Shown: piece after piece, positions 1 through 64,000 of the stretch
How the letters are laid out: each line of letters opens with the position of its first letter
Position numbering within the stretch: the stretch's first letter is position 1
Origin: Pachyseris speciosa
Taxonomy: Eukaryota; Cnidaria; Anthozoa; Scleractinia; Pachyseridae
Direction of reading: 5' to 3'
NCBI GenBank assembly: GCA_016490735.1
Contig: JAEMWC010001379.1
Location: 97,501-161,500 of the forward strand
Length of the DNA: 64,000 bases
Position numbers and translations under genes: made by a program
Notes under the pieces: generated by a model
Told to the model about the DNA's origin: nothing
Databases searched by the model: none
What the model saw: only the letters and a program-made list of their open reading frames with translations

Positions 1-698
1 TTCGCTAACTTCTCCATGTTTTCTTTGAAAGCCTCGACAGCAGCTTCTGATTCGAGCATTTGGTACTGGTAAGGACTGGGTAAGGAACCGATTTCTCGCT
101 GATAGCAACAACGTTGAACAGAAACGGCAACAAAGGCTACAACCAATGTTCCACCAAGCAAAAGAAGCGCAGCCGTTTGTGAATTTTTTCCAGCATTGGC
201 GTAGTCGGCTTCGATTTGTAATCTCTCTTGGACTGTAGCGTTAATCAGCTTCGCTTCCTTTGTGCCTCCGAGCATGGCGCAAATGAAGTAATCTCGCTGT
301 AACAAAGCCCAGAAAATCCAAATAAACCCAGACACGGAACTTTGGATTATGATCTCCGCGAATGCATAGCTGCAAGGCCATCGGGGAAAGAGACAACAGC
401 AGTAGCGTTTAGCTCCTCGCCTGTAAGGTAATTCGTAATAGCAGCAGCCACGAACCAGATCCCAAAATCCAGAGTGAAGAAAGATCGTTGCCATGAATAA
501 AAACAAGGCAGGGACGACAAAGAAACAGCTGGCGTAGAACGCAAAGTTGTCAGGCGGACACTGGAAAAAATCTTCGCTCTTAACGATTTCGTTCAAACCG
601 AAGACTACCAATGCAACGGTTGTGTTTCGTATAGCACCCGAATGGCTTTGGAAGGCTGATTTAACCGAGGTAACAAGCGATGTAAGACTCAGCGCCAT
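1..698 (-). CDS. CALHM-like channel protein, copy 1 (3' end outside window)
   Basis: An open minus-strand frame runs from an ATG at 698 to the window edge (232 codons, no stop reached). It aligns along its length with the intact copy at 5488-6384. Shared features are the segment VFGLNEIV, a QCPPDN motif after the first membrane helix, a Cys-rich first loop (RGCCYY), an aromatic third helix ending RDYFIC, and a fourth helix followed by a Cys cluster. Four hydrophobic helices and the conserved Cys near the end of TM1 fit the calcium homeostasis modulator (CALHM) family of large-pore channels. Family knowledge suggests a plasma-membrane oligomeric pore for ions or ATP; I infer this from topology. 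It is the first of three tandem same-strand copies and, where readable, has no frame break. Confidence 0.65.
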   Translation of the reverse strand, partial: MALSLTSLVTSVKSAFQSHSGAIRNTTVALVVFGLNEIVKSEDFFQCPPDNFAFYASCFFVVPALFLFMATIFLHSGFWDLVRGCCYYELPYRRGAKRYCCCLFPRWPCSYAFAEIIIQSSVSGFIWIFWALLQRDYFICAMLGGTKEAKLINATVQERLQIEADYANAGKNSQTAALLLLGGTLVVAFVAVSVQRCCYQREIGSLPSPYQYQMLESEAAVEAFKENMEKLA

Positions 699-1816
699 TT
701 TGATCAAAGGTGGAACTCAACTTGTTAAACGGTCGGATATCAAGCGTATCTTATATTTTTGCATAGATTATAACAAAAATAGCGTGGGTGTTACTTCATC
801 AATCGCTTAATTTTGGTCACGCCATATGAGCGATTAGACCGAGTTTGAAGGCGTAGGACTCAATATATTGTTTTAGATTTAATGGTCTTATTTTAGTGTT
901 GCATCAAAAACTTCCTTTACGCTCTTTTATCATTATTATTTTTTTTTTGGATTAAATTGTGCCTTGCAAAAGGCATATCTGACTGGAAGCTTTGGACGTC
1001 ACGATTAGCCTGGGACCAAGCTCCGCAGTGGGGAGCGAAAAGAAGGAACGTGGCGAAAAAAATCGGCGAGCGAAGCAAGCCAAGCGGACACCGAGGTTTC
1101 TGTTCCAAATAAACAATCATTTTCTGTTTCGTCTCCCTTAATAAGGGAGGGCTAGGCGAAGAAATCGGTTAGGATAAGGAGTGACTAAAATCAATCGACG
1201 CCGAAAGCCTAAAGGCGAACTACCCTCCACCGAACACATATCTACCGAAACTTCAGTGTTGTTGTATGCCCCTGATATAATAGTTTCATAGCTTGATTAT
1301 ATTGCCTTCCATTGTGACCTAACAGTAAACTTCATGGTCAAAGGTTTGCCGACGAACGTTAGTTTACGTTCCTTAACTAACATCACAGCTCTTACGTTGA
1401 GATCCTTAATTTATAAGCTTCAAACGTCGAAAGTGCACTGGGTCAGCCGAGTGTTACGCTTCAAAACGTTCAAGTTATGAGATGTTTCAACTCATCACAA
1501 CTTAAGTCTTAAACAACACGGGATGTAACGTAACGAAAACAAACTGTTACAACCACTATTCACAACGGTTACGCCCTACCTTAAAAAAGAATATCCCTAA
1601 AGCAAAACTTTATAAGATACAGAGAGCTTTGAATCAAGCTTTTCTCCGAAATTTAAAGATGACAGTGTCAGCTTTCTAGGCCGCTTCGGTCTTTTGCGAC
1701 AGATTTTCTTCCTACGGCGAACGGTCTTCTGACGACTGGGCGTTATTCTCTTCTGGTAAGCCTTTTGGCGGCGGGGTGTTTTTGTCTTCCGCGGTCTCGT
1801 TCACGTACGGCTTAGA
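699..1816. other. Intergenic spacer with duplicated 3' flank and MITE debris
   Basis: No gene is visible here. About 1395-1580 resembles 5280-5420 (both contain AAACGTCGAAAGTGCACTGG and following blocks). The tandem CALHM-like copies therefore duplicated with their 3' flank. About 1190-1245 carries the dispersed block ending ACTACCCTCCACCGAACA that recurs as a hairpin near 40862. Confidence 0.6.
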
Positions 1817-2905
1817 CTATTTGTCGCCATTTGTCCGCGGATATCGCTCTTCCATCTTTTTCTTTGCGTCTTCCACAAGCTTTTTCAAATCGATCGGTTC
1901 TTGTTGGCCTGCCAAAGCAGTGACAGGAAAGTATTCATCTGCACAGTTTTTCCCTTGCTCTCGTGCGACTTGCTCCGTGTTATCTCTGAATGATTTGACT
2001 GCAGCTTCGCACTCAAGCCGTCCAACTTCCTCGTCACTGGGTAAAGGGCAATTCTTCTGGTAACAGCACCGGGCACAAGAGTGGATAAGGAAAGACAGAA
2101 TTAAATACACCAAGCAGGCCATACAGCGCGATCGTCTGCGAGACCCTTCCCACATTAGCACATTCCTCTGCCTACTCAGGTGTTGCTTTGCCATTCTTCA
2201 CCTCTGCGACTTTTTCTCCTCCGAGTTTATAGCAAATATAGTAATCACGTTGTATGAAGGCCCAGAAAACCCAGATAAGACCGATCAAAAAACTCTGATA
2301 GATAATTTCTACTGGAGTTCAACTGAAAGAAGACCAGCTACAACGAAAGCTACCACGATGGTTACAACCATAGCAACAGCCATGAAAGACCTTTCAAAAC
2401 CCGCTGTGAAGAAGGATCGGCGCCATGGGGAGCAGGGTTGGCGCAGTGGTGAGAGCGCTCGCCTTTCACCAATGTGTCCCGGGTTCGATTCTCGGACTCG
2501 GCGTCACAAGTGGGCTGAGTTTGTTGGTTCTCTACTCTGCTCCGAGAGGTTTTTCTCCGGGTACTCCGGTTTTCCCCTCTCGCCAAAAACCAACATTTGA
2601 TTTGATTTGATTTAGCGTTCATTTGATTTAGTCTCCCCAATTAGTAGAGCATCTGTGCTCAGCTAGAAAGATTTGAGACTTTAATAAAGCTGTTATTATG
2701 AATATAACCACGCCAGGGACGGTGAAAAACAGCATGGCATATGACTTGAAACCATTGGGGGACAACTGAAAAAGTTATCCTCGATGGTTTCGCTCAAGCC
2801 AAATAATATCAAGGTAACGATTATGTTTTTTACTTCCCCTGGATAGTCTGCGATCTTCTCTTTCAGAAAGCCAATAACAGCCGCTCCTGTCAACCTCTCC
2901 GTCAT
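1817..2905 (-). pseudogene. CALHM-like copy 2, broken by a SINE insertion and frameshifts
   Basis: Reading the minus strand from an ATG at 2905, the product starts like its neighbours (TM1 ending in FGLSETIEDNFFSCPP) but leaves frame right after the CPP motif. The homology then resumes, is cut at about 2428-2692 by inserted DNA absent from the copy at 5488-6384, and continues to a C-terminal part ending at 1817. That part has the family tail (LPSDEEV, FRDNTEQVAREQG, DEYFPVTAL). The flanking sequences GAAGGATCGGCGCCATG and TTATGAATATAACCACG are contiguous in the intact copy, so the insertion is secondary. The multiple lesions make a functional product very unlikely. Confidence 0.75.
2428..2692 (+). 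mobile_element. tRNA-derived SINE insertion inside CALHM-like copy 2
   Basis: It starts with a tRNA-like head carrying an A-box-like stretch (TTGGCGCAGTGGTGAGAGCG) and a B box (GGTTCGATTC at 2482-2491). The tail is repeats of the pentamer ATTTG (2593-2613). Some further non-homologous sequence lies before the gene resumes near 2693. I see no clean target-site duplication. Confidence 0.7.
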
Positions 2906-3380
2906 TTTGATTCCTAGTAATTTCACACCTGGCTGTGTTTTCTGTTTCTGGGATCATTTTACAATAACTGTCAAAATTCTTGCGCTCTAATTGGCTAATT
3001 TTTATCATCAATAAGAGGTCCGTTTCATCCACAAAGCTCACTTCCGGCGTTTCTGCGCAAGCGCTAACTAAAAATAAAAACTCACAACAGCAAGAATGAT
3101 GCCTGCTGTCACACATCGGAAAACGTCGATTCACCTTGTGACTTTGAAGTCTGAACAACTAATATGTTATAAGGGAAGTGTCTATACGAATGTTTGCATA
3201 CTCAACAGCGAGAAGAAAGCTTTTAACTGGATCAAACTGAACTCCAGGACCCAGTTGCTCGAAGCATGGTTAGCTGTAACCCGGGTTAAATACCATGACG
3301 ACCTATAGGTTTTAATACATCTTGACCAATGGTTAGCGCTAATCATGCGTCGAGCAACTCAGCCCAGATGTTTTGAATTA

Positions 3381-3913
3381 GGGCTTGTTTACATGGAGGG
3401 AGGGTGCCCCGGCTAACCGAGCTACTCTGGGAGGGCCAACGTTTCATACGTGTATTTAGTAAACGCATTGAAGCGTTTACATGCTAGACAGGGTAACCCG
3501 CCTTCCCGGGGCACCCTTCTAGGCGGGCTAGCTTTTTGCCATGTAAACGGTTCGTACCGGGTTATCCCGGCTAGCCGAGGTGAGAAGACCGTGAAAACAG
3601 CGATATATAATATTCCAGGTCAGCTTTTAAAGTTAACTGCCCCTGGTGACAACGATCAATTACCAGAGTGCAAAATAAAGACCCTGCACACTAAAAAACG
3701 GCCGCTCACGGAACGAGCAATCAACCAATTGAACTTACCGTTAAAAAAGTTTCCATTGTCCGCCATCTTGTTTGCTGTTCTCACGGCCGCTCTAAAAATA
3801 GCCCACTGACTATCCCGCTTAGGTGAGTGGCATATAAAGGCGGGTTTTGTTTTAATCCTTCTAGCCGGGTAACTCAGTTAGCTGGGGCACCCTCCCTCCA
3901 TGTCAACAGGCCC
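3381..3913. mobile_element. Harbinger-like MITE (TTA target duplication)
   Basis: The ends are inverted repeats: the left begins GGGCTTGTTTACATGGAGGG and the right, reverse-complemented, begins GGGCCTGTTGACATGGAGGG. A TTA trinucleotide lies immediately outside each end. Length is 533 bp with no transposase. A 3 bp TTA/TAA duplication suggests the PIF/Harbinger group. Confidence 0.7.
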
Positions 3914-4240
3914 TTAGTCTGCCGTGTTTCCCCGTGGCCGCTCCATACTTTAAATTAATTTTGAGTAGTACATTTTGTTGAATAACTCAAGTACGGGATA
4001 TCATACACCCCTGAGACTGACAGGTAGTTTATTTACTATTTTCCCACAATACCTCAATTTCTGGACATTAGTATAAGCGATTTTAGTTTTTACTTGCGTG
4101 ACGTGAAACTGACCGGAGAAACCTTACTCGCTTTCTTATGTTTCAAATGACGTATTTGTAAACAGTTTCACTCTGCTGATTATTTTTTCTCGTCACATTT
4201 CACCGAGATTCCATTGACGTTTATGCAAAAAAATCCTTTG

Positions 4241-4517
4241 CAACCTCGTACCCAGGGTCTTCGTTTCCCATGACCAGTGGTCAGTAAACGAGCGACCCTG
4301 GAAAGATCCGATTTGAAGTCTGAAAATATCGGACTTCGGGCTGAACTGCGCATGCTCAGGGTTCAGCTCCGTGTAAGAGTTTGTAAGAGTTGTTTTACTT
4401 CCGTTTATTTGAATTGTTTGAAAAAGCCAATCACAATCGTCAACCTATCGGATCTTTCGAGAGTCGCTCGTTTCGTCAAGTCTGCGCAGTACGGAACGAA
4501 GTCTCTTGGGACGAGAA
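4241..4517. mobile_element. Short MITE with CCTCGTaCCCAGGG-type ends
   Basis: The left end CAACCTCGTACCCAGGGTCT is mirrored by a diverged right end (CTTGGGACGAGA). A second, smaller copy of the same end type lies at 8314-8394. No coding capacity. The right boundary is approximate. Confidence 0.4.
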
Positions 4518-5487
4518 TGGATACTTTGTTGCCTGCGATTCGGTGTTGTAGTTTCACAACCGGAATTCATGTTTCATAACGCAAAATTAAAGTTTAACAA
4601 AGCACCTTTTACAGTTTTACAACGCAACATTATAGGCTTACAATGCGGCGTTGTTTTTACAAACTCCATTCCTATTTCAAACAAGAGGTAAAGTTCCGTC
4701 AAACTTGAAACTCTTGAAACATGATAACCCACTGTACCTTACAATGTACCACTGTGAATCATTAATCTCGTACCTAGGCCTTCTACGATACCAGAAACTC
4801 GCTTACTCGTGCGGCCGCAAATAAATTTATCATTGTATAGCGAGTGATGGACGCCCGGGGATGAAGCTCGATCTCTTAGGGAAAAAGAAAGGTTACAGAA
4901 CCCAAGGAACACTCACACCTTAACACAACACGTAAATACTCAACTTCAAGCGATATTTTCATAATGTATTGTCAAAAAGATACCCTGCTCAACTGCTACT
5001 TTCTTACCAAGCGATCTGAATGTGCACCAAATTTTGGCTACTGATTCATCGGCGTCTGGGACTTGATCACGGCATTTCACGTTGTACCCGGCGGAAATCT
5101 CGAAAATGAAAAATCTCTGGAAAGTTTTACAGTAATTTCATAGGTAGTTTTCTGAAGGGATTCTACTGACAAAATATGAAAGAATCCGAAATTTCAGTTT
5201 TGACCGCGAATTCTAGATATTTACAGTTTCACAGCCAGTCGCTCTTAAGTTCCTTAACTTACACCAAGGAGCTCATAAGCTCAGATCTTAATTTATGAGC
5301 TTAAAACGTCGAAAGTGCACTGGATCAGTGTTACGCTTCAAGACGTTCCGTTATAAGACGTTTCAACTTCATACAGAGCACCGGACGTTACAACCTCTAT
5401 TCTTAACACACTGCCTAACCCAATAGGGCTTTGAATCAAGCTTCTTTTTCCCGGAATTTTTTAAGTTCAGTGTCAACTTCCTTAAGC

Positions 5488-6384
5488 TTAAGTCATTTGC
5501 GACTGTTCTGACGGCGTGTAGTTCACATACGGCTGGGATTTGTCGCCAGTTGTCTGCGGATAACGAGCTGCCATCTTTTTCTTCGCGTCAATCACAAGCG
5601 TTTTCAAATTGCTTTGTTCTTCCTGGGCTCCATGCTGGCCTATCAAAGCCGTGACGGGAAAGTATTCATCTGCATATTTTTCCCCTTGCTCTCGCGCGAC
5701 TTGCTCCGTGTTATCTCTGAATGTTTTGACCGCAGCTTCTGACTCAAGCCTTTCAACTTCCTCGTCACTGGGTAGAGAGCTGATTTCTTTCTCGCAACAG
5801 CACTGGTCAACAGAGAGGACCGCGAAAGCCACAAGTAATACACCAAGCAGGCCAAACAGCGCGATCATCTGCGACGCCCTTCCCACGTTAGCATATTCCT
5901 CTGCTTGCTCCGGTGTTGCTTTGCCATTCTCCACTTCTGCAACCTTTTCTCCGCCGAGTTTATAGCAAATATAGTAATCACGTTGTAGAAACGCCCAGAA
6001 AACCCAGATGAGCCCGAGCGAAAAACTCTGACAGACGATTTCCACCAGAGTCCAGCTGCAACACCAACGTGGTGTCAGGCAACGACAGAAGCGTTTGTTC
6101 AGGTCTTTCGGTCCTTCGTGGTAGCAGCAACCACGAACGACGTTCCAAAAGCTGCTACGAAGAAGGATCGCCGCTATGAATATAAACACGGCAGGGATGG
6201 TGAAGAAACAGATGGCGTACAGTTTGAAATTATCGGGAGGACAATTGAAAAAGTTCACCTCGACGACTTCGCTCAAGCCAAAAACCATCACACCAACGAT
6301 TATGTTTCGTACTCCTCCAGGATGGTTTTCGATAAGATCTTTTAGGAAGCGAATAACAGCGTGTCCTCTCAACGTCCCCGCCAT
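5488..6384 (-). CDS. CALHM-like channel protein, copy 3 (intact, single exon)
   Basis: This is a 298-codon intact frame. Hydrophobic helices lie at about residues 25-43, 56-76, 113-133 and 172-192. The motif FFNCPPDN (Cys48) follows TM1, and a second candidate extracellular Cys is at about 140 after TM3 (RDYYICYKLGG). The cytosolic tail of about 100 residues is charged and helical, ending in a polar SQPYVNYTP stretch. Four helices with intracellular termini and the Cys after TM1 match CALHM family architecture and length (300-350 residues). By family knowledge such proteins assemble as large-pore plasma-membrane channels; gating and permeant are unknown. It is the only intact copy of the three tandem genes. 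The alternative is an uncharacterised four-TM protein of similar topology. Confidence 0.7.
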   Translation of the reverse strand: MAGTLRGHAVIRFLKDLIENHPGGVRNIIVGVMVFGLSEVVEVNFFNCPPDNFKLYAICFFTIPAVFIFIAAILLRSSFWNVVRGCCYHEGPKDLNKRFCRCLTPRWCCSWTLVEIVCQSFSLGLIWVFWAFLQRDYYICYKLGGEKVAEVENGKATPEQAEEYANVGRASQMIALFGLLGVLLVAFAVLSVDQCCCEKEISSLPSDEEVERLESEAAVKTFRDNTEQVAREQGEKYADEYFPVTALIGQHGAQEEQSNLKTLVIDAKKKMAARYPQTTGDKSQPYVNYTPSEQSQMT

Positions 6385-6969
6385 TTTGATTCCAGGTAAT
6401 CTTACAATAGTTTGTGGCTTCAGTTTCGAGGAGTCTTGCCCACGTGATAATCAGGTGGGCTCTGCTGTGTTCCAAGCTACCGCTCTTCCTTCCCGAGTTT
6501 GAAAACTAAGCCACTTCTTGCGACGTACCACGTGTTCGAAAAAACACCTTCAAACTGGGATTCGAATTGACAGCTTAACGACTTTCGTTAGGTTGAAATA
6601 AAAAACACGAGTTAACTTTTATTTCAAAACAAGACACCAAAAGCAACGTGTTCTTCAAGATTTAATTAAGACTCTTTATGAATTCACATGAAAAATTTAA
6701 GTTGCTTATTGTGTGCAGCATCAGTTTTGAATTTCTTTAGACGCATAATTCGGTAGGACAGATTACAGCTTAACAATTTGACCTTTTGTGTGAAAGATAA
6801 AAAAAAGACATGAATCAACGTTCATGACAGAAGGCCATACAGCGAAAGCAACGTGTTTTTCGGGGGTTAATTTTAGAAGAATCTTGATAAATCCATATAA
6901 AAATTTCACCTGCTGATTGTGCGCATTATTATTATTGAATTTCGAATAGAAATTATTATTGTAGACAGA
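6385..6969. other. AT-rich spacer: CALHM-like copy 3 upstream region and 3' end of the SBNO-like gene
   Basis: No gene seen. It holds the upstream region of the minus-strand CALHM-like gene and the presumed 3' UTR of the gene ending at 6970. A direct repeat pair is recognisable (AGCAACGTGTT at about 6642 and 6848, each followed by similar AT-rich sequence). Confidence 0.5.
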
Positions 6970-9900
6970 TTATTCGATCAGACAGCCATCAATGTGTTCA
7001 TTGATCTCGGCATTTTTCGCTTCGCTGGCAAATTTCACTCCACAAACAGGGCAGAAAATTGCCTTCTTTTCTACAGTTACAGTCGATTTTTCAGTCCCTT
7101 TCGCAAACGAGCACAGAATACTTGACTGTTTCTGTCGTTTGCTAGTCCTTAACAACGCATCAGAACTATTTCGTTTCAAAGACGTCTTTCCTTTCGCGTT
7201 CTCTTTTGACAGGGGCTCGGAGAGATGGCGCGTAATGCCATTACACCTGACGGGACCTTCCGAGGTTCCCTTCTGCTGTGGGCGGCCCTGGTTTTTTGTT
7301 TCCTTTGATTTGAAGTAAAATGATTTGACTTCTTTTTTATTTGCGACTGAAGCAGTTTGTGTCTCAGTCGAGCCTTTACTGCTTGCTACCTGTTCCTTTA
7401 TGTTAATCAAGCCGCAATCTTTCTCGACGCATTCATTTTCTCTACTCGTGTCTCCTGCATCTCCAAAGTTTCGATCTTCCACTTCAAGCGTTGGTTCAAC
7501 GGCTTTCGGTTTAAAGAAATTCTTAATAGTGACAGGGGGTGTAGTCGATTTGGTTAACGTTCTCAAATTAATTAGTGTTTCTGGTTCCTCGTAAGCTTGG
7601 CTAGCTTTTGACGGCTGTTTTGAAGGTGCTGTTATACCCAAGACACCATTTTGTTTCTCCTGTATCAAAGGGAGAAAAAAAAGACTAGAAGTAATGAAAT
7701 AAACAAAACCGAAAAAACAATGAAAACATCAGAAAAACGCAAAACCAAGATAACAAGTGTGGTCTTTCCTTGGCTTTCGGATGTAAAATATACAGTAATA
7801 CTGATTGATGAGATAGAATATGTCAGCTTCCTAAAAATAATTAAATTCATACTTTTGCTTACTGAACGTACAGAACAAAAAGAATCCAGAGCGCACTTAC
7901 TAAAACGGTGTCGATTACTTTTTGTTCCTTCAGAAACAACGTCACTTCCGGTATGAGTTGCTCTGGGTAACGCAAACCAACCAGCCGCTGACCATTATCC
8001 AGCTCAACGCGGACTACTCTCAGAGAACGACTCTCCTTTCTGTGGAAAAGGATACAGTTAATAGGGCAATTTGGTTAATTCTCGATGAACCAAACACAAA
8101 ATGTTTTCACTCCTCCAATCACAAAACAATACCACGCAAATAACTTTAGGGTAACAGATGACACCATTAGACCGGTAATCAAGCACCATGTTTGTCCAGC
8201 GTTAAATTTCTCTACGCAACTTTCCTGGTTAAACATACAGGTCAATTATGACAACTGAGGGAAAGATAATTTAAGTTAAAATGCTTTGGTGCTCAATCAA
8301 ATTCTATGATCCACAACCTCGTTCCCAGGGCTCCTCCCTTGAAATTTCCCGCCATGTTCAAATTCACAAGGGAAAAGCCCTGGAAACGAGGTTGTCTCAT
8401 GTAGTATCAAGGCGAATATGAGGGGTACAGACGTGTGAGAAAAAAAAAAAAAGAAACATGGAGAAACAATAATTTATTATACTCAAGGAAAATATTAAAC
8501 TTACGTGAGACCGAGTTTATCAGCGTGTTTAGCCATGGCAAGTTCCAAGGCAGACAGAAGGGGAATAATGCCACCGCATAATAGATGGATTTGAGTGATG
8601 CGACAGCCAGCTACAAGAGAAAAACACAGAATTATCCATCATAGGCACCACAGACCACGCAAACTGGCGTTTTCTACTGCATGAAAAGCAACCACAGGCA
8701 CCCCAAGACTCTTAACGCATATTCTGCCGCCACAGGCCTCGCAAGCATCGAGGCAAAATTGTGTTTTCGACTGAGTTTAACAGCAGCCATAGTTCCCCCA
8801 AGACTTGCCTTTTGGGGCACTATGGTTGCTTTTCATTCAGTCGAAAACGCAAGTTTGTTGTTTTTGCCGAAACATATAAAGCCACCACAGACCATCCAAG
8901 AATCGAAGCAAACTCGTGTACTCTTCTGTACAGCGCGGTTTTCAGTTGAGTGTGTTAAGTAATTGTCGTTTGCTACGCTTTCGATTTCCCCCGCCGTGTG
9001 ATTGGTCGGTTAAACTCGCGCCACTTTCTCAACTAAAGAAAACCAAAACCAAAACCAATCGACCGCCGACCGGTTAGCTCAGTGGTAGAGCATCGGACTA
9101 GCGTGCGGGAGGTCGCGGGTTCAAACCCCGGCCGGACCAACACTCAGGGTCTTTAAATAATTGAGGAGAAAGTGCTGCCTTTGTAGTAACATCTGCAAAT
9201 GGTTAGACTTTCTAGTCTTCTCGGATAAGGACAATAAACCGTAGACCCCGTTTCACAACTCTTCATAATTGATTTTGTGGGACGTAAAGAAACACACACT
9301 GTTCTAAAAGAGTAGGGGACGTAGTTCCCGGTGTGGTGGTGGTGGTTATGGTTAAATGCTCGGAGATATTAGCTGCAAAAGCTACTCTAAAAGCCGAGGG
9401 GAAATAAAGTAAGTATGTGTATGCACGCGCGCATTTTCCGGCGGTTTGCGCTGGTGACATGTAACTGCTTTGAATTCTGATTGGCTCATTGCACCGTGTG
9501 CCTTAGTGTTGGTTTCAAGAAACTCAATTGAAAACCCCTCTACAAAAAAAAAAAAAAAAAAGAAATCAAAGACAAATTTGCTTGCGATTAGGTGGCAGAG
9601 GATAGTATGTCTTTCTGGAGTTACCGTACTTGACTTACTTTTACAAGAAGGACCAGTCTTGCATCCCATACCGTGAATGCACTGATCTCTTGTTCTCTCA
9701 TACTGTGCTTTCCATCCTGCTTCTATTGAGACACACACAAAAAAATACAGAAAAATTACGATGCTTGGACAATTGCTACTGAAACTCACCCTTAAGGGTG
9801 CTTTTACAAGAGCGAGTTTTCCTTGACAAGTTTTTTTTATTATTATCGAGCTCTCTTGTTCTAAAATAAGTAAGTTAAACCACTGATAGTAAGAATTCCC

Positions 9901-12900
9901 TCTGAAATAATTATGTGCCAGCGATACCAAACCAACTAACCCACAGAAAATACAGCGATTTCATTACTTGTTCGACAAAGTAAACGCGTTTAAGTTTTGC
10001 TTGGTTTCGGTTTGTTGCCCGAGAACTTTGCAGAGATGAATTGATGTTTCTCAGTTTTCATACTGGTTAATCAGCCGAAGCTAATCCATATTTGGGTATT
10101 ACTTAGCCGGAACACGAACAAGGATTTCTAGGGAACTAGTGACCGCAGCAACAAAACGCATATGGAACCATAATTCAAGGTCAAAAGAAAATCGCCCCAT
10201 CATTTGGTTTGAAGTAGAGGTCAGTCATAAGCTCTGGCGCCGCATTTCCAAGGATAACAACAGAAGGAAATTTGCTGCTCCTAACCTGCGTCTTCCAATG
10301 ATATCTTGTTGTACTTTTGAAGCAGGTCAGCTTTTTCTTCCTCAAAGGGTGACCGACCTGTATTTGGTCTGCAAGAAAATCCATAAGTTTACATGGTTTA
10401 TGTTTCTGTGCAGTAACTCCACCCGAAAGGAAATGTGTTTGAAGCCTTTTTCCAAAGTGAATCACACATAAAATAAGCAAAACATAACCTGGTTTGCATC
10501 TCACTTGTCAAGCTGAAGCTTTTTACCTTGTAATATTAAACAGATGCTTCGAAGTCTCCTTCTGTATCGCCAAAAGATAAAGCCGTCTTCCTTTCTGTTC
10601 CCGTTTTGAACAATAAAATCCGTCAAACTTCTTGGAACCGTTCTCTTGAAACAGCTTCACCGCCGAGTCCCAGTCTATACCGCGATCAACGTTAACAGTC
10701 ACGTGCCTGAAAGAGAAACGGCCACGTGATCACAGGATTGGCAGCTGTCAATTAGAAGAAGCACTAAGAACCGCGATACTTACTTTGTTTCCATGAGACC
10801 CCTTTGAAAGTCGGTAAAAACAGGTTGAGGGGCGCCGACCATCGTGATGGAAGATCCAGATACGTCTGTCACGCCTTCACTGTACCTGTGTAATGTCACG
10901 CAACAGTAGTGGTGAACAATTTCAGTATTTTCAGAAATTCTGAAATACCACTGAAACGTCCTGAGTATGGGCGTGGCCTTACAGGAGGTTGGACCACATG
11001 ACGTCTATATTTTAAAGTATCAGGTGCATAAATTATATGTTCAGATAACTCACCTTCCTTCGCGTTTTGCAGTTTCGATCGAGGCATTTAAACTCTCACA
11101 AAAGTATGAGAATAGCTATAAATAAACAGAAAAGTGTAAATTTGAGGTAAGGACAGATAATGATGATGAAAAAGTTGTTTATATTTCCTAAAGCCACCAT
11201 ATCAAATATTCGTTAGTATGTAGATTGCGTTGAAACCCCGATACAGCTGACTTCCTGATCCAACAAACTGAAATGGTGGACTTCAGGACATTTAAAAACA
11301 GCCAAATCTGTGATCACTTTTAAAAATTTCTCAATTCTTTGAATCCCTTCTTTGAAAGTTACCTGGCTGGATGTATAGGGAAGTATTTTGTACTTACCAG
11401 ATTTTGCCTCTCCACACTGAGCCCCAAAATGCGGTTCAAGAACCTTCCAACATCACTGGCTTCTTTATCTTTTACAACAAAACTGGTGTCTGCAATTCCC
11501 ATGGACAGAAGACATTCCTGTAAAGCCAGGCGCAGGACCTATTAGTGAGGTACGATTAACCTACTGTAGGTGAAGAGAATTGCACAAGGATTATTCTAGA
11601 ATAACTCACCCTGGCGATAGAGTTGAACTCTGTGAATTCATATTTATCAGGAATCTGAGCCGCTGAGAGCACCTTCGACAAAGGGACCCCTGGACAAATG
11701 GATTGCTGAAGACAGAAGAAGAAACAACGTTTCATACACATACTCTCACCACCACCTATTTTCAAAACCAGAAAAATAGAGACTCCAGTAGCCAAATTGC
11801 ACCGCAGAAAAGTACTGCTCAGTAGCTTTCATTTGAATGGTCACACTTTAGGATTTCACCCAGACTCAAAAGTTGGAATCACCTTGTACAGCAGAATAAA
11901 CAGCACCACAGGAAAGTACTGCTCAGTAGCTTTCACTTGAATGGTCACACTTCAGAATTTCATCCACAGACTCAAAAGTTAGAACTACTCAAGCGTAGCA
12001 GCTTTCAGATTACACTCTCACAAAAGTTTAGTACAGTGGCTAAAATAAAGGTTCAAAGGCTGAAGATCTTAGAAGGTTAAAACCTGAGCGACAGTGGGTG
12101 CTTACCATTTGTCAGAAAAATCCGGAAATTTCGGTTTGAAGTCAAATGGTAAGGTCATTTTCCGGAAAATATTTTCGGAAATTGTGGACAATCTCCAGAG
12201 GTAGTCCTCTTTTCCCGTTCGGAACGGAATTTCGGAAATTTGCTTTCCATTTGACCGAACCGTTCCGTTTCCAGGTCCTTTTGCGCCAGAACGAGTGAGT
12301 GCGCATGACGGAACGCCTTGCAGTAAATGGTTAGCTCCAATCTCATCCGGTTGGTCGGTAAATTCGGAAAATCGCTTACCATTATTCAACGGTCATTCCA
12401 TCCGAATTTTTCTGGCAAATGGTAAGCACCCAGTAGAACAGTTTTTTTTTCATACCAAAGTGATGGCTTGGTACATATTCCTTAAAGCAGACCGGCCGTA
12501 CGGTGTATCGAAATTGAACTGGGTCAAGTCCGCCCCAGTTGCCGCTCGTCTGTCCCCTTTTGTGAGTGCACCTGTAGCAAAAAATTCCGTCAGCAAGGTT
12601 CATGAAACCAAACAAATCTTTCAGACAGCACGAATCACGCTAACTGAAGATTTATTTGTTCCGTTGTTTTTAATGAAAATGTGAAGTTAACCATAGAATG
12701 CTTACTTTTTCTTTGTGGGGGGTCCTTCTTCTTTGCGGGGTGTGTGTGTGAGGGGGGGGGGTGTGTCTGTGTGGGGGTGGGGGTGGAAGAGAGACTCCGT
12801 AACTACAATACAAAAACACTAACAAACATTCAAGGACAAAAAATCACTTTCTGACAAAGCAGGAGTCCTAGTTGAAATGATTTCGGTTCAAGATAGGAGG

Positions 12901-15900
12901 AGGTTCGCGCTGTAAGTCAAAGGCATTCAAGCATGAATCAGTTGAACTGAGGTTACTAAACTAGAATCAATAACATTGTGACTAAACTTGGGGTCCTGAG
13001 TGACGTAGTGGATGGCTGCTGCATCATAAAAGAAATAAAGTGAACTAAATCATGCGACAGTTGACGGATAGTTCATAACTTACAATAACTTGTTTCTCTT
13101 TATTTCCACATTACCTAGTGACTGGAGTCTGCGAGCTACAGCCGCTGCAAATCTTCTCTCACCACCCAAGTTTGTTGTTACAAGTTTGTAAATCGGTCCA
13201 CTATGAATACAAATCAAAAATGTTCACTATTGGAACTACCACTGATTAGAGATCGTCTTTGCGAGTGTTCCATTCCTTAACACTTTTAGAGCATAACTTT
13301 CCATTGGACGACTCTCAAACACGATTTAACTTCTCTCAAGCCCCTTTGGATGTTAACAGTAAATGTTACAAAGATGGTACGAAGAAATACCAAAACAATT
13401 ACCTGGATAAGCCACCAATCCCGCCCCTCGGAATCTCAACTGTTGGAGTCGACTCTTTCAACTCTTTACGCTCAAGTGATGACCAGCGTCTAATTTCTCC
13501 TTACAATATTACAACTTCATCAAACACGGAGTTCATGAGAATTAAGGATCTTATCACCAACATGAAATGTCTTGTAATCTGGCTAGATTATCTCGACTAG
13601 TACCATGAGAAATATTAGGAGAACCGTGAAGAGAAAAGAAAGAGAAAAAGAAAGTTTATAATTTATGGCCTCAGAAAATAAAGCTAAGATGAGCCCCAAA
13701 AGATTGGAAGTCTTCATCCCTGGTTACGGAGGCCACGTGAAATTACTGGGAGAAAATTTATTAAGACAGGGTTCAGGTTTAAGGCAGGGTGTCAACAAGG
13801 AATTCCAAGGGGTCAAATTTCCACTCCTCCCAGCAAAACATTATAAATTTTCTATTGATTTGTCAGGTCATGGAGTTGACCTTGTAGGGTTTGTAGCTTG
13901 AGATCCCCTCTTATCTGGAACACTGGTAGGTCATTATCTGTTAGCTTAGTGTTTCAAGTTGTCTTTATTGTCAAATCCAACGCAATTTGAAATGCAAAAA
14001 TTCCCATCAATAACAAGCTAAAACCCTCTTCGAAATTAAGTCCTTGAAAAACCTTAACCTGAACGCTAATTCTGCTGACCGATCATCATACATTTCTTTG
14101 TTGACTATTTCTGAGAATTTGGTGTTATATCAAGACCATATCGACTAATTGATTATTTTCGTAATTCTCATAACCTCTCTGTTTGATAGCATACTAAAAT
14201 AGTAAAGAGAATTTAAATGCTGGTCACCCCTGGGCGTGAAAGGGTTAAGAGAAACATGGAATTCTATGGTTATGTCGTTGCTACACGCACCTTGTTTGGT
14301 TTGAGCGATGTGACCTTCCCAGCTGCTGAACAGCTTTATCAGCGCTCCATGGCAACTCGACTGTCACGTGAACACGACGGCACTGATTGGCTGCTCGGAG
14401 GTCAGCATGCAATGAGATGCCTGTTAAGGACAGTTGAATGAGTTAACTACATTAAATAATGATCAGTACGACAGCTTTACAAATAACAGCAATATTTTAA
14501 GTTAGTCTAAATTACTCTGAAAAAATCAGCAACGTTAAGGTGTTTTTAATGAGCAGAAAACAAAACCGACCAGTTAGCTCAGTTGGTAGAGCACCGGACT
14601 ACCGTGCGGGAGGTCGCGGGTTCAAACTACGGCCGGACCAACACTCAGGGTCTTTTATTTAATAAATAACTGAGGAGAGAGTGCTGCCTTTTCAATGACA
14701 TCTGCAAACGGTTAGACTTTCTAGTCTTCTCGGATAAGGACCCATCTCTCAACTCTTCATTATAGGGAGTTTTAGCAACGTCGACGGTGACGGCAACGAA
14801 AACGTCGTTTCAAAAACTAACTTTTCGGTTTTGTAACTCTTTTGCAACTATTCCAATTTTTTTAAGTTGGGAAATGCTGGTGAACTATTCCGAGACTATA
14901 TTACTACGAACGGCGTTAAAGTAAGGAAAAATAAAGAAAAATTTCCCGTCATGCGCTCACGTTGTCGAGAAAACCTAAAATTTGCTCATTTCACGGTGTT
15001 GTTTTGCCAAGGACGGCAAAGAAATGTACCAAAATGTAAAACGCACGGTCACAACGATTGTTTTTGCTAATTTAACCCATTGTTTTGTGGCGTTCTCGTT
15101 ACCGTTGCCATCCTCGTTGCTAAAGCTCCCTAACGAACCTTGGCTGTGACCACTCCTAGTGTCCAACCTAACGGCACATCTAAATATACATCTACATTTG
15201 GTAACTTGCAAAATCCCTAGGACGTGAAGCAAGTATTAAAACAAAAATTTGCATTTAAATGGGCCCTCGCTCATATGCGATATGTGGGTAAATAAAGAAA
15301 TTGTAAGTGGAACCTTTACAGAAATCCGTTCGACTATAATTTTGTCAGTCAAGAAAATAAGTACCAGCTTTGGATGGGTACTTAAAATAGCATATCATAT
15401 ACCGTTTCTAATTTGTGCCAAGCAGGTTATGTATCAGTCAATTCCAAAAGCGCCCATCCCCCCACCCGGGCAAAGCCCTGGGCATTTGACTTTTTTGAAA
15501 AAAATTTAACAAATGCCCCTCTGTGTTTCCAGTTTAGACGGTCAAATTCTCCACTATCAGGGCCTCAAAAAGGGCAAATCAAGTATAAATCTATTGCAAG
15601 TCACTCGTTGCATGAAGCATTTTGGCATGCTTCCTGCTCAAAATAAATATTTTAATCTAAAATGGCTTACCTTTGCAAACCAAATCCGAAAAATTGTGCG
15701 CCAAAACTCTTTTCCGATCTCTTTTGTCGGCACTCCAAACTTTGAATAATTTCGTAAACAACTGAAAACCTACGTGGAATCTTGAAGTGAAGGGAGAGAA
15801 GCGGCTCCCGTGATGAATGAATGAACTTTTGCGTGCGAAAGACGCGCTGAAGCCTTTAGTTGGCCACCGCCGATAGTCAAATGCTCCACCGTGCGGGACA

Positions 15901-18900
15901 CATTTCAGGTAAAGTACCCGGGGTATGCCCGGAGGGGGGGGGGGATGGGCGCTTTTGGAATTGACTGATACATTAGATGTGTGTTAGTCACTGTTCGTAG
16001 CTGACTCGTGGGTATAGTGTAGCAACGGAATGAGGATGTAGATCCGCATGATGTGCGTTCCCTTTTTCATGACCATCGGTGGGCGCTAAAATCTTGCAAA
16101 TCATTATCTCCCTTAAGTGAAAGACAGAAAGAAGTTTTGAAGGAAATTTTTCAAGACAATGAGCAGACTGGGTTCATAGCAAATCCTGATGCAGTTTCAA
16201 AGACCACGAGGAAGGTCAGAAATGAAGAGAAAATGTGGGTGTTTCAGGTATCTTAGATTCTAGCTTCCCAGCAAGTATCCTCTTACTTTAGTAGAAAGAA
16301 AGCCTCGCAAACCACAAAACTAGTCATACATCAACGCCCACTATCAAATAAGCGCCTCGTTTCTAATGAATGCTCCCCCCACCCCTGAGGTGTAAAGTTT
16401 GTATTAGACTCCCCCCTCTAATAAATGCCCCGTTTCTAATTGACGCCCCCCCAAAAAAATCGCCTCAGAAACCATGGAAACGCTCCATAGAGTAAAATCA
16501 TGCAATTTATTAAGTTTCTTGCTTGCTTAGTCAGCAGTACAACTGCATCTTGTTCAATCTCAAGTACAAAGGAACGGCACGTTTTCGTTTTCCACAAATT
16601 TTGACAGTGAGTTTAAAGTGCACCTAACCCCAAAATATTTTTTTCGCTTAAATAAATCTTTACACCTGTTCGAAACACACTGTGCCTTTTTGCGCCTTTT
16701 TAAACCAAATCTTGTCTTTTTATAGGCTGTAAAAGTTACGAATCATCTGTCCCACGACCGAGCTAGTAAGGGGCATGGGTCTATTCCTTACATGACGTCA
16801 CAAACTGCTTTGAATGCATGTTTACAAAGACTTAATGCGATGGAAATCGGTTTGTGAGGCCAGGTAAGGAATAGACCCATGCCCCTTACTAGCTCGGTCG
16901 TGGGACAGAGGATGGCTAAATTTCGTAACTTTTGCAGCCTATAAAAAGTCACTATTTGGTTTTAAAAGGCTCAAAACGGCGCAATACGTTTTGTACAGGT
17001 GCAAAGATTTATTTAAGTGAAAACAATTTTTGGGGGTTAGGTGCACTTTAAGTGAAAAAAACGCCTCATATCTACAGTATTTAACACCCCTCCCTGCCTC
17101 CCTCCCCAGGACCCTAAACTTAATGGACGCCCCAGGCGTTTAATTTAGAAGATCATTTGCGGCACCTGCATTACTCCACTTGTGTTAAGACTCTGTTAAG
17201 TACCAGCTTAACTCCAAAATGGAGGAAAACCTTTTAAAAATGAGCATTAAAGATTTTCAAGGTATGGTAACTGAACTTAAATTTGGGGTAAATAGCAGGA
17301 AGAAATCTTTTCAGGCATGCCTCGAGTTGCGAGCCATAAGAATCGGTCAGCGGAAACGCACACAAACATAAACACCATAATGAACCCTTAGTGGGCATGA
17401 AATCGTAGAACTTCGCAGTTTTCGTACTACATGACAATTAACTTGCCAGCAATTTTATAGCAAGTCATTTCAAAGTTAAACGTCCCGAAGTTTAAAAGTG
17501 CTTTAAACATCATTCTCCACGTCGTTGACGAAGCAGCCGGTACGAACTGAATGCCAGATCATTACTTGAAATACCAAGATGCAAGATGTCCGTCAGCTAA
17601 CTCTAAAAAGAAATGATGATGTTTGGAACTTTTTGCCGAACCAATTGCAGGTGCAGCAAATTGGATAGGGTGTCGCTGTAAAAGGAACCATTCAAACTGT
17701 GGTTTGAATGCACCGACATGCATTCTCTCCATACGAGACGTTCACTGAGGAACCACGGACTTTTGAGTGATTTCCCGTTGACTCTGAAATGTTTCTCGAA
17801 CTGATAGCTTTGCTAGTGGTATGTATAATTTACGTTACCTGTTATAGATCCCTTCAGAGCGGTTAACTATGCTGGACAGTTTAGCTATACACTTTTCTTG
17901 CCCACTTGCCCGAAGACAGTAATTTGCATAAATTAACCGCTTGCTTGAAGATGTGATTTTTGAAAAATAATAACGGCAAATCTGCTTGATATCTGACTAT
18001 CAAACCTAGATAAATACAATCTATAGTAAACAATCGAACGGTCTTGCGTGAAATTGCCTGAATAATATTATTTAAAAGAAAGATAGTTGTGAATAAAAAG
18101 TACGAAAAATCGGAATTTTGCCTGAGGTATACATTGTAAATTGATTAGCCTTCGAAAACATATGGAGTGCCCGCGGAGTTTTTAGCATCAAACGATTCAC
18201 AAAGAGTGAAATATTCACATCCAGTCTTAATTTTGATGAAAATCCAAATACCAGGAAGAGAACAGTTTGTTTAAAGATGTCTTATTTTCAACTTTTTAAA
18301 AACCATTCCCCCCCCCCCCCCCTTCAAAATGATAAGGCACAGGGGTCACGGAGGGGGGAAGCTGAAAAACTGATAACATATTTCTTGAGAGGAAGGATGA
18401 AAGTTTGCTATGATACAAGCAGATTTTTATCTGTAAAGTTGCTCTTTGAAATATTTTCCTAACAAAACTCCAATTTTCAAGGTGCAAAATGTTCCCAAAA
18501 ATGCTTTTTGAGGCCTAAACTTCCCCCCCTGACGCTCAGCTCAGTTTTTGTTAGAAATCAAACAAATACCACGGTGATTAGTTTCATACCAAGGACTAAC
18601 TACACACAAAGTATCAAGGAAGGTTTTGTTTGACAATTTTCAATTTTGCTCAAGCCTAGCAACATTCGCTCTTAATACTTTGCTTACTTAACAGAGCGAT
18701 TCACATCCCCAAGCTACTCACCAGTACTGGCCGCATCTGATATGATAGCAACCCTTTTTGTTCCATTCATGAAGCTGTTCCTCTAAAGCAGAATAAATAC
18801 ATACATAAGTAAGTAAAAATGAATGAACGAACAAACGAAGAATGGGCGAAAAAACCGATGGACAGACGGAAGAACGGATTGATGGGAAGACGAGCGGACA

Positions 18901-20875
18901 GGTGTGTGGGTGTGTGAATCAAGGGGAAAAATAGAAAAGAACCAGCATTGTTAAGGGATTTTCTACCTAGAGGTAAAAGTAATAAGGACGATTGTGTTAA
19001 CTAAAGATTTTGCGTTTACGTTTGTTTAGATTTAATAATAAGACACAGTTTAACGATGGATCTCACAATGACCTCCACTGAATCAGAGCACTAGACTAGA
19101 GAGAGTTTTCAGTGAATTGGAACAAATTATGAACATGTTAACCCTTTCACACCTACACCGGCCAAAACCGGCCGTGTAGAACCACGTCCCTTGTACCACT
19201 TGTGATGTCACCAGTTTTAACGCTCGCAGACAACTTTACCATGTAACATGTGTAGGGAATGAGCATAATTCCGTCAAACAGGCCGGAGAACACAGAAAAA
19301 AACCAAGTGATGTTGACCTGAAAATTTGAAGGAAAATCTTGTTCCACTACCCACCCGCACTTCCTTCCATCTAATCCTACGATCCTAAAAGTTTTCCCCA
19401 AATCTTTTCCCACCGAAAGGAAGCCCAGGAAATGCCCAACAACAGCAAAAGAAAGCGAGGCAAGAAAAGCAAAAGAAAAGGGGAGGACAGAAAGCGAAAG
19501 GTAGAAGGCAAGGGGGCTTTCTGCGCATGCCCGAACTTTGAAAGCTCAAATTAAGCATCAGGAACAGAAAGACGTCAGGAGCTCTACCAGGAAACAGAGT
19601 TTTAGGCAGTTTTGGTTCTTTTTGGCTAGATTCTGACCAGAAAATGGCTCGACAAGCTTCAAAAGTTTTTCAGCAAAATGTTCAGGAGCAAAAGGGTTAA
19701 AGACAAGAGGAAACATAACAGTGCCGAATACTTTGCCCTTCATTTCAGTCTACTGAAACATTTCTCAACTGTTTCACTCTCCTTACCTCCTGGATATTCA
19801 AACTATCCACATTGCTACTGTCAGACTCTCGAGCCTCATAATGAGGTTGAGGCTGTTTGTCTGTTTTAACCATGCGACCACGCCTTCCTGTCATTTCTGC
19901 TACTTTCCCTGGTCCACCGAGCTGGTTTATAAGGTCATCTAAAGGACTGGAAAATAAAATCGCGTGAAATTTAACGTTTACAAGTGGAAGCAGTTTATTT
20001 ATTCCGGAAAATTACTACTAATAATAAAATGAGTACCGCTAAAACGCATTGTTTTTAGCCTTGCCTTCGAAACATCTGATCAACTGTGACTGTTTCATTA
20101 ATGCTACATGCCGTTAAAGTGCTTTTTTCCTGCTTTCTTCGTTCAGCTTCCTAACGATGCTAACGTAACAAAAGCCAAGACGAATTAACCTCCTCCTCCT
20201 TTCAACAAAGTTTACCTTCAGAGTGTAACATGGAAGACTCCTAGGACAAAACGATCACGCTAATGGCAGAAGGTTTCCTACTGATTCTGTTCTCTTTTTG
20301 TTTTAGCTAAATATTTCTGTCCAAATTTTTACTGTTTCTGGAATGGCTGGTATCATACAAACAATCCCTCGTAATTTAGAAATACTGAAAATGTAATCAG
20401 TAATTTGTAGCTGAGTGTATTTGGTTTCTGACTGACAATAAATTTGAGTAGACAGATTGTTCAATAAACAGGTTACAGTTTTAACCTGTTTGCTGAACAA
20501 AGGTAGATACTAACCTAATTGGCAGATTAATTTTCTTGACAAAACCAAGCAGGAGATTTTTTGCTTGAATGCTCCACTTATCTTCGACTACATCACCACT
20601 CTAAAGACAAGTAAAAACTAATATCAACCATCACTAACAACTTAACTATGAAACTGTAAGCAACTTTGAGATATTTAAGGTGAGTTAACGTCTGCATCGC
20701 AAGTGGAGGTTGGGTGCTCAGGGACCTGGGGGCTGGTACCGCCGACCCAAACCCAGGTCGGTAGAACACCCCATAAGCCTGCTCTACCCGCAACCCAGCC
20801 ACGAGCCCCGCCCGCCACACCAAGCCCCAAACCAAGCACCCATCACACTGAACTAGGAGTTCAGTAGAAGAAACA

Positions 20876-20924
<49 letters not shown>

Positions 20925-23900
20925 GAGCAGTTTTCAATTGAGTGTCGTAAAACCAAAACCAAAGCAATTACTTAAGCCAATCACAACAGAATTAAGCAAT
21001 GCAATGAGCCAATCAGAATATGAAGCAATTACATGTAGCCGGTGCAAAGCGCGGGAAAATACACGCGTGCAAATCAAGATTGGTTTTAGTTTTGCTTCTC
21101 ATTGGTTGAGAAAGTGACGCATGTTTTCCTGGCCAATCACAGAGTGAAACAATGCAAAACCAAAGCAAAATCATAATTACTTTCGACACTCAATTGAAAA
21201 CCACTCTAACAATAATAATAAAATAACAACAATAATAATAAGAAAACTAAAGGGAGGGGAGGAAGGGAAAATACTCAAAAACACACGAGCTGCAACGCCC
21301 CATATGCAGAGCAAGTAAAAACTACAAGCACGTGGGAAAGGTGCACGCATAAAATAAACAGAACAGCTGCTGACCACTGGACTGCCTGAAGACGTCAAAC
21401 ATAAGCCAGAAAGGCTACTAGCAAACGCAAATGCCATGCCATGCCAATAACTGAGCAAAAACTTGCTCCCAGTCGTCAACTTGGTTAAATTACATTTAAC
21501 CCCATAAAAATATTGCAAGGGAAAGTCTTACCGATTTTATTATTTGAGTTGGGAAGTACTGTGTGATAAATCTGGTAAGGATTTCTTCTGTGCTAGAAAT
21601 AAAATCATTCAAAACTCCACCGCTCCGACTTATTTCACTTTCCAAGCTTGCCTGAAAGGAATAATACAAAACGAAACAAAGCTAAAATAGTAGAGGATTT
21701 AAACCTTAGCACACACAGCCAGAAGGTTGTATGTTGTTTCCGAGTGGAAAACTGCTGAAACCCAACAACTATTTGCAACAAAATGAACTGATTGTTTTAC
21801 AAACAAAAATATGACATGGGATGACTATGGATATATGGGACAGTGGTACCCTAGGTAATAACAGTACAGGTTGTTCATTCAATTAACCAAACTGGTAAAA
21901 AAGAAAGGGACACCAAGAGGAGTAAAAAAAGTGGATGGATGGATGGATGGATGGAAGGATAAAGGAGAAAAAAGTAAAGAGTAAAAATGTGAGAGTCACA
22001 ATCGCTGAGAAAGTAAAGCTTGGCAAAGAGTAGCCTCCTTCGCAGCCGTTGTTTGTTTCGGTCCTTTTCTCCCTCCCAAACAACGTCTGCTGAACCGAGC
22101 CCAACAATCCATTCCAGGAACTGACCAATCACATTGTGGCTTATAAATCTTGGTGGCTAAGTTCTTGTACCCTTCTTTGCAGCCGTTGTCTGTGTCGGTT
22201 CTATTATCCCTCCTGGTTGGATACTCAGGCACAATGGGAATGGAATGTCCAGCTTGGTTCAGCAGAAGTTGGTGGGGAGGGAGAATAAGACCGAAACAAA
22301 CAACGGCTGCGAAGGAGGCTAGGCAAAGTGGGTTCAAGTTAAGGACAAGAAAAATAACTACACACAAAAAAACCTAAACTAGGTTTCTTTTCCACAAAAT
22401 ACTGAAGGAAGAATACAAATGAAACAAACCTCTCCAGTAGACTGAAGACCTATCACAACACAGTAACCCTCTTGCAATGCTTGCTGAGCTTCCTCTACTA
22501 TGGTAGGCACTTTCATACTCATGCTGTAAGTAAAAAGTTAAATTAGTAACAAAACATTTTCAAGAGTTAGAGCCAAGTACAAGCCCAAAATGTAGTGCTT
22601 TTATTGGTTTTAGATCATGTTGCAGGGAAGCCAATAAGTCTCATAAATTTTAATACAAACTAACCCTTTTGAGCTACATAAAAATTTTCATTACTGGTCG
22701 TCATGTATTTCTGGTATTGCCAGTTGAGAGATTTTCAGTACTCATGGATAATCATGGATAGCAATTAAGGAACAGCTTAGGAGAATAATCTCTTCACTGA
22801 AGATGTCTGATAGAGGAGGTTGAGAATCAATTCCAAGTTACAACCAGGAATTTTAATATAACTCACCACAGCTGCTTGAAAAACCGCTGATGACTTGACC
22901 AGAATACTGACCACAACCTCGGGGTAGCAGTAGTAGTTCGACCAATGGCAAAATCCAGTGACTTCTTCACCTCACTCCTGAGATCAAAGAGAACAAAGAT
23001 GCTGTCATCAGTACCAGCACTGGGTTGCATCAATCTCCAGGATAACTGGTGGCATAAGTTATTACAGTTGTGATTTTGAATGGGTTGAGTGTTTCATTTA
23101 CTAGTCATGCCCAAAGCTAATTTTAATAAAACACAACCAAGGGTGGCACAACACTTGAATAATGTGAATTATGAAATAGTTGGACTGGACAATGATGACA
23201 ACAATGGTAGCGGTGGGGTAGTAGCGATGATGGCAACAATGATGACTGACTACACCACAACAATGATGACGACGACTGACAATGCCACGACAACTACATT
23301 GTACAATGATGATGACGAGGATGATGACTGACAACACCACTACAACAATGATGATGACAACAATGAGAACAAGGATAACAACTGACAATGCAATGATGAT
23401 GGTGGCGGCGGTGATGGTGATGATGATGATGATGACAAGAGTATGGAAGAAGAAGATGAAATTTATGATGATCATGCATACAATGATGAAAAATAATACT
23501 ACATACCACACATGAACTGCAGTGTTGTAAACTTTAATCTGACTGGCTGTTAAAGGAGCCTCTACATTAACAAACTAGAAAAAAAGCAAAAAAAACATTT
23601 ACAAGAAAGAACAAAGATCAAGTGAAGAAAGCAACCAATATGAAAGACTAGTGAATGGTATTTGACAAAAAAAAAAAAAAAACAAAACAAAACAAAAACA
23701 ACTCAAAATCAAACATCAGATCCTTTTGTTTCTGTTTCTTGAGTTTCTGGAAAGGTCATAAGATCAGATTCCTAAGCTTTCTAATTGCAAAATAAGGCCA
23801 TTTCCAGTCTACATGCCAAAGTAGAGTAAGTTTAGAGATATTTTGTATTTTAAGGCAAAAAATCAATATACACCCCTTTTGCAGAATGCCCTTCAAATAT

Positions 23901-26900
23901 CAAGCTGTTTATTTGGGATTCTCCTGTCCTCTCACATTTTGGCCCTCTTCAAAAGCAGTGCTTTAGTCAGACAATTAAATTCCTTTGAACAATTTTGTCC
24001 TGCATATTGATTTATGGAAATTGTGTTAATTACCTCAGCCTGTCTGAAACTAAGACCTCTGGACACATACATTCCTGAGGCTTTCATCTCCATGGCTAAC
24101 ATTTCAGCAGCACCTGTAAACAAAACCAAATGGACACAAAATTCGAGAAAGTTACAAACAAGACAAAGTTCATTTTAAGTTGACCAAACCTCTCAATATA
24201 AGAAAACAAAAAGGCAATGGGGTATTTTGTGCAACTGTACACCTTACCAAGTCCTCTCTTGGTGATACTGGTGAGAAAGGATTCAAATGATTTAAAGGCT
24301 GTTCCATCACCCCACAGACCAAGTCTCTCCATAAATGCCTAAAAGACAAATCAAACATACATCCTTGTTTATTCAGTGAACTATGCCAGGTAGACATTGA
24401 ATAAATTCAATACAGATATTTAGAGGGGTGAACAAGTATAATTAAGTGTGGGTTTCAGTTGATATTGAGAGATGCTACAGTTTGTATTAAGTATCAATAG
24501 CATACACTGTAGGCCATGGGGCAGAAGCTTGATGCAGTTTTGAAAGAATAAAGCTTCTTTCAATAACCATTAAGTACTACACCAACTTGAAAGCAATGCT
24601 ACTCTGTCAAAGAGTTGAACCCAGCAATACATGTATGTCCCCAGTACCTTACACCAGTGCCACAAAGAAAGACCAGTGCTCAACCTCAGCAGTAGTCCAC
24701 TCGCCCAGGACTACTGGTAGTTGAAACTTGGTTTGGGTTAGTAAAAATTGAGAATCTTTTTTTTTTTTTTTGAGAATCACTATCTACTGGGCTACTTGTA
24801 ATAGAAGAGGTTTTGGAGATAGTATTAATGAATAGAAATTCAATGGTCTTTGAGTTAAGTTAATCTCAAAAAACAAATGAAAAAATATGTTATACTGCTG
24901 CTCAGTAATCACAATATTGGACACCATTTGGCTAGTATGTTTTAGACTACACTAACTCATGCACTAGTTTGTTAAAAAGTTAAGGTCAAGCACTGACATG
25001 AACTTACCATATTTTTTACATCTGTCACTCCAGTCGCACTGCAGTAGACAACACGAGCTTTGGGTAGCATCCTACAGGATAGGCAAGATAATCAAACAAT
25101 AAAGTTTGTCTGTGAAATAGACAAGGAAGGAACCATCTGTGGCTTGTGGTAATAGGCATAGAGTGATAAAAATAAAATATTACATGCAATATATAAGATT
25201 ATGATATAACTTTTCTGATTTGATATCAGTTGTGAAAACTCAGTTAAACAGTTTTCAGTTATAACCTTCTGCCAAAGAAATGGTTTACGATATGTTAAAA
25301 TACGATATTCTTTTCTGTACCCATTGTTATATCAATTGCACTTGCAGGGTTCCAGGTCAGATTTTAAGGCAGGGTGTCAACAACGAATTCCAAACACGAC
25401 AAGTTCCCACTGCTCCCACCAAACCATTATCAATTTTCTATTTTATTTGTTGGGTCATGTAGCTGACCCTGTAGGCTGACCCGAGACCCCGCCCTTATAT
25501 GGAACACAGACTTGGTCAGTTGTAACACTCTCACAGACAATACTGCAAAATATTTCAACATACATGTACTAACCTCTGTATGGTTGTGACAGCAAGAGCA
25601 ACTTTTGTACTAGTTTCTTCCTTGCCCTAAAGAATAATATTAATACACACAAGGAGTCAGTGATAATGCCATGCTTGTGATTTCTTCTTCTTTTCCACAC
25701 AGAATGACAAATCATTTAACTAAATTATAATATAGCTGGTAAATTCACGTAGACAAATTCAATTGCGCAAGCATGCTTCATATTCCTATTGTGCACGCTG
25801 ATGACGTAGCAGGTGAAATTTCTCTTTATACAATATTTAAACTATTGCGTTGAAATGTTATAAAACAATTGGTTCATGCATCCACCGTGTGTTCATCGAG
25901 ATATGAAGCACTTGGGAAGTTTAGAAAGCACTCGTGCCCTCCAAACTTCTTGCGTGTTTCATATCTCGATGAACACACACTGACGCATGAACCAAAAGTT
26001 ATTGTTAAATAACAGAAACTGTTTATTGTTAGCTTCAGACAGGAATGAAATAGGAAAAGGCCAGTCACACTGCCTCCATGAAGCTACAATTACTGTACCT
26101 CCATATGCCTGTTTCACTAGCATCTGAGCTGCACAATTATAATACTCACAGTGCATCATCCAATCAAATCTTTACACCCTCATTTCGAACTAATCTTAGG
26201 AGATTTTGCCCCAGCATTATTGGATGTTTCTTTTGGAATAATATCCCGCAATTCATAAGGGAGAAACCATCTAAAAATATATTTAGAAAAGCACTTTTGC
26301 GCTGGTACCTTGCTCAATACTAATGAAACATTATCCTTTCCATAATTTACCGAACTATTTTTTCCTTCACTTTTTAATAAAAATCTCAAGACTTTTGTTG
26401 TAGGTAACTTTAAGGGGCATAACATTAGTTTACCTAGATGTGCCCCTCTCCTCTCCTTCCAATATATCATGTAAATTAATTTAAGTGCTTAATTTTGTTG
26501 TTGTTGTTTTCTTTTCAATCTATATCTATTTAATTATGTATTATTTAGGGACTGGAGGAATAAATAAATACAAATACAAAATACAAATCCTGTACCTCCA
26601 TTAAGATTTGAGTAATCACTTACTGGTACAAAATGCTTTGCCTTGTGGCACTCGTCAAATATGAGGCATCCATTAAACTGCTCTCCACCACACCAGTCTA
26701 TAAGCTGTTGCAGTCTACTTCGCTGATTGGCACCTGGAAAAACAGACTGGCATTACTCAACAAACAAAGTGCCACCTTAAGTACTATAACATTTGCCTTG
26801 ATACCCAGCTTACAGTCAACGTAACTACATGTACATGTTCATAAACAGTTGAATCTCTGTCAGTGAATTACTCCCACAGACAGACATCTTTCCAAAGTGG

Positions 26901-29900
26901 ACATGTTGTAGTTCAGTTTGCACCTTGGTACAATTTGTTTTTGTACCGGTACAGAATATATTGAACTGGTACAAAATATTTTGTACCAGTTCATTATAGA
27001 ATTTTACAGAACAGTTTGTTGGTTACTTTAGTTCTACTGTGGTTAGTTTTTACTTACAATCATCCCTGGCTAGTAATTCTTCATAAACCTGAGCCAAGGG
27101 TTAGGGTTAGGGGAGGGGTTAGGGTTGGGGTTGGGGTTGGGGTTGGGGTTGGGGTTGGGGTTGGGGTTGGGGGTGGGGTTGGGGTTGGGGTTGGGGTTGG
27201 GGTTGGGGAAGTGTTTGGGTGATAGCTGATTGCCAGCAAGCTTCAATTTAAAACACATCAACTCTTTTCCCTTTATTTTTATTTGTTTTTATTAAAGGCT
27301 GCTCATTTAGGATTTCTGTGTAAATAAAATTGCTTTTTTCTCTTATACTGTCTCTCCATTGGCATTATTTGTAGTCATTATTTTATGATTGACATTTTGT
27401 GGTTTACTTTAAATTGCTTATTTTTGGAAAAAATCATTTTACAATAAATTTAAATTACTTTACAATGTTGTCATATTGTTGTCTTTTATACATAATCATA
27501 GTTTGTTTTCTTTTCTAAAGTGATTGTTTCATAATGTTGTCATTTTGTTGTTTTTTGTACATAATCATCATCTGTTGTGTTTTGGCAAGGAATAAACATT
27601 TCAATTCTGTGGAGTACTATTTCTATGAAAACCCACTTGCTTTCTTACAGGCTGCTGTGAAAGATATTTCAGTTTAATAGTTTAATTGCACATCTCCCTT
27701 GTGTACTGGCGCCCTTTCTTGATGTTTTTGTCTGCTGTGCTCACTATCAGTGACCTCATGTCTTGTTTCCAAGATAGGTTGCTTCTCTCAGTTAGCCCCT
27801 GGGTTGTTGGAGTCCGAGGTGCACATTTGCTAACTCGATGCCATTACCCTCGCGGAACATCTTTAAAGTGCCTATGAAGCGAAATTTGTTTCTTGCTAAT
27901 TTTAAAGTTTACCCCTAAAAATGCAAGAATCTCAAAATTTGAGGTGCTTGTGATTAAAATTGTTGATTTTACGAGCGTTTGAAGTTGGGCTATTTTGCAT
28001 TTAAAAATGGTCAGGGGTCTGAGTCGTGTTTATTCGCGAAATTCTATCAAAGTGATGTGACCTCATTTTGGTTACAAAAATGTGTTTGCGCTTATGAATT
28101 ATAGTGAAATAGTTGGAATACTTGTCCCCAAAATTACATCAAAATTACGTCACAGCTATTGTCACGTGTCTTTTTGGCCGCAGCGATTCAAATGCCATTT
28201 TTGAGGGCAAAATAGCCCAATAGCTTGTATAATCGCCTATTTTAATCAAGAGCACCTCAAATTTTGGAATGTTGAGTTTTATGGATTAAACTTTAAAATT
28301 AGCGAGAAACAAATTTCGCTTCATAGGCACTTTAACTTCCTATTTTAAAACTCTCTGCCATTGTCGGTTATTATTTTCTTTGGAAATCCATAGGTGTAGC
28401 AGTACTCTCTGAGGTTAGATGTTACTTCATCAGCCGTTTTTTGATGTATGGGAACAACTGTCACGAACTTCGTGTGACGATCAATTATGTTCATTGCCCA
28501 AGTATGTGTCTTCTTGCAATCGCAGGGGGTATTTCGAAAGTCCATCAGATCGATCTCAATCAGTGACAGGAATTCGGAAGATTGGAGTGGCTTGGTGACT
28601 ATTTTAATGTGGCTTGTAATAGTCTTTTGCTCTTGGTGAATTTGGCACAAACTCACACATATGTTCACAACTCGTACATTCACTTCAGAATAACTCTCGT
28701 TGATCCACTTTGACATTATTTGTCTGCCTCTATGGGCTGTTCTTTGATGCGCCAAAGTCAGAACATCATAGAGTTGACTCTTTGGTACAACTACCGGTAC
28801 CTTTTTCTCGGTGGTTAAGATTTTCCCTTGATGGTAGGACCATTTCTTTCTTTCGACTGTTGTTGCTTGCCACTTTGTCAATTTCGTTGTATCGTGATTT
28901 GTATTGGAGTCGCTGACAGCCTTCTCAGCTTGGCTTTTCAGGAACTCTTTGGCCAAGTCATAAAATTGGTCTTCAATGAAAAGAGTTATTTTAGAAGTAC
29001 TGCGTTTCTGGCTCTGTTTGTAGGTCTCTAATTCTTTGTAGAAGTCTTCTTTTTGACACACACTCCATGATTGTTTGAAGGGATGTCAATTTCAGCTACA
29101 ATATTTCTTTCGAAGTCTGAATTGGTAAGTTCTGCGCATGTGTGCATAATTAAGTGAAACAATAGGAGCCTAGGAACTATAGTAAGAATTTCAATGCAAT
29201 TTAAATGAGACCTTCCAGTGGAATCAGTGGTGGCTCAGTGGATAAAATTCTAGTAGGTACAGTGAAAAAAAAAAAAAAAAGAAAAGAAAAAAAAAACAAT
29301 GTACGATATTGTCTGGCCTCAGAAGGTAAGGTAACCTGAGGTATGTAATACTGAGAGGACAGAAGGAAGGGAAACAACATTGGGTAAGCATGGGAGCTTG
29401 AAGCAAGGACGAGACACTTCTCACTTTTGAACTCTTTTTTATTTAATTTTTTTTTACAATTTATTAATTGTCCCTCCAAAAAATACCATGCCCCTTTTTT
29501 TAGCACACCCCAAATAAATTAAATCCCTTTTTAGAATGTTAGATAAATGGGACAGGTTTAAAAAATTTTGTACTGGTTTGTACCAGTTCAATATATTCTG
29601 TACCAGTTCAGAAAAAATTGTACCAAGGGAAAAAATTGAACTACAACACATACTCAGGTGATGTTCACATCACAATCACACACATACATAAACTAATGGA
29701 AATGTTTCACAAAGCAAAAACATGACAGCTCTCATTTCCAAGGAGACACTCAGGAATGGTCCTGGTCATGCACAAACACAAGTCATTTTCAACCTCTGTT
29801 AAAACTTAACCATGCACATGTATGGTCCTATATGGGTGTCATCTCATGGGAGATTCAACCATGTCAATAATTTTGAGACCAAATTAAACAAGCAAACCAA

Positions 29901-32900
29901 AATATAACAGTCATAATACTATTACTGACCTTTTTGAACTGAGGATACTAATGTTGCATATGTACTGAACACAACACCTTCTTTGAAATCAGCTGGCAGT
30001 CCAAATACTCTGTTTCATTTAAAAATAATAAATTAAAGTATAAATAAATCTATAACAAATGATATTAGTAATAATATTTAATAATAATAATAATAACAAA
30101 ACATATAATGGCTCTTTAGCTTCACTGATTTAGCTTTTAACCCATTGACTACCGGCTGTTTTTACATTTTCGGAGTGATTTTCCACCTATAAACGATGAA
30201 TAGCAATTCGTGACTCTTTATTTGAACTACCAGGGAAAAGTGGTGCTGTCCTAAGCCACTGGAGGCTCAAGGTTTCTGAAAACGTCATTTTGACGTAGCT
30301 ATTTTTTATCCGTGAAGCGACAACAATGGCCCAAGTTGGGTTTGCTTGCGATTTCTGCTAAATTTACAGCCATTTTTCTTCTTTAGCAGCTGCCTGATGA
30401 GCATCATTAAGCATGATGGTAGCTAAGAGTCCACTTTCTCAAAGAATCAAGCAAGGTGATGTACTTTGTTGTTGAATTTGGCTTGTTACTCGACAAACTG
30501 GGAATTTGGCCGGTCGAACACTTAGTACCTTTGGGACTCGACTATTGATGAATTTCTCGACCTACCGCCACATATTTTGGAATTTCTGAGTACTGAAGAT
30601 GACCACAAGCAGGAATTTTTGGCAGTAGGTCGGAGTGGCTGTAGACTTAGTTTATATGTGAAAGAATTGGGAGAAGGAACGGGTGCTGTCAAAAATTCTC
30701 GTCATTTCCCAGCATGCAATGTGGTCTAGATGTTGAAAATGGTGGAAAGGCCCGAATGCACTGGAACAAAAGGCTGTATCTCTGCTCGGGAGAAGAATAT
30801 CAACAAAAAAAGTCATTTCTAAGCTAGAACAAGGACTGAATTTCATTATGATGGTTGAAGTTTGGTTTTTCGGCGATGATTTCCTTAAAAGACATGAAGG
30901 CAAAAAGGGGCATTTTTGTCGTTTCTCTTTGACATTAAAAACGGTCAGTTTCATTCTTGTCCAAACTCAAAAGGCCATATTTGGTAAAAATCGCTACGTT
31001 TCTTGCATTTATTGGATATCCAAATTTAAAGGGCATTCCATTTCGTGCTCACAACTAACAGTTAAGGCAATATTCGTGCGATTGAGAAAGTTGCAATGTT
31101 TTGAAGCATGGGAGTTTTTTACGGCTGGTTTTGGCCGGCACGGGTGCCAATAGGTTAAAGAAAATCCATACACTGATGGCCTGTGGAAACATTTGTTTTG
31201 GATTTCACTACTGTGTAAGTACTGATATGTCCATTTACTAACACAAAGCCATATTGAAAAATGCAATAGATAGAGATGAAGAGACAAGGTCATTTATTAA
31301 CCAGGTGATATTGGCATCTATGGTTTTTTGCTAGATCACCTACAATTTCACAGCTCTTCTTCTAACCTATGGTCTGTACTTTGAGCTCTTAGGAATTTTT
31401 TGCCAAGCATAGACCCTTGAGTACCAGGTGTTGGTCAGTTGAAGAAGGTATAATGGAAAGAATTTAGTTTGTAATCAAATAGTTCCAAGAAATATACTGT
31501 TCTAGAAAAGAAGGGGACAGAATATCATTTGAAAGGTTGCCTGGAATAAAGTCTGATTAATTGTTAAATTCTCCCTCCAAATAGCCTTGTATGTGTTTGT
31601 GAATCAAGGGGAGAATTTGACATTAGACAAAGAGTCACTTAGGGTGTTATTTCATGCACCCCTTCATTTGATAAGTTTTCTTTGATAGCTTACCTTGTCT
31701 CTTTGTCAAGCTGTTGGCAACCATCAATCACTTTAACATAGCAACCGATGTCATGAAGATCTCTTAAAAATAAAGCAAAACAAACACTATGTTATGTAAA
31801 TAAAGCAAGATATTTTTCAGAGTGTTTTCTTTCCTTGAACTTACAAATACTAAAATACCATCGCTTCTCCTCCTAACGTACAACCACTGCTACTCGAGGG
31901 ATTAAATTTTTGATGTGGCTAAACGTAATTTAGGCGAGGTTAAACTTGAGTCAATGCTGGTCAGTGGTCGCCCCTCATGAACAGCTTAGGGGCAGCCTTG
32001 CACCCTTTTCAGGGGCTCTTTGTGACTTGCATTTGTATTCACTTGCTTGCTGGCCTGTCAGTAAGGTCATTTGCTCACTCAGTTTCCAAGTTTTTTTCCT
32101 CTTCCCCCTCCGTTTGGTAAGTATTGAGTTTGGTAAGTATTCCACTGATGGGTTCAGTGTGATATTGCCTTTTGTAATGGCCTCTAGCTGGGTTTCCATG
32201 GATACCTGCTTCCCTGTGCTTGATTGCTAACCGGCTCCACCAACCTTTAAGGCAACTGCTCCCAAGCTCATCTACTGGTAATGAGTTTAATTAATGAGAT
32301 GGTGCATCTGCCAGCCTTAATCATGAACTGAGGTTTATGGTAGTATAAAGTGCTGGAGTGGGAATGGTGGGGAGTGGGGGCAAAATGGTAACATGAGGAG
32401 TGGGGAGGGGGCAAGAGGAAGTAAGAATTTCTTTAAATAAAAATAGGAATTCCATGGGTTCCTGCCTGGCACATAGCCTCTCACTGTTAAAGCACGTCTA
32501 AGCCAAGAGAAGTGTAGAGAAAATTATAATATTTACAAACCTTTGTGCATCAAGTCTGAGGTCGGCAGAAATACTGAACCATACATGTTTACACCTTCCA
32601 CGAGCAAAATTATCCAACACAATTCCAGAAATCTAAAATGGAAAGACAGTGTACAGTCTGTCATATTCACTCTTTTCATAAACAGTTTAATCCCTTGGCG
32701 GGAAAGATAATTGAAAAACACAAGCATCTCCAAGAAGTGAATTGAAAGGGAATTTATAAAGGCATATAACTGGTTTCCCAGAAAGATTCAAATATTTAAT
32801 GCAACAAAATGTAATTTGGGCAAGGTTAAACTTGAGATGATGTTAGTCAGCAGTTGCACTTCCATGCAGCTTATAGGTGGGATGGCCTTGAGACCCTCTC

Positions 32901-35900
32901 CAGGGGCTCCTTGTGCCTTGTATTTGCATGCTTGCTGGCCTGTGAGTAAGGTCATTTTGCCTTGCTAAATTTCCAAGCTTTTCCCTCTTCCCCCTCCTTC
33001 TTGTCCTAAAACCCATGATTTCTCACTATCCACCCTCTACACACTGCATGACATTCCTGACATGACACGCATTCTTGATGGCCCAATCAAATGGCACAAA
33101 ATTTAACCTATTCCCCCCCCCCCCCCCCACTCCTCACTTTGTCACTTGTCCCACATCCACTACATCCACTGTATATCATCCAATATGGTGACAGGATTTA
33201 CCGGGCTTTGAATGTCGTGCTTGAAAACAAAAATTACCGCCTACAAGCAGGCTAGTGATTGCCCTGTTAGTGAGTAAAAAATACCTACATGTAGAACAGT
33301 CAAGATCACTGATTACACCAAAGTCCCAACAGGGGTGTCCAGCTGTAACAGAGTACTTACTGAAAGTTCTGTTTTACGGATCATAACCCATGGCGTCTCT
33401 TACAACTGAGGCTGCTTGATTAGACCTTGTCTAGTGATCTTGGCTTTTGAATGGTTAATTATTTTACAGAAAAAGCAGCAAATACCGTTTGCCCCAGGTA
33501 TAAAAATAAAAGCAAAATAATTAAAGTACAGTGGAACCCCGCTCTACAGAAGCCTGCTTATAACAAACAGATTTCTTTGTTCCCACAACTAAAAAGGTCA
33601 TTTATTTTCTCTTAAATTAGCTCACTTAATACGGACACCCAGATAATGTGAACACTTTGGCATGTCTCCCTTTTGTGTCTGTATTAACTGGCATCCACTG
33701 TATTCACATTGAAGTGCACATCATACTCACCTGTCTCCCTTTGCCAACACCAGCACCATCTCCAATAAAGAACCCTGCCCTTTGTCCACTTGCAAGGATC
33801 ACCTGATGTCTCTGACACTGAAATTCAATATGTTCAACCAAAGTAATGAATGACTATTGTTTATTTGATCATTGGCAAGCAAAAGATTGAGAATTTGGCC
33901 AACCAAAAAAATAATGTTTAAAGTGCACTTACAGCATACAAAACTCCTTCCAGTTGTAAGTCACTCAGTTTACCTAAAACAAGGCATGGGAAGTTCAAGC
34001 AGTTTGTACCTGCTATCAGGGAAGGGTACTCAACCAGAATACACTATTCACAGATCTTATGAAACATGTACCCTGTTACAGGAAAAGTAGACCAGTCTTT
34101 GCTCTTTGCAACATACAGGATACAAAAACAACAACAATATATTTTGGTACTTCCATACATATATATGACATTACCTATTACAAGTATAAATTCCTAATAA
34201 AGTCTAAATCTGAAATAGCATTGCATGTCTATAATTTGTGATGTCATAAACAAAGGCAGCATCTGATCTACAAAGGGGTCAATATAATTTGTTAAAAAGG
34301 AATACAATTTTTGAATTGACATCTACGTCCTTAAAGAAATTAAATGTGATCAAAAACAGCATCCAGAATAGCAAAATACACGTCCATCAACATTTACATA
34401 CTACTATACCTATTTTAGCGCTATATAAATCTAATTTATTATTATTTATTATTATTTATTATTACCTGATTCTACTAATTCCTTTGGAAGAGACTCAAAC
34501 AATCCATATTTAGCTGTAGGTAGTAACTGTGCCTGGTGAAAAGAAGACAAGATATTCAAATTTTACAATATAATGGAAGTTGATAGCTGAGTTAATCTTT
34601 TGTGTCACGATTGAGTCACAAAGATGTGGATCGCAATGTTTCGACGCTATACTGCTGGTCTTCATCAGGCGATGGTGTCGACTGGCTACGTGTGAGTATA
34701 AGAAGCACCATGGCTGGTGGTGATTGGTGCATTTCGATCCTCGCTTAGGCTGATGTTGATTGGAGGATTTTGATCCTTGTTGTTCAGACTAGAAATTGTT
34801 CCCTCAGTGGTCCGCTTTGGTACTGATCGGCTGTTGTGTTGTTTGATCTTCGGCCGCCATGCTTCAGGAATTTCAATTCCACTATCCCTGTTGATGTTGT
34901 TAGGTTGAAGTCTTATGTGAATAGCCTCTTTAACCCTACAGGTGTACCAATGTGGGTCTCGGTCAATAAATTTAACTTCGTCCCAGAGCGGATAATGTCC
35001 GGTCGCGTTGCTATGTCCTGAAATGGCGGAGGATTGGGTTCGAGCAAGCCGTATGTCTCTATCATGTTCCTTAACTCTTTCCCCTCCAGCTTACCAAATA
35101 TCGTTCCTGTGGGAACGATGGCTTTGAAAACCTGCAACTTTCCCAAATCCCAAACTATGGTTGAAATGAACCACTGTCGTGGCCAAAAGGTCACTTTTGT
35201 AGACTTCATCACCCTGGAAACTGACCTAAACTCCCAATTTTCATTTAATATGACTGTTTATTCTCTTGCAAAACCAAAATCGCCCTCGGACAACAGCAAA
35301 ATTCACGCAACTTTGTCATGAAGTTTTGAAAAGAAAATTTCCTATTGATGTTAAAAGTTTACAATGGCGGCAAACTTCGACTCCAGCTCTTGCAATCTGT
35401 TCGACATTTTCCTGCTCACTTCTTTAGCACCACCCCAATAACACTATTTGATTTCACTTGCTCTCACTGGTCTGCCATGTTTGCATTTATGACCCAAAGG
35501 AATTCTGGGATTTTCTTGGATAACAGGCGCATGACAGTCCGCCAATTTCCATTTCAGATATTTTTTACAAGTGTCGAGCCACCCAGTCCTGCTGACAAAA
35601 CATTGCACCGATTGCATTATTTACAAGTTCAAACTCGCCAAAATTGCCATGCCAGGTCCCGGAATCTACTCACAAAGGGGCTGAAGACGTAACTTCACTC
35701 CGTGAATTTCTATCACTCGCTCGAATACGTTGAGCGGCCCAATTCGTGTGAAATTGCTTCTCACCTCTGTTTTCTTTCAAAGGATTGCCTCTACCCATCA
35801 ACCCAGCTTTATGATGCCAGACAGGGGGCTTCTGGAGTGGAAAATGGCTCGAAAAACACACTGTCTTATAAACCAAATAGGCAACGAATTGTAGCTGTAG

Positions 35901-38871
35901 TGTTCGTTTAGAAATAAACGACAGCTAGCCGAGCATAACATCAAAGACAGAGCCTTCTGTGTTGTGGACCAGCGAAATCTCCATGGTAACCCCTTATATG
36001 GAGTAGCTAGGTTGATTTGACCTCCTACCCTTCAGAAATTGCAAAAAAGGTGAGCAAATCGCCGGGGGTAAATGAGTTAATCCATTCATGCATGGATCTT
36101 CCCGTCTCTCCAATATAAACCTTACCACATTTGCAGGGAATCTTGTAGACTACTCCGTCTTGTTTTACTGGATCAACAATGTCCTTAGGTCGCACTAGGT
36201 GTGATCTAGGAGTTGTGTCAGATCTGAAAACTGTCCGTATGCCTTGCTGTTGTAGGCAAAGGCAAAGAGCCTCCAATGTGCCTTTGACGTATGGCAGAAC
36301 CACAGTAGATTTAATTTCGGGTTCAGGTTCTTTAGTGGTTGTTCATCCCTTAGTTTTTGTAAGATTTTTTACAAATGAAAATTGATAATCGTTGGAAACA
36401 AGGACCGATGAGAGGTGTTTCTTTTCATGAGAGATAACTGATGGTTTTGTTATGAGGTGTTTAGATTGATCATACAGGCACTTGACAATACCACGTTTTA
36501 CAGATTGCAGGTGGTGTGAATCATATGCTAGGTACTGGTCAGTGTGTGTAGGCTTTCTGTAAACACTGGTAGAGAGGTATCCATTTGAATCCTTGATGAT
36601 CAACGTATCAAGGAGGGGTATTGAGTTGTCATTCTCAGTTTCCATTGTGAAACGGATCGTCGGCTGTTGACTATTGAGGTGTTGTAAGAACGAGTCAACT
36701 TTGTCACGATCTAAGATGGTAAATGTGTCATCCACATAGCGTTTCCAGATCTTACACAGTTTTCAGATCTGACACAACTCCTAGATCACACCTAGCGCAA
36801 CCTAAGGACATTGTCGATCCAGTAAAACAAGGCGGAGTAGTCTACAAGATTCCCTGAGAATGTGGTAAGGTTTATATTGGAGAGACGGGAAGATCTATGC
36901 ATGAATGGATTAAGGAATACGATAGGGACATACGGCTTGCTTGAACCCAATCCTCTACCATTTCAGAACTTAGCAACGCAACCGGACATTATCCGCTCTG
37001 GGACGAAGTTAAATTTATTGACCGAGACCCACATTGGTACACCCGTAGGGTTAAAGAGGCTATTCACATAAGACTTCACCCTAACAACATCAACAGGGAC
37101 AGTGGAATTGAAATTCCTGAAGCGTGAATGCCCACAATCAAACAACACAACAGCCAATCAGTACCAAAGCAGGCCCCGCTGAGGGAACAATTCCTAGTCT
37201 GAACGACAAGGATCAAAATCCTCCAATCAACATCAGCCTAAGCAAGGATCAAAACGCACCAATCACCACCAGCCACGGTGCTTCTTATACTCACACGTAG
37301 CCAGTCGACACCATCGCCTGATGAAGACCAGCAGTATAGCGGTTGAAACGTCGCGATCCACATCTTTGTGACTCAATCGTGAGACAAAAGATTAACTCAG
37401 CTATCATTTGAAACCATGATGACAAACACCTTTCATAATAATGGAAGTTATATGCAGCCGAAGACCTCCTGCCTGTACCTGCAAGCCAGCCAATCCTTTT
37501 TCGTACAAATTAATTTAGAAAAAAGCTGTTTTGTTTGTTTGTTGTTTGATAAGATCTACACTGTTTTGTACAGTGTAACACTTGCCGCTTGAAGGGGTGG
37601 CCAATGGTAAATTTGAGAGTTTTTCAAATCCCAGCACAAGCCCTTTTTCTGCAAAATTAAGTTCTTCCTTAGCCTGGCAACAGAAACTGAGTCTCTCAGA
37701 TGGCTTTGCAAATAGCATCAATACTGCAAGAACCATAGGATTGTTAATTTTTTTGTGAAATATGTTAGTTTTGGGAAAGACCACTGACCACTCCTTCCAC
37801 TCCACAGTCTCTCAGTGCTTCCATTACATAATAAAAGTACATCTACCAAAATTTTCTAGTTCTTTTCTTTTAAGTATAGTAGTATGCACTCACTGCTAAA
37901 CATCCAGCCTCCACTATATCTCCTGGATGGGGTTGAATCCCCTCATGGTTCAGTGAGCAGCACACATAATTGGAAAAGACATCTTCACTGTGAGTTTAAT
38001 AAATCACACATTAAAATATCCATGCCTTCTTGTAAGCCATTCATCTGGACTGAAGAAAAGTGCTTAGGGAGACAGTGAGCTGGCTACACGAGAGAAAATC
38101 AGGAGAGTACATAAGGAGAGGAGGGTACATGAAGGAGAGAAGGAACTGGTTAGCTGAGGCCCTGCCAGGGTAAATTCCGACAAGCGACATGGCCCAAAAA
38201 GTAGCGACAGCACAGAAAATGAAATCCCGACAGGCGACATCATTCCCGCTAAAATTCCAACAGTGGCATCAAGGCCAAGAATTAGCGATTTAAACACTGA
38301 CACGGGAGATTTTAAAATTCAGACAAGTGACACGGGAACCCCCTGGCAGGGCCTCTTAGCTCAGTGGTAGAGCACCAGACTACCGTGCAGGAGGTCGCGG
38401 GTTCAAACCCCGGCCGGACCAACACTCAGGGTCTTTAAATAAATGAGGAGAAAGTGCTGCCTTTGTAATGACATTTGCAAATGGTTAGACTTTCTAGTCT
38501 TCTTGGATTAGGATGATAAACCGTAGGCCTTGTCTCACAACTCTTCATAATTGATTCTGTGGGACATTAAAGAACCACAAGGGACGTAATGAACTCTGGC
38601 TGTGACCACCCTGGTGTCCAACTCTCAGCACGAGTGGTCGGCTTGGCGTAATCTTCTAAATGGACTACTGATCGATGAGGCCACATTCGTACGCCGGACT
38701 AAATCCCAAAGAAGTAACAGAATCAAGCGTAGAGTTCGCTTACCTCCTGCTTTCTGCGACAACCCCATGCGCCATTTTGTTGAGCTCTTCATGCTCCTCG
38801 GTCGGGTTTTCAACGCGATTTATGAAGACGCGACGTTGCGGTAAAGGAGATTCCGGACTAGAAAGAGCCAT
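6970..38871 (-). CDS. Strawberry notch (SBNO)-like helicase-family protein with C-terminal UBZ4 finger, at least 32 coding exons
   Basis: Exons, 5' to 3' on the minus strand (high..low): 38871-38744, 34532-34466, 33973-33933, 33817-33731, 32632-32541, 31762-31694, 30009-29930, 26733-26624, 25626-25574, 25071-25008, 24338-24248, 24113-24034, 23574-23507, 22977-22867, 22523-22430, 21651-21532, 20600-20515, 19946-19787, 18782-18722, 14420-14291, 13200-13115, 12571-12456, 11705-11610, 11517-11398, 11115-11054, 10885-10784, 10706-10527, 10368-10286, 9722-9639, 8610-8505, 8039-7901, 7659-6970. All have GT/AG borders, and from exon 2 on the phases join to 1,175 codons. Motifs: Walker [20 protein letters not shown] (DECH box), CSATG, helicase-[29 protein letters not shown], and the GW...C SBNO-C region. 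The last exon adds PIP-like motifs ([17 protein letters not shown]) and a UBZ4 finger ([13 protein letters not shown]). SBNO proteins are nuclear chromatin or transcription regulators. The N-terminus is far shorter than in vertebrate SBNO1. Exon 1 ends in a phase that does not fit exon 2, so at least one exon is missing from my model. Confidence 0.9.
8314..8394. mobile_element. 81 bp MITE
   Basis: Terminal inverted repeat CAACCTCGTTCCCAGGGCT pairs with the right end (reverse complement CAACCTCGTTTCCAGGGCT). It lies in an intron of the SBNO-like gene. Confidence 0.6.
8932..9541. mobile_element. MITE with GGTTTTCAaTTGAGT-type ends, carrying a nested SINE
   Basis: The left end (GCGGTTTTCAGTTGAGTG) and right end (CTCAATTGAAAACCCCTCT) are inverted and resemble the ends of the element at 20924-21207. 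The tRNA-derived SINE at about 9067-9390 sits inside. The pairing of these ends is inferred. Confidence 0.45.
9067..9390 (+). mobile_element. tRNA-derived SINE, family A copy 1
   Basis: The tRNA-like head has an A box (TTAGCTCAGTGGTAGAGC) and a B box (GGTTCAAACCC). It is followed by a body shared with copies at 14572 and 38347 (ACACTCAGGGTCTTTAAATA, GTTAGACTTTCTAGTCTTCT). The acceptor stem does not close, and the same body follows each head, so this is a SINE and not a tRNA gene. Confidence 0.8.
11797..11985. repeat. Two tandem copies of a ~95 bp unit
   Basis: Each copy contains AAAGTACTGCTCAGTAGCTT, GAATGGTCACACTT and CAGACTCAAAAGTT. A diverged reverse-complement copy lies at about 40270-40385, so this is a dispersed repeat family. 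Confidence 0.7.
12096..12431. mobile_element. MITE with GGGTGCTTACCATTTG ends
   Basis: Left end GGGTGCTTACCATTTGTCAG and right end (reverse complement GGGTGCTTACCATTTGCCAG) are inverted over at least 30 bp. AGT flanks both sides. It ends only 25 bp from the splice donor of the SBNO-like exon 12571-12456. Confidence 0.75.
13770..13925. repeat. Dispersed intronic repeat, copy 1
   Basis: Shares blocks (GGCAGGGTGTCAACAA, ATTTTCTATTGATTTGT, TATCTGGAACAC) with 25345-25510, which lies in another intron of the same gene. Confidence 0.6.
14054..14248. mobile_element. TTAA-flanked MITE
   Basis: The right end reads TTAACCCTTTCACGCCC on the minus strand and the left end TTAACCTGAACGC. TTAA at both ends suggests piggyBac-like mobilisation. 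It lies about 40 bp from exon 14420-14291. Confidence 0.55.
14572..15170 (+). mobile_element. SINE family A copy 2, split by a nested MITE
   Basis: The tRNA-like head and body match copies 1 and 3 up to about 14763 (CAACTCTTCATTATAG). Homology to the SINE tail resumes at about 15140 (TTGGCTGTGACCAC). The interruption is the MITE at 14764-15132. Confidence 0.7.
14764..15132. mobile_element. TA-target MITE nested in a SINE
   Basis: Inverted ends TAGGGAGTTTTAGCAACG and (reverse complement) TAGGGAGCTTTAGCAACG with TA at the borders suggest a Tc1/mariner-type MITE. It must be younger than the SINE it splits. Confidence 0.65.
15430..15972. mobile_element. Harbinger-like MITE (TTA duplication)
   Basis: Left end TGTATCAGTCAATTCCAAAA and right end are near-perfect inverted copies of about 30 bp. 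TTA flanks both sides. About 543 bp, non-coding. Confidence 0.7.
16613..17051. mobile_element. Long foldback MITE with TTAA ends
   Basis: Almost the whole 439 bp folds on itself. The arms contain TTAAAGTGCACCTAACCCC and a central-proximal block TGGGTCTATTCCTTAC in both orientations. The start TTAAAGTGC matches the element at 27863-28335, which suggests one family. Confidence 0.75.
19138..19700. mobile_element. TTAA-flanked piggyBac-like MITE
   Basis: Begins TTAACCCTTTCACACC and ends AAAAGGGTTAA. TTAA followed by CCC is the usual piggyBac terminus. Non-coding, 563 bp. Confidence 0.65.
20877..20923. repeat. (AAT)n microsatellite
   Basis: About 15 perfect AAT/TAA units, directly abutting the MITE at 20924. 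Confidence 0.95.
20924..21207. mobile_element. MITE with AGAGyrGTTTTCAATTGAGTG ends
   Basis: Left AGAGCAGTTTTCAATTGAGT and right (reverse complement) AGAGTGGTTTTCAATTGAGT are inverted repeats. A related, SINE-invaded copy is at 8932-9541. It sits between AAT-type repeats. Confidence 0.7.
21930..21956. repeat. (TGGA)n microsatellite
   Basis: About six tandem TGGA units within an intron. Confidence 0.9.
22031..22322. mobile_element. MITE with TAGCCTCCTTCGCAGCCGTT ends
   Basis: Perfect inverted ends of about 33 bp (left TAGCCTCCTTCGCAGCCGTT, right its reverse complement). A third internal copy of the CAGCCGTTGTCTGTGTCGGT block near 22180 suggests internal duplication. Confidence 0.75.
23180..23480. 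repeat. Low-complexity GAT/GAC/ACA-rich tract
   Basis: Degenerate trinucleotide repeats (ATGATGAC, ACAACAATG). Open frames through it are Asp/Thr/Met/His-rich artefacts. Confidence 0.85.
25345..25510. repeat. Dispersed intronic repeat, copy 2
   Basis: Diverged partner of 13770-13925 (GGCAGGGTGTCAACAA, ATTTTCTATTTTATTTG, TATATGGAACAC). Confidence 0.6.
27105..27215. repeat. Telomere-like (GGGGTT)n / (GGGTTA)n minisatellite
   Basis: About 18 hexamer units, starting as TTAGGG and drifting into TTGGGG, all in the same orientation. Confidence 0.9.
27863..28335. mobile_element. Foldback MITE (TTAA) inside the Ginger-like element
   Basis: Inverted ends TTAAAGTGCCTATGAAGCGA (left) and its reverse complement (right), with paired inner arms (CAAAATTTGAGGTGCT and its inverse). 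It abuts the truncated 3' end of the integrase remnant, so the insertion probably removed or followed loss of the rest. Confidence 0.75.
28345..29061 (-). pseudogene. Integrase remnant of the KRBA2/Ginger type
   Basis: 238 codons. An N-terminal region is followed by an H2C2-like zinc segment ([10 protein letters not shown] ... CVSLCQIH). Then comes an rve integrase core with the first catalytic Asp in LIEIDLMDF and the second in ITDNGREF, where the frame stops. The catalytic Glu and C-terminal domain are missing; a foldback MITE begins 10 bp beyond. DDE cores of this type occur in KRBA2-like and Ginger transposases. Not functional as it stands. Confidence 0.65.
30137..31158. mobile_element. 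TTAA-flanked piggyBac-like MITE, 1.0 kb
   Basis: Left end TTAACCCATTGACTACCGGC and right end (reverse complement) TTAACCTATTGGCACC. TTAA at both borders. Open frames within show no family similarity. Confidence 0.55.
31914..32112. repeat. Dispersed repeat, copy 1 of a local pair
   Basis: Direct repeat of about 200 bp shared with 32800-33000 (AGGTTAAACTTGAG, GCTTGCTGGCCTGT, CCTCTTCCCCCTCC). Function unknown. Confidence 0.65.
32800..33000. repeat. Dispersed repeat, copy 2 of a local pair
   Basis: See the copy at 31914-32112. The two lie in neighbouring introns flanking exon 32632-32541. Confidence 0.65.
35071..36080. mobile_element. TTAA-flanked element inserted in the Penelope-like copy
   Basis: The minus-strand Penelope-like sequence reads ATGAATGGA-TTAA at one side and TTAA-GGAACATGATAG at the other. 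The plus-strand copy has the same stretch uninterrupted, with a single TTAA. The inserted 1.0 kb therefore used and duplicated TTAA. Its ends CTCTTTCCCC and CTCATTTACCCC are weakly inverted. No transposase is visible. Confidence 0.75.
36025..36735 (-). pseudogene. Penelope-like reverse transcriptase / GIY-YIG remnant
   Basis: One frame (36343-36735) reads like the end of a Penelope-like RT ([24 protein letters not shown]). The next (36025-36303), in a different frame, holds the linker and start of GIY-YIG ([18 protein letters not shown]). A frameshift separates them and the N-terminal RT is absent. Confidence 0.75.
38347..38630 (+). mobile_element. tRNA-derived SINE, family A copy 3
   Basis: Head with A box TTAGCTCAGTGGTAGAGC and B box GGTTCAAACCC. 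The body matches copies at 9067 and 14572, ending GGCTGTGACCACCCTGGTGT. It ends about 115 bp from the donor of SBNO-like exon 1. Confidence 0.8.
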
Positions 38872-39067
38872 ATATACCCTTAAGTTACGGAAATGTTGTA
38901 AAATAAGCTCTCATCCTCCAAGTATTATCGATGAATTTCTTGTGAGACCAAAGATGTTCCCGCATTTTTGGTCGTTACCGCTTAGAGCGCGGGCGCACTG
39001 ATCTAACCACGGTGCACTGCGAAACTGATGAAGTGGTAACAACAAATGACTGGATCTTTCGCCCTTA

Positions 39068-39068
39068 C

Positions 39069-39108
<40 letters not shown>
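39068..39108. repeat. (ATT)n microsatellite
   Basis: About 13 perfect units. Confidence 0.95.
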
Positions 39109-39227
39109 TGGTTTTGTTTTGTTTTATTTTTTGAGGCACAAGCTAGGGAGGTTGGCTAATCAATTCGGCTTAGTTTCATTTGAGTTGGAAAATTTCCCAC
39201 CGCACCCCCATTCTCGCTCTGGGGAAC

Positions 39228-39252
39228 GGGGGGGGGGGGGGGGGGGGGGGGG
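39228..39252. repeat. 25 bp poly-G run
   Basis: Uninterrupted G homopolymer; length may be unreliable in assembly. Confidence 0.9.
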
Positions 39253-40269
39253 ATTTTCCAACACAATGAGTCCAAGGCTGTAGTTTCAGAATTCTCCTTA
39301 TCTTTGGAAGGCATATGTGCTGTTAGCAAGGGAACCTAAAGATGTAAGAAAAATCGAAGTGGGACAACAATAACCTCACCTGATCGAATTATCTATGAAA
39401 GCACTTCCGTTGACAAAAACTACAAACCATGAACCACAAATCGCCTCAAACAGCTGACAGAAAATGGAGGGAGGCGGGACGGCCACAAAGACGAAAACTA
39501 CATGACCACCGAATATTTGAGATTCCTTGTTAAATTCACTCGATATTTTAATACGGCATAGAAATGGGTCAGAGATTTCAATTTTTTTAACAAACAACTC
39601 AACGAAATCTTGAAATTCCGTTTTTGGCTCTGAAATGTTCTTTTAAAGCCGTGATCTGCGTGATATTTTTGTCATCCACGGTATGTCCTAACCGCAGCTT
39701 CAGAGCTTTCTGCAATAGTGAACCGACCTATGATCTCTCAGTACGACATCCTATCAACTCCGTCAAGTTTACATGACTCTCTGCTGACTGACTGAAGCTA
39801 TATGACAACAGAGCCAAAGATCGAGTAGTAAGGAAATCAGCAAGTCGAGATTTTGGAATGGAATTAAAATCCCCAAATCCTGATGTGCTTCCTTTCATCA
39901 GGCATTACAGGATTGCGACCTTACGAACAAACCGCACACAAACACGGAAACAGTTCAACTTCACCTCCCCCGCCAAGGTTAAGCTTCTAGCCGTGTTATC
40001 TAGTTCCGTCTTACATAACAGCCCTGATATGAGGCATTTGAGACGGTTCGTGTAGCTATTCCAATTACAAACTTTGCTGAATAGCACTGTTTGTGGTGCG
40101 GTATGTACGAGGTGTTCTACAGTGTTCTAGCATTGAGTCTGAACAGATTATGAAATCTTTCAGGCCGGCTTCAAGTCAAAGCAAACTACTTTCCCGTTGT
40201 GCTGTGTACTATGCTGCGCAGACTAAAAGGTGGATTGAACTTTTCGGTCTGTCATACTGGGGTGAATTT

Positions 40270-40385
40270 AGCCAAACGTGTGACCATTCAAATGAAAGCT
40301 AATGAGCAGTGCTTTCCTGTGGCGATGCCGTTTGCTCAGACGGGGTGTTTCTTACTTTTGAGTTCATAAGCAAAATCCAAGCATC
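40270..40385 (-). repeat. Reverse copy of the 11797-11985 repeat
   Basis: Reverse complement contains AAAGCACTGCTCATTAGCTT and TTTGAATGGTCAC, as in the tandem repeat at 11797-11985. Confidence 0.6.
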
Positions 40386-40861
40386 TTCGGTATGTTTTTA
40401 TCAGTCATAGGGACTCCTTATTACTTGGTACACTTAAATACAGAAGTTAACTGGGAGAGAGGAGTGACAGATTGCGATCTAAACAGTAACTAGGGGCACC
40501 CAACCAGCCCGAAATCAACCAAAAGTTGTAGAAAGGCATTTTCAAGTACCTTACGGTTTCGATGTCTGTTTAAAGTGATGTTTTCGTAAGCCAGAAGAAT
40601 TTGATCTGTTCGAAAATGTTAAGGAACAACATTTTCCTTTGGGAAATTTCTAGCTGAACTCAGTGAACTTTCCACGAACTTTCTGGGGAACTATTTTCTT
40701 TCCGAAAATGCTAGGTGACGTTTTGACTGCCAAAACCAGCAAATATGACCCTTCCGAACACGTCAGGGGCTATTATTTCCTCATTGCGAATCTTTTAGGC
40801 CATGTTTCAGTTACGAAAATCCGTGTGCACTCTTAAATGGACGCCGAAAGCCAAAGGCGAA

Positions 40862-40910
40862 CTACCCTCCACCGAACAGATATCTCAGATATCTGTTCGG
40901 TGGAGGGTAG
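40862..40910. repeat. Perfect 23 bp-arm hairpin
   Basis: The arm starting CTACCCTCCACCGAACAG at 40862-40884 is exactly repeated in inverse at 40888-40910 around a TCA loop. The left-arm sequence and its upstream flank (GACGCCGAAAGCC) also occur at about 1199-1246. Confidence 0.9.
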
Positions 40911-41344
40911 TATGTCGTTGGGTGCCCCTGAGTAACGCTTTTAGGTAAAGATCGTGCTTGCTGCCAGTATGAAAACTTATCTCTGACTCAGGAATCCTAT
41001 CTGCATTACTTCCAAAATTACATAAATTGTTTCCCGGATTTGACACTGAAACAAACATTTCCGAGATTCTTTGATGATGGTTTGAAGTGAACAATGACAA
41101 CAGAAAACACTTGTGGACTTTAGGCTTAGGAGTAGGTCCAGCTTAACACTGGTAAAGGAAAGGTGCTTCTAATGCATTGCGCAGCCGGTTCTAGGAACAG
41201 CAACGGTATCCCTTCATTATGATTGTTTTTCTGGTTATCGCTCTGTTTGGCTGAAACGATAAATAGTTTGGGCAGCTGGCCTATGATTGTAGAGAACCTA
41301 CCGTCTGATACCCGGCCGGCGCTTTAAAGGGGCAACGACTGTTA

Positions 41345-41350
41345 AATATC
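41345..41350. repeat. Left target-site duplication AATATC
   Basis: Identical to 60606-60611, directly outside the TIRs; 6 bp is the Polinton size. Confidence 0.95.
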
Positions 41351-41477
41351 AGTAGTATAGTACATGGGTGATTGAGCACATTTTTCACAACACATTTTTC
41401 AATTTTGTGTCGTAAAATTTTAACAGCACATTTTCCATAAAATGTGTTGGTTTTTGAAAAAACTAGCACACTTTTTG

Positions 41478-41510
41478 TCAAGGTCACCAAAATTCCCAAG
41501 GTCAAGGTCA
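41478..41510. promoter_or_regulatory. Three AAGGTCA nuclear-receptor-type half-sites in the TIR
   Basis: TCAAGGTCA (41478-41486), CCAAGGTCA (41496-41504) and TCAAGGTCA (41502-41510) lie in the same orientation. They match the extended half-site bound by monomeric receptors of the FTZ-F1/SF-1 and ERR types. Mirrored at about 60445-60477. A regulatory role is inferred. Confidence 0.4.
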
Positions 41511-41560
41511 AGGTTAAATTTTCCAAGTCTAAAATTAGGATGATGAATGAATGAAAGAAT

Positions 41561-41680
41561 TGAGTAGTATCCGTCTAGAAACGGCTGATTTCAATATTCT
41601 AAGCGATAATTAGTATATTTGAGCAGTATCTGTCGAGAAACGGCCGATTTTAACATTCTAAGCGATTATTAGTATTCAGG
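41561..41680. repeat. Two imperfect ~58 bp tandem units in the TIR
   Basis: Both units contain AGTATCyGTCkAGAAACGGC, ATTCTAAGCGAT and ATTAGTAT. Present identically in the right TIR. Such subterminal repeats may be transposase/integrase or terminal-protein recognition sites. Confidence 0.75.
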
Positions 41681-41736
41681 TAGAATTGTATTTTCAAATG
41701 TCAACTTTTTTCTTTTTAAGTACCTTTATGATATAA

Positions 41737-41763
41737 AAAACACTTAAAGAAATGTCGCTTTAG
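41737..41763 (+). promoter_or_regulatory. TIR promoter region: TATA-like box and 3-codon uORF
   Basis: An A/T box ATATAAAAAA (about 41731-41740) lies some 30 bp upstream of the start codon at 41770. A minimal upstream ORF, ATG TCG CTT TAG (41752-41763), sits between. The same arrangement, mirrored, precedes pPolB at 60185. No TCTAAC motif is present here. Confidence 0.45.
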
Positions 41764-41769
41764 GTTATT

Positions 41770-42441
41770 ATGGAGAATGAAGAAAGAAATCTCCGGGCCT
41801 TGGAAAAGCCCTCTCAAATCAGGTCAGGTAGCCAGATGGTAAATGACCTCAGTGGATCAGGTAGCCAGATGGTAAATGATCTGTGTAATCCAGATATTCA
41901 CGAATATTTTGTTGAAGTAGAAAAATATCTAATATGTCCTTTATGTGATCAGAAGATAGCAGAACATAGTGTCAAAAATGAACCATGTTGTGATGATCAG
42001 AAAATGATTAATGACAATGGTGAAAATGTTTGTACAAATTGTGGTTCAGTCCATGGTTATGATTATTGTAAGGAGTACGTTGACTTTCATAATAATATGT
42101 ATAAAATAAAGCGGAAATCTATATATCATCGGAAGTACCATATTGAAAATGTGATAAATGGTGTATGTTGCAAGAATAGATTTCAAATTTCAGTAAAAGA
42201 TAAGGGTAAAATATTAAGAATATTCAAGGAGATAGACACTATCATCCCTTCGGTGAATAAGAATCGTAAAAGAATGATAAACACCAAATTTATTCTGAAA
42301 CAATTGTTTATGATGATGGATCTGCCTTATGAGTATATCATATTAACCAACTCAAAGAAAACACTGAAATTTTATAATCAATATTGGGTTGAGATTCTAT
42401 TGTTAATATTTGATAAGATTATTCGTATTATCAAACAGTGA
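41770..42441 (+). CDS. Zinc-ribbon protein, probable VLTF3-like late transcription factor
   Basis: 223 codons. Residues 1-37 are encoded in the TIR and are identical to the start of pPolB, including the doubled GSQMVND. Then come Cys pairs CPLC (56-59), CC (73-74) and CTNCG (88-92), making a TFIIB-type ribbon. Next is a basic/aromatic segment (YKIKRKSIYHRKYHIENVI) and a helical C-terminus (KRMINTKFILKQLF ... YNQYWVEI). The layout of CxxCG ribbon, then Y-x-R-x-x-[YH]H, then a conserved helical domain matches my knowledge of the VLTF3 late transcription factors of large DNA viruses; a plain TFIIB-like ribbon is the alternative. It is the outermost left gene, driven by the TIR promoter, and overlaps the end of the convergent gene by 11 bp. 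Its probable role is activation of element genes carrying the TCTAAC box (inference). Confidence 0.55.
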   Translation: MENEERNLRALEKPSQIRSGSQMVNDLSGSGSQMVNDLCNPDIHEYFVEVEKYLICPLCDQKIAEHSVKNEPCCDDQKMINDNGENVCTNCGSVHGYDYCKEYVDFHNNMYKIKRKSIYHRKYHIENVINGVCCKNRFQISVKDKGKILRIFKEIDTIIPSVNKNRKRMINTKFILKQLFMMMDLPYEYIILTNSKKTLKFYNQYWVEILLLIFDKIIRIIKQ

Positions 42442-42916
42442 ATTTTTCATCATATTTCAGTAGGTACTTATCAATAATTGGACTATTATCAACAACATAA
42501 TCGTCTATGTTCTTCATTGTATTGTGTATGCTGGAATTATCAAAATTACCGTTTCTCATAGTTTCTTTTATTGTATTGAGAAGATGCTGGTAGCTTTGAT
42601 AAGCATATGTACAATTCTGTATTTTCATGTCAAGGTTCTTGTGTTTCATCCAACCTTGTATTAAAAGTGATACTGTACTGATGGCAACTAAACTAACACC
42701 ACCAGTCGAAATACTTGCGGCAAGACCGCCAGTTGCAAATATAATGGATGCTGAATTCCCCAGTAATTTCCATTTTTTGAACCGTTTAACAGCCTGTTTA
42801 TGAGCCCAACACTTTCTGTGATATGTGTGGTAATAGGCTTTTAATTCATTTACCTGATCTTCTGTTAATCCACCTGAAATATGGTTCCAGCTGAATATGC
42901 TTTTTCGCTCTTTCAT
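42431..42916 (-). CDS. Small hydrophobic-hairpin protein, SLATT-like topology
   Basis: 161 codons. A charged N-terminus is followed by two closely spaced hydrophobic helices at about residues 52-88 (SASIIFATGGLAAS ... LVAISTVSLLIQG). Then comes a long polar helix (YQSYQHLLNTIKETM) and a charged tail. I do not recognise the family. A helix hairpin followed by a soluble helix resembles SLATT-type membrane proteins, but that is topology only. Its start lies 9 bp after the stop of the upstream gene, and no TCTAAC box is visible, so the two may be co-transcribed. A virion or membrane-interaction role in the Polinton is conceivable but unsupported. Confidence 0.55.
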   Translation of the reverse strand: MKERKSIFSWNHISGGLTEDQVNELKAYYHTYHRKCWAHKQAVKRFKKWKLLGNSASIIFATGGLAASISTGGVSLVAISTVSLLIQGWMKHKNLDMKIQNCTYAYQSYQHLLNTIKETMRNGNFDNSSIHNTMKNIDDYVVDNSPIIDKYLLKYDEKFTV

Positions 42917-42925
42917 ACAATATGC

Positions 42926-43345
42926 TTATATAACAATTCTGTTCAACACACAGTACCACAAACCAGACAATTGCCCACTTAGAGGTGATAACTTACTAAT
43001 TTTAGTCGTCAAGAAAGACGGTAGAGCATAAGAATATCCTCTATCAAGTGCATGTTTGACATAAAACCTACCGAAGGCATCGTGTAATATGCCATGTGTC
43101 TGTAATGTATCAATCCAACCAAGAGTATGCTCCAAAAAATGTGTTAAGCAGCCTTCACCGGGACCGATTAATCCAATGCCTATATGCTCCTGGATAATGT
43201 CTCTCACTTCAATATATTTGTTAAAATGTTTGTGATGCAAATACTGGTAAATCAACGCTGATTTCAATATCCTCTTATCAACACCAGGGTTTTTTCGTTC
43301 AGCATCTCGAGTAAACCATTTCACATATCTAATTATTTTGTTCAT
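42926..43345 (-). CDS. Polinton protein of unknown function
   Basis: 139 codons, start overlapping the stop of the upstream tail-fibre gene by 17 bp. The N-terminus is basic. The centre is rich in Gly and His (LIGPGEGCLTHFLEHTLGW, then GILHDAFGRF) and looks like a compact enzyme-like domain. The HD pair and Gly loop faintly recall phospholipase A2, but the disulphide/metal-loop pattern is absent, so I make no assignment. A weak box TCCAAC lies 12 nt before its ATG. Confidence 0.5.
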   Translation of the reverse strand: MNKIIRYVKWFTRDAERKNPGVDKRILKSALIYQYLHHKHFNKYIEVRDIIQEHIGIGLIGPGEGCLTHFLEHTLGWIDTLQTHGILHDAFGRFYVKHALDRGYSYALPSFLTTKISKLSPLSGQLSGLWYCVLNRIVI

Positions 43346-44339
43346 TTATATTATATCGTTGGATTAAAATTTGATGATGATCTGAAATTGTTTTTTCGTC
43401 TAATATAGAATCCAAGTACACACAGAAAAAAATAACACTACCGTCAAGAGGTGCGATGGAGCTAGGATCCAAATCACCAAAAGTCATTTGCCGACTACCA
43501 CTTCTGTTAGCCGCTGTAAAACTTCCAATATGTTTTTTATTCCAATAGATTTTACTTGTGTTTGTTTTTGGAGAAGATAAATTATCCCAGTGAACAGACA
43601 AGCAGTGCCAAACATTTATTTGACCCAAATCATTTACTGAATAATCTGCTATTTTTCTGAAACTTTGTATAGATGCTGCTGGACCGAAATACACACAATT
43701 TGATTGATCAACACCACTTATAACTAAATTTGAACCATTGTAATAGCTGACAAACTTATCATAACCTCCATTATCATGACCAAAAAGCCCATTTTTCCAT
43801 GGACTTCCACCTGTATTTGAATTTAATTTATAAACAATGAAGATATTAACAGCATTATTATTTAAATTGATTTGACTTATCATTCTCTGTGATCCATTAA
43901 AGTCTAAATAATAACGTCCATTATGTTTCTCAGCCTTGGTACAAACAGTGGGTCTTATGTTCAAAGTCGGTTGCGTTGCATTATTTTCTTCATTCGATAG
44001 ATCGTACAATGTTTCAACTTTTCTGTCTGCATTCATATCTAGAAAATTATTATTCGCTCTGTCGATTTGATAAGTACATTTAGAGTATAATCTGTTGAAT
44101 TCAGAAACCCACAAATCCAAAAAACTATCTCTGACAATATCTGAAACTTGTGATTTGATTACAACATGATCAGAATCATTACCTGCTTTTACATTAGTCA
44201 AATGTTTGTTTCCAAGATCATAGTGACCATCTTGTGTTAATGTAAAACCATTTCCATTATCACCTTTAGGACCAATTGCACCAGTATCGCCTTTATCACC
44301 TTTATTATCTTGATTTTGTGGAGAATTAAAAACTCCCAT
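43329..44339 (-). CDS. Tail-fibre-like protein with collagen stalk and lectin-like head (short)
   Basis: 336 codons. The N-terminus MGVFNSPQNQDN is shared with the neighbouring long fibre. A short collagen-like G-X-Y run follows (GDKGDTGAIGPKGDNG, residues 13-30), then GFTLTQDGHYDLGNKHLTNV, again shared. The C-terminal 200 residues (YYLDFNGSQRMIS, FIVYKLNSNTG, WHCLSVHWDN, SKIYWNKKHIGSFTA, FGDLDP) read as a beta-sandwich of the laminin-G/concanavalin type. The likely role is a trimeric virion appendage that binds a cell surface, by analogy with phage fibres. Promoter hexamer TCTAAA lies 11 nt upstream. Confidence 0.7.
   Translation of the reverse strand: MGVFNSPQNQDNKGDKGDTGAIGPKGDNGNGFTLTQDGHYDLGNKHLTNVKAGNDSDHVVIKSQVSDIVRDSFLDLWVSEFNRLYSKCTYQIDRANNNFLDMNADRKVETLYDLSNEENNATQPTLNIRPTVCTKAEKHNGRYYLDFNGSQRMISQINLNNNAVNIFIVYKLNSNTGGSPWKNGLFGHDNGGYDKFVSYYNGSNLVISGVDQSNCVYFGPAASIQSFRKIADYSVNDLGQINVWHCLSVHWDNLSSPKTNTSKIYWNKKHIGSFTAANRSGSRQMTFGDLDPSSIAPLDGSVIFFCVYLDSILDEKTISDHHQILIQRYNINEQNN
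43358..43363 (-). promoter_or_regulatory. Weak late-type box TCCAAC
   Basis: 12 nt before the ATG at 43345; one mismatch to TCTAAC. Confidence 0.35.
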
Positions 44340-44350
44340 TATAATATTAA

Positions 44351-44356
44351 TTTAGA
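44351..44356 (-). promoter_or_regulatory. Late-type box TCTAAA, short tail fibre
   Basis: 11 nt before the ATG at 44339, within AATCTAAA. Confidence 0.6.
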
Positions 44357-47300
44357 TTAATTCATGACCACTTCAAGTGTGAATGTTGTATCAAATGCAC
44401 CTGTATTAGGATGTGAATAATCAATGATTAAATAGCCTCTCGATAATGATTTGTTGATATTGACCGTTGTGATGTTTCTACTCATAGTATTATGTCTGTG
44501 TTCATAAATAGTTGCTGGTAATGGCAAAGGCCTACCACCTTCAGCTTTTGTCTTGAAGTAGAATATTCCGGGTTTTGTTCCTTGTAATACATACATTTTC
44601 TTAATATAAAAGTTATTGTTATGAATGACTAAAAAATCAGCGCCATTTATCAATACAGGCTTTAAAGCATTCTTATTATGTCCTTGTTCGGCTTTGACAG
44701 AGCAATTTAAATATTGTATTTGACCGATTATTCCATTCCCATTCAAATTTAGATCACCTCCTAATTTCGGACTGTAAAGAGCAAATCCACCCAAATCGAA
44801 AGCTGTTTCCATAATTACGCCTGTGACACTTGAACGAAATAGATTCAAACTATTATTATGAATTCTATAGCCATTCAGATTTAAATCACCGCCAAGTTTA
44901 GCCTCACTTATAAGAAAGCTGTTCATATTAATATTATTTAGCATTGTCAATTCACCATTTTGACCGTCAAATAAGTTTGATGAATTATTAATCAAAGCAT
45001 GTCCATTCAAATCTAAATCAGTTTGTAATTGCATTTTTTCATTCACGATTTTATAAGCTTCTGCGAAGTCGTAAACACTTGATGGAACGTCTACAGCTTC
45101 AAAATCAATACCATATGCAACACAATGAACTTTGTACTTATTTGGATAAGTTGGGTTAGCATTAATATGAATCGTACAATATAAATATTCAGGTGGTGAA
45201 CTTACTGAAGGTTTTTCAATCCATAATAAATATCTCGAATGATCTTCATTTCTGTTATCAAATTTTCTCCCACAGTTTTATGAATTGTAATTCCACCAGC
45301 TGCACTGAATGTTACACTACTAAGACTCATTCCTTCATAATCAGGAAATAGCCATTCAAGAATGAAAGTGTATTTTCCATCTTTTGTTGTGTACATATTA
45401 AATCCAATTCTAGCTCTGTAAATATGATTAGCTTCTTTATTCAAGTCTATATCAATGACCTTTTTTGAAATCAAATGTGGTGAACGAGGTAAATTGACAT
45501 ATCCATTAACTTTCAAGCCATATTCAGTACTGACTTCATCAATATCATTCATCAAATATTTGAAAGCATTCTTTGGATGAGAAGCAGATGAAATATGACT
45601 TTTTTCTAATTGATCTAAATTTACGGCATCGGTTTTATTTGTTCCTTCTTTTAAGTTAATGATTTTATGCCCTCCAAGTTTTAAGTCTGCTGCCATCGCA
45701 TTTGTTCCATTCAATAATAAAGTGTTTGCTCTGATGGTTTGTGAAGCTCGATTTAAAACTCTGAAGTTCACTGCATCAGTTTCATTCACCACGTCCGCTA
45801 AATTCGTCACTCTATTTCCACCCATCGACAAATCGCCATACATTGCAGTCGAACCGTCTCGTCGGAGAAAATATTCGTCAGTATAACGTTTTGTCGCCGC
45901 ATCGTCTGCGTTGACGGGTGGAGCAAGATTAGTAATGGCATTGTTGTTCATATTTAGATTTTGTTGTGCAACCGTATCGAGTTTGGTTTGCAACCTCTGG
46001 TCCACATAACTTTTGTTTACAGCATCTTGTGGGTTTGAGGGGTTATCCTGCAGGTTGAGGATTTTGTTTAATTTCATGTCAACATTACTGCCAAACGCAA
46101 CATGGCCGTTTTCAATTTCATAAGCTGGGTCATGAACAAAGTAAGACAAATTGGTATGATAGCCATAAGCCCCATAAACAATGATATGTGTTTTGGTGTT
46201 AGACGCAGGAGCTGTGCTGGAAAGTTCCACCTGTATTGTCGCTTGACCACCACTTCTTTTTTCTATCTGGAAAAGAATTTTGATATAACCATCAACGTGT
46301 GGAGTTCTAGTAAAAGATTTTTGAAATGACTGTCCAGCGTCACGCATGTTAATTGTTGGAAGGGTTAAACTGATTGCAGCACTTCTTGGATCTGATGGTG
46401 AGTAAAACTCAGTAACAAATGTGTACCGTCCATTTCTTAAAGATGTCACATTAAAACGAATTTTGGATGTAAAGTTGCCTTTTCGTTTAATTAAAAAAGA
46501 CAATGAGGACTTGTTTATGTGATAAGGTGATCTGTCAAAATTCTCAATTTGAAGGTTTGTTGCACCACTAACTGCAGAAGACTTGGATATGTCTTTTAAC
46601 AGAAAAGCGAATGGGTTGCGTTGAGCTCCAGATGCTGATAAAACAAGGTCATCAACATACTTTTTGTTGGCAGAATCTTTATCAGAGTTTGGAGATCCAA
46701 CATTTGTTATTTTATTGTCACCCATGTCAAGATCACCAGTCATTGCAACACTTCCATCTTTTTTAAGAAATGGAGACAAATCGACGTTGGATGAATGATC
46801 GTCAACATATTTCTTGTTGGCAGCATCTTTGTCATCAGTTGGAGTTGTGAGATCAGTTATTTTATTATCACCCATGTTCAAATCAGAAGTCATTGCAACG
46901 CTTCCATCTTTTTTCACAAAGTTAGAATTAACATATGCTATATTCGCTTTATTATTCGACAGATATGTGACAGCATCATCAACGTATTTTTTATTTGTAC
47001 AGTCTTGTTGTAATATAGGGTGTGCAACATTGACTATTCTAAAAAAACTCATTTTAAGCTCACGATCAAATACAATTCTTCCTTCTTCTATTTCAAAAGC
47101 TGGGTCGTGAATATGTGATAAAATGATATTAGAAAATCCATAAACACCATAAACTATGACGTAATGTTTTTTATTATTTTGTAAATATGGTGAAATCAAC
47201 AATAACTCCATTGATGTGGAACCATGACTTGTTTTTTCAAGGAAGAATATTCTCTTAAGATAACCATCAACAAGATGAGTCTTTGGAAATGCTCTTTTTA

Positions 47301-47904
47301 TTGAATCCTTTCTTTCAATTAAATTAGATGACAGATTGTCGTCATCGACTGTTGCATTATTTGGGCTACCATCAGTATAAAACTCAACAACTAAAGTGTA
47401 CTTTGAAACTTCCAATTGTGTCAGATCAAAACGAAGAACAGTTGTAAAACCAGCAGTAGGAATAACAAAAGACAAGGCTATTTTATTAAATGAGTAAGGG
47501 CTTTTGTCAAAATCTTCCAATTGCAGATTATTCGCATTTCTAAGAATAGTTGTTTTTGATATATCTTCAAGAAGAAATTTAAATGGATTAACACGTGTTC
47601 CTTCAATTGATAAAACAGCATCATTAACATATCCCAAGTTAGCAGAATCATAATGATTTACTGGATCACCAACATCTGTCAAACGTTTATTTTCAATGTC
47701 ATAATTACCATCTTGTGTTAATCTAAATCCATCACCTTTGGGACCAACAGCTCCAGTAGCTCCTTGTGGACCAATTGCACCTGTATTACCTTTTGGACCT
47801 CTATCACCTTTTTCACCTTTGGGACCAATTGGACCAACTGGGCCTCTTTCACCAGTACCAGTTTCTGTTTTATCTTGATTTATTTGAGCATTAAAAACTC
47901 CCAT
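44357..47904 (-). CDS. Long tail-fibre-like protein, collagen N-terminus, three head modules, one frame break
   Basis: The first frame (47904-45202, 900 codons) starts [11 protein letters not shown]. It has about 14 G-X-Y triplets (17-59), then the LTQDG...LTDV block, then NPFKFL-type beta modules at about 105-300, 430-630 and 770-890. These alternate with phage-fibre trimerisation repeats ([12 protein letters not shown] ... [20 protein letters not shown]). It closes at 45202, but reading continues in another frame from about 45269 through 44357, adding GGDLNLNG repeats and a beta-rich tip. The annotated 229-codon piece at 45046-44357 is this 3' part. The break is a single-base shift next to short homopolymers. 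The promoter TCTAAC is 11 nt before the ATG. Role: host-attachment fibre, inferred from architecture. Confidence 0.75.
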
Positions 47905-47915
47905 TATATCATCTA

Positions 47916-47921
47916 GTTAGA
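47916..47921 (-). promoter_or_regulatory. Late-type box TCTAAC, long tail fibre
   Basis: 11 nt before the ATG at 47904. Confidence 0.65.
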
Positions 47922-47938
47922 TTATTTTTTTAATTTTA

Positions 47939-48577
47939 TTAAACAGCACCATAAAAATTTCTCTTGATTGTTTTCATCGGCTTGTCAACATAACAGAAGG
48001 AATATGGTTTTTTGGTTGCTTCAATGTATTTCTTCTTGTCGATTCCAAGCTCCTGTGCAATCAAGTTCCTTTCTCTTGAGGATGGGAAATCATAAAGGCA
48101 GAAGTGACTGCAATTGAGTCTGATTGATTTTGGGCATCCATAGAATGATTGTGTGAGATATATGACTGAACAGTTCTTGTGTCTCCCCTGAATGAAATAG
48201 CTGATTATCTGATCTTGTTTCTTGTCAGTCACGAAATCATCAAAAACAACCAATCGCTGCAAATCTGTGTCTTTTATTTGTTCAACTGGCAATATCTCTT
48301 CTTGACTGCAAACCAAGGCAGGATATCCAATGTGACTGCTTATTTCATCCATTACTTTCCGAAGATATTTGTACTTGTCTTGATCTAAATTTTTTGCATA
48401 AAGATGTATCTGATCATAATAAACCAATGGTTCCATAATCAGATGCATGAACAATGTTGTCTTTCCAGATCCAGAATTACCAGCCAATAACATTCTAAAT
48501 GTATCTTTTGGCATATACGGATACAACTGTCTGAATGAATTCTTTAAACCCTGAATATCATAATTAGGGATTTCCAT
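47939..48577 (-). CDS. DNA-packaging ATPase (A32/FtsK-HerA type)
   Basis: 212 codons, the usual length in Polintons. Walker A GNSGSGKTT lies at residues 33-41 and Walker B LVVFDD at about 109-114. Further conserved patches are the sensor-like VIYLTQS and the GRHKNCSV stretch. By family knowledge it translocates the element's DNA into preformed capsids. It is transcribed divergently from the gene starting at 48614; the two promoter boxes (TCTAAA and TCTAAC) lie in the 36 bp between the start codons. No frame break. Confidence 0.9.
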   Translation of the reverse strand: MEIPNYDIQGLKNSFRQLYPYMPKDTFRMLLAGNSGSGKTTLFMHLIMEPLVYYDQIHLYAKNLDQDKYKYLRKVMDEISSHIGYPALVCSQEEILPVEQIKDTDLQRLVVFDDFVTDKKQDQIISYFIQGRHKNCSVIYLTQSFYGCPKSIRLNCSHFCLYDFPSSRERNLIAQELGIDKKKYIEATKKPYSFCYVDKPMKTIKRNFYGAV

Positions 48578-48587
48578 ATGTAAATAG

Positions 48588-48593
48588 TTTAGA
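48588..48593 (-). promoter_or_regulatory. Late-type box TCTAAA, packaging ATPase
   Basis: 10 nt before the ATG at 48577; lies back-to-back with the plus-strand box 4 bp away. Confidence 0.65.
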
Positions 48594-48597
48594 TTAG

Positions 48598-48603
48598 TCT
48601 AAC
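48598..48603 (+). promoter_or_regulatory. Late-type box TCTAAC, coiled-coil protein
   Basis: 10 nt before the ATG at 48614; followed by ACAATTGTATATG. Confidence 0.7.
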
Positions 48604-48613
48604 ACAATTGTAT

Positions 48614-49420
48614 ATGGATATAGAACGAATGAAAAGGCTTCTAAAAAGTGGAATTGAAGCCGGAAACAAAACAAGAGAAGTTCGTGATGTTATCAAGACT
48701 TATGAATACAGAAAACAGGATGCTTATGATACAACATCAGAATTGCTGAAACCCTCTATTGATGTCCAGAAGAGTGTGAAAGAAAGTGTCGACGAAAAAC
48801 AGGATGAAGTCATTGAACAGTTGAAAAAAAATCAACAGGCTTTAACACAAGGACTTGATGATGTTATTGAAGCTAATCGCGGAGCAATTACAATGGGAAC
48901 GGAACTTCCTAGAGCCATTGAAGCATCTGAAAAAGAGGATCGGACACCCAACATATTATCGATCGATAACTATTTCGATAAAGATGACAGAATTATATTA
49001 AAAAATAACAGGCTTTTGAAACCAAGCGATTTGACTCAAGTCGCCCCACAAAAACTTGTCGAGGAAAGGGTGAAATCTGCAGAAATTGCCAAGGATATGG
49101 GAAGAAGAAAAAAAAAATCAATGAGTGCAGAAGAAAATGAATCTCATAAAAGAGAAATACAAACTTTGAAGAAATACAGAGAAACGATTGATGATGTATT
49201 AGCTTCTTACAAATACAAAACAGGGAAAGGAATGGGTTCAAGGGGCGCATTTTTGGGTGACATGCTTTCACGTTTACAGTTGCTTGGTGGATCTATTTCA
49301 GCCGGCAACAATAGCATGGGTGTAAGAAATGAATTCACAAATATATTGCATACATTGAACAGACTGGGAATCCTGAAAACCGGTGAGTTGAATAAAATAA
49401 TGATGAAATATCTAATGTAA
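48614..49420 (+). CDS. Conserved Polinton coiled-coil protein
   Basis: 268 codons from the ATG at 48614. A TTG six bases upstream is less likely because the TCTAAC box is exactly 10 nt from this ATG. Residues 1-130 are heptad-rich and charged (VQKSVKESVDEKQDEVIEQL). A basic linker (GRRKKKSMS) precedes a compact C-terminal domain with LLGGSISAGNNSMGVRNEFT. This type is repeatedly found beside the ATPase and minor capsid genes in Polintons; its function is not established and a structural or scaffolding role is a guess. Its stop overlaps the promoter box of the next gene. Confidence 0.6.
   Translation: MDIERMKRLLKSGIEAGNKTREVRDVIKTYEYRKQDAYDTTSELLKPSIDVQKSVKESVDEKQDEVIEQLKKNQQALTQGLDDVIEANRGAITMGTELPRAIEASEKEDRTPNILSIDNYFDKDDRIILKNNRLLKPSDLTQVAPQKLVEERVKSAEIAKDMGRRKKKSMSAEENESHKREIQTLKKYRETIDDVLASYKYKTGKGMGSRGAFLGDMLSRLQLLGGSISAGNNSMGVRNEFTNILHTLNRLGILKTGELNKIMMKYLM
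49411..49416 (+). promoter_or_regulatory. Late-type box TCTAAT, minor capsid
   Basis: 10 nt before the ATG at 49427; embedded in the last codons of the upstream gene. Confidence 0.6.
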
Positions 49421-49426
49421 AAGTAT

Positions 49427-50211
49427 ATGACAGAAATTTCATTACGATTCAACAGTAAAAACAGAGACAAAATTGGTGTCAGCAAGAGTCATGATTTTGA
49501 AAAAAGATTCAATTCACCTCTTAAATTAACGAATGATTTAAAATATGAAATGGCTGTGAATGTCATCAATATGACATACAGTTGGTACAATATCAGAGAT
49601 ATTTTTGGGAATAATCAAATGAAATACAGTGTTGATGGAGGTGCAAACTGGTTCACAGTGACATTCGTCAATGGTATGTATTCATATGACGATATCGATG
49701 ATTACATTCATAAATTCATGGAAAAAAAAAACCAAAGACTTAATCCAGATGAAACAGATGAAAAAAAATACAAGTATGGTATTAATATAACTTTCGTTTT
49801 GTCAACATATCGCATTTTGATTGAACTCAATGAAAATTATCGTGTGGATCTCAGAAATAATGATTTCAGAAAACTTATCGGTTTCGATTCAAAATTGATT
49901 GAAGCTGATGAATATGGAACATATTTACCTGATATCACAAGAAGTGTAGATGAAATTTATATCAATTGTGATTTGGTGACAGATAGCATTGTTGATGGAA
50001 ATAGCACAATACAATCGCAGTTATACCAGTCACAAATCTCGTTAGAAGTTTACCTTTCACTTACAAACCTCGTTTTCTTTCATGGAATCCTGTCTCAACA
50101 CATACAATCAGCTCAATACGCTTTTATGTCACAGACTCTTCTAGAGCTCCAGTCGATTTAAATGGGATAGATTGGTATATTGAGTTATTCTTGCGAGGTG
50201 TGGAATTATAA
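49427..50211 (+). CDS. Minor capsid protein (penton-type), one frame break
   Basis: The frame from 49427 (LRFNSKNRDKIG, then MTYSWYNIRD, then a beta-rich body) is collinear with Polinton minor capsid proteins, the single-jelly-roll penton homologue. From about 50014 the similarity moves to another frame that ends at 50211, while the original frame closes at 50161 with unrelated sequence. A one-base change near 50014-50022 explains this. The last third of the jelly roll, including VDLNGIDWY, is therefore out of frame as assembled. Box TCTAAT at 49411-49416, 10 nt before the ATG, overlaps the end of the upstream gene. Role: capsid vertex protein. Confidence 0.8.
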
Positions 50212-50224
50212 AACCTAATAGTAT

Positions 50225-50461
50225 ATGAAACGGTTTGAGTTTAAAAAATATGAACAACATGGTGAAGGTATTGTGACTGATATGATCAAAACAGCTGGAA
50301 AAAAAGCAGCAACAACAATTGGTGAACATGCTGGCAAAAAAGCTGGCGACAAAATCATAGAACTTTTGAAAAAGAGAAAAAGTGGAACTGAGAGTGCGAG
50401 CCAGACTGGTGGTTTAATCAAAAGAAAGAGAGGCCGACCGCGTAAAATAACTTTTATCTAA
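50225..50461 (+). CDS. Small basic AT-hook protein, candidate core/DNA-binding protein
   Basis: 78 codons, strongly basic. The centre is Lys/Ala/Gly helical (KKAATTIGEHAGKKAGDK) and the C-terminus has an AT-hook core RKRGRPRK. It lies between minor and major capsid genes, as small core-protein genes do in adenovirus-like elements. I infer genome condensation inside the virion. Start context TATATG with a weak CCTAAT box 7 nt upstream. Confidence 0.55.
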   Translation: MKRFEFKKYEQHGEGIVTDMIKTAGKKAATTIGEHAGKKAGDKIIELLKKRKSGTESASQTGGLIKRKRGRPRKITFI

Positions 50462-50462
50462 C
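50457..50462 (+). promoter_or_regulatory. Late-type box TCTAAC, major capsid
   Basis: 10 nt before the ATG at 50473; followed by ACAATAATATATG, almost the same as at 48598. Confidence 0.7.
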
Positions 50463-50472
50463 ACAATAATAT

Positions 50473-51756
50473 ATGTCAAACTATCGTGACTCAAAATATA
50501 TCGAAAGATATGAAGATGTAGTGTTCGAACTAGAGACAGCACTTAATACTGTAGTAGCAAACGATGCTCATCAGAGAAAAACAGGTTACCGTTTCGTTGT
50601 TGATAACAGTGGAGAGACTACACCATTTGACTGGTATAATGCCCGTTTTAATGTTATTTTCAAAGAAAATAAGCTTGCAGATGGAGGTAACATTGCTGGT
50701 GCAGATCGAAATGGTATTGTTAATTCAGCTCACGCTCTTATTAACACCATTAATGTAAAAATGAATGGAATCGATGTTTATGAATGCCGTGATGCAAACC
50801 AAGCCACAAATATTAAGTCATTGCTTGAGTATTCACAGGGTTATGCTGTAAGTCAGGGAACCAATGAGTTCTTCTATCTTGACACCAGCAGAGGTGCTGA
50901 AAACAGAGTGGCACAAGCTGCTTATAACAAAGGATTCTCAGATCGTAAAGCTTTGCTTAATGATGGTGGTGAAGTAAATGCAGAGATAGCATTGAACAGA
51001 TACGGTTTTTTCAAGAGCTTTTGGGATGAACTCATGCCTAACTCAAAAATAGAGGTGAAATTAACACTTGAGAGTGATGCCAATTTGATTTGGCAAGCTA
51101 CTGATGATTGCCGTGTGGTACTAACTAAATTCCAGCTAATAGTTCCTCGCATTGTTTTTAATTCTGCGGGAAAGTCCTTATACATGAGCAAGTATCTTGA
51201 CAACAGAAAGTGGACTTACATGAGAGAACTGATTGAGAGAGGCAATTCAACAAGACAGCAGACAGCCAATTTCCGTATTTCCACAGGAATAAACAAACCC
51301 AGGCATGTCTTTGTATTCATCATCAATGATGCCAATGATGCATCTCAGACAGCCAATAAATTTCTCTATAACACATTCTCAGTTGCAAATAACCGAACTT
51401 TGACTGATTGTTATCTTGAAGTTGGCAACGGAAATGATTATCCAGAGCTTCGTTATAAACCATCAACAGAACCAACAAGAGTATTTAGAGATGTTTTGAA
51501 ATATGTTCAAGCTGTAAACGATTTCAGTGAAAGTACCCTTCTCAACAGGGGCAATTTCGGTACAATATTCCCTTTTGTTTATTTCGATCTGACAAAACAG
51601 AAACAGGATATCAAAGATGGAATGACAAAACTGACTTTCAAATACACTTTGAGTGCTGCAACAAATGCTGATTACAGTGTGTATGCACTGGTCCTCTATG
51701 AGCAGGATATTGAGATGAGAAAGACTGATGGAAAATTAATTCTGAGATCAATGTAA
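50473..51756 (+). CDS. Major capsid protein
   Basis: 427 intact codons, the largest capsid-cluster gene. The beta-rich sequence includes TPFDWYNARFNV near the N-terminus, WDELMPNSKIEVKLTLE mid-way, and the C-terminal block YALVLYEQDIEMRKTDGKL. I know this block as characteristic of Polinton/adintovirus-type capsid proteins with a double jelly-roll fold. Position after the minor capsid and before the pVI-like and protease genes is the canonical order. The box TCTAAC at 50457-50462 is 10 nt from the ATG. Slightly short for the family, but with no frame damage. Confidence 0.8.
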   Translation: MSNYRDSKYIERYEDVVFELETALNTVVANDAHQRKTGYRFVVDNSGETTPFDWYNARFNVIFKENKLADGGNIAGADRNGIVNSAHALINTINVKMNGIDVYECRDANQATNIKSLLEYSQGYAVSQGTNEFFYLDTSRGAENRVAQAAYNKGFSDRKALLNDGGEVNAEIALNRYGFFKSFWDELMPNSKIEVKLTLESDANLIWQATDDCRVVLTKFQLIVPRIVFNSAGKSLYMSKYLDNRKWTYMRELIERGNSTRQQTANFRISTGINKPRHVFVFIINDANDASQTANKFLYNTFSVANNRTLTDCYLEVGNGNDYPELRYKPSTEPTRVFRDVLKYVQAVNDFSESTLLNRGNFGTIFPFVYFDLTKQKQDIKDGMTKLTFKYTLSAATNADYSVYALVLYEQDIEMRKTDGKLILRSM

Positions 51757-51814
51757 ATTAAATAAATTAAATGATTGTTTGTATTAAATACAATTTAGTA
51801 TAAACATATATTAT

Positions 51815-52665
51815 ATGACTACTTATCATCCTCATGGAGTAAGACTTTCAAACAGTCAGAAGCAAAGGCTTGCAAAAGCTATACAAACAAATTCACCGGT
51901 AACATTGAGACTCGCACATGGAGATCTCACTGGAGGTGATCAAATGATGTTGACAAAAACACAGATAAAAAAATTAGCCAAATCACAGAGAAATGGAACA
52001 GGTGCTGATGTAAAGATATCCAAAGCACAGATCAGAAAATCAGTCAAGAAGGAGGTTCTCTTTGGTCCAGTCTTTTTTCACTTGGAACAAGACTATTGCC
52101 TTATGCAGGTAAAGCAGTAGCTAAAGCGGCTCCAGCATTGGCTACAGGTGCTCTTTCTTCATTAGCAAGTCTTGGCATTGATAAACTATTTGGAAAGAAA
52201 CAAAAAGGAGGATTTCTTATTCCTAATGCCAATTTATCCCAATTATTTAATGTAGGAAATTTATTGAATACGAGACAGATGGCTGATGTTATCCAAAAAA
52301 TGCAGTATGGTGGAGACGTTGTTATAAAACCAACAAAAGCGCAGACTGGAAAGGGTATTGGAACAATACTCGCCAGTATTGGAATTCCTTTGGCTATAGA
52401 AGCAATCAGAAAATTAACTGGAAAAGGTTTGCATGTTGAAAGCAGCCGTCCAAGACGGTCAATACCTGTTCATGTTCCAGATGACATTGTACCCAGAAAG
52501 AAAGGTGGGAAACATGCTATGATTCCATGGCAATCTCCTCCTGTTTTTGGTACATGGAATAACCCAATCGGTTATGGAATGAAAAAAAAAACCAAAGGAA
52601 AAGGACTTCTACTGGGCAAAAACAGTCCATTCAATTCAATCCCCATACTAGGAACCATTTTGTAA
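51815..52665 (+). CDS. pVI/core-like virion protein, one frame break
   Basis: The first part (51815 onward) has LSNSQKQRLAKAIQTN, VTLRLAHGDL, LTKTQIKKLAK and ISKAQIRKSVK, a pattern common in Polinton virion proteins. The frame then shifts near 52046-52053. The second frame continues through an Ala-rich amphipathic stretch to a basic C-terminus (GYGMKKKTKGKGLLLGKNSPFNSIPILGTIL) and stops at 52665. Each partial frame runs through the junction into nonsense, so a single-base indel is the simplest reading. The amphipathic segment recalls membrane-lytic pVI-type proteins, but that is inference. Confidence 0.65.
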
Positions 52666-53120
52666 ACAAACCCTTATCCAACTTTAATTTAATCAATTGG
52701 GTTAAACAACTTGGAATAAAACATTTTAGAGGAGTATTTTCAAGAGACAATCTTCCTAGACAAATAAAAAAGAATGAATGTGGGATAGTCAATCTTGATT
52801 CCAAAATTGGACCTGGTACTCACTGGGTATGTTATAGGAATTTCAAAAATGATAAATACTGTGAATACTTCGACTCTTTCGGTTTAATGATGCCAACAGA
52901 AGTACAGAAATACATGGCTGCAAGCGGTAAACAACTTGAATACTCTGGTGATGAGATACAAGAAAGGGAATCAGTATTATGTGGATATTGGTGTTTGTAC
53001 TATCTTCTTGAGAGACAAAAAGGCAGCTCCATTCTTAATACAATACATAATGCTGAATTTGATCCAACAGACACAAGAGTCAATCACAGATTCATAATCA
53101 ATTATTTCAAAAATATGTAA
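52662..53120 (+). CDS. Adenain-like cysteine protease, start codon not found
   Basis: Open from about 52568 and clearly homologous from about 52674. Active-site surroundings are visible: GTHWVCY (His), EYFDSFG (acidic residue) and LCGYWCLYYL (nucleophile Cys). These are the hallmarks of the adenovirus-type C5 proteases that mature Polinton capsids. No in-frame ATG precedes the domain; the first is at 52887, after the catalytic His. Either the start codon has mutated (a GTA lies at the expected place), a non-AUG start is used, or it is translated by coupling to the overlapping upstream gene. Confidence 0.75.
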   Translation, partial: VNKPLSNFNLINWVKQLGIKHFRGVFSRDNLPRQIKKNECGIVNLDSKIGPGTHWVCYRNFKNDKYCEYFDSFGLMMPTEVQKYMAASGKQLEYSGDEIQERESVLCGYWCLYYLLERQKGSSILNTIHNAEFDPTDTRVNHRFIINYFKNM

Positions 53121-53129
53121 TGTATATGT

Positions 53130-53408
53130 ATGTCTGTTAAGTTAAACAAAAACAGTGGGATAATAAAAGTCGGCAAATATTACGCGTGCTATAATGAGAA
53201 AGAATACTTTGATCCATCAGGACAGGAGATACCTGCTCAAATGGAGAAAAAGAATTGTTTCAATGAATCAATGCGTATTAGAGATCCGTTATTGAGTAAA
53301 CAATGGTGTTTGTACTACCTTTTAGAACGTCAGGAAGGTACTATGATATTAACAATATTATTTGATGATAAAAGATTTAATAAATTTCTATCTAACATAA
53401 AAGTATGA
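53130..53408 (+). pseudogene. Degenerate partial duplicate of the protease C-terminus
   Basis: 92 codons. The middle (KQWCLYYLLERQEGTMIL) mirrors CGYWCLYYLLERQKGSSIL of the protease just upstream. The catalytic Cys-Gly is replaced and the His/acidic region is absent. The N-terminal 55 residues (IIKVGKYYACYNEKEYFDPSG) are unrelated or too diverged to place. Confidence 0.5.
53391..53396 (+). promoter_or_regulatory. Late-type box TCTAAC, 51-codon ORF
   Basis: 8 nt before the ATG at 53405. Confidence 0.5.
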
Positions 53409-53560
53409 TAGAATTCGAAATAATTGATGATGTTAATATATTTGTTATAATAGTTGTCAATAGATTGATTGGTTTGCGAGTTGTAATCAAATGCACTTTG
53501 GATAATATAACAGTATTCTATGACAAACTTAGTGGAAATGTATGTCGATTTAACTACTAG
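53405..53560 (+). CDS. 51-codon ORF with a late-type promoter box
   Basis: ATG at 53405, stop at 53560, with TCTAAC (53391-53396) 8 nt upstream. The N-terminal half is hydrophobic (VNIFVIIVVNRLIGLRVVI), suggesting a single membrane helix. No family recognised. The promoter box is the main reason to take it seriously. Confidence 0.4.
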   Translation: MIEFEIIDDVNIFVIIVVNRLIGLRVVIKCTLDNITVFYDKLSGNVCRFNY

Positions 53561-53572
53561 ACAAAGAAAATA

Positions 53573-53578
53573 TCTAAC
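53573..53578 (+). promoter_or_regulatory. Late-type box TCTAAC, mini zinc ribbon
   Basis: 11 nt before the ATG at 53590. Confidence 0.65.
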
Positions 53579-53589
53579 CAATATGTATA

Positions 53590-53748
53590 ATGGTAAAATC
53601 ATATTGTGTTAAACAGAAGAAAGTCACTGAATGTGTACCAGGAAGTGAAAGATATCAGAAGACCAAAAATGGTCGAACTGTTATGAAATGTACTTGTGCT
53701 GAATGTGGAATCACAAAGACTAAATTTGTCAGAAATCGGGGAAACTAA
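53590..53748 (+). CDS. Small zinc-binding protein (DUF5679-like)
   Basis: 52 codons: MVKSYCVKQKKVTECVPG, TKNGRTVMKCTCAECG, then TKTKFVRN. The layout YCVKC-K-K-T, TKNGR, CxxCG, TKxxxF is that of the DUF5679 mini zinc ribbon found in Polintons and giant viruses. Here the second Cys of the first pair is Gln, so the zinc site may be incomplete. TCTAAC at 53573-53578, 11 nt upstream of the ATG, supports expression. Function unknown. Confidence 0.6.
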   Translation: MVKSYCVKQKKVTECVPGSERYQKTKNGRTVMKCTCAECGITKTKFVRNRGN

Positions 53749-53794
53749 TTAGCCCGTCTGAAGGGGCGGGCATACTAGATTCAGCTGCAGATAT

Positions 53795-54430
53795 GGCGCT
53801 AACAGGATTCTTAGAACATGGAGTCCCTTATTTAGCAAAGAAAGGTGTTGAAATGGGAGATATTATGCTTCAGAAGCAATGAGAAATCCAAAGCTGCAAA
53901 AGAAATTAATTGACAAAGGACTTTCCCTCGCAAAGCCTGCAATCACAAAGGTTGGGTCAGAAGCTTTGAAACAACTCTCAACAAAAGTGAGACCAAATAT
54001 TCGTTACAAAACAGATATTAAAGGATTAGATTATGGTGGTGCTATTGACATTCATAAGGTTATTGGCAAGCTTCCTAAACCGAAAAGTGGATGGACACCC
54101 GGAAAGTATAAATACATGGGACCTTATAATCCCCTCGATAAACAGTTAGAGTATGATAAAAATACAGGTGAGGTCTTGAAATGGAATGTACAACCTTATA
54201 ACAAAGTGGATGAAATAGCAGCTTACCATGATATTTGTTATGATATGGGAAAGAATAAAGGTGAATGTGATAGAACAATGGTCGAGTCACTAGATCAAAT
54301 ACCATATGGTGAGATGCCAAAATGGGGTCAAACAGCTAGATTCTTAATCGACAAAAAACAGAAACTTGGTCTTGGTGTTTCAAAAAACGGAAAAAGCCGT
54401 CGAGTGAAGAAAACTGGCAAGAAAAACTAG
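53795..54430 (+). CDS. Phospholipase A2-domain protein (parvovirus VP1u type), one frame break
   Basis: Translation most likely begins at 53795 (MALTGFLEHGVPYLAKKG). The frame shifts at a GGG run (53855-53857); the rest reads from before 53879 to 54430. Catalytic features: the calcium loop YMGPYNPLD and the active-site DEIAAYHDICYD, with His and Asp adjacent. These match the secreted-type PLA2 domain used by parvoviruses, and by some Polintons and adintoviruses, to breach endosomal membranes. The C-terminus is basic (GKSRRVKKTGKKN). A one-base loss in the G run is the simplest explanation of the break. No TCTAAC box is seen upstream. Confidence 0.75.
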
Positions 54431-55350
54431 CTGATGAATTACATGCACCCATAAAACGAAATTTCACTCGGCGGCGTGTGATTGTAAATAAAATTGATGA
54501 AATATGGGCAAGTGATCTAGTTGAAATGCAACAGTTCAGTAAATGGAATAAAGGTTATCGATATCTTCTTATGGTTATTGATGTCTTCAGCAAATATGGT
54601 TGGATTGTCCCATTGAAGGATAAGAAAGGTGAATCTGTCACTGAAGCATTCAAATCAATATTCAAGGAAGGTAGAAAACCACAGTATTTATGGGTCGACA
54701 AGGGAAAAGAGTTTTACAACAAACACTTGAAGGACTTGCTAGAGAAACATAGTGTACAGATGTACTCAACTGAGAATGAAGAGAAATCATCAGTAGTTGA
54801 AAGATGGAATAGGACAATTAAATCCAAAATGTGGAAGAAGTTCACTGTTCAAGGTAATACACAGTATTTAGACATGTTACAAAAATTAGTGAAACAGTAT
54901 AACAACACAAAACATTCAAGCACAAAGATGACACCCGTTGAAGCATCTGATAAGAGGAATGAAGGAACTGTTTACTTCAATTTGTATGGTGATATGGAGC
55001 CATTAAAACAAAAACTAAAATTTAAAATAGGTGATAAGGTCCGAATATCCAAGTATAAACGGATTGTGTTCGACAAGGGCTATACACCAAATTGGACAGA
55101 AGAAGTGTTTATAGTTGATAAAATCCAGTACACTAATCCAATCACTTACAAACTAAAAGATCACAACGATGAAGAAATTGAAGGGAGTTTTTATGAACCT
55201 GAGTTATTAAAGGCTAAACAGGATGTATTCCGTATTGATAAAGTCATTCGCAGAGATTACAAGAAGAAACAAGCTTTGGTGAAGTGGAAGGGATATAGTG
55301 ATGACTTTAACAGTTGGATACCGTTCAAGGATTTAAAGAAAATTATCTAA
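54340..55350 (+). CDS. Integrase (DDE, rve) with C-terminal chromodomain
   Basis: The open frame begins at 54340, inside the 3' end of the PLA2 gene, and has no ATG before 54526. The homologous region starts at about 54400 (EENWQEKLADELH, APIKRNF). Core residues are Asp in WASDLVEM, Asp in LWVDKGKEF and Glu in SSVVERWNR, 33 residues after the second Asp. A conserved QYNNTKHSS follows. Residues near the end (FRIDKVIRRDYKKKQALVKWKGY ... SWIPFKDL) form a chromodomain that may target chromatin. Role: strand transfer of the element with a 6 bp stagger. Translation may need a frameshift from the PLA2 gene, an unseen intron, or a non-AUG start. Confidence 0.85.
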   Translation: MLNRQKTETWSWCFKKRKKPSSEENWQEKLADELHAPIKRNFTRRRVIVNKIDEIWASDLVEMQQFSKWNKGYRYLLMVIDVFSKYGWIVPLKDKKGESVTEAFKSIFKEGRKPQYLWVDKGKEFYNKHLKDLLEKHSVQMYSTENEEKSSVVERWNRTIKSKMWKKFTVQGNTQYLDMLQKLVKQYNNTKHSSTKMTPVEASDKRNEGTVYFNLYGDMEPLKQKLKFKIGDKVRISKYKRIVFDKGYTPNWTEEVFIVDKIQYTNPITYKLKDHNDEEIEGSFYEPELLKAKQDVFRIDKVIRRDYKKKQALVKWKGYSDDFNSWIPFKDLKKII

Positions 55351-55351
55351 C
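55346..55351 (+). promoter_or_regulatory. Late-type box TCTAAC, BRO-N nuclease
   Basis: 10 nt before the ATG at 55362; overlaps the stop codon of the integrase. Confidence 0.65.
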
Positions 55352-55361
55352 ATATGTGTAG

Positions 55362-56234
55362 ATGCAAAAATATTCCTACGATAATAAAGAATTAGACGTT
55401 TCAATAGATTGTTATCTCGATAATAAAAACGATATATGGTTCAGAGGAAGAGACATTGCTATTATTCTCGACTATAAAAATCCACAAAAAGCAATCAAGG
55501 ATCATGTTTCATCTGATGATAGAATCTTAAGAGACCACAAAATCAGCATAAATTCACGATGTAACAAAACGTTACCTCATGCTGAGGCCACTGATTCACG
55601 ATGTAACAAAACGTTACCTCATGCTGAGGCCACTGATTCACGATGTAACAAAACGTTACCTCGTGCTGAGACCATTGAAAAAACTTTCAAATGTTTTTTT
55701 ATAAATGAATCAGGATTTTATTCACTAATACTGTCCTCTAAAAAACAGGAAGCAGCAAAATTTAAACATTGGGTCACATCAAAAGTATTACCATCAATCA
55801 GAAAACAAGGTTATTACAAGCAGTTCAATGACAGAAGCAATAACATGATATTAATTGAAAGTGAAAATGATTTGCATTGTAAGATTGTTTCATTCATCAG
55901 AAAGAAATATGAAGACGCATTAATGATAGCCGGTTTAGGTGAAAATCAAATAAGCTCAAATATAAGAATCAGAAGTTATAACAAAGGATATATGTCTGGA
56001 CAATGCGATTTGATGTTAATGAATCCCACCAGAAAATACAATGCTCTTTGTCTTGAATTCAAAAGTCCCACTGGTGTATACCAAGTGTCGGAAAAACAAA
56101 CAAATATGAAGCAAATGTATGAGAAAAACAAGTGCAAATACATTATGAGCAATTGTTTTGAAGATTTAATTTTTGAAATAACCAAACACATGGAAGAAAG
56201 CAAATTGTATTTATCACGTATAAGAAAAGACTAA
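55362..56234 (+). CDS. BRO-N domain protein with PD-(D/E)XK-type nuclease C-terminus
   Basis: 290 codons. A BRO-N DNA-binding domain spans about 10-64 and 107-150 (DIWFRGRDIAIILDY; FINESGFYSLILSSKKQEA, FKHWVTSKVLPSIRKQGYY). It is interrupted at residues 65-106 by three copies of a 14-residue repeat. The C-terminal part has an Asp in CDLML and an E-x-K in CLEFKSPTG, a VRR-Nuc/PD-(D/E)XK-like arrangement, followed by KQMYEKNKCKYIMSN. BRO proteins occur in baculoviruses, phages and many mobile elements; fusion to a nuclease suggests DNA processing or repair. TCTAAC at 55346-55351 is 10 nt from the ATG. Intact. Confidence 0.7.
   Translation: MQKYSYDNKELDVSIDCYLDNKNDIWFRGRDIAIILDYKNPQKAIKDHVSSDDRILRDHKISINSRCNKTLPHAEATDSRCNKTLPHAEATDSRCNKTLPRAETIEKTFKCFFINESGFYSLILSSKKQEAAKFKHWVTSKVLPSIRKQGYYKQFNDRSNNMILIESENDLHCKIVSFIRKKYEDALMIAGLGENQISSNIRIRSYNKGYMSGQCDLMLMNPTRKYNALCLEFKSPTGVYQVSEKQTNMKQMYEKNKCKYIMSNCFEDLIFEITKHMEESKLYLSRIRKD
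55554..55679 (+). repeat. Three in-frame 42 bp tandem repeats within the BRO-N gene
   Basis: Each unit encodes SRCNKTLPHAEATD (with slight variation in the third). Each DNA unit holds two small inverted repeats, GTAAC-aaaac-GTTAC and CCTCA-tgc-TGAGG. Confidence 0.9.
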
Positions 56235-56240
56235 CTTTTA

Positions 56241-56246
56241 TCTAAC
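56241..56246 (+). promoter_or_regulatory. Orphan late-type box TCTAAC
   Basis: Followed by CTATATATG, but the frame there closes after 14 codons, before the convergent pPolB stop. Probably the relic of a lost gene. Confidence 0.45.
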
Positions 56247-56309
56247 CTATATATGTTAGAGAGGTCAGTATTATACTGTATTTTGCTATTTTGGTAGCCA
56301 AGAATATTT

Positions 56310-59300
56310 TTATTCCTGACTATTTATTTTGTGATGGCCATAAGCATAACTGTTGATTCCGTCTTTTGATAAATATCTTTTGTCATCGAAGCAGCTGAGT
56401 GATACTTTGTTGATTTCATAGCTTCCTAATTGATGATTTTCACTTCTGATTGTTTTCATTTTATGATACATTTGTTTATCATTGAATAGAGTGTCTTTAT
56501 AATTTTCATGCTTGATTTCATTTTTGATTGTGTTCTTTTTGATTCCTTTTGCTGTTTTTCCTCCTTTCTGATCATCTTTAATATAGCTATACATCTTTGA
56601 TCTCAGCCCTACGAATTCACATATTGGGACTCCAGCAGCTTCATCTTTCATTTTGCCAATTACTTTCTTATTGGTCTTATCGGAGAATGGCGAGCTTTCA
56701 GGATAGTCACTGTTATCGAATTTATCTTTATCATTCCAGAAATCCCTATAGACATCTTCTGCTTCAATTTCATATGTCAAACTGTCTGTGTCAGTGAAGA
56801 GCAGCTTAGCCTTATTACCATACTTTTGTTTAATGTAGTTGTAATGGAAATCATACATAAGTGTCTTACTAAGATCCAGAATACACATTCCTACATATGC
56901 CGGCCTGTTTAGAGTTAGTGTTTCTTTGATCTTATGCACTGCTACCAGATTTTCATTGAATATCTTACTGCTAACATAAGTTGGTTTACTGGCTAATTTC
57001 AATAGCTTCTTCTCATCAGTCACCAATCTGACATCTACTCTCTTTCTGAGATTTTCCATAGTTTTGCCGAATACTGAGTTATTCATCAACTTGAAGAAAT
57101 CTTTCTCAAAAGCATTCTTGGCATTAGTTCTTTTCTGTGTATTGAAATCAATGTACTGTCTCAGCCAAGGTGATTGTTTGAACTCTAGCACTCTGTGGAT
57201 TTTTGTTACCTTCAAACCCAAGTCTGTGTATAATTGGAGGTTCCTGTAATGCAGAACATACTTCTCTTTGTTGCTTAATGTTGGCATCAGTTTATGTACC
57301 AAACCAGTCGATATATTGTATTTCTCTGCTATGTCTTTACAGTAATCTGAAAGCATGTCTCCAGTTACTTTCACCTTCTCTGGTCCAAGCGGGTAATCAT
57401 TATGCAGATCATGCAACTCCTGGGGGTATTCCAGATCAACTTCCAGAATCAAACCCTTATTGCTGTCTTCTTTGTATTTAGCCAGGTTGAGATTATTCAT
57501 TTTATTCTCAGTCATCCATCTGAATCCGCCTGTTGGAAGGTATTGACTCATTGCCCAACCGTATAGATTGTTTGCATCAAGATACATGATGTACTTTGAG
57601 GGCGCCTTCTCATCATACTTCTTCATGTATTTATTATTAGCTTTACCGTAACGATTGGCAATATAGCTGATACCACCTCTCATACCCTTTTCAATGAACT
57701 GGAACATATCAATGTCAGTCATCAATTCCAGTTTGATATCAGTCATCTTCAGCATAGCATCCCATGACAAACCAGGAGATGTGAAGTAGTGACACGGATC
57801 CAGTTTGTAGTACTCGAGACATGTTCTTCTGAAGTTCTCAAATACATCAGCCAACAGGAGTACATCTGTTTTAAGGTACAGATCATGATACTCGCCCATG
57901 TTTTTCAAAGAGAATGTTTCCCACACTGTCTGAGCATGTGTATAGTCTTCATCTGATATATGCGTATCACTCAGTATGCTATAGAATTCTTCTTTTGAGG
58001 GTAACTTCTGATTGAATTTATCGAAACTGTCCATGTAGTCGTATGGATAAACACCTTTCTGTGCTATCAGATTAAGATCTTTTCCCTTAAACTCTTGTGA
58101 GGTGAATTTTAAGGCTTCTTTTGGTAGATTGCCTACAAGTTTTTCCAAACTAGAGCTCATGAACTGGAAACTATCAAGAAATGTTAGGTGATTGCCAAGC
58201 ATGAAAGCCATATACTTCTCCATGTTATTTGGGATAGCATTGATGTTCATTTGGCAGACTTCACCTTTTTTATTTGTGAATGTGTGTTTCTTGACAATAG
58301 CTCCAATCTCCTGCATAATAAAATGACTGTCATAACCTCTTAGATTGTGAAATATAACAGGTATCTTCACTTCTTCTGGATTGACTCTAAGTTTCAGGTT
58401 ACATTCTTGATGAGCTGATCCTCTATACTGGCCAGTAATGTGACAGTGATCTCGTACTCTGATATCCTTTTCAGTGTATTTTTTATCACAAATGTGACAT
58501 TCTTTGGCTTTTTGGAATTTCTCTTCATCATCCTCAGTCATTTTCAATGGTTTATTGAATTCTTTAACAATCTTCTTGCAATATTTAACTTCCTCTAACA
58601 TAGCTTCCATGAATTTGTATACAGCCTTTTCACCCCTGTATATTTGTATTGGCTTGCTGTATTTATCATCATAACAACAAACAACCTTGTAACCATATCC
58701 ACAATCAGTATGCTTCTGATAGGCTTCAGTGTATGATTTATCATTGTTGGGTTGGCAACCGTGTATTTTCTCAGTTAAAGCCTCAAAATCAGCATAGATA
58801 ACAAATGGTACTTGCTGTTGTTTATGGAAGTTGATGAATTTTAGAATATTATTGTCTTTGTTTGGCATCTTTATTGCTTGTGTGCCATTAACCAGTATGC
58901 AGTTGTCCACATGATCATTCAAGACTCTTTCTGAGCTGAAACATTGTAGACAGTGCATGCAAAAGTGTTTTCTTTCATTATGCTTTGTTTTGTTGCGCAT
59001 GAATCTGTTGAAATCTTTGATTAAAACGTAGTGTTTGTTTTCATTTTCTGTAATCAATAGAAGATTCAAACAGTCTTCATACTTTTCTTTTGAAACGTAA
59101 ATTGGATATGGTTGTTTGTTTTCATAACCAAATACATTGATGTTGATCTCATTTTGTTTTTCTATCTTATTATACTGTTTAGTTGTGACTGGAAATTCAA
59201 CCCCCGAATAATCTAACGTATTAATATGTTGTCTATCAGATTTTTTTATTCTCTGAGGGTTCTTCTCTTGTGGATTCAAGTGCCTGATATGACACCATCT

Positions 59301-60185
59301 GAAACATTCATTGTCATCATTCTTTATGTTAATCAATCCCTTCATTGCATTCATTAATTCTGGGGGTAGTTTAATATATGATGAGCCTTTCATTGGCTGA
59401 TATATTACAACATTTAGAAAATGCTTGTCGACTGATTCCACAACCCAGCCAGATCCTTCTGAAATCCAAACTGCAATCTTATTTAATATATTTTGTTTTG
59501 ACGCTTGAAGTGATTCACTGATCTGGAGATTATTTATAATTGTTTGAGGTGGACTATTGAAAAAGGCTGTTTTATGTATTATTTCACCATCAGACATTTT
59601 TCTGAATGTTACCTTTAGTGTTTCAACGAATTTCAGTCCTTTCATTGATTTTAGTAAACTTACAAGACGGTACGCTACAGCCTTTCTTGTGTTTTGCAGT
59701 TGTAATAGCGGGTCTTTGTAATTTTTGATATCTGTTTGAAATGATTTGGTGTATCCTTTGAGAGCTTTATCTGTTTGCTCTATCTTAGTCCTTGGTTCTG
59801 GTATTGGGGCTAGTTTTTTAGTTCTTGGTGCTGGTACTGGTCTATCTCTAAATTGTGGTGGAAGAATTATGTTGTCTTCATAATCTTTAACCATCTGCTT
59901 CACATTCTTGCGAGGTGCTGGAATTGGCTTCTGCTTTTTGATGTTATCAGCGAGACTAACTAATCGCCTCATCTCGCCAACATCCATACGGCCTAATCTT
60001 TTCAATAATTCTTTGAAAATACTATTTCTATTTTCCATGTCTATACTATTAGGATATATAATTTTTTGACTCGGATCATTTACCATCTGGCTACCTGATC
60101 CACTGAGGTCATTTACCATCTGGCTACCTGACCTGATTTGAGAGGGCTTTTCCAAGGCCCGGAGATTTCTTTCTTCATTCTCCAT
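56310..60185 (-). CDS. Protein-primed family B DNA polymerase (pPolB)
   Basis: 1,291 intact codons. Exonuclease motifs: YADFEAL (Exo I, about 464-470), HNLRGYDSHF (Exo II, 613-622), YLKTD (Exo III, 770-774). Polymerase motifs: YLDANNLYG (A, 868-876), KLMNNSVFGKTMEN (B, 1032-1045), FTDTDSL (C, 1130-1136). Between Exo I and II lies a Cys/His block CHICDKKY ... RDHCHITGQYRG ... CNLKLR resembling endonuclease VII fingers. A C2H2 finger lies at about 409-429. The first 37 residues come from the right TIR and equal those of the zinc-ribbon factor. Residues 86-133 hold three PxPxPR repeats. The enzyme replicates the linear element, probably using a terminal protein. Promoter is in the TIR, without TCTAAC. 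Confidence 0.97.
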   Translation of the reverse strand: MENEERNLRALEKPSQIRSGSQMVNDLSGSGSQMVNDPSQKIIYPNSIDMENRNSIFKELLKRLGRMDVGEMRRLVSLADNIKKQKPIPAPRKNVKQMVKDYEDNIILPPQFRDRPVPAPRTKKLAPIPEPRTKIEQTDKALKGYTKSFQTDIKNYKDPLLQLQNTRKAVAYRLVSLLKSMKGLKFVETLKVTFRKMSDGEIIHKTAFFNSPPQTIINNLQISESLQASKQNILNKIAVWISEGSGWVVESVDKHFLNVVIYQPMKGSSYIKLPPELMNAMKGLINIKNDDNECFRWCHIRHLNPQEKNPQRIKKSDRQHINTLDYSGVEFPVTTKQYNKIEKQNEININVFGYENKQPYPIYVSKEKYEDCLNLLLITENENKHYVLIKDFNRFMRNKTKHNERKHFCMHCLQCFSSERVLNDHVDNCILVNGTQAIKMPNKDNNILKFINFHKQQQVPFVIYADFEALTEKIHGCQPNNDKSYTEAYQKHTDCGYGYKVVCCYDDKYSKPIQIYRGEKAVYKFMEAMLEEVKYCKKIVKEFNKPLKMTEDDEEKFQKAKECHICDKKYTEKDIRVRDHCHITGQYRGSAHQECNLKLRVNPEEVKIPVIFHNLRGYDSHFIMQEIGAIVKKHTFTNKKGEVCQMNINAIPNNMEKYMAFMLGNHLTFLDSFQFMSSSLEKLVGNLPKEALKFTSQEFKGKDLNLIAQKGVYPYDYMDSFDKFNQKLPSKEEFYSILSDTHISDEDYTHAQTVWETFSLKNMGEYHDLYLKTDVLLLADVFENFRRTCLEYYKLDPCHYFTSPGLSWDAMLKMTDIKLELMTDIDMFQFIEKGMRGGISYIANRYGKANNKYMKKYDEKAPSKYIMYLDANNLYGWAMSQYLPTGGFRWMTENKMNNLNLAKYKEDSNKGLILEVDLEYPQELHDLHNDYPLGPEKVKVTGDMLSDYCKDIAEKYNISTGLVHKLMPTLSNKEKYVLHYRNLQLYTDLGLKVTKIHRVLEFKQSPWLRQYIDFNTQKRTNAKNAFEKDFFKLMNNSVFGKTMENLRKRVDVRLVTDEKKLLKLASKPTYVSSKIFNENLVAVHKIKETLTLNRPAYVGMCILDLSKTLMYDFHYNYIKQKYGNKAKLLFTDTDSLTYEIEAEDVYRDFWNDKDKFDNSDYPESSPFSDKTNKKVIGKMKDEAAGVPICEFVGLRSKMYSYIKDDQKGGKTAKGIKKNTIKNEIKHENYKDTLFNDKQMYHKMKTIRSENHQLGSYEINKVSLSCFDDKRYLSKDGINSYAYGHHKINSQE

Positions 60186-60605
60186 AATAACCTAAAGCGA
60201 CATTTCTTTAAGTGTTTTTTATATCATAAAGGTACTTAAAAAGAAAAAAGTTGACATTTGAAAATACAATTCTACCTGAATACTAATAATCGCTTAGAAT
60301 GTTAAAATCGGCCGTTTCTCGACAGATACTGCTCAAATATACTAATTATCGCTTAGAATATTGAAATCAGCCGTTTCTAGACGGATACTACTCAATTCTT
60401 TCATTCATTCATCATCCTAATTTTAGACTTGGAAAATTTAACCTTGACCTTGACCTTGGGAATTTTGGTGACCTTGACAAAAAGTGTGCTAGTTTTTTCA
60501 AAAACCAACACATTTTATGGAAAATGTGCTGTTAAAATTTTACGACACAAAATTGAAAAATGTGTTGTGAAAAAATGTGCTCAATCACCCATGTACTATA
60601 CTACT
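60074..60605. repeat. Right terminal inverted repeat, 532 bp
   Basis: Inverse of 41351-41881. Carries the pPolB promoter, uORF and first 37 codons. Confidence 0.97.
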
Positions 60606-60611
60606 AATATC
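60606..60611. repeat. Right target-site duplication AATATC
   Basis: Identical to 41345-41350. Confidence 0.95.
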
Positions 60612-61733
60612 CCCTCGCAACCTGCAGGCGTTAGCTGATTCCTGACCTCTTGTCCTGACCCTTTTAACTTGTGGTAGGCGTTATAAATCCTTGAAACCTG
60701 GCACGTTTTAGCTTTAGGGGGTAAAAAGTTTCTTGTAGTTTTTCTTCGAATGCTAAATGTATAAAAAGGTGTAAGGTCTGTAAGGGTCGATAAATGGTGA
60801 TAAACAATAGCACATATCATCCTGCGTGCATTGTATTTCCGTAAGCGCTCTTTTCCGAGGGTCACGCTTGCGTGACAGCGCTAGAAAGGGAAAGGGAGGG
60901 GGTCCATTTCCTCTCGCTTCTGGCGCGCGCCCGCCCGTCTAAAACATGCGCGCCCTACAAAAATTTTCAGTATAATCTCTTTTGATACAGTAGCCTTCCG
61001 CGCAGTCGTTTGTAGGGGAGTCGTAATTGTATTAAATTTTGAATTTCGTCAGTATTATCCTGAAAAGTGTCGAGTAATGTCGGATGAGGCTCGCTTATAT
61101 CACGTGTGATATAGTTATTTCTCATGTAATCAGATGCTAAGTCTCCCATTACTGTTTCATCTCAATACTAGTTAGAGATAAAAGCTTTTAAAGCCAATAA
61201 GGGTGCTTAGCCGACAGGTCTGAGTCCATCAATCCACTTTCACATCCAAATATTCATGTTATCTGCAGAAATGGACCACCATGGTGCGACACGGGTTCTT
61301 ATCTCACGTTGCTAGGAAATAAGACCCGCCAAATAAGTTTCGCGCGAGGTGATTCTGCGGTAACATGCCAAATATTAGGATTTGTTCCAGATTAGCTTAC
61401 ATAAGAGATTTCGGTTTTCCAGCACTTAACTTATTTTTCAAGAAAGAATCGATGTTTCCTCATTCCCATTGCTTGTTGGCAGTCGGCGTGGGGACATACG
61501 AAAACATTTTGTGTGGGGATATCATATCTGCTTTCACAAACCGGTATTCATTACTATTGTCTGATCGATTTTTGTTAATTTGTAACAAGGCTGTTACCCT
61601 ATACCGCCACCCTTGTCAATGCCCACAAATCCGAAATACCTACAGATAAACATTTATATTGAATTTCACGTCTTCGTGCCGTGCGCTCGCTGGTGAAAAT
61701 CGAGCAAAGTGAGCGCAGTTACAACACGAAGAG
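60612..61733. other. Spacer between the Polinton and the GPCR gene
   Basis: No gene seen. It presumably contains the GPCR promoter and 5' UTR. A perfect 16 bp palindrome (GTCACGC-tt-GCGTGAC) sits at 60861-60876, and a CG-rich patch (GGCGCGCGCCCGCCCG) at about 60922. Confidence 0.5.
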
Positions 61734-63005
61734 ATGAACGGCGAGACGACTGCATCCGTTTCACAAAATGGAACCACGAATATTTATTTATCTGACACAG
61801 CGGCCGGGATTCAGTCCACAGCAATATTATTGCTTGCAGTGTCTTCTTTGATTTGCAATTCTCTGGTAGGATTTGTTCTCATAAAAAAACCCGAACTTCT
61901 CTCGCATTCTTCAGCCAGCAAGCTTCTTCTCAACCTAACCGCGTCAAGCTTCGTCCTCTCCTTGACTGTTTTGCCATTTGTATTCGCTTCGAGTCTGAAA
62001 CAAACTTGGATATTTGGTGCAGCCTGGTGTCAAACGAGTGGTTTTCTCACTGTTTTACTCTCCGCGACGTCTTTGGGTATGGTGATGTTTCTGAGCATTG
62101 ATCGCTATCACTGCATAGTCAACCCTCTGAATTATGACTCTAGAATGTCTCCTGCGCGTACCAACTTTTTCATCGCTTGTACGTGGCTGGCAAGCCTGTT
62201 CTTAGCTTTATTACCGCTTATCGGATGGGGAAAATATGGATATGAACCTGCTAAAGTCTCGTGCACTGTCGTTTGGAGTGACTCTATAAGCGAAGGATAC
62301 ACCAAACTTTATTCACTGATTACACTATTCGTACCTCTTTTTGTCATGATAGTAGCATACTACTACATATTGAAAGCAGCCCGTCGACAGGCTAGAGTAG
62401 GACAAATCGCCGTGGTGCCTGCATCTATCAATGGGGCGAGTAATTTGCGTACGTCAACTCGAACGCTAAACCGTAATTCTGTGGCGTCGACCGCGAGTGC
62501 GTTTACGGGCTCCAAAGCGCTGCGCACGACATGTCTGGTACTTGGTACTGTTATATTCTGTTGGATGCCCTATGTGATTACAATTCTCTTGGAATCGGAG
62601 CAAATACCCGTACGCTTTGAATTACAGACAACCTTTGTTATGGTGTCATACTCGAGCGCCTTGCTCTATCCTATTATCTACGGGTTTCACATTCGAGTGA
62701 TCAGGCGTAGCATCAAGAGGCTTTTATTTTCTCTCATACTCAGAGGAAACAACATTGTGCGTCCCACGAGCCAAACTGCATTTCTCGTTTCACCGTCTGC
62801 GGCGCTGTTCCGCACCAGATCCGCGTCAGAGGGCTCGGTGAATTCCTTTGACATGGCCTGGTCACCACGGAGAGAAAGCGAGAGTTTGTGGACCCTTCCA
62901 GTTATAAGGGAAGAGAAGGAAAAAGAAATGAAGCCAAACAGATCTCGAACAACTGAAGTGACCGATCTAGAGGTCGGAAATATTCCGGGAAGCGTGGAGT
63001 GTTAG
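61734..63005 (+). CDS. Orphan rhodopsin-family (class A) GPCR, intronless
   Basis: 423 codons. The N-terminus has a glycosylation site (NGTT at 12). TM1-TM7 are recognisable: NLTAS in TM2, SIDRYHCIVNPLNY at the end of TM3 (DRY 123-125), a candidate Cys99-Cys177 bridge, FVPLFVMIVAYYYIL in TM5, FCWMPY in TM6 (276-281), and LLYPIIYGF in TM7. The NPxxY Asn is replaced by Tyr (YPIIY, 312-316). The third loop (about 218-262) is Ser/Thr/Ala/Arg-rich and the cytoplasmic tail is long and Ser/Arg-rich (RTRSASEGS), a likely kinase/arrestin region. The DRYxxIVxPLxY pattern and tail recall GPR161-like orphan receptors, with low certainty. Ligand unknown. It lies 1.1 kb from the Polinton and appears undamaged. 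Confidence 0.9.
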   Translation: MNGETTASVSQNGTTNIYLSDTAAGIQSTAILLLAVSSLICNSLVGFVLIKKPELLSHSSASKLLLNLTASSFVLSLTVLPFVFASSLKQTWIFGAAWCQTSGFLTVLLSATSLGMVMFLSIDRYHCIVNPLNYDSRMSPARTNFFIACTWLASLFLALLPLIGWGKYGYEPAKVSCTVVWSDSISEGYTKLYSLITLFVPLFVMIVAYYYILKAARRQARVGQIAVVPASINGASNLRTSTRTLNRNSVASTASAFTGSKALRTTCLVLGTVIFCWMPYVITILLESEQIPVRFELQTTFVMVSYSSALLYPIIYGFHIRVIRRSIKRLLFSLILRGNNIVRPTSQTAFLVSPSAALFRTRSASEGSVNSFDMAWSPRRESESLWTLPVIREEKEKEMKPNRSRTTEVTDLEVGNIPGSVEC

Positions 63006-64000
63006 CCCGACAAAAAAATGAGAGAAACGAAAGGCAAGAAACACCATGGAAGTTTCATTTGACCGAGTGGGTACACTTTCACAGACTTCCATCCACGGTC
63101 TTTAAATCCGCATCGACCTGAATCAACTGAGTTCCATTCAGGGATTATAGTAAACGAAAATGTGTCATAATGGACAAGTTCAATTTCTTAGACATCTGAA
63201 TTATAGATTAAATTTTAATTCCTACTACAAAGTATGCCATTTTCCAGTCTATATTTATCTGACAGGCTGTCATTCCTCCATTAATCTCCTTCATAAACCT
63301 TTTCACTTCAGAGAGTGTCCAATTTCCGAGAATTCCTTTTATTAAAATATTGAGATGTAAGCAGCACTGCAGGAAAGTGCTGTATATGGTCACGTAAATG
63401 GCGTTAGAAACTAATTGTAACCACGTTTACAATAACACTGAGGGACTTTACAACAAGAAAGTCAAAACGGAGCTATTTTAGTTGTGTTAGTAGCGTTTAT
63501 TTACGTTTTCGCAACAGCTCTTTGAAAGCAAAATAGAAAAGTGAAAAATAAAACTGCGTGTCGGCTTTTGTGTCGTGTTCATTGCCTTTACATTACTTTA
63601 ACAGCTGCATACCGGAACTTGTCTGGGTGGCCTATTCGCGCCATTTTGGCGGCTGTGGAATGTTTAGATTGGGCATATTTCCTATGACGTCACATCTGTT
63701 GTTTGTCAGTGCAGACCACCCAAGTAAGTCAAATTTGTTTGCTAAAACGGATCGCGAAGGGCGTGCGTGAGTTTTCCGGCTTGCGTGGCTTGAAGGTCGT
63801 GATTTAAAGAGAAAATACCCAAGTGCTTCTTAGTTTAGTGAGAGAGATTTTTTTTGTTCTCTCGAGTGGATCTTTCCTCGAGCGTGATTGAAGAAAACCA
63901 AGTGTGAATGAAAAACCAGAGGAACGGGCACTCGCCTGGAAACTGGGGCGAGTGTGAGGAAGGCCAAGGCTAAGAGTACTTATCGTCTCCCACGCAAAAT
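63006..64000. other. GPCR 3' flank and start of an unidentified downstream unit
   Basis: No complete gene. AATAAA-type signal (GAAAAATAAAACTG near 63542) could end the GPCR transcript. A perfect CRE (TGACGTCA) at 63685-63692, followed about 30 bp later by CCCAAGTAAGT (a possible splice donor), hints at the promoter and first exon of a plus-strand gene beyond the window. Confidence 0.4.
63685..63692. promoter_or_regulatory. Perfect CRE, TGACGTCA
   Basis: Palindromic consensus site for CREB/ATF factors, located before a possible first exon donor at about 63724. Confidence 0.4.

Follow-up and report, generated by a model that had tools for sequence, protein, structure and literature searches.

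TCTAAC-type boxes precede the virion genes of a Polinton in Pachyseris speciosa that carries a VLTF3-like gene in its terminal inverted repeat

The window, a stretch of 64,000 nucleotides from contig JAEMWC010001379.1 of Pachyseris speciosa, contains a Polinton of 19,255 bp that starts with AGTAGT at 41351, ends with ACTACT at 60605 and is flanked by two copies of AATATC (Table 1). The element has the terminal inverted repeats (TIRs) with AGTAGT/ACTACT-type ends described for Polinton/Maverick elements in the available text of PMC8097293, together with a 6-bp target-site duplication (TSD). The TIR arms at 41381-41886 and 60069-60574 are 100% complementary and the end arms at 41346-41385 and 60571-60610 are 98% complementary. 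The element also encodes a retroviral-type integrase (rve E 1.9e-8 and Chromo E 1.4e-7, both over the cut-off) and an A32-type packaging ATPase (PF04665, E 1.3e-16, over the cut-off). The capsid ORF (50473-51756) matches the DJR-like profile PF21738 under the cut-off (E 0.00038, 20.2 bits, cut-off 27). The pPolB ORF encodes 1291 aa with polymerase-like motifs that were read by eye, and a profile search gave no polymerase family match for it at E <= 0.01. The same type of search found no RNA polymerase family among the 19 element ORFs scanned.

The left part of the element carries, in order, the TIR-started gene at 41770+, the accessory ORFs 42916- and 43345-, two fibre-like ORFs, the ATPase and ORF 48614+. 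The right part continues with ORF 49427+, the capsid ORF 50473+, a PX-type ORF, a protease stretch, the DUF5679/PLA2 gene, the integrase, BRO-N and pPolB. The names mCP, PX and PY and the protease call follow Polinton usage, and ORF 49427-50161, which has no Pfam match, is taken to be the minor capsid gene (mCP) by its place within the element. Pfam matches of the fibre ORF 45202-47904 are to tail-fibre, stalk and collagen families. ORF 43329-44339 has no Pfam match and is called fibre-like by the DNA repeats that it has in common with the fibre gene (families D2 and D3). The DUF5679/PLA2 gene is interrupted in the window copy, with a DUF5679 match under the cut-off (E 0.00067) and a PLA2 match of E 3e-8 for 53879-54430. 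ORF 55362-56234 matches Bro-N (E 2.9e-23) and contains a 42-bp unit (14 codons) in three tandem copies at 55552-55677. The SLATT_1 match of accessory ORF 42431-42916 is weak (E 0.0013, under the cut-off); SLATT is a membrane-effector domain from nucleotide-signal defence. Outside the element, 1.1 kb past its right end, is an ORF of a rhodopsin-type GPCR, which fits an animal host, while the nested inverted repeats at 34581-37406 to the left (arms of 273, 166, 158 and 65 nt, 91-96%) are perhaps another mobile element.

Table 1. Features of the Polinton, in positions of the window
Feature	Position	Strand	Remarks
Left TSD AATATC, 6 bp	41345..41350	.	AATATC before AGTAGT, again after ACTACT
Left TIR	41351..41886	+	AGTAGT start; VLTF3-like gene begins inside it, with its upstream region
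VLTF3-like transcription factor gene	41770..42441	+	Predicted TFIIB-type zinc ribbon; TIR-driven; no box
Accessory ORF	42431..42916	-	Weak SLATT-like match; no box
Accessory ORF	42926..43345	-	Near-hexamer TCCAAC at 43358-43363; outside the box class
Box TCTAAA	44351..44356	-	11 nt before ATG of ORF 43329-44339
Box TCTAAC	47916..47921	-	11 nt before ATG of fibre ORF 45202-47904
Box TCTAAA	48588..48593	-	10 nt before ATG of packaging ATPase 47939-48577
Box TCTAAC	48598..48603	+	10 nt before ATG of ORF 48614-49420
Box TCTAAT	49411..49416	+	10 nt before ATG of ORF 49427-50161; inside the end of the upstream ORF
Box TCTAAC	50457..50462	+	10 nt before ATG of major capsid ORF 50473-51756
Box TCTAAC	53391..53396	+	8 nt before ATG of 51-aa ORF at 53405
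Box TCTAAC	53573..53578	+	11 nt before ATG 53590 of DUF5679/PLA2 gene
Slippery heptamer A AAA AAC	54382..54388	+	In PLA2 ORF 53879-54430, correct phase; canonical -1 type
Box TCTAAC	55346..55351	+	10 nt before ATG of BRO-N ORF 55362-56234
pPolB gene	56310..60185	-	Start inside right TIR; motifs by eye; no box
Right TIR	60069..60605	-	ACTACT end; TSD AATATC at 60606-60611

The first-pass annotation had placed a TCTAA-type or near hexamer before ten starts of the element. Nine of these (44339-, 47904-, 48577-, 48614+, 49427+, 50473+, 53405+, 53590+ and 55362+) have an exact TCTAA[C/A/T] 8-11 nt upstream of the ATG, with a spacer of 10 nt in five cases, 11 nt in three and 8 nt in one. The tenth, 43345-, has only TCCAAC at 12 nt; most of the relatives listed read T[C/G/A]CAAC in this stretch and one of the four distinct relatives counted has TCTAA, so this start was dropped from the class. 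Since starts 44339 and 47904 are duplicates of each other (repeat family D3) and the ORF at 53405 has only 51 aa, the number of independent box starts is lower than nine. The 36-bp gap between the divergent ATPase and 48614 genes consists of two opposed boxes 4 bp apart and their AT-rich spacers. The box overlaps the upstream ORF in the three tandem genes examined, once in each codon phase, and in one of them the TAA of the box is the stop codon of the upstream ORF; the BRO box shares letters with the integrase ORF's stop codon. The DNA between box and ATG had been described as AT-rich, which agrees with an A+T content of 85% over 28 distinct box-plus-spacer strings vs 66% before all ATGs of the element. 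The two TIR-driven genes lack the box as had been claimed, with no TCTA in the 60 nt upstream of either the VLTF3-like gene or pPolB. The box had also been assigned to the structural genes. The structural-type starts do carry it, but the class is not strictly structural since the BRO and DUF5679/PLA2 genes belong to it as well.

TCTAA at -18..-14 precedes 7 of the 16 ORFs of at least 100 aa that were taken without regard to the motif, compared with 8 of the 850 other ATGs of the element (binomial p 7e-11 for the enrichment) and 9 of 1424 ATGs outside it. The first-pass annotation had named shuffled sequence as a check, and the hexamer exceeds it: at most two ORFs had TCTAA at this position in any of 5000 dinucleotide shuffles. 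When every 5-mer was scanned blindly in every position window, TCTAA came first with 7; in shuffled sequence the best 5-mer reached 7 once in 500. The nine box-less ORFs of this set are the two TIR genes, 42916, 43345, 51815, 45034, 52279, 53879 and 54526; the last four ATGs seem to lie within genes that are interrupted or frameshifted. With the start set cleaned after this inspection, the box is found in 8/13. The box is thus confirmed as real, and the shuffle and other-ATG controls rule against a chance origin.

The genome of the same animal (984 Mb in 2368 contigs) was scanned for further copies. MCP has at least 98 matches with 94-100% identity, and no stop interrupts 97 of the 98 scored. 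For the ATPase there are at least 150 matches, 148 of 150 being free of stops; the ATPase profile also matches in 2 of 14 control genomes. The expansion of Polintons in this genome is apparently very large and young. Across 27 near copies the mCP box has no variant, and the last two letters of the capsid box vary with one count each; these loci are too similar to inform on retention and were left aside. The diverged set consists of 14 pieces (L059-L072) around 11 of the 84 VLTF3 matches, picked for unusual frames, and of the match loci L029-L058. Starts were anchored on the gene start and had to have an ATG, at least 30 aa aligned and at least 40% identity, with duplicates in the 40 nt upstream removed. 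TCTAA at -18..-14 is present in 24 of the 31 box-class starts of L029-L072 (fibreB 3/3, fibreA 1/1, ATPase 2/3, ORF 48614 2/3, mCP 4/4, MCP 5/6, PX 3/5 and DUF5679 4/6). For ORFs outside the class it is found in 0/6 at 42916 and 1/4 at 43345, and none of the 8 distinct TIR-type VLTF3 upstreams examined has the box. The proposed division into two gene classes therefore holds at the sequence level, with the box kept on structural-type genes of diverged copies and missing from the TIR genes.

Pairwise identities, with window and relatives pooled, are higher in the box than at -40..-24 for mCP (1.00 vs 0.63), MCP (0.94 vs 0.33) and the ATPase (1.00 vs 0.61). Over all eight box-class genes the values are 0.70 at -23..-18, 0.74 in the box and 0.68 in the spacer, compared with 0.43 for -40..-24 and 0.40 beyond that; therefore, the whole start-proximal stretch is better kept than the flank, and within it the box leads by only a small margin. 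Identity in the box columns is low for fibreA, DUF5679, 48614 and PX, which partly reflects variants and shifted spacing.

Twenty further ATPase starts were chosen from the 150, mostly for differing frame length, and 17 of them have the box, one with a broken frame. The box-less starts are L086, of the same type, and L085 and L087, of a deeper type; a third deep lineage (C743) likewise lacks the box at its ATPase start. Because one copy each of three deeper lineages is without it there, the box seems confined to a single Polinton lineage of this genome. Conservation in related elements, which had been set as a check, is therefore seen in the diverged copies but not at the ATPase start of the deeper lineages, and the suggestion of a system general to metazoan Polintons is not backed by them. 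Searches of viral contigs with MCP, pPolB, ATPase, an 81-aa pPolB piece and the VLTF3-like alignment confirmed no relatives, and pPolB found none in phages and plasmids, so retention was assessed inside one genome.

The TIR gene at 41770-42441, opposite pPolB, had been read as a zinc-ribbon factor and is VLTF3-like by its profile match to PF04947, which makes it a candidate reader of the box. VLTF3 is a late transcription factor family of poxviruses and giant viruses and is used as a Nucleocytoviricota signature. The match is over the cut-off for C-terminal pieces: six of 96-116 aa gave E 1.2e-6 to 1.3e-5 and 25.4-28.8 bits (cut-off 25), and PF04947 missed the whole protein of the window copy and three longer pieces (126, 146 and 154 aa). 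The whole protein matches only Zn_Ribbon_TF, under the cut-off (E 0.0044). PF04947 matches 14 of 15 aligned family members, and the 84 VLTF3 matches in the genome do not include the window copy. The full ORFs seen are 187-227 aa long, with a putative zinc ribbon ahead of a conserved helical domain. Among the 15 members the zinc ribbon profiles PF08792 and PF08271 match 1/15 (E 0.0075) and 4/15, respectively, with bits, where given, under the cut-off. A single-sequence structure model was poor (pLDDT 36.8). The model from the 15-sequence alignment has a usable C-terminal domain (mean pLDDT 64.2; pTM 0.47 overall), and its zinc-ribbon part is still of low confidence. The modelled C-terminal domain resembles cyclin repeat 1 of TFIIB/Brf1; unlike those factors the protein has one cyclin repeat only, sequence identity is 6-13%, and the PDB has no sequence-level match. 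Its best BFVD fold match is a Tetraselmis viridis virus S1 protein (prob 0.97, E 0.028).

The same genome has a second VLTF3 group (L029-L035 on C743, C283, C435, C234, C402 and C10) with short or interrupted frames, which matches the canonical profile much better, with 47.7 to 81.5 bits, and in at least one case lies beside deep Polinton genes (C743: ATPase 43-44%, integrase 66%). In the MSCNS subfamily (L038, L044 and L055) the VLTF3-like gene has TCTCA/TTTCA, near-variants of the box, 18-19 nt before its ATG; this is possibly a weak or autoregulated promoter of the factor's own gene.

It is fairly likely that TATCTAAC at its distance of 10-11 nt from the ATG serves this Polinton lineage as a core promoter element of late type, that the TIR genes are early, and that the VLTF3-like factor reads the box together with host RNA polymerase II. 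The pPolB and VLTF3-like genes, which start inside the TIRs, would form the early class under a TIR promoter. The VLTF3-like factor, predicted to consist of a TFIIB-type zinc ribbon and one cyclin-like domain, would then bind TATCTAAC and bring host polymerase II, and transcription would start within the AT-rich spacer. The capsid, ATPase, fibre, PLA2 and BRO genes would be switched on in this way with very short leaders. Host polymerase II is the probable enzyme since no RNA polymerase family is found among the 19 scanned ORFs. A bolder version, in which the element has a self-contained early-to-late switch, is conceivable but somewhat doubtful; here a TIR-driven mini-TFIIB of the VLTF3 family would replace host TFIIB and redirect polymerase II to the TCTAAC boxes of the virion genes, and different lineages would have different factor/box pairs.

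The late promoter of CroV, copied in mavirus and EMALE type 4, is described in the available parts of PMC8547959, PMC5294985 and PMC6723459 as a TCTA core in an AT-rich context. The element has a TCTA core in AT-rich surroundings before its genes, a likeness that rests on four letters. In mavirus the motif is reported to precede every gene, and the giant virus is believed to read it (same sources), whereas here the VLTF3-like gene, pPolB, 42916 and 43345 are without the box, the motif is longer (TATCTAA[C/A/T], spacing -16/-17), and the element has a VLTF3-like gene of its own. Homology to VLTF3 itself (poxvirus A2L-like, PF04947) is shown by the profile match over the curated cut-off, and a putative zinc ribbon stands before a helical domain; unlike the poxvirus gene, this one sits in the TIR of an animal Polinton and its ORFs have 187-227 aa. 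TsV_18 of TsV-N1 was annotated as 'VLTF3 like PF04947' in 2015 (PMC4517135). TsV-N1 and Tetraselmis viridis virus S1 are free viruses of algae (Polinton-like), in contrast to the animal Polinton described here, and the available text of PMC4517135 holds no promoter description for them. A similar order, with the cluster of the VLTF3-like factor before the morphogenesis cluster, is reported for Megavirus chilensis in the accessible part of PMC11464507. A literature search over titles and abstract openings, with few subscription papers, returned no promoter motif in animal Polintons and no VLTF3 in them.

The main rival is that the box is a core promoter element (TATA/Inr-like, polymerase II) for host general factors alone, with the VLTF3-like protein acting elsewhere or as a general activator. 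This is rather unlikely. It would fit the lack of an RNA polymerase family in the scanned ORFs, the TATAA-type sequence at about the box position of the window PX gene and ORF 42916, and TATATAAA before the ATPase start in one deep lineage. However, a canonical TATA box would put the start 25-30 nt downstream, within the ORF, and is ruled out by this spacing; ATGs outside the element show no enrichment of the box, and the TIR genes, the first that the host would read, are without it. A post-transcriptional signal, either TCTAAC as a branch point for cis- or trans-splicing just before the ATG or a translation-start context, is very improbable. The branch-point consensus is CTAAY, so that CTAAC at a fixed distance from the ATG resembles such a site, but 10-11 nt is short for the distance from branch point to acceptor. 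The spacer has no acceptor AG in 20 of the 28 distinct strings, which rejects the splice acceptor reading, and AG lies directly before the ATG in 1/28; a translation context would be expected at the TIR genes too. That the box marks nothing and persists by chance and shared descent in young copies, as the near-identical boxes of near copies (94-100% MCP identity), the single duplication behind two of the nine starts and the retention of the whole -23..-1 stretch might suggest, hardly deserves credence given the shuffle and other-ATG controls, the recurrence of the box before unrelated genes on both strands, and its retention while the MCP, ATPase and mCP flanks fall to 0.33-0.63 identity.

The late-promoter reading bears on whether animal Polintons live as viruses, and the box on virion genes of diverged copies together with a VLTF3-like factor is evidence that viral-type temporal gene control has been kept. 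It also bears on the origin of VLTF3 and suggests how a VLTF3-like factor could work with a host polymerase. If the bolder version with a self-contained switch is true, the late-transcription logic of giant viruses would run in an animal nucleus without a viral RNA polymerase, and distinct factor/box pairs would have arisen in different Polinton lineages of the same genome.

The PLA2 ORF also contains a slippery heptamer, A AAA AAC. The -1 frame at the heptamer opens into the integrase frame (ORF 54526-55350), for whose N-terminal part no ATG was found; ATG 54526 looks internal and was rejected as the true integrase start. The heptamer is present in 5/5 relatives that match this stretch, including L065 at 76% DNA identity, which makes it a candidate for a programmed frameshift giving a PLA2-integrase fusion. 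An inverted box pair, TCTAAC-N8-GTTAGA, lies at 56241-56260 in the gap where the BRO and pPolB genes converge; a pair of this kind (N6-10) appears in 24 of 2000 letter shuffles.
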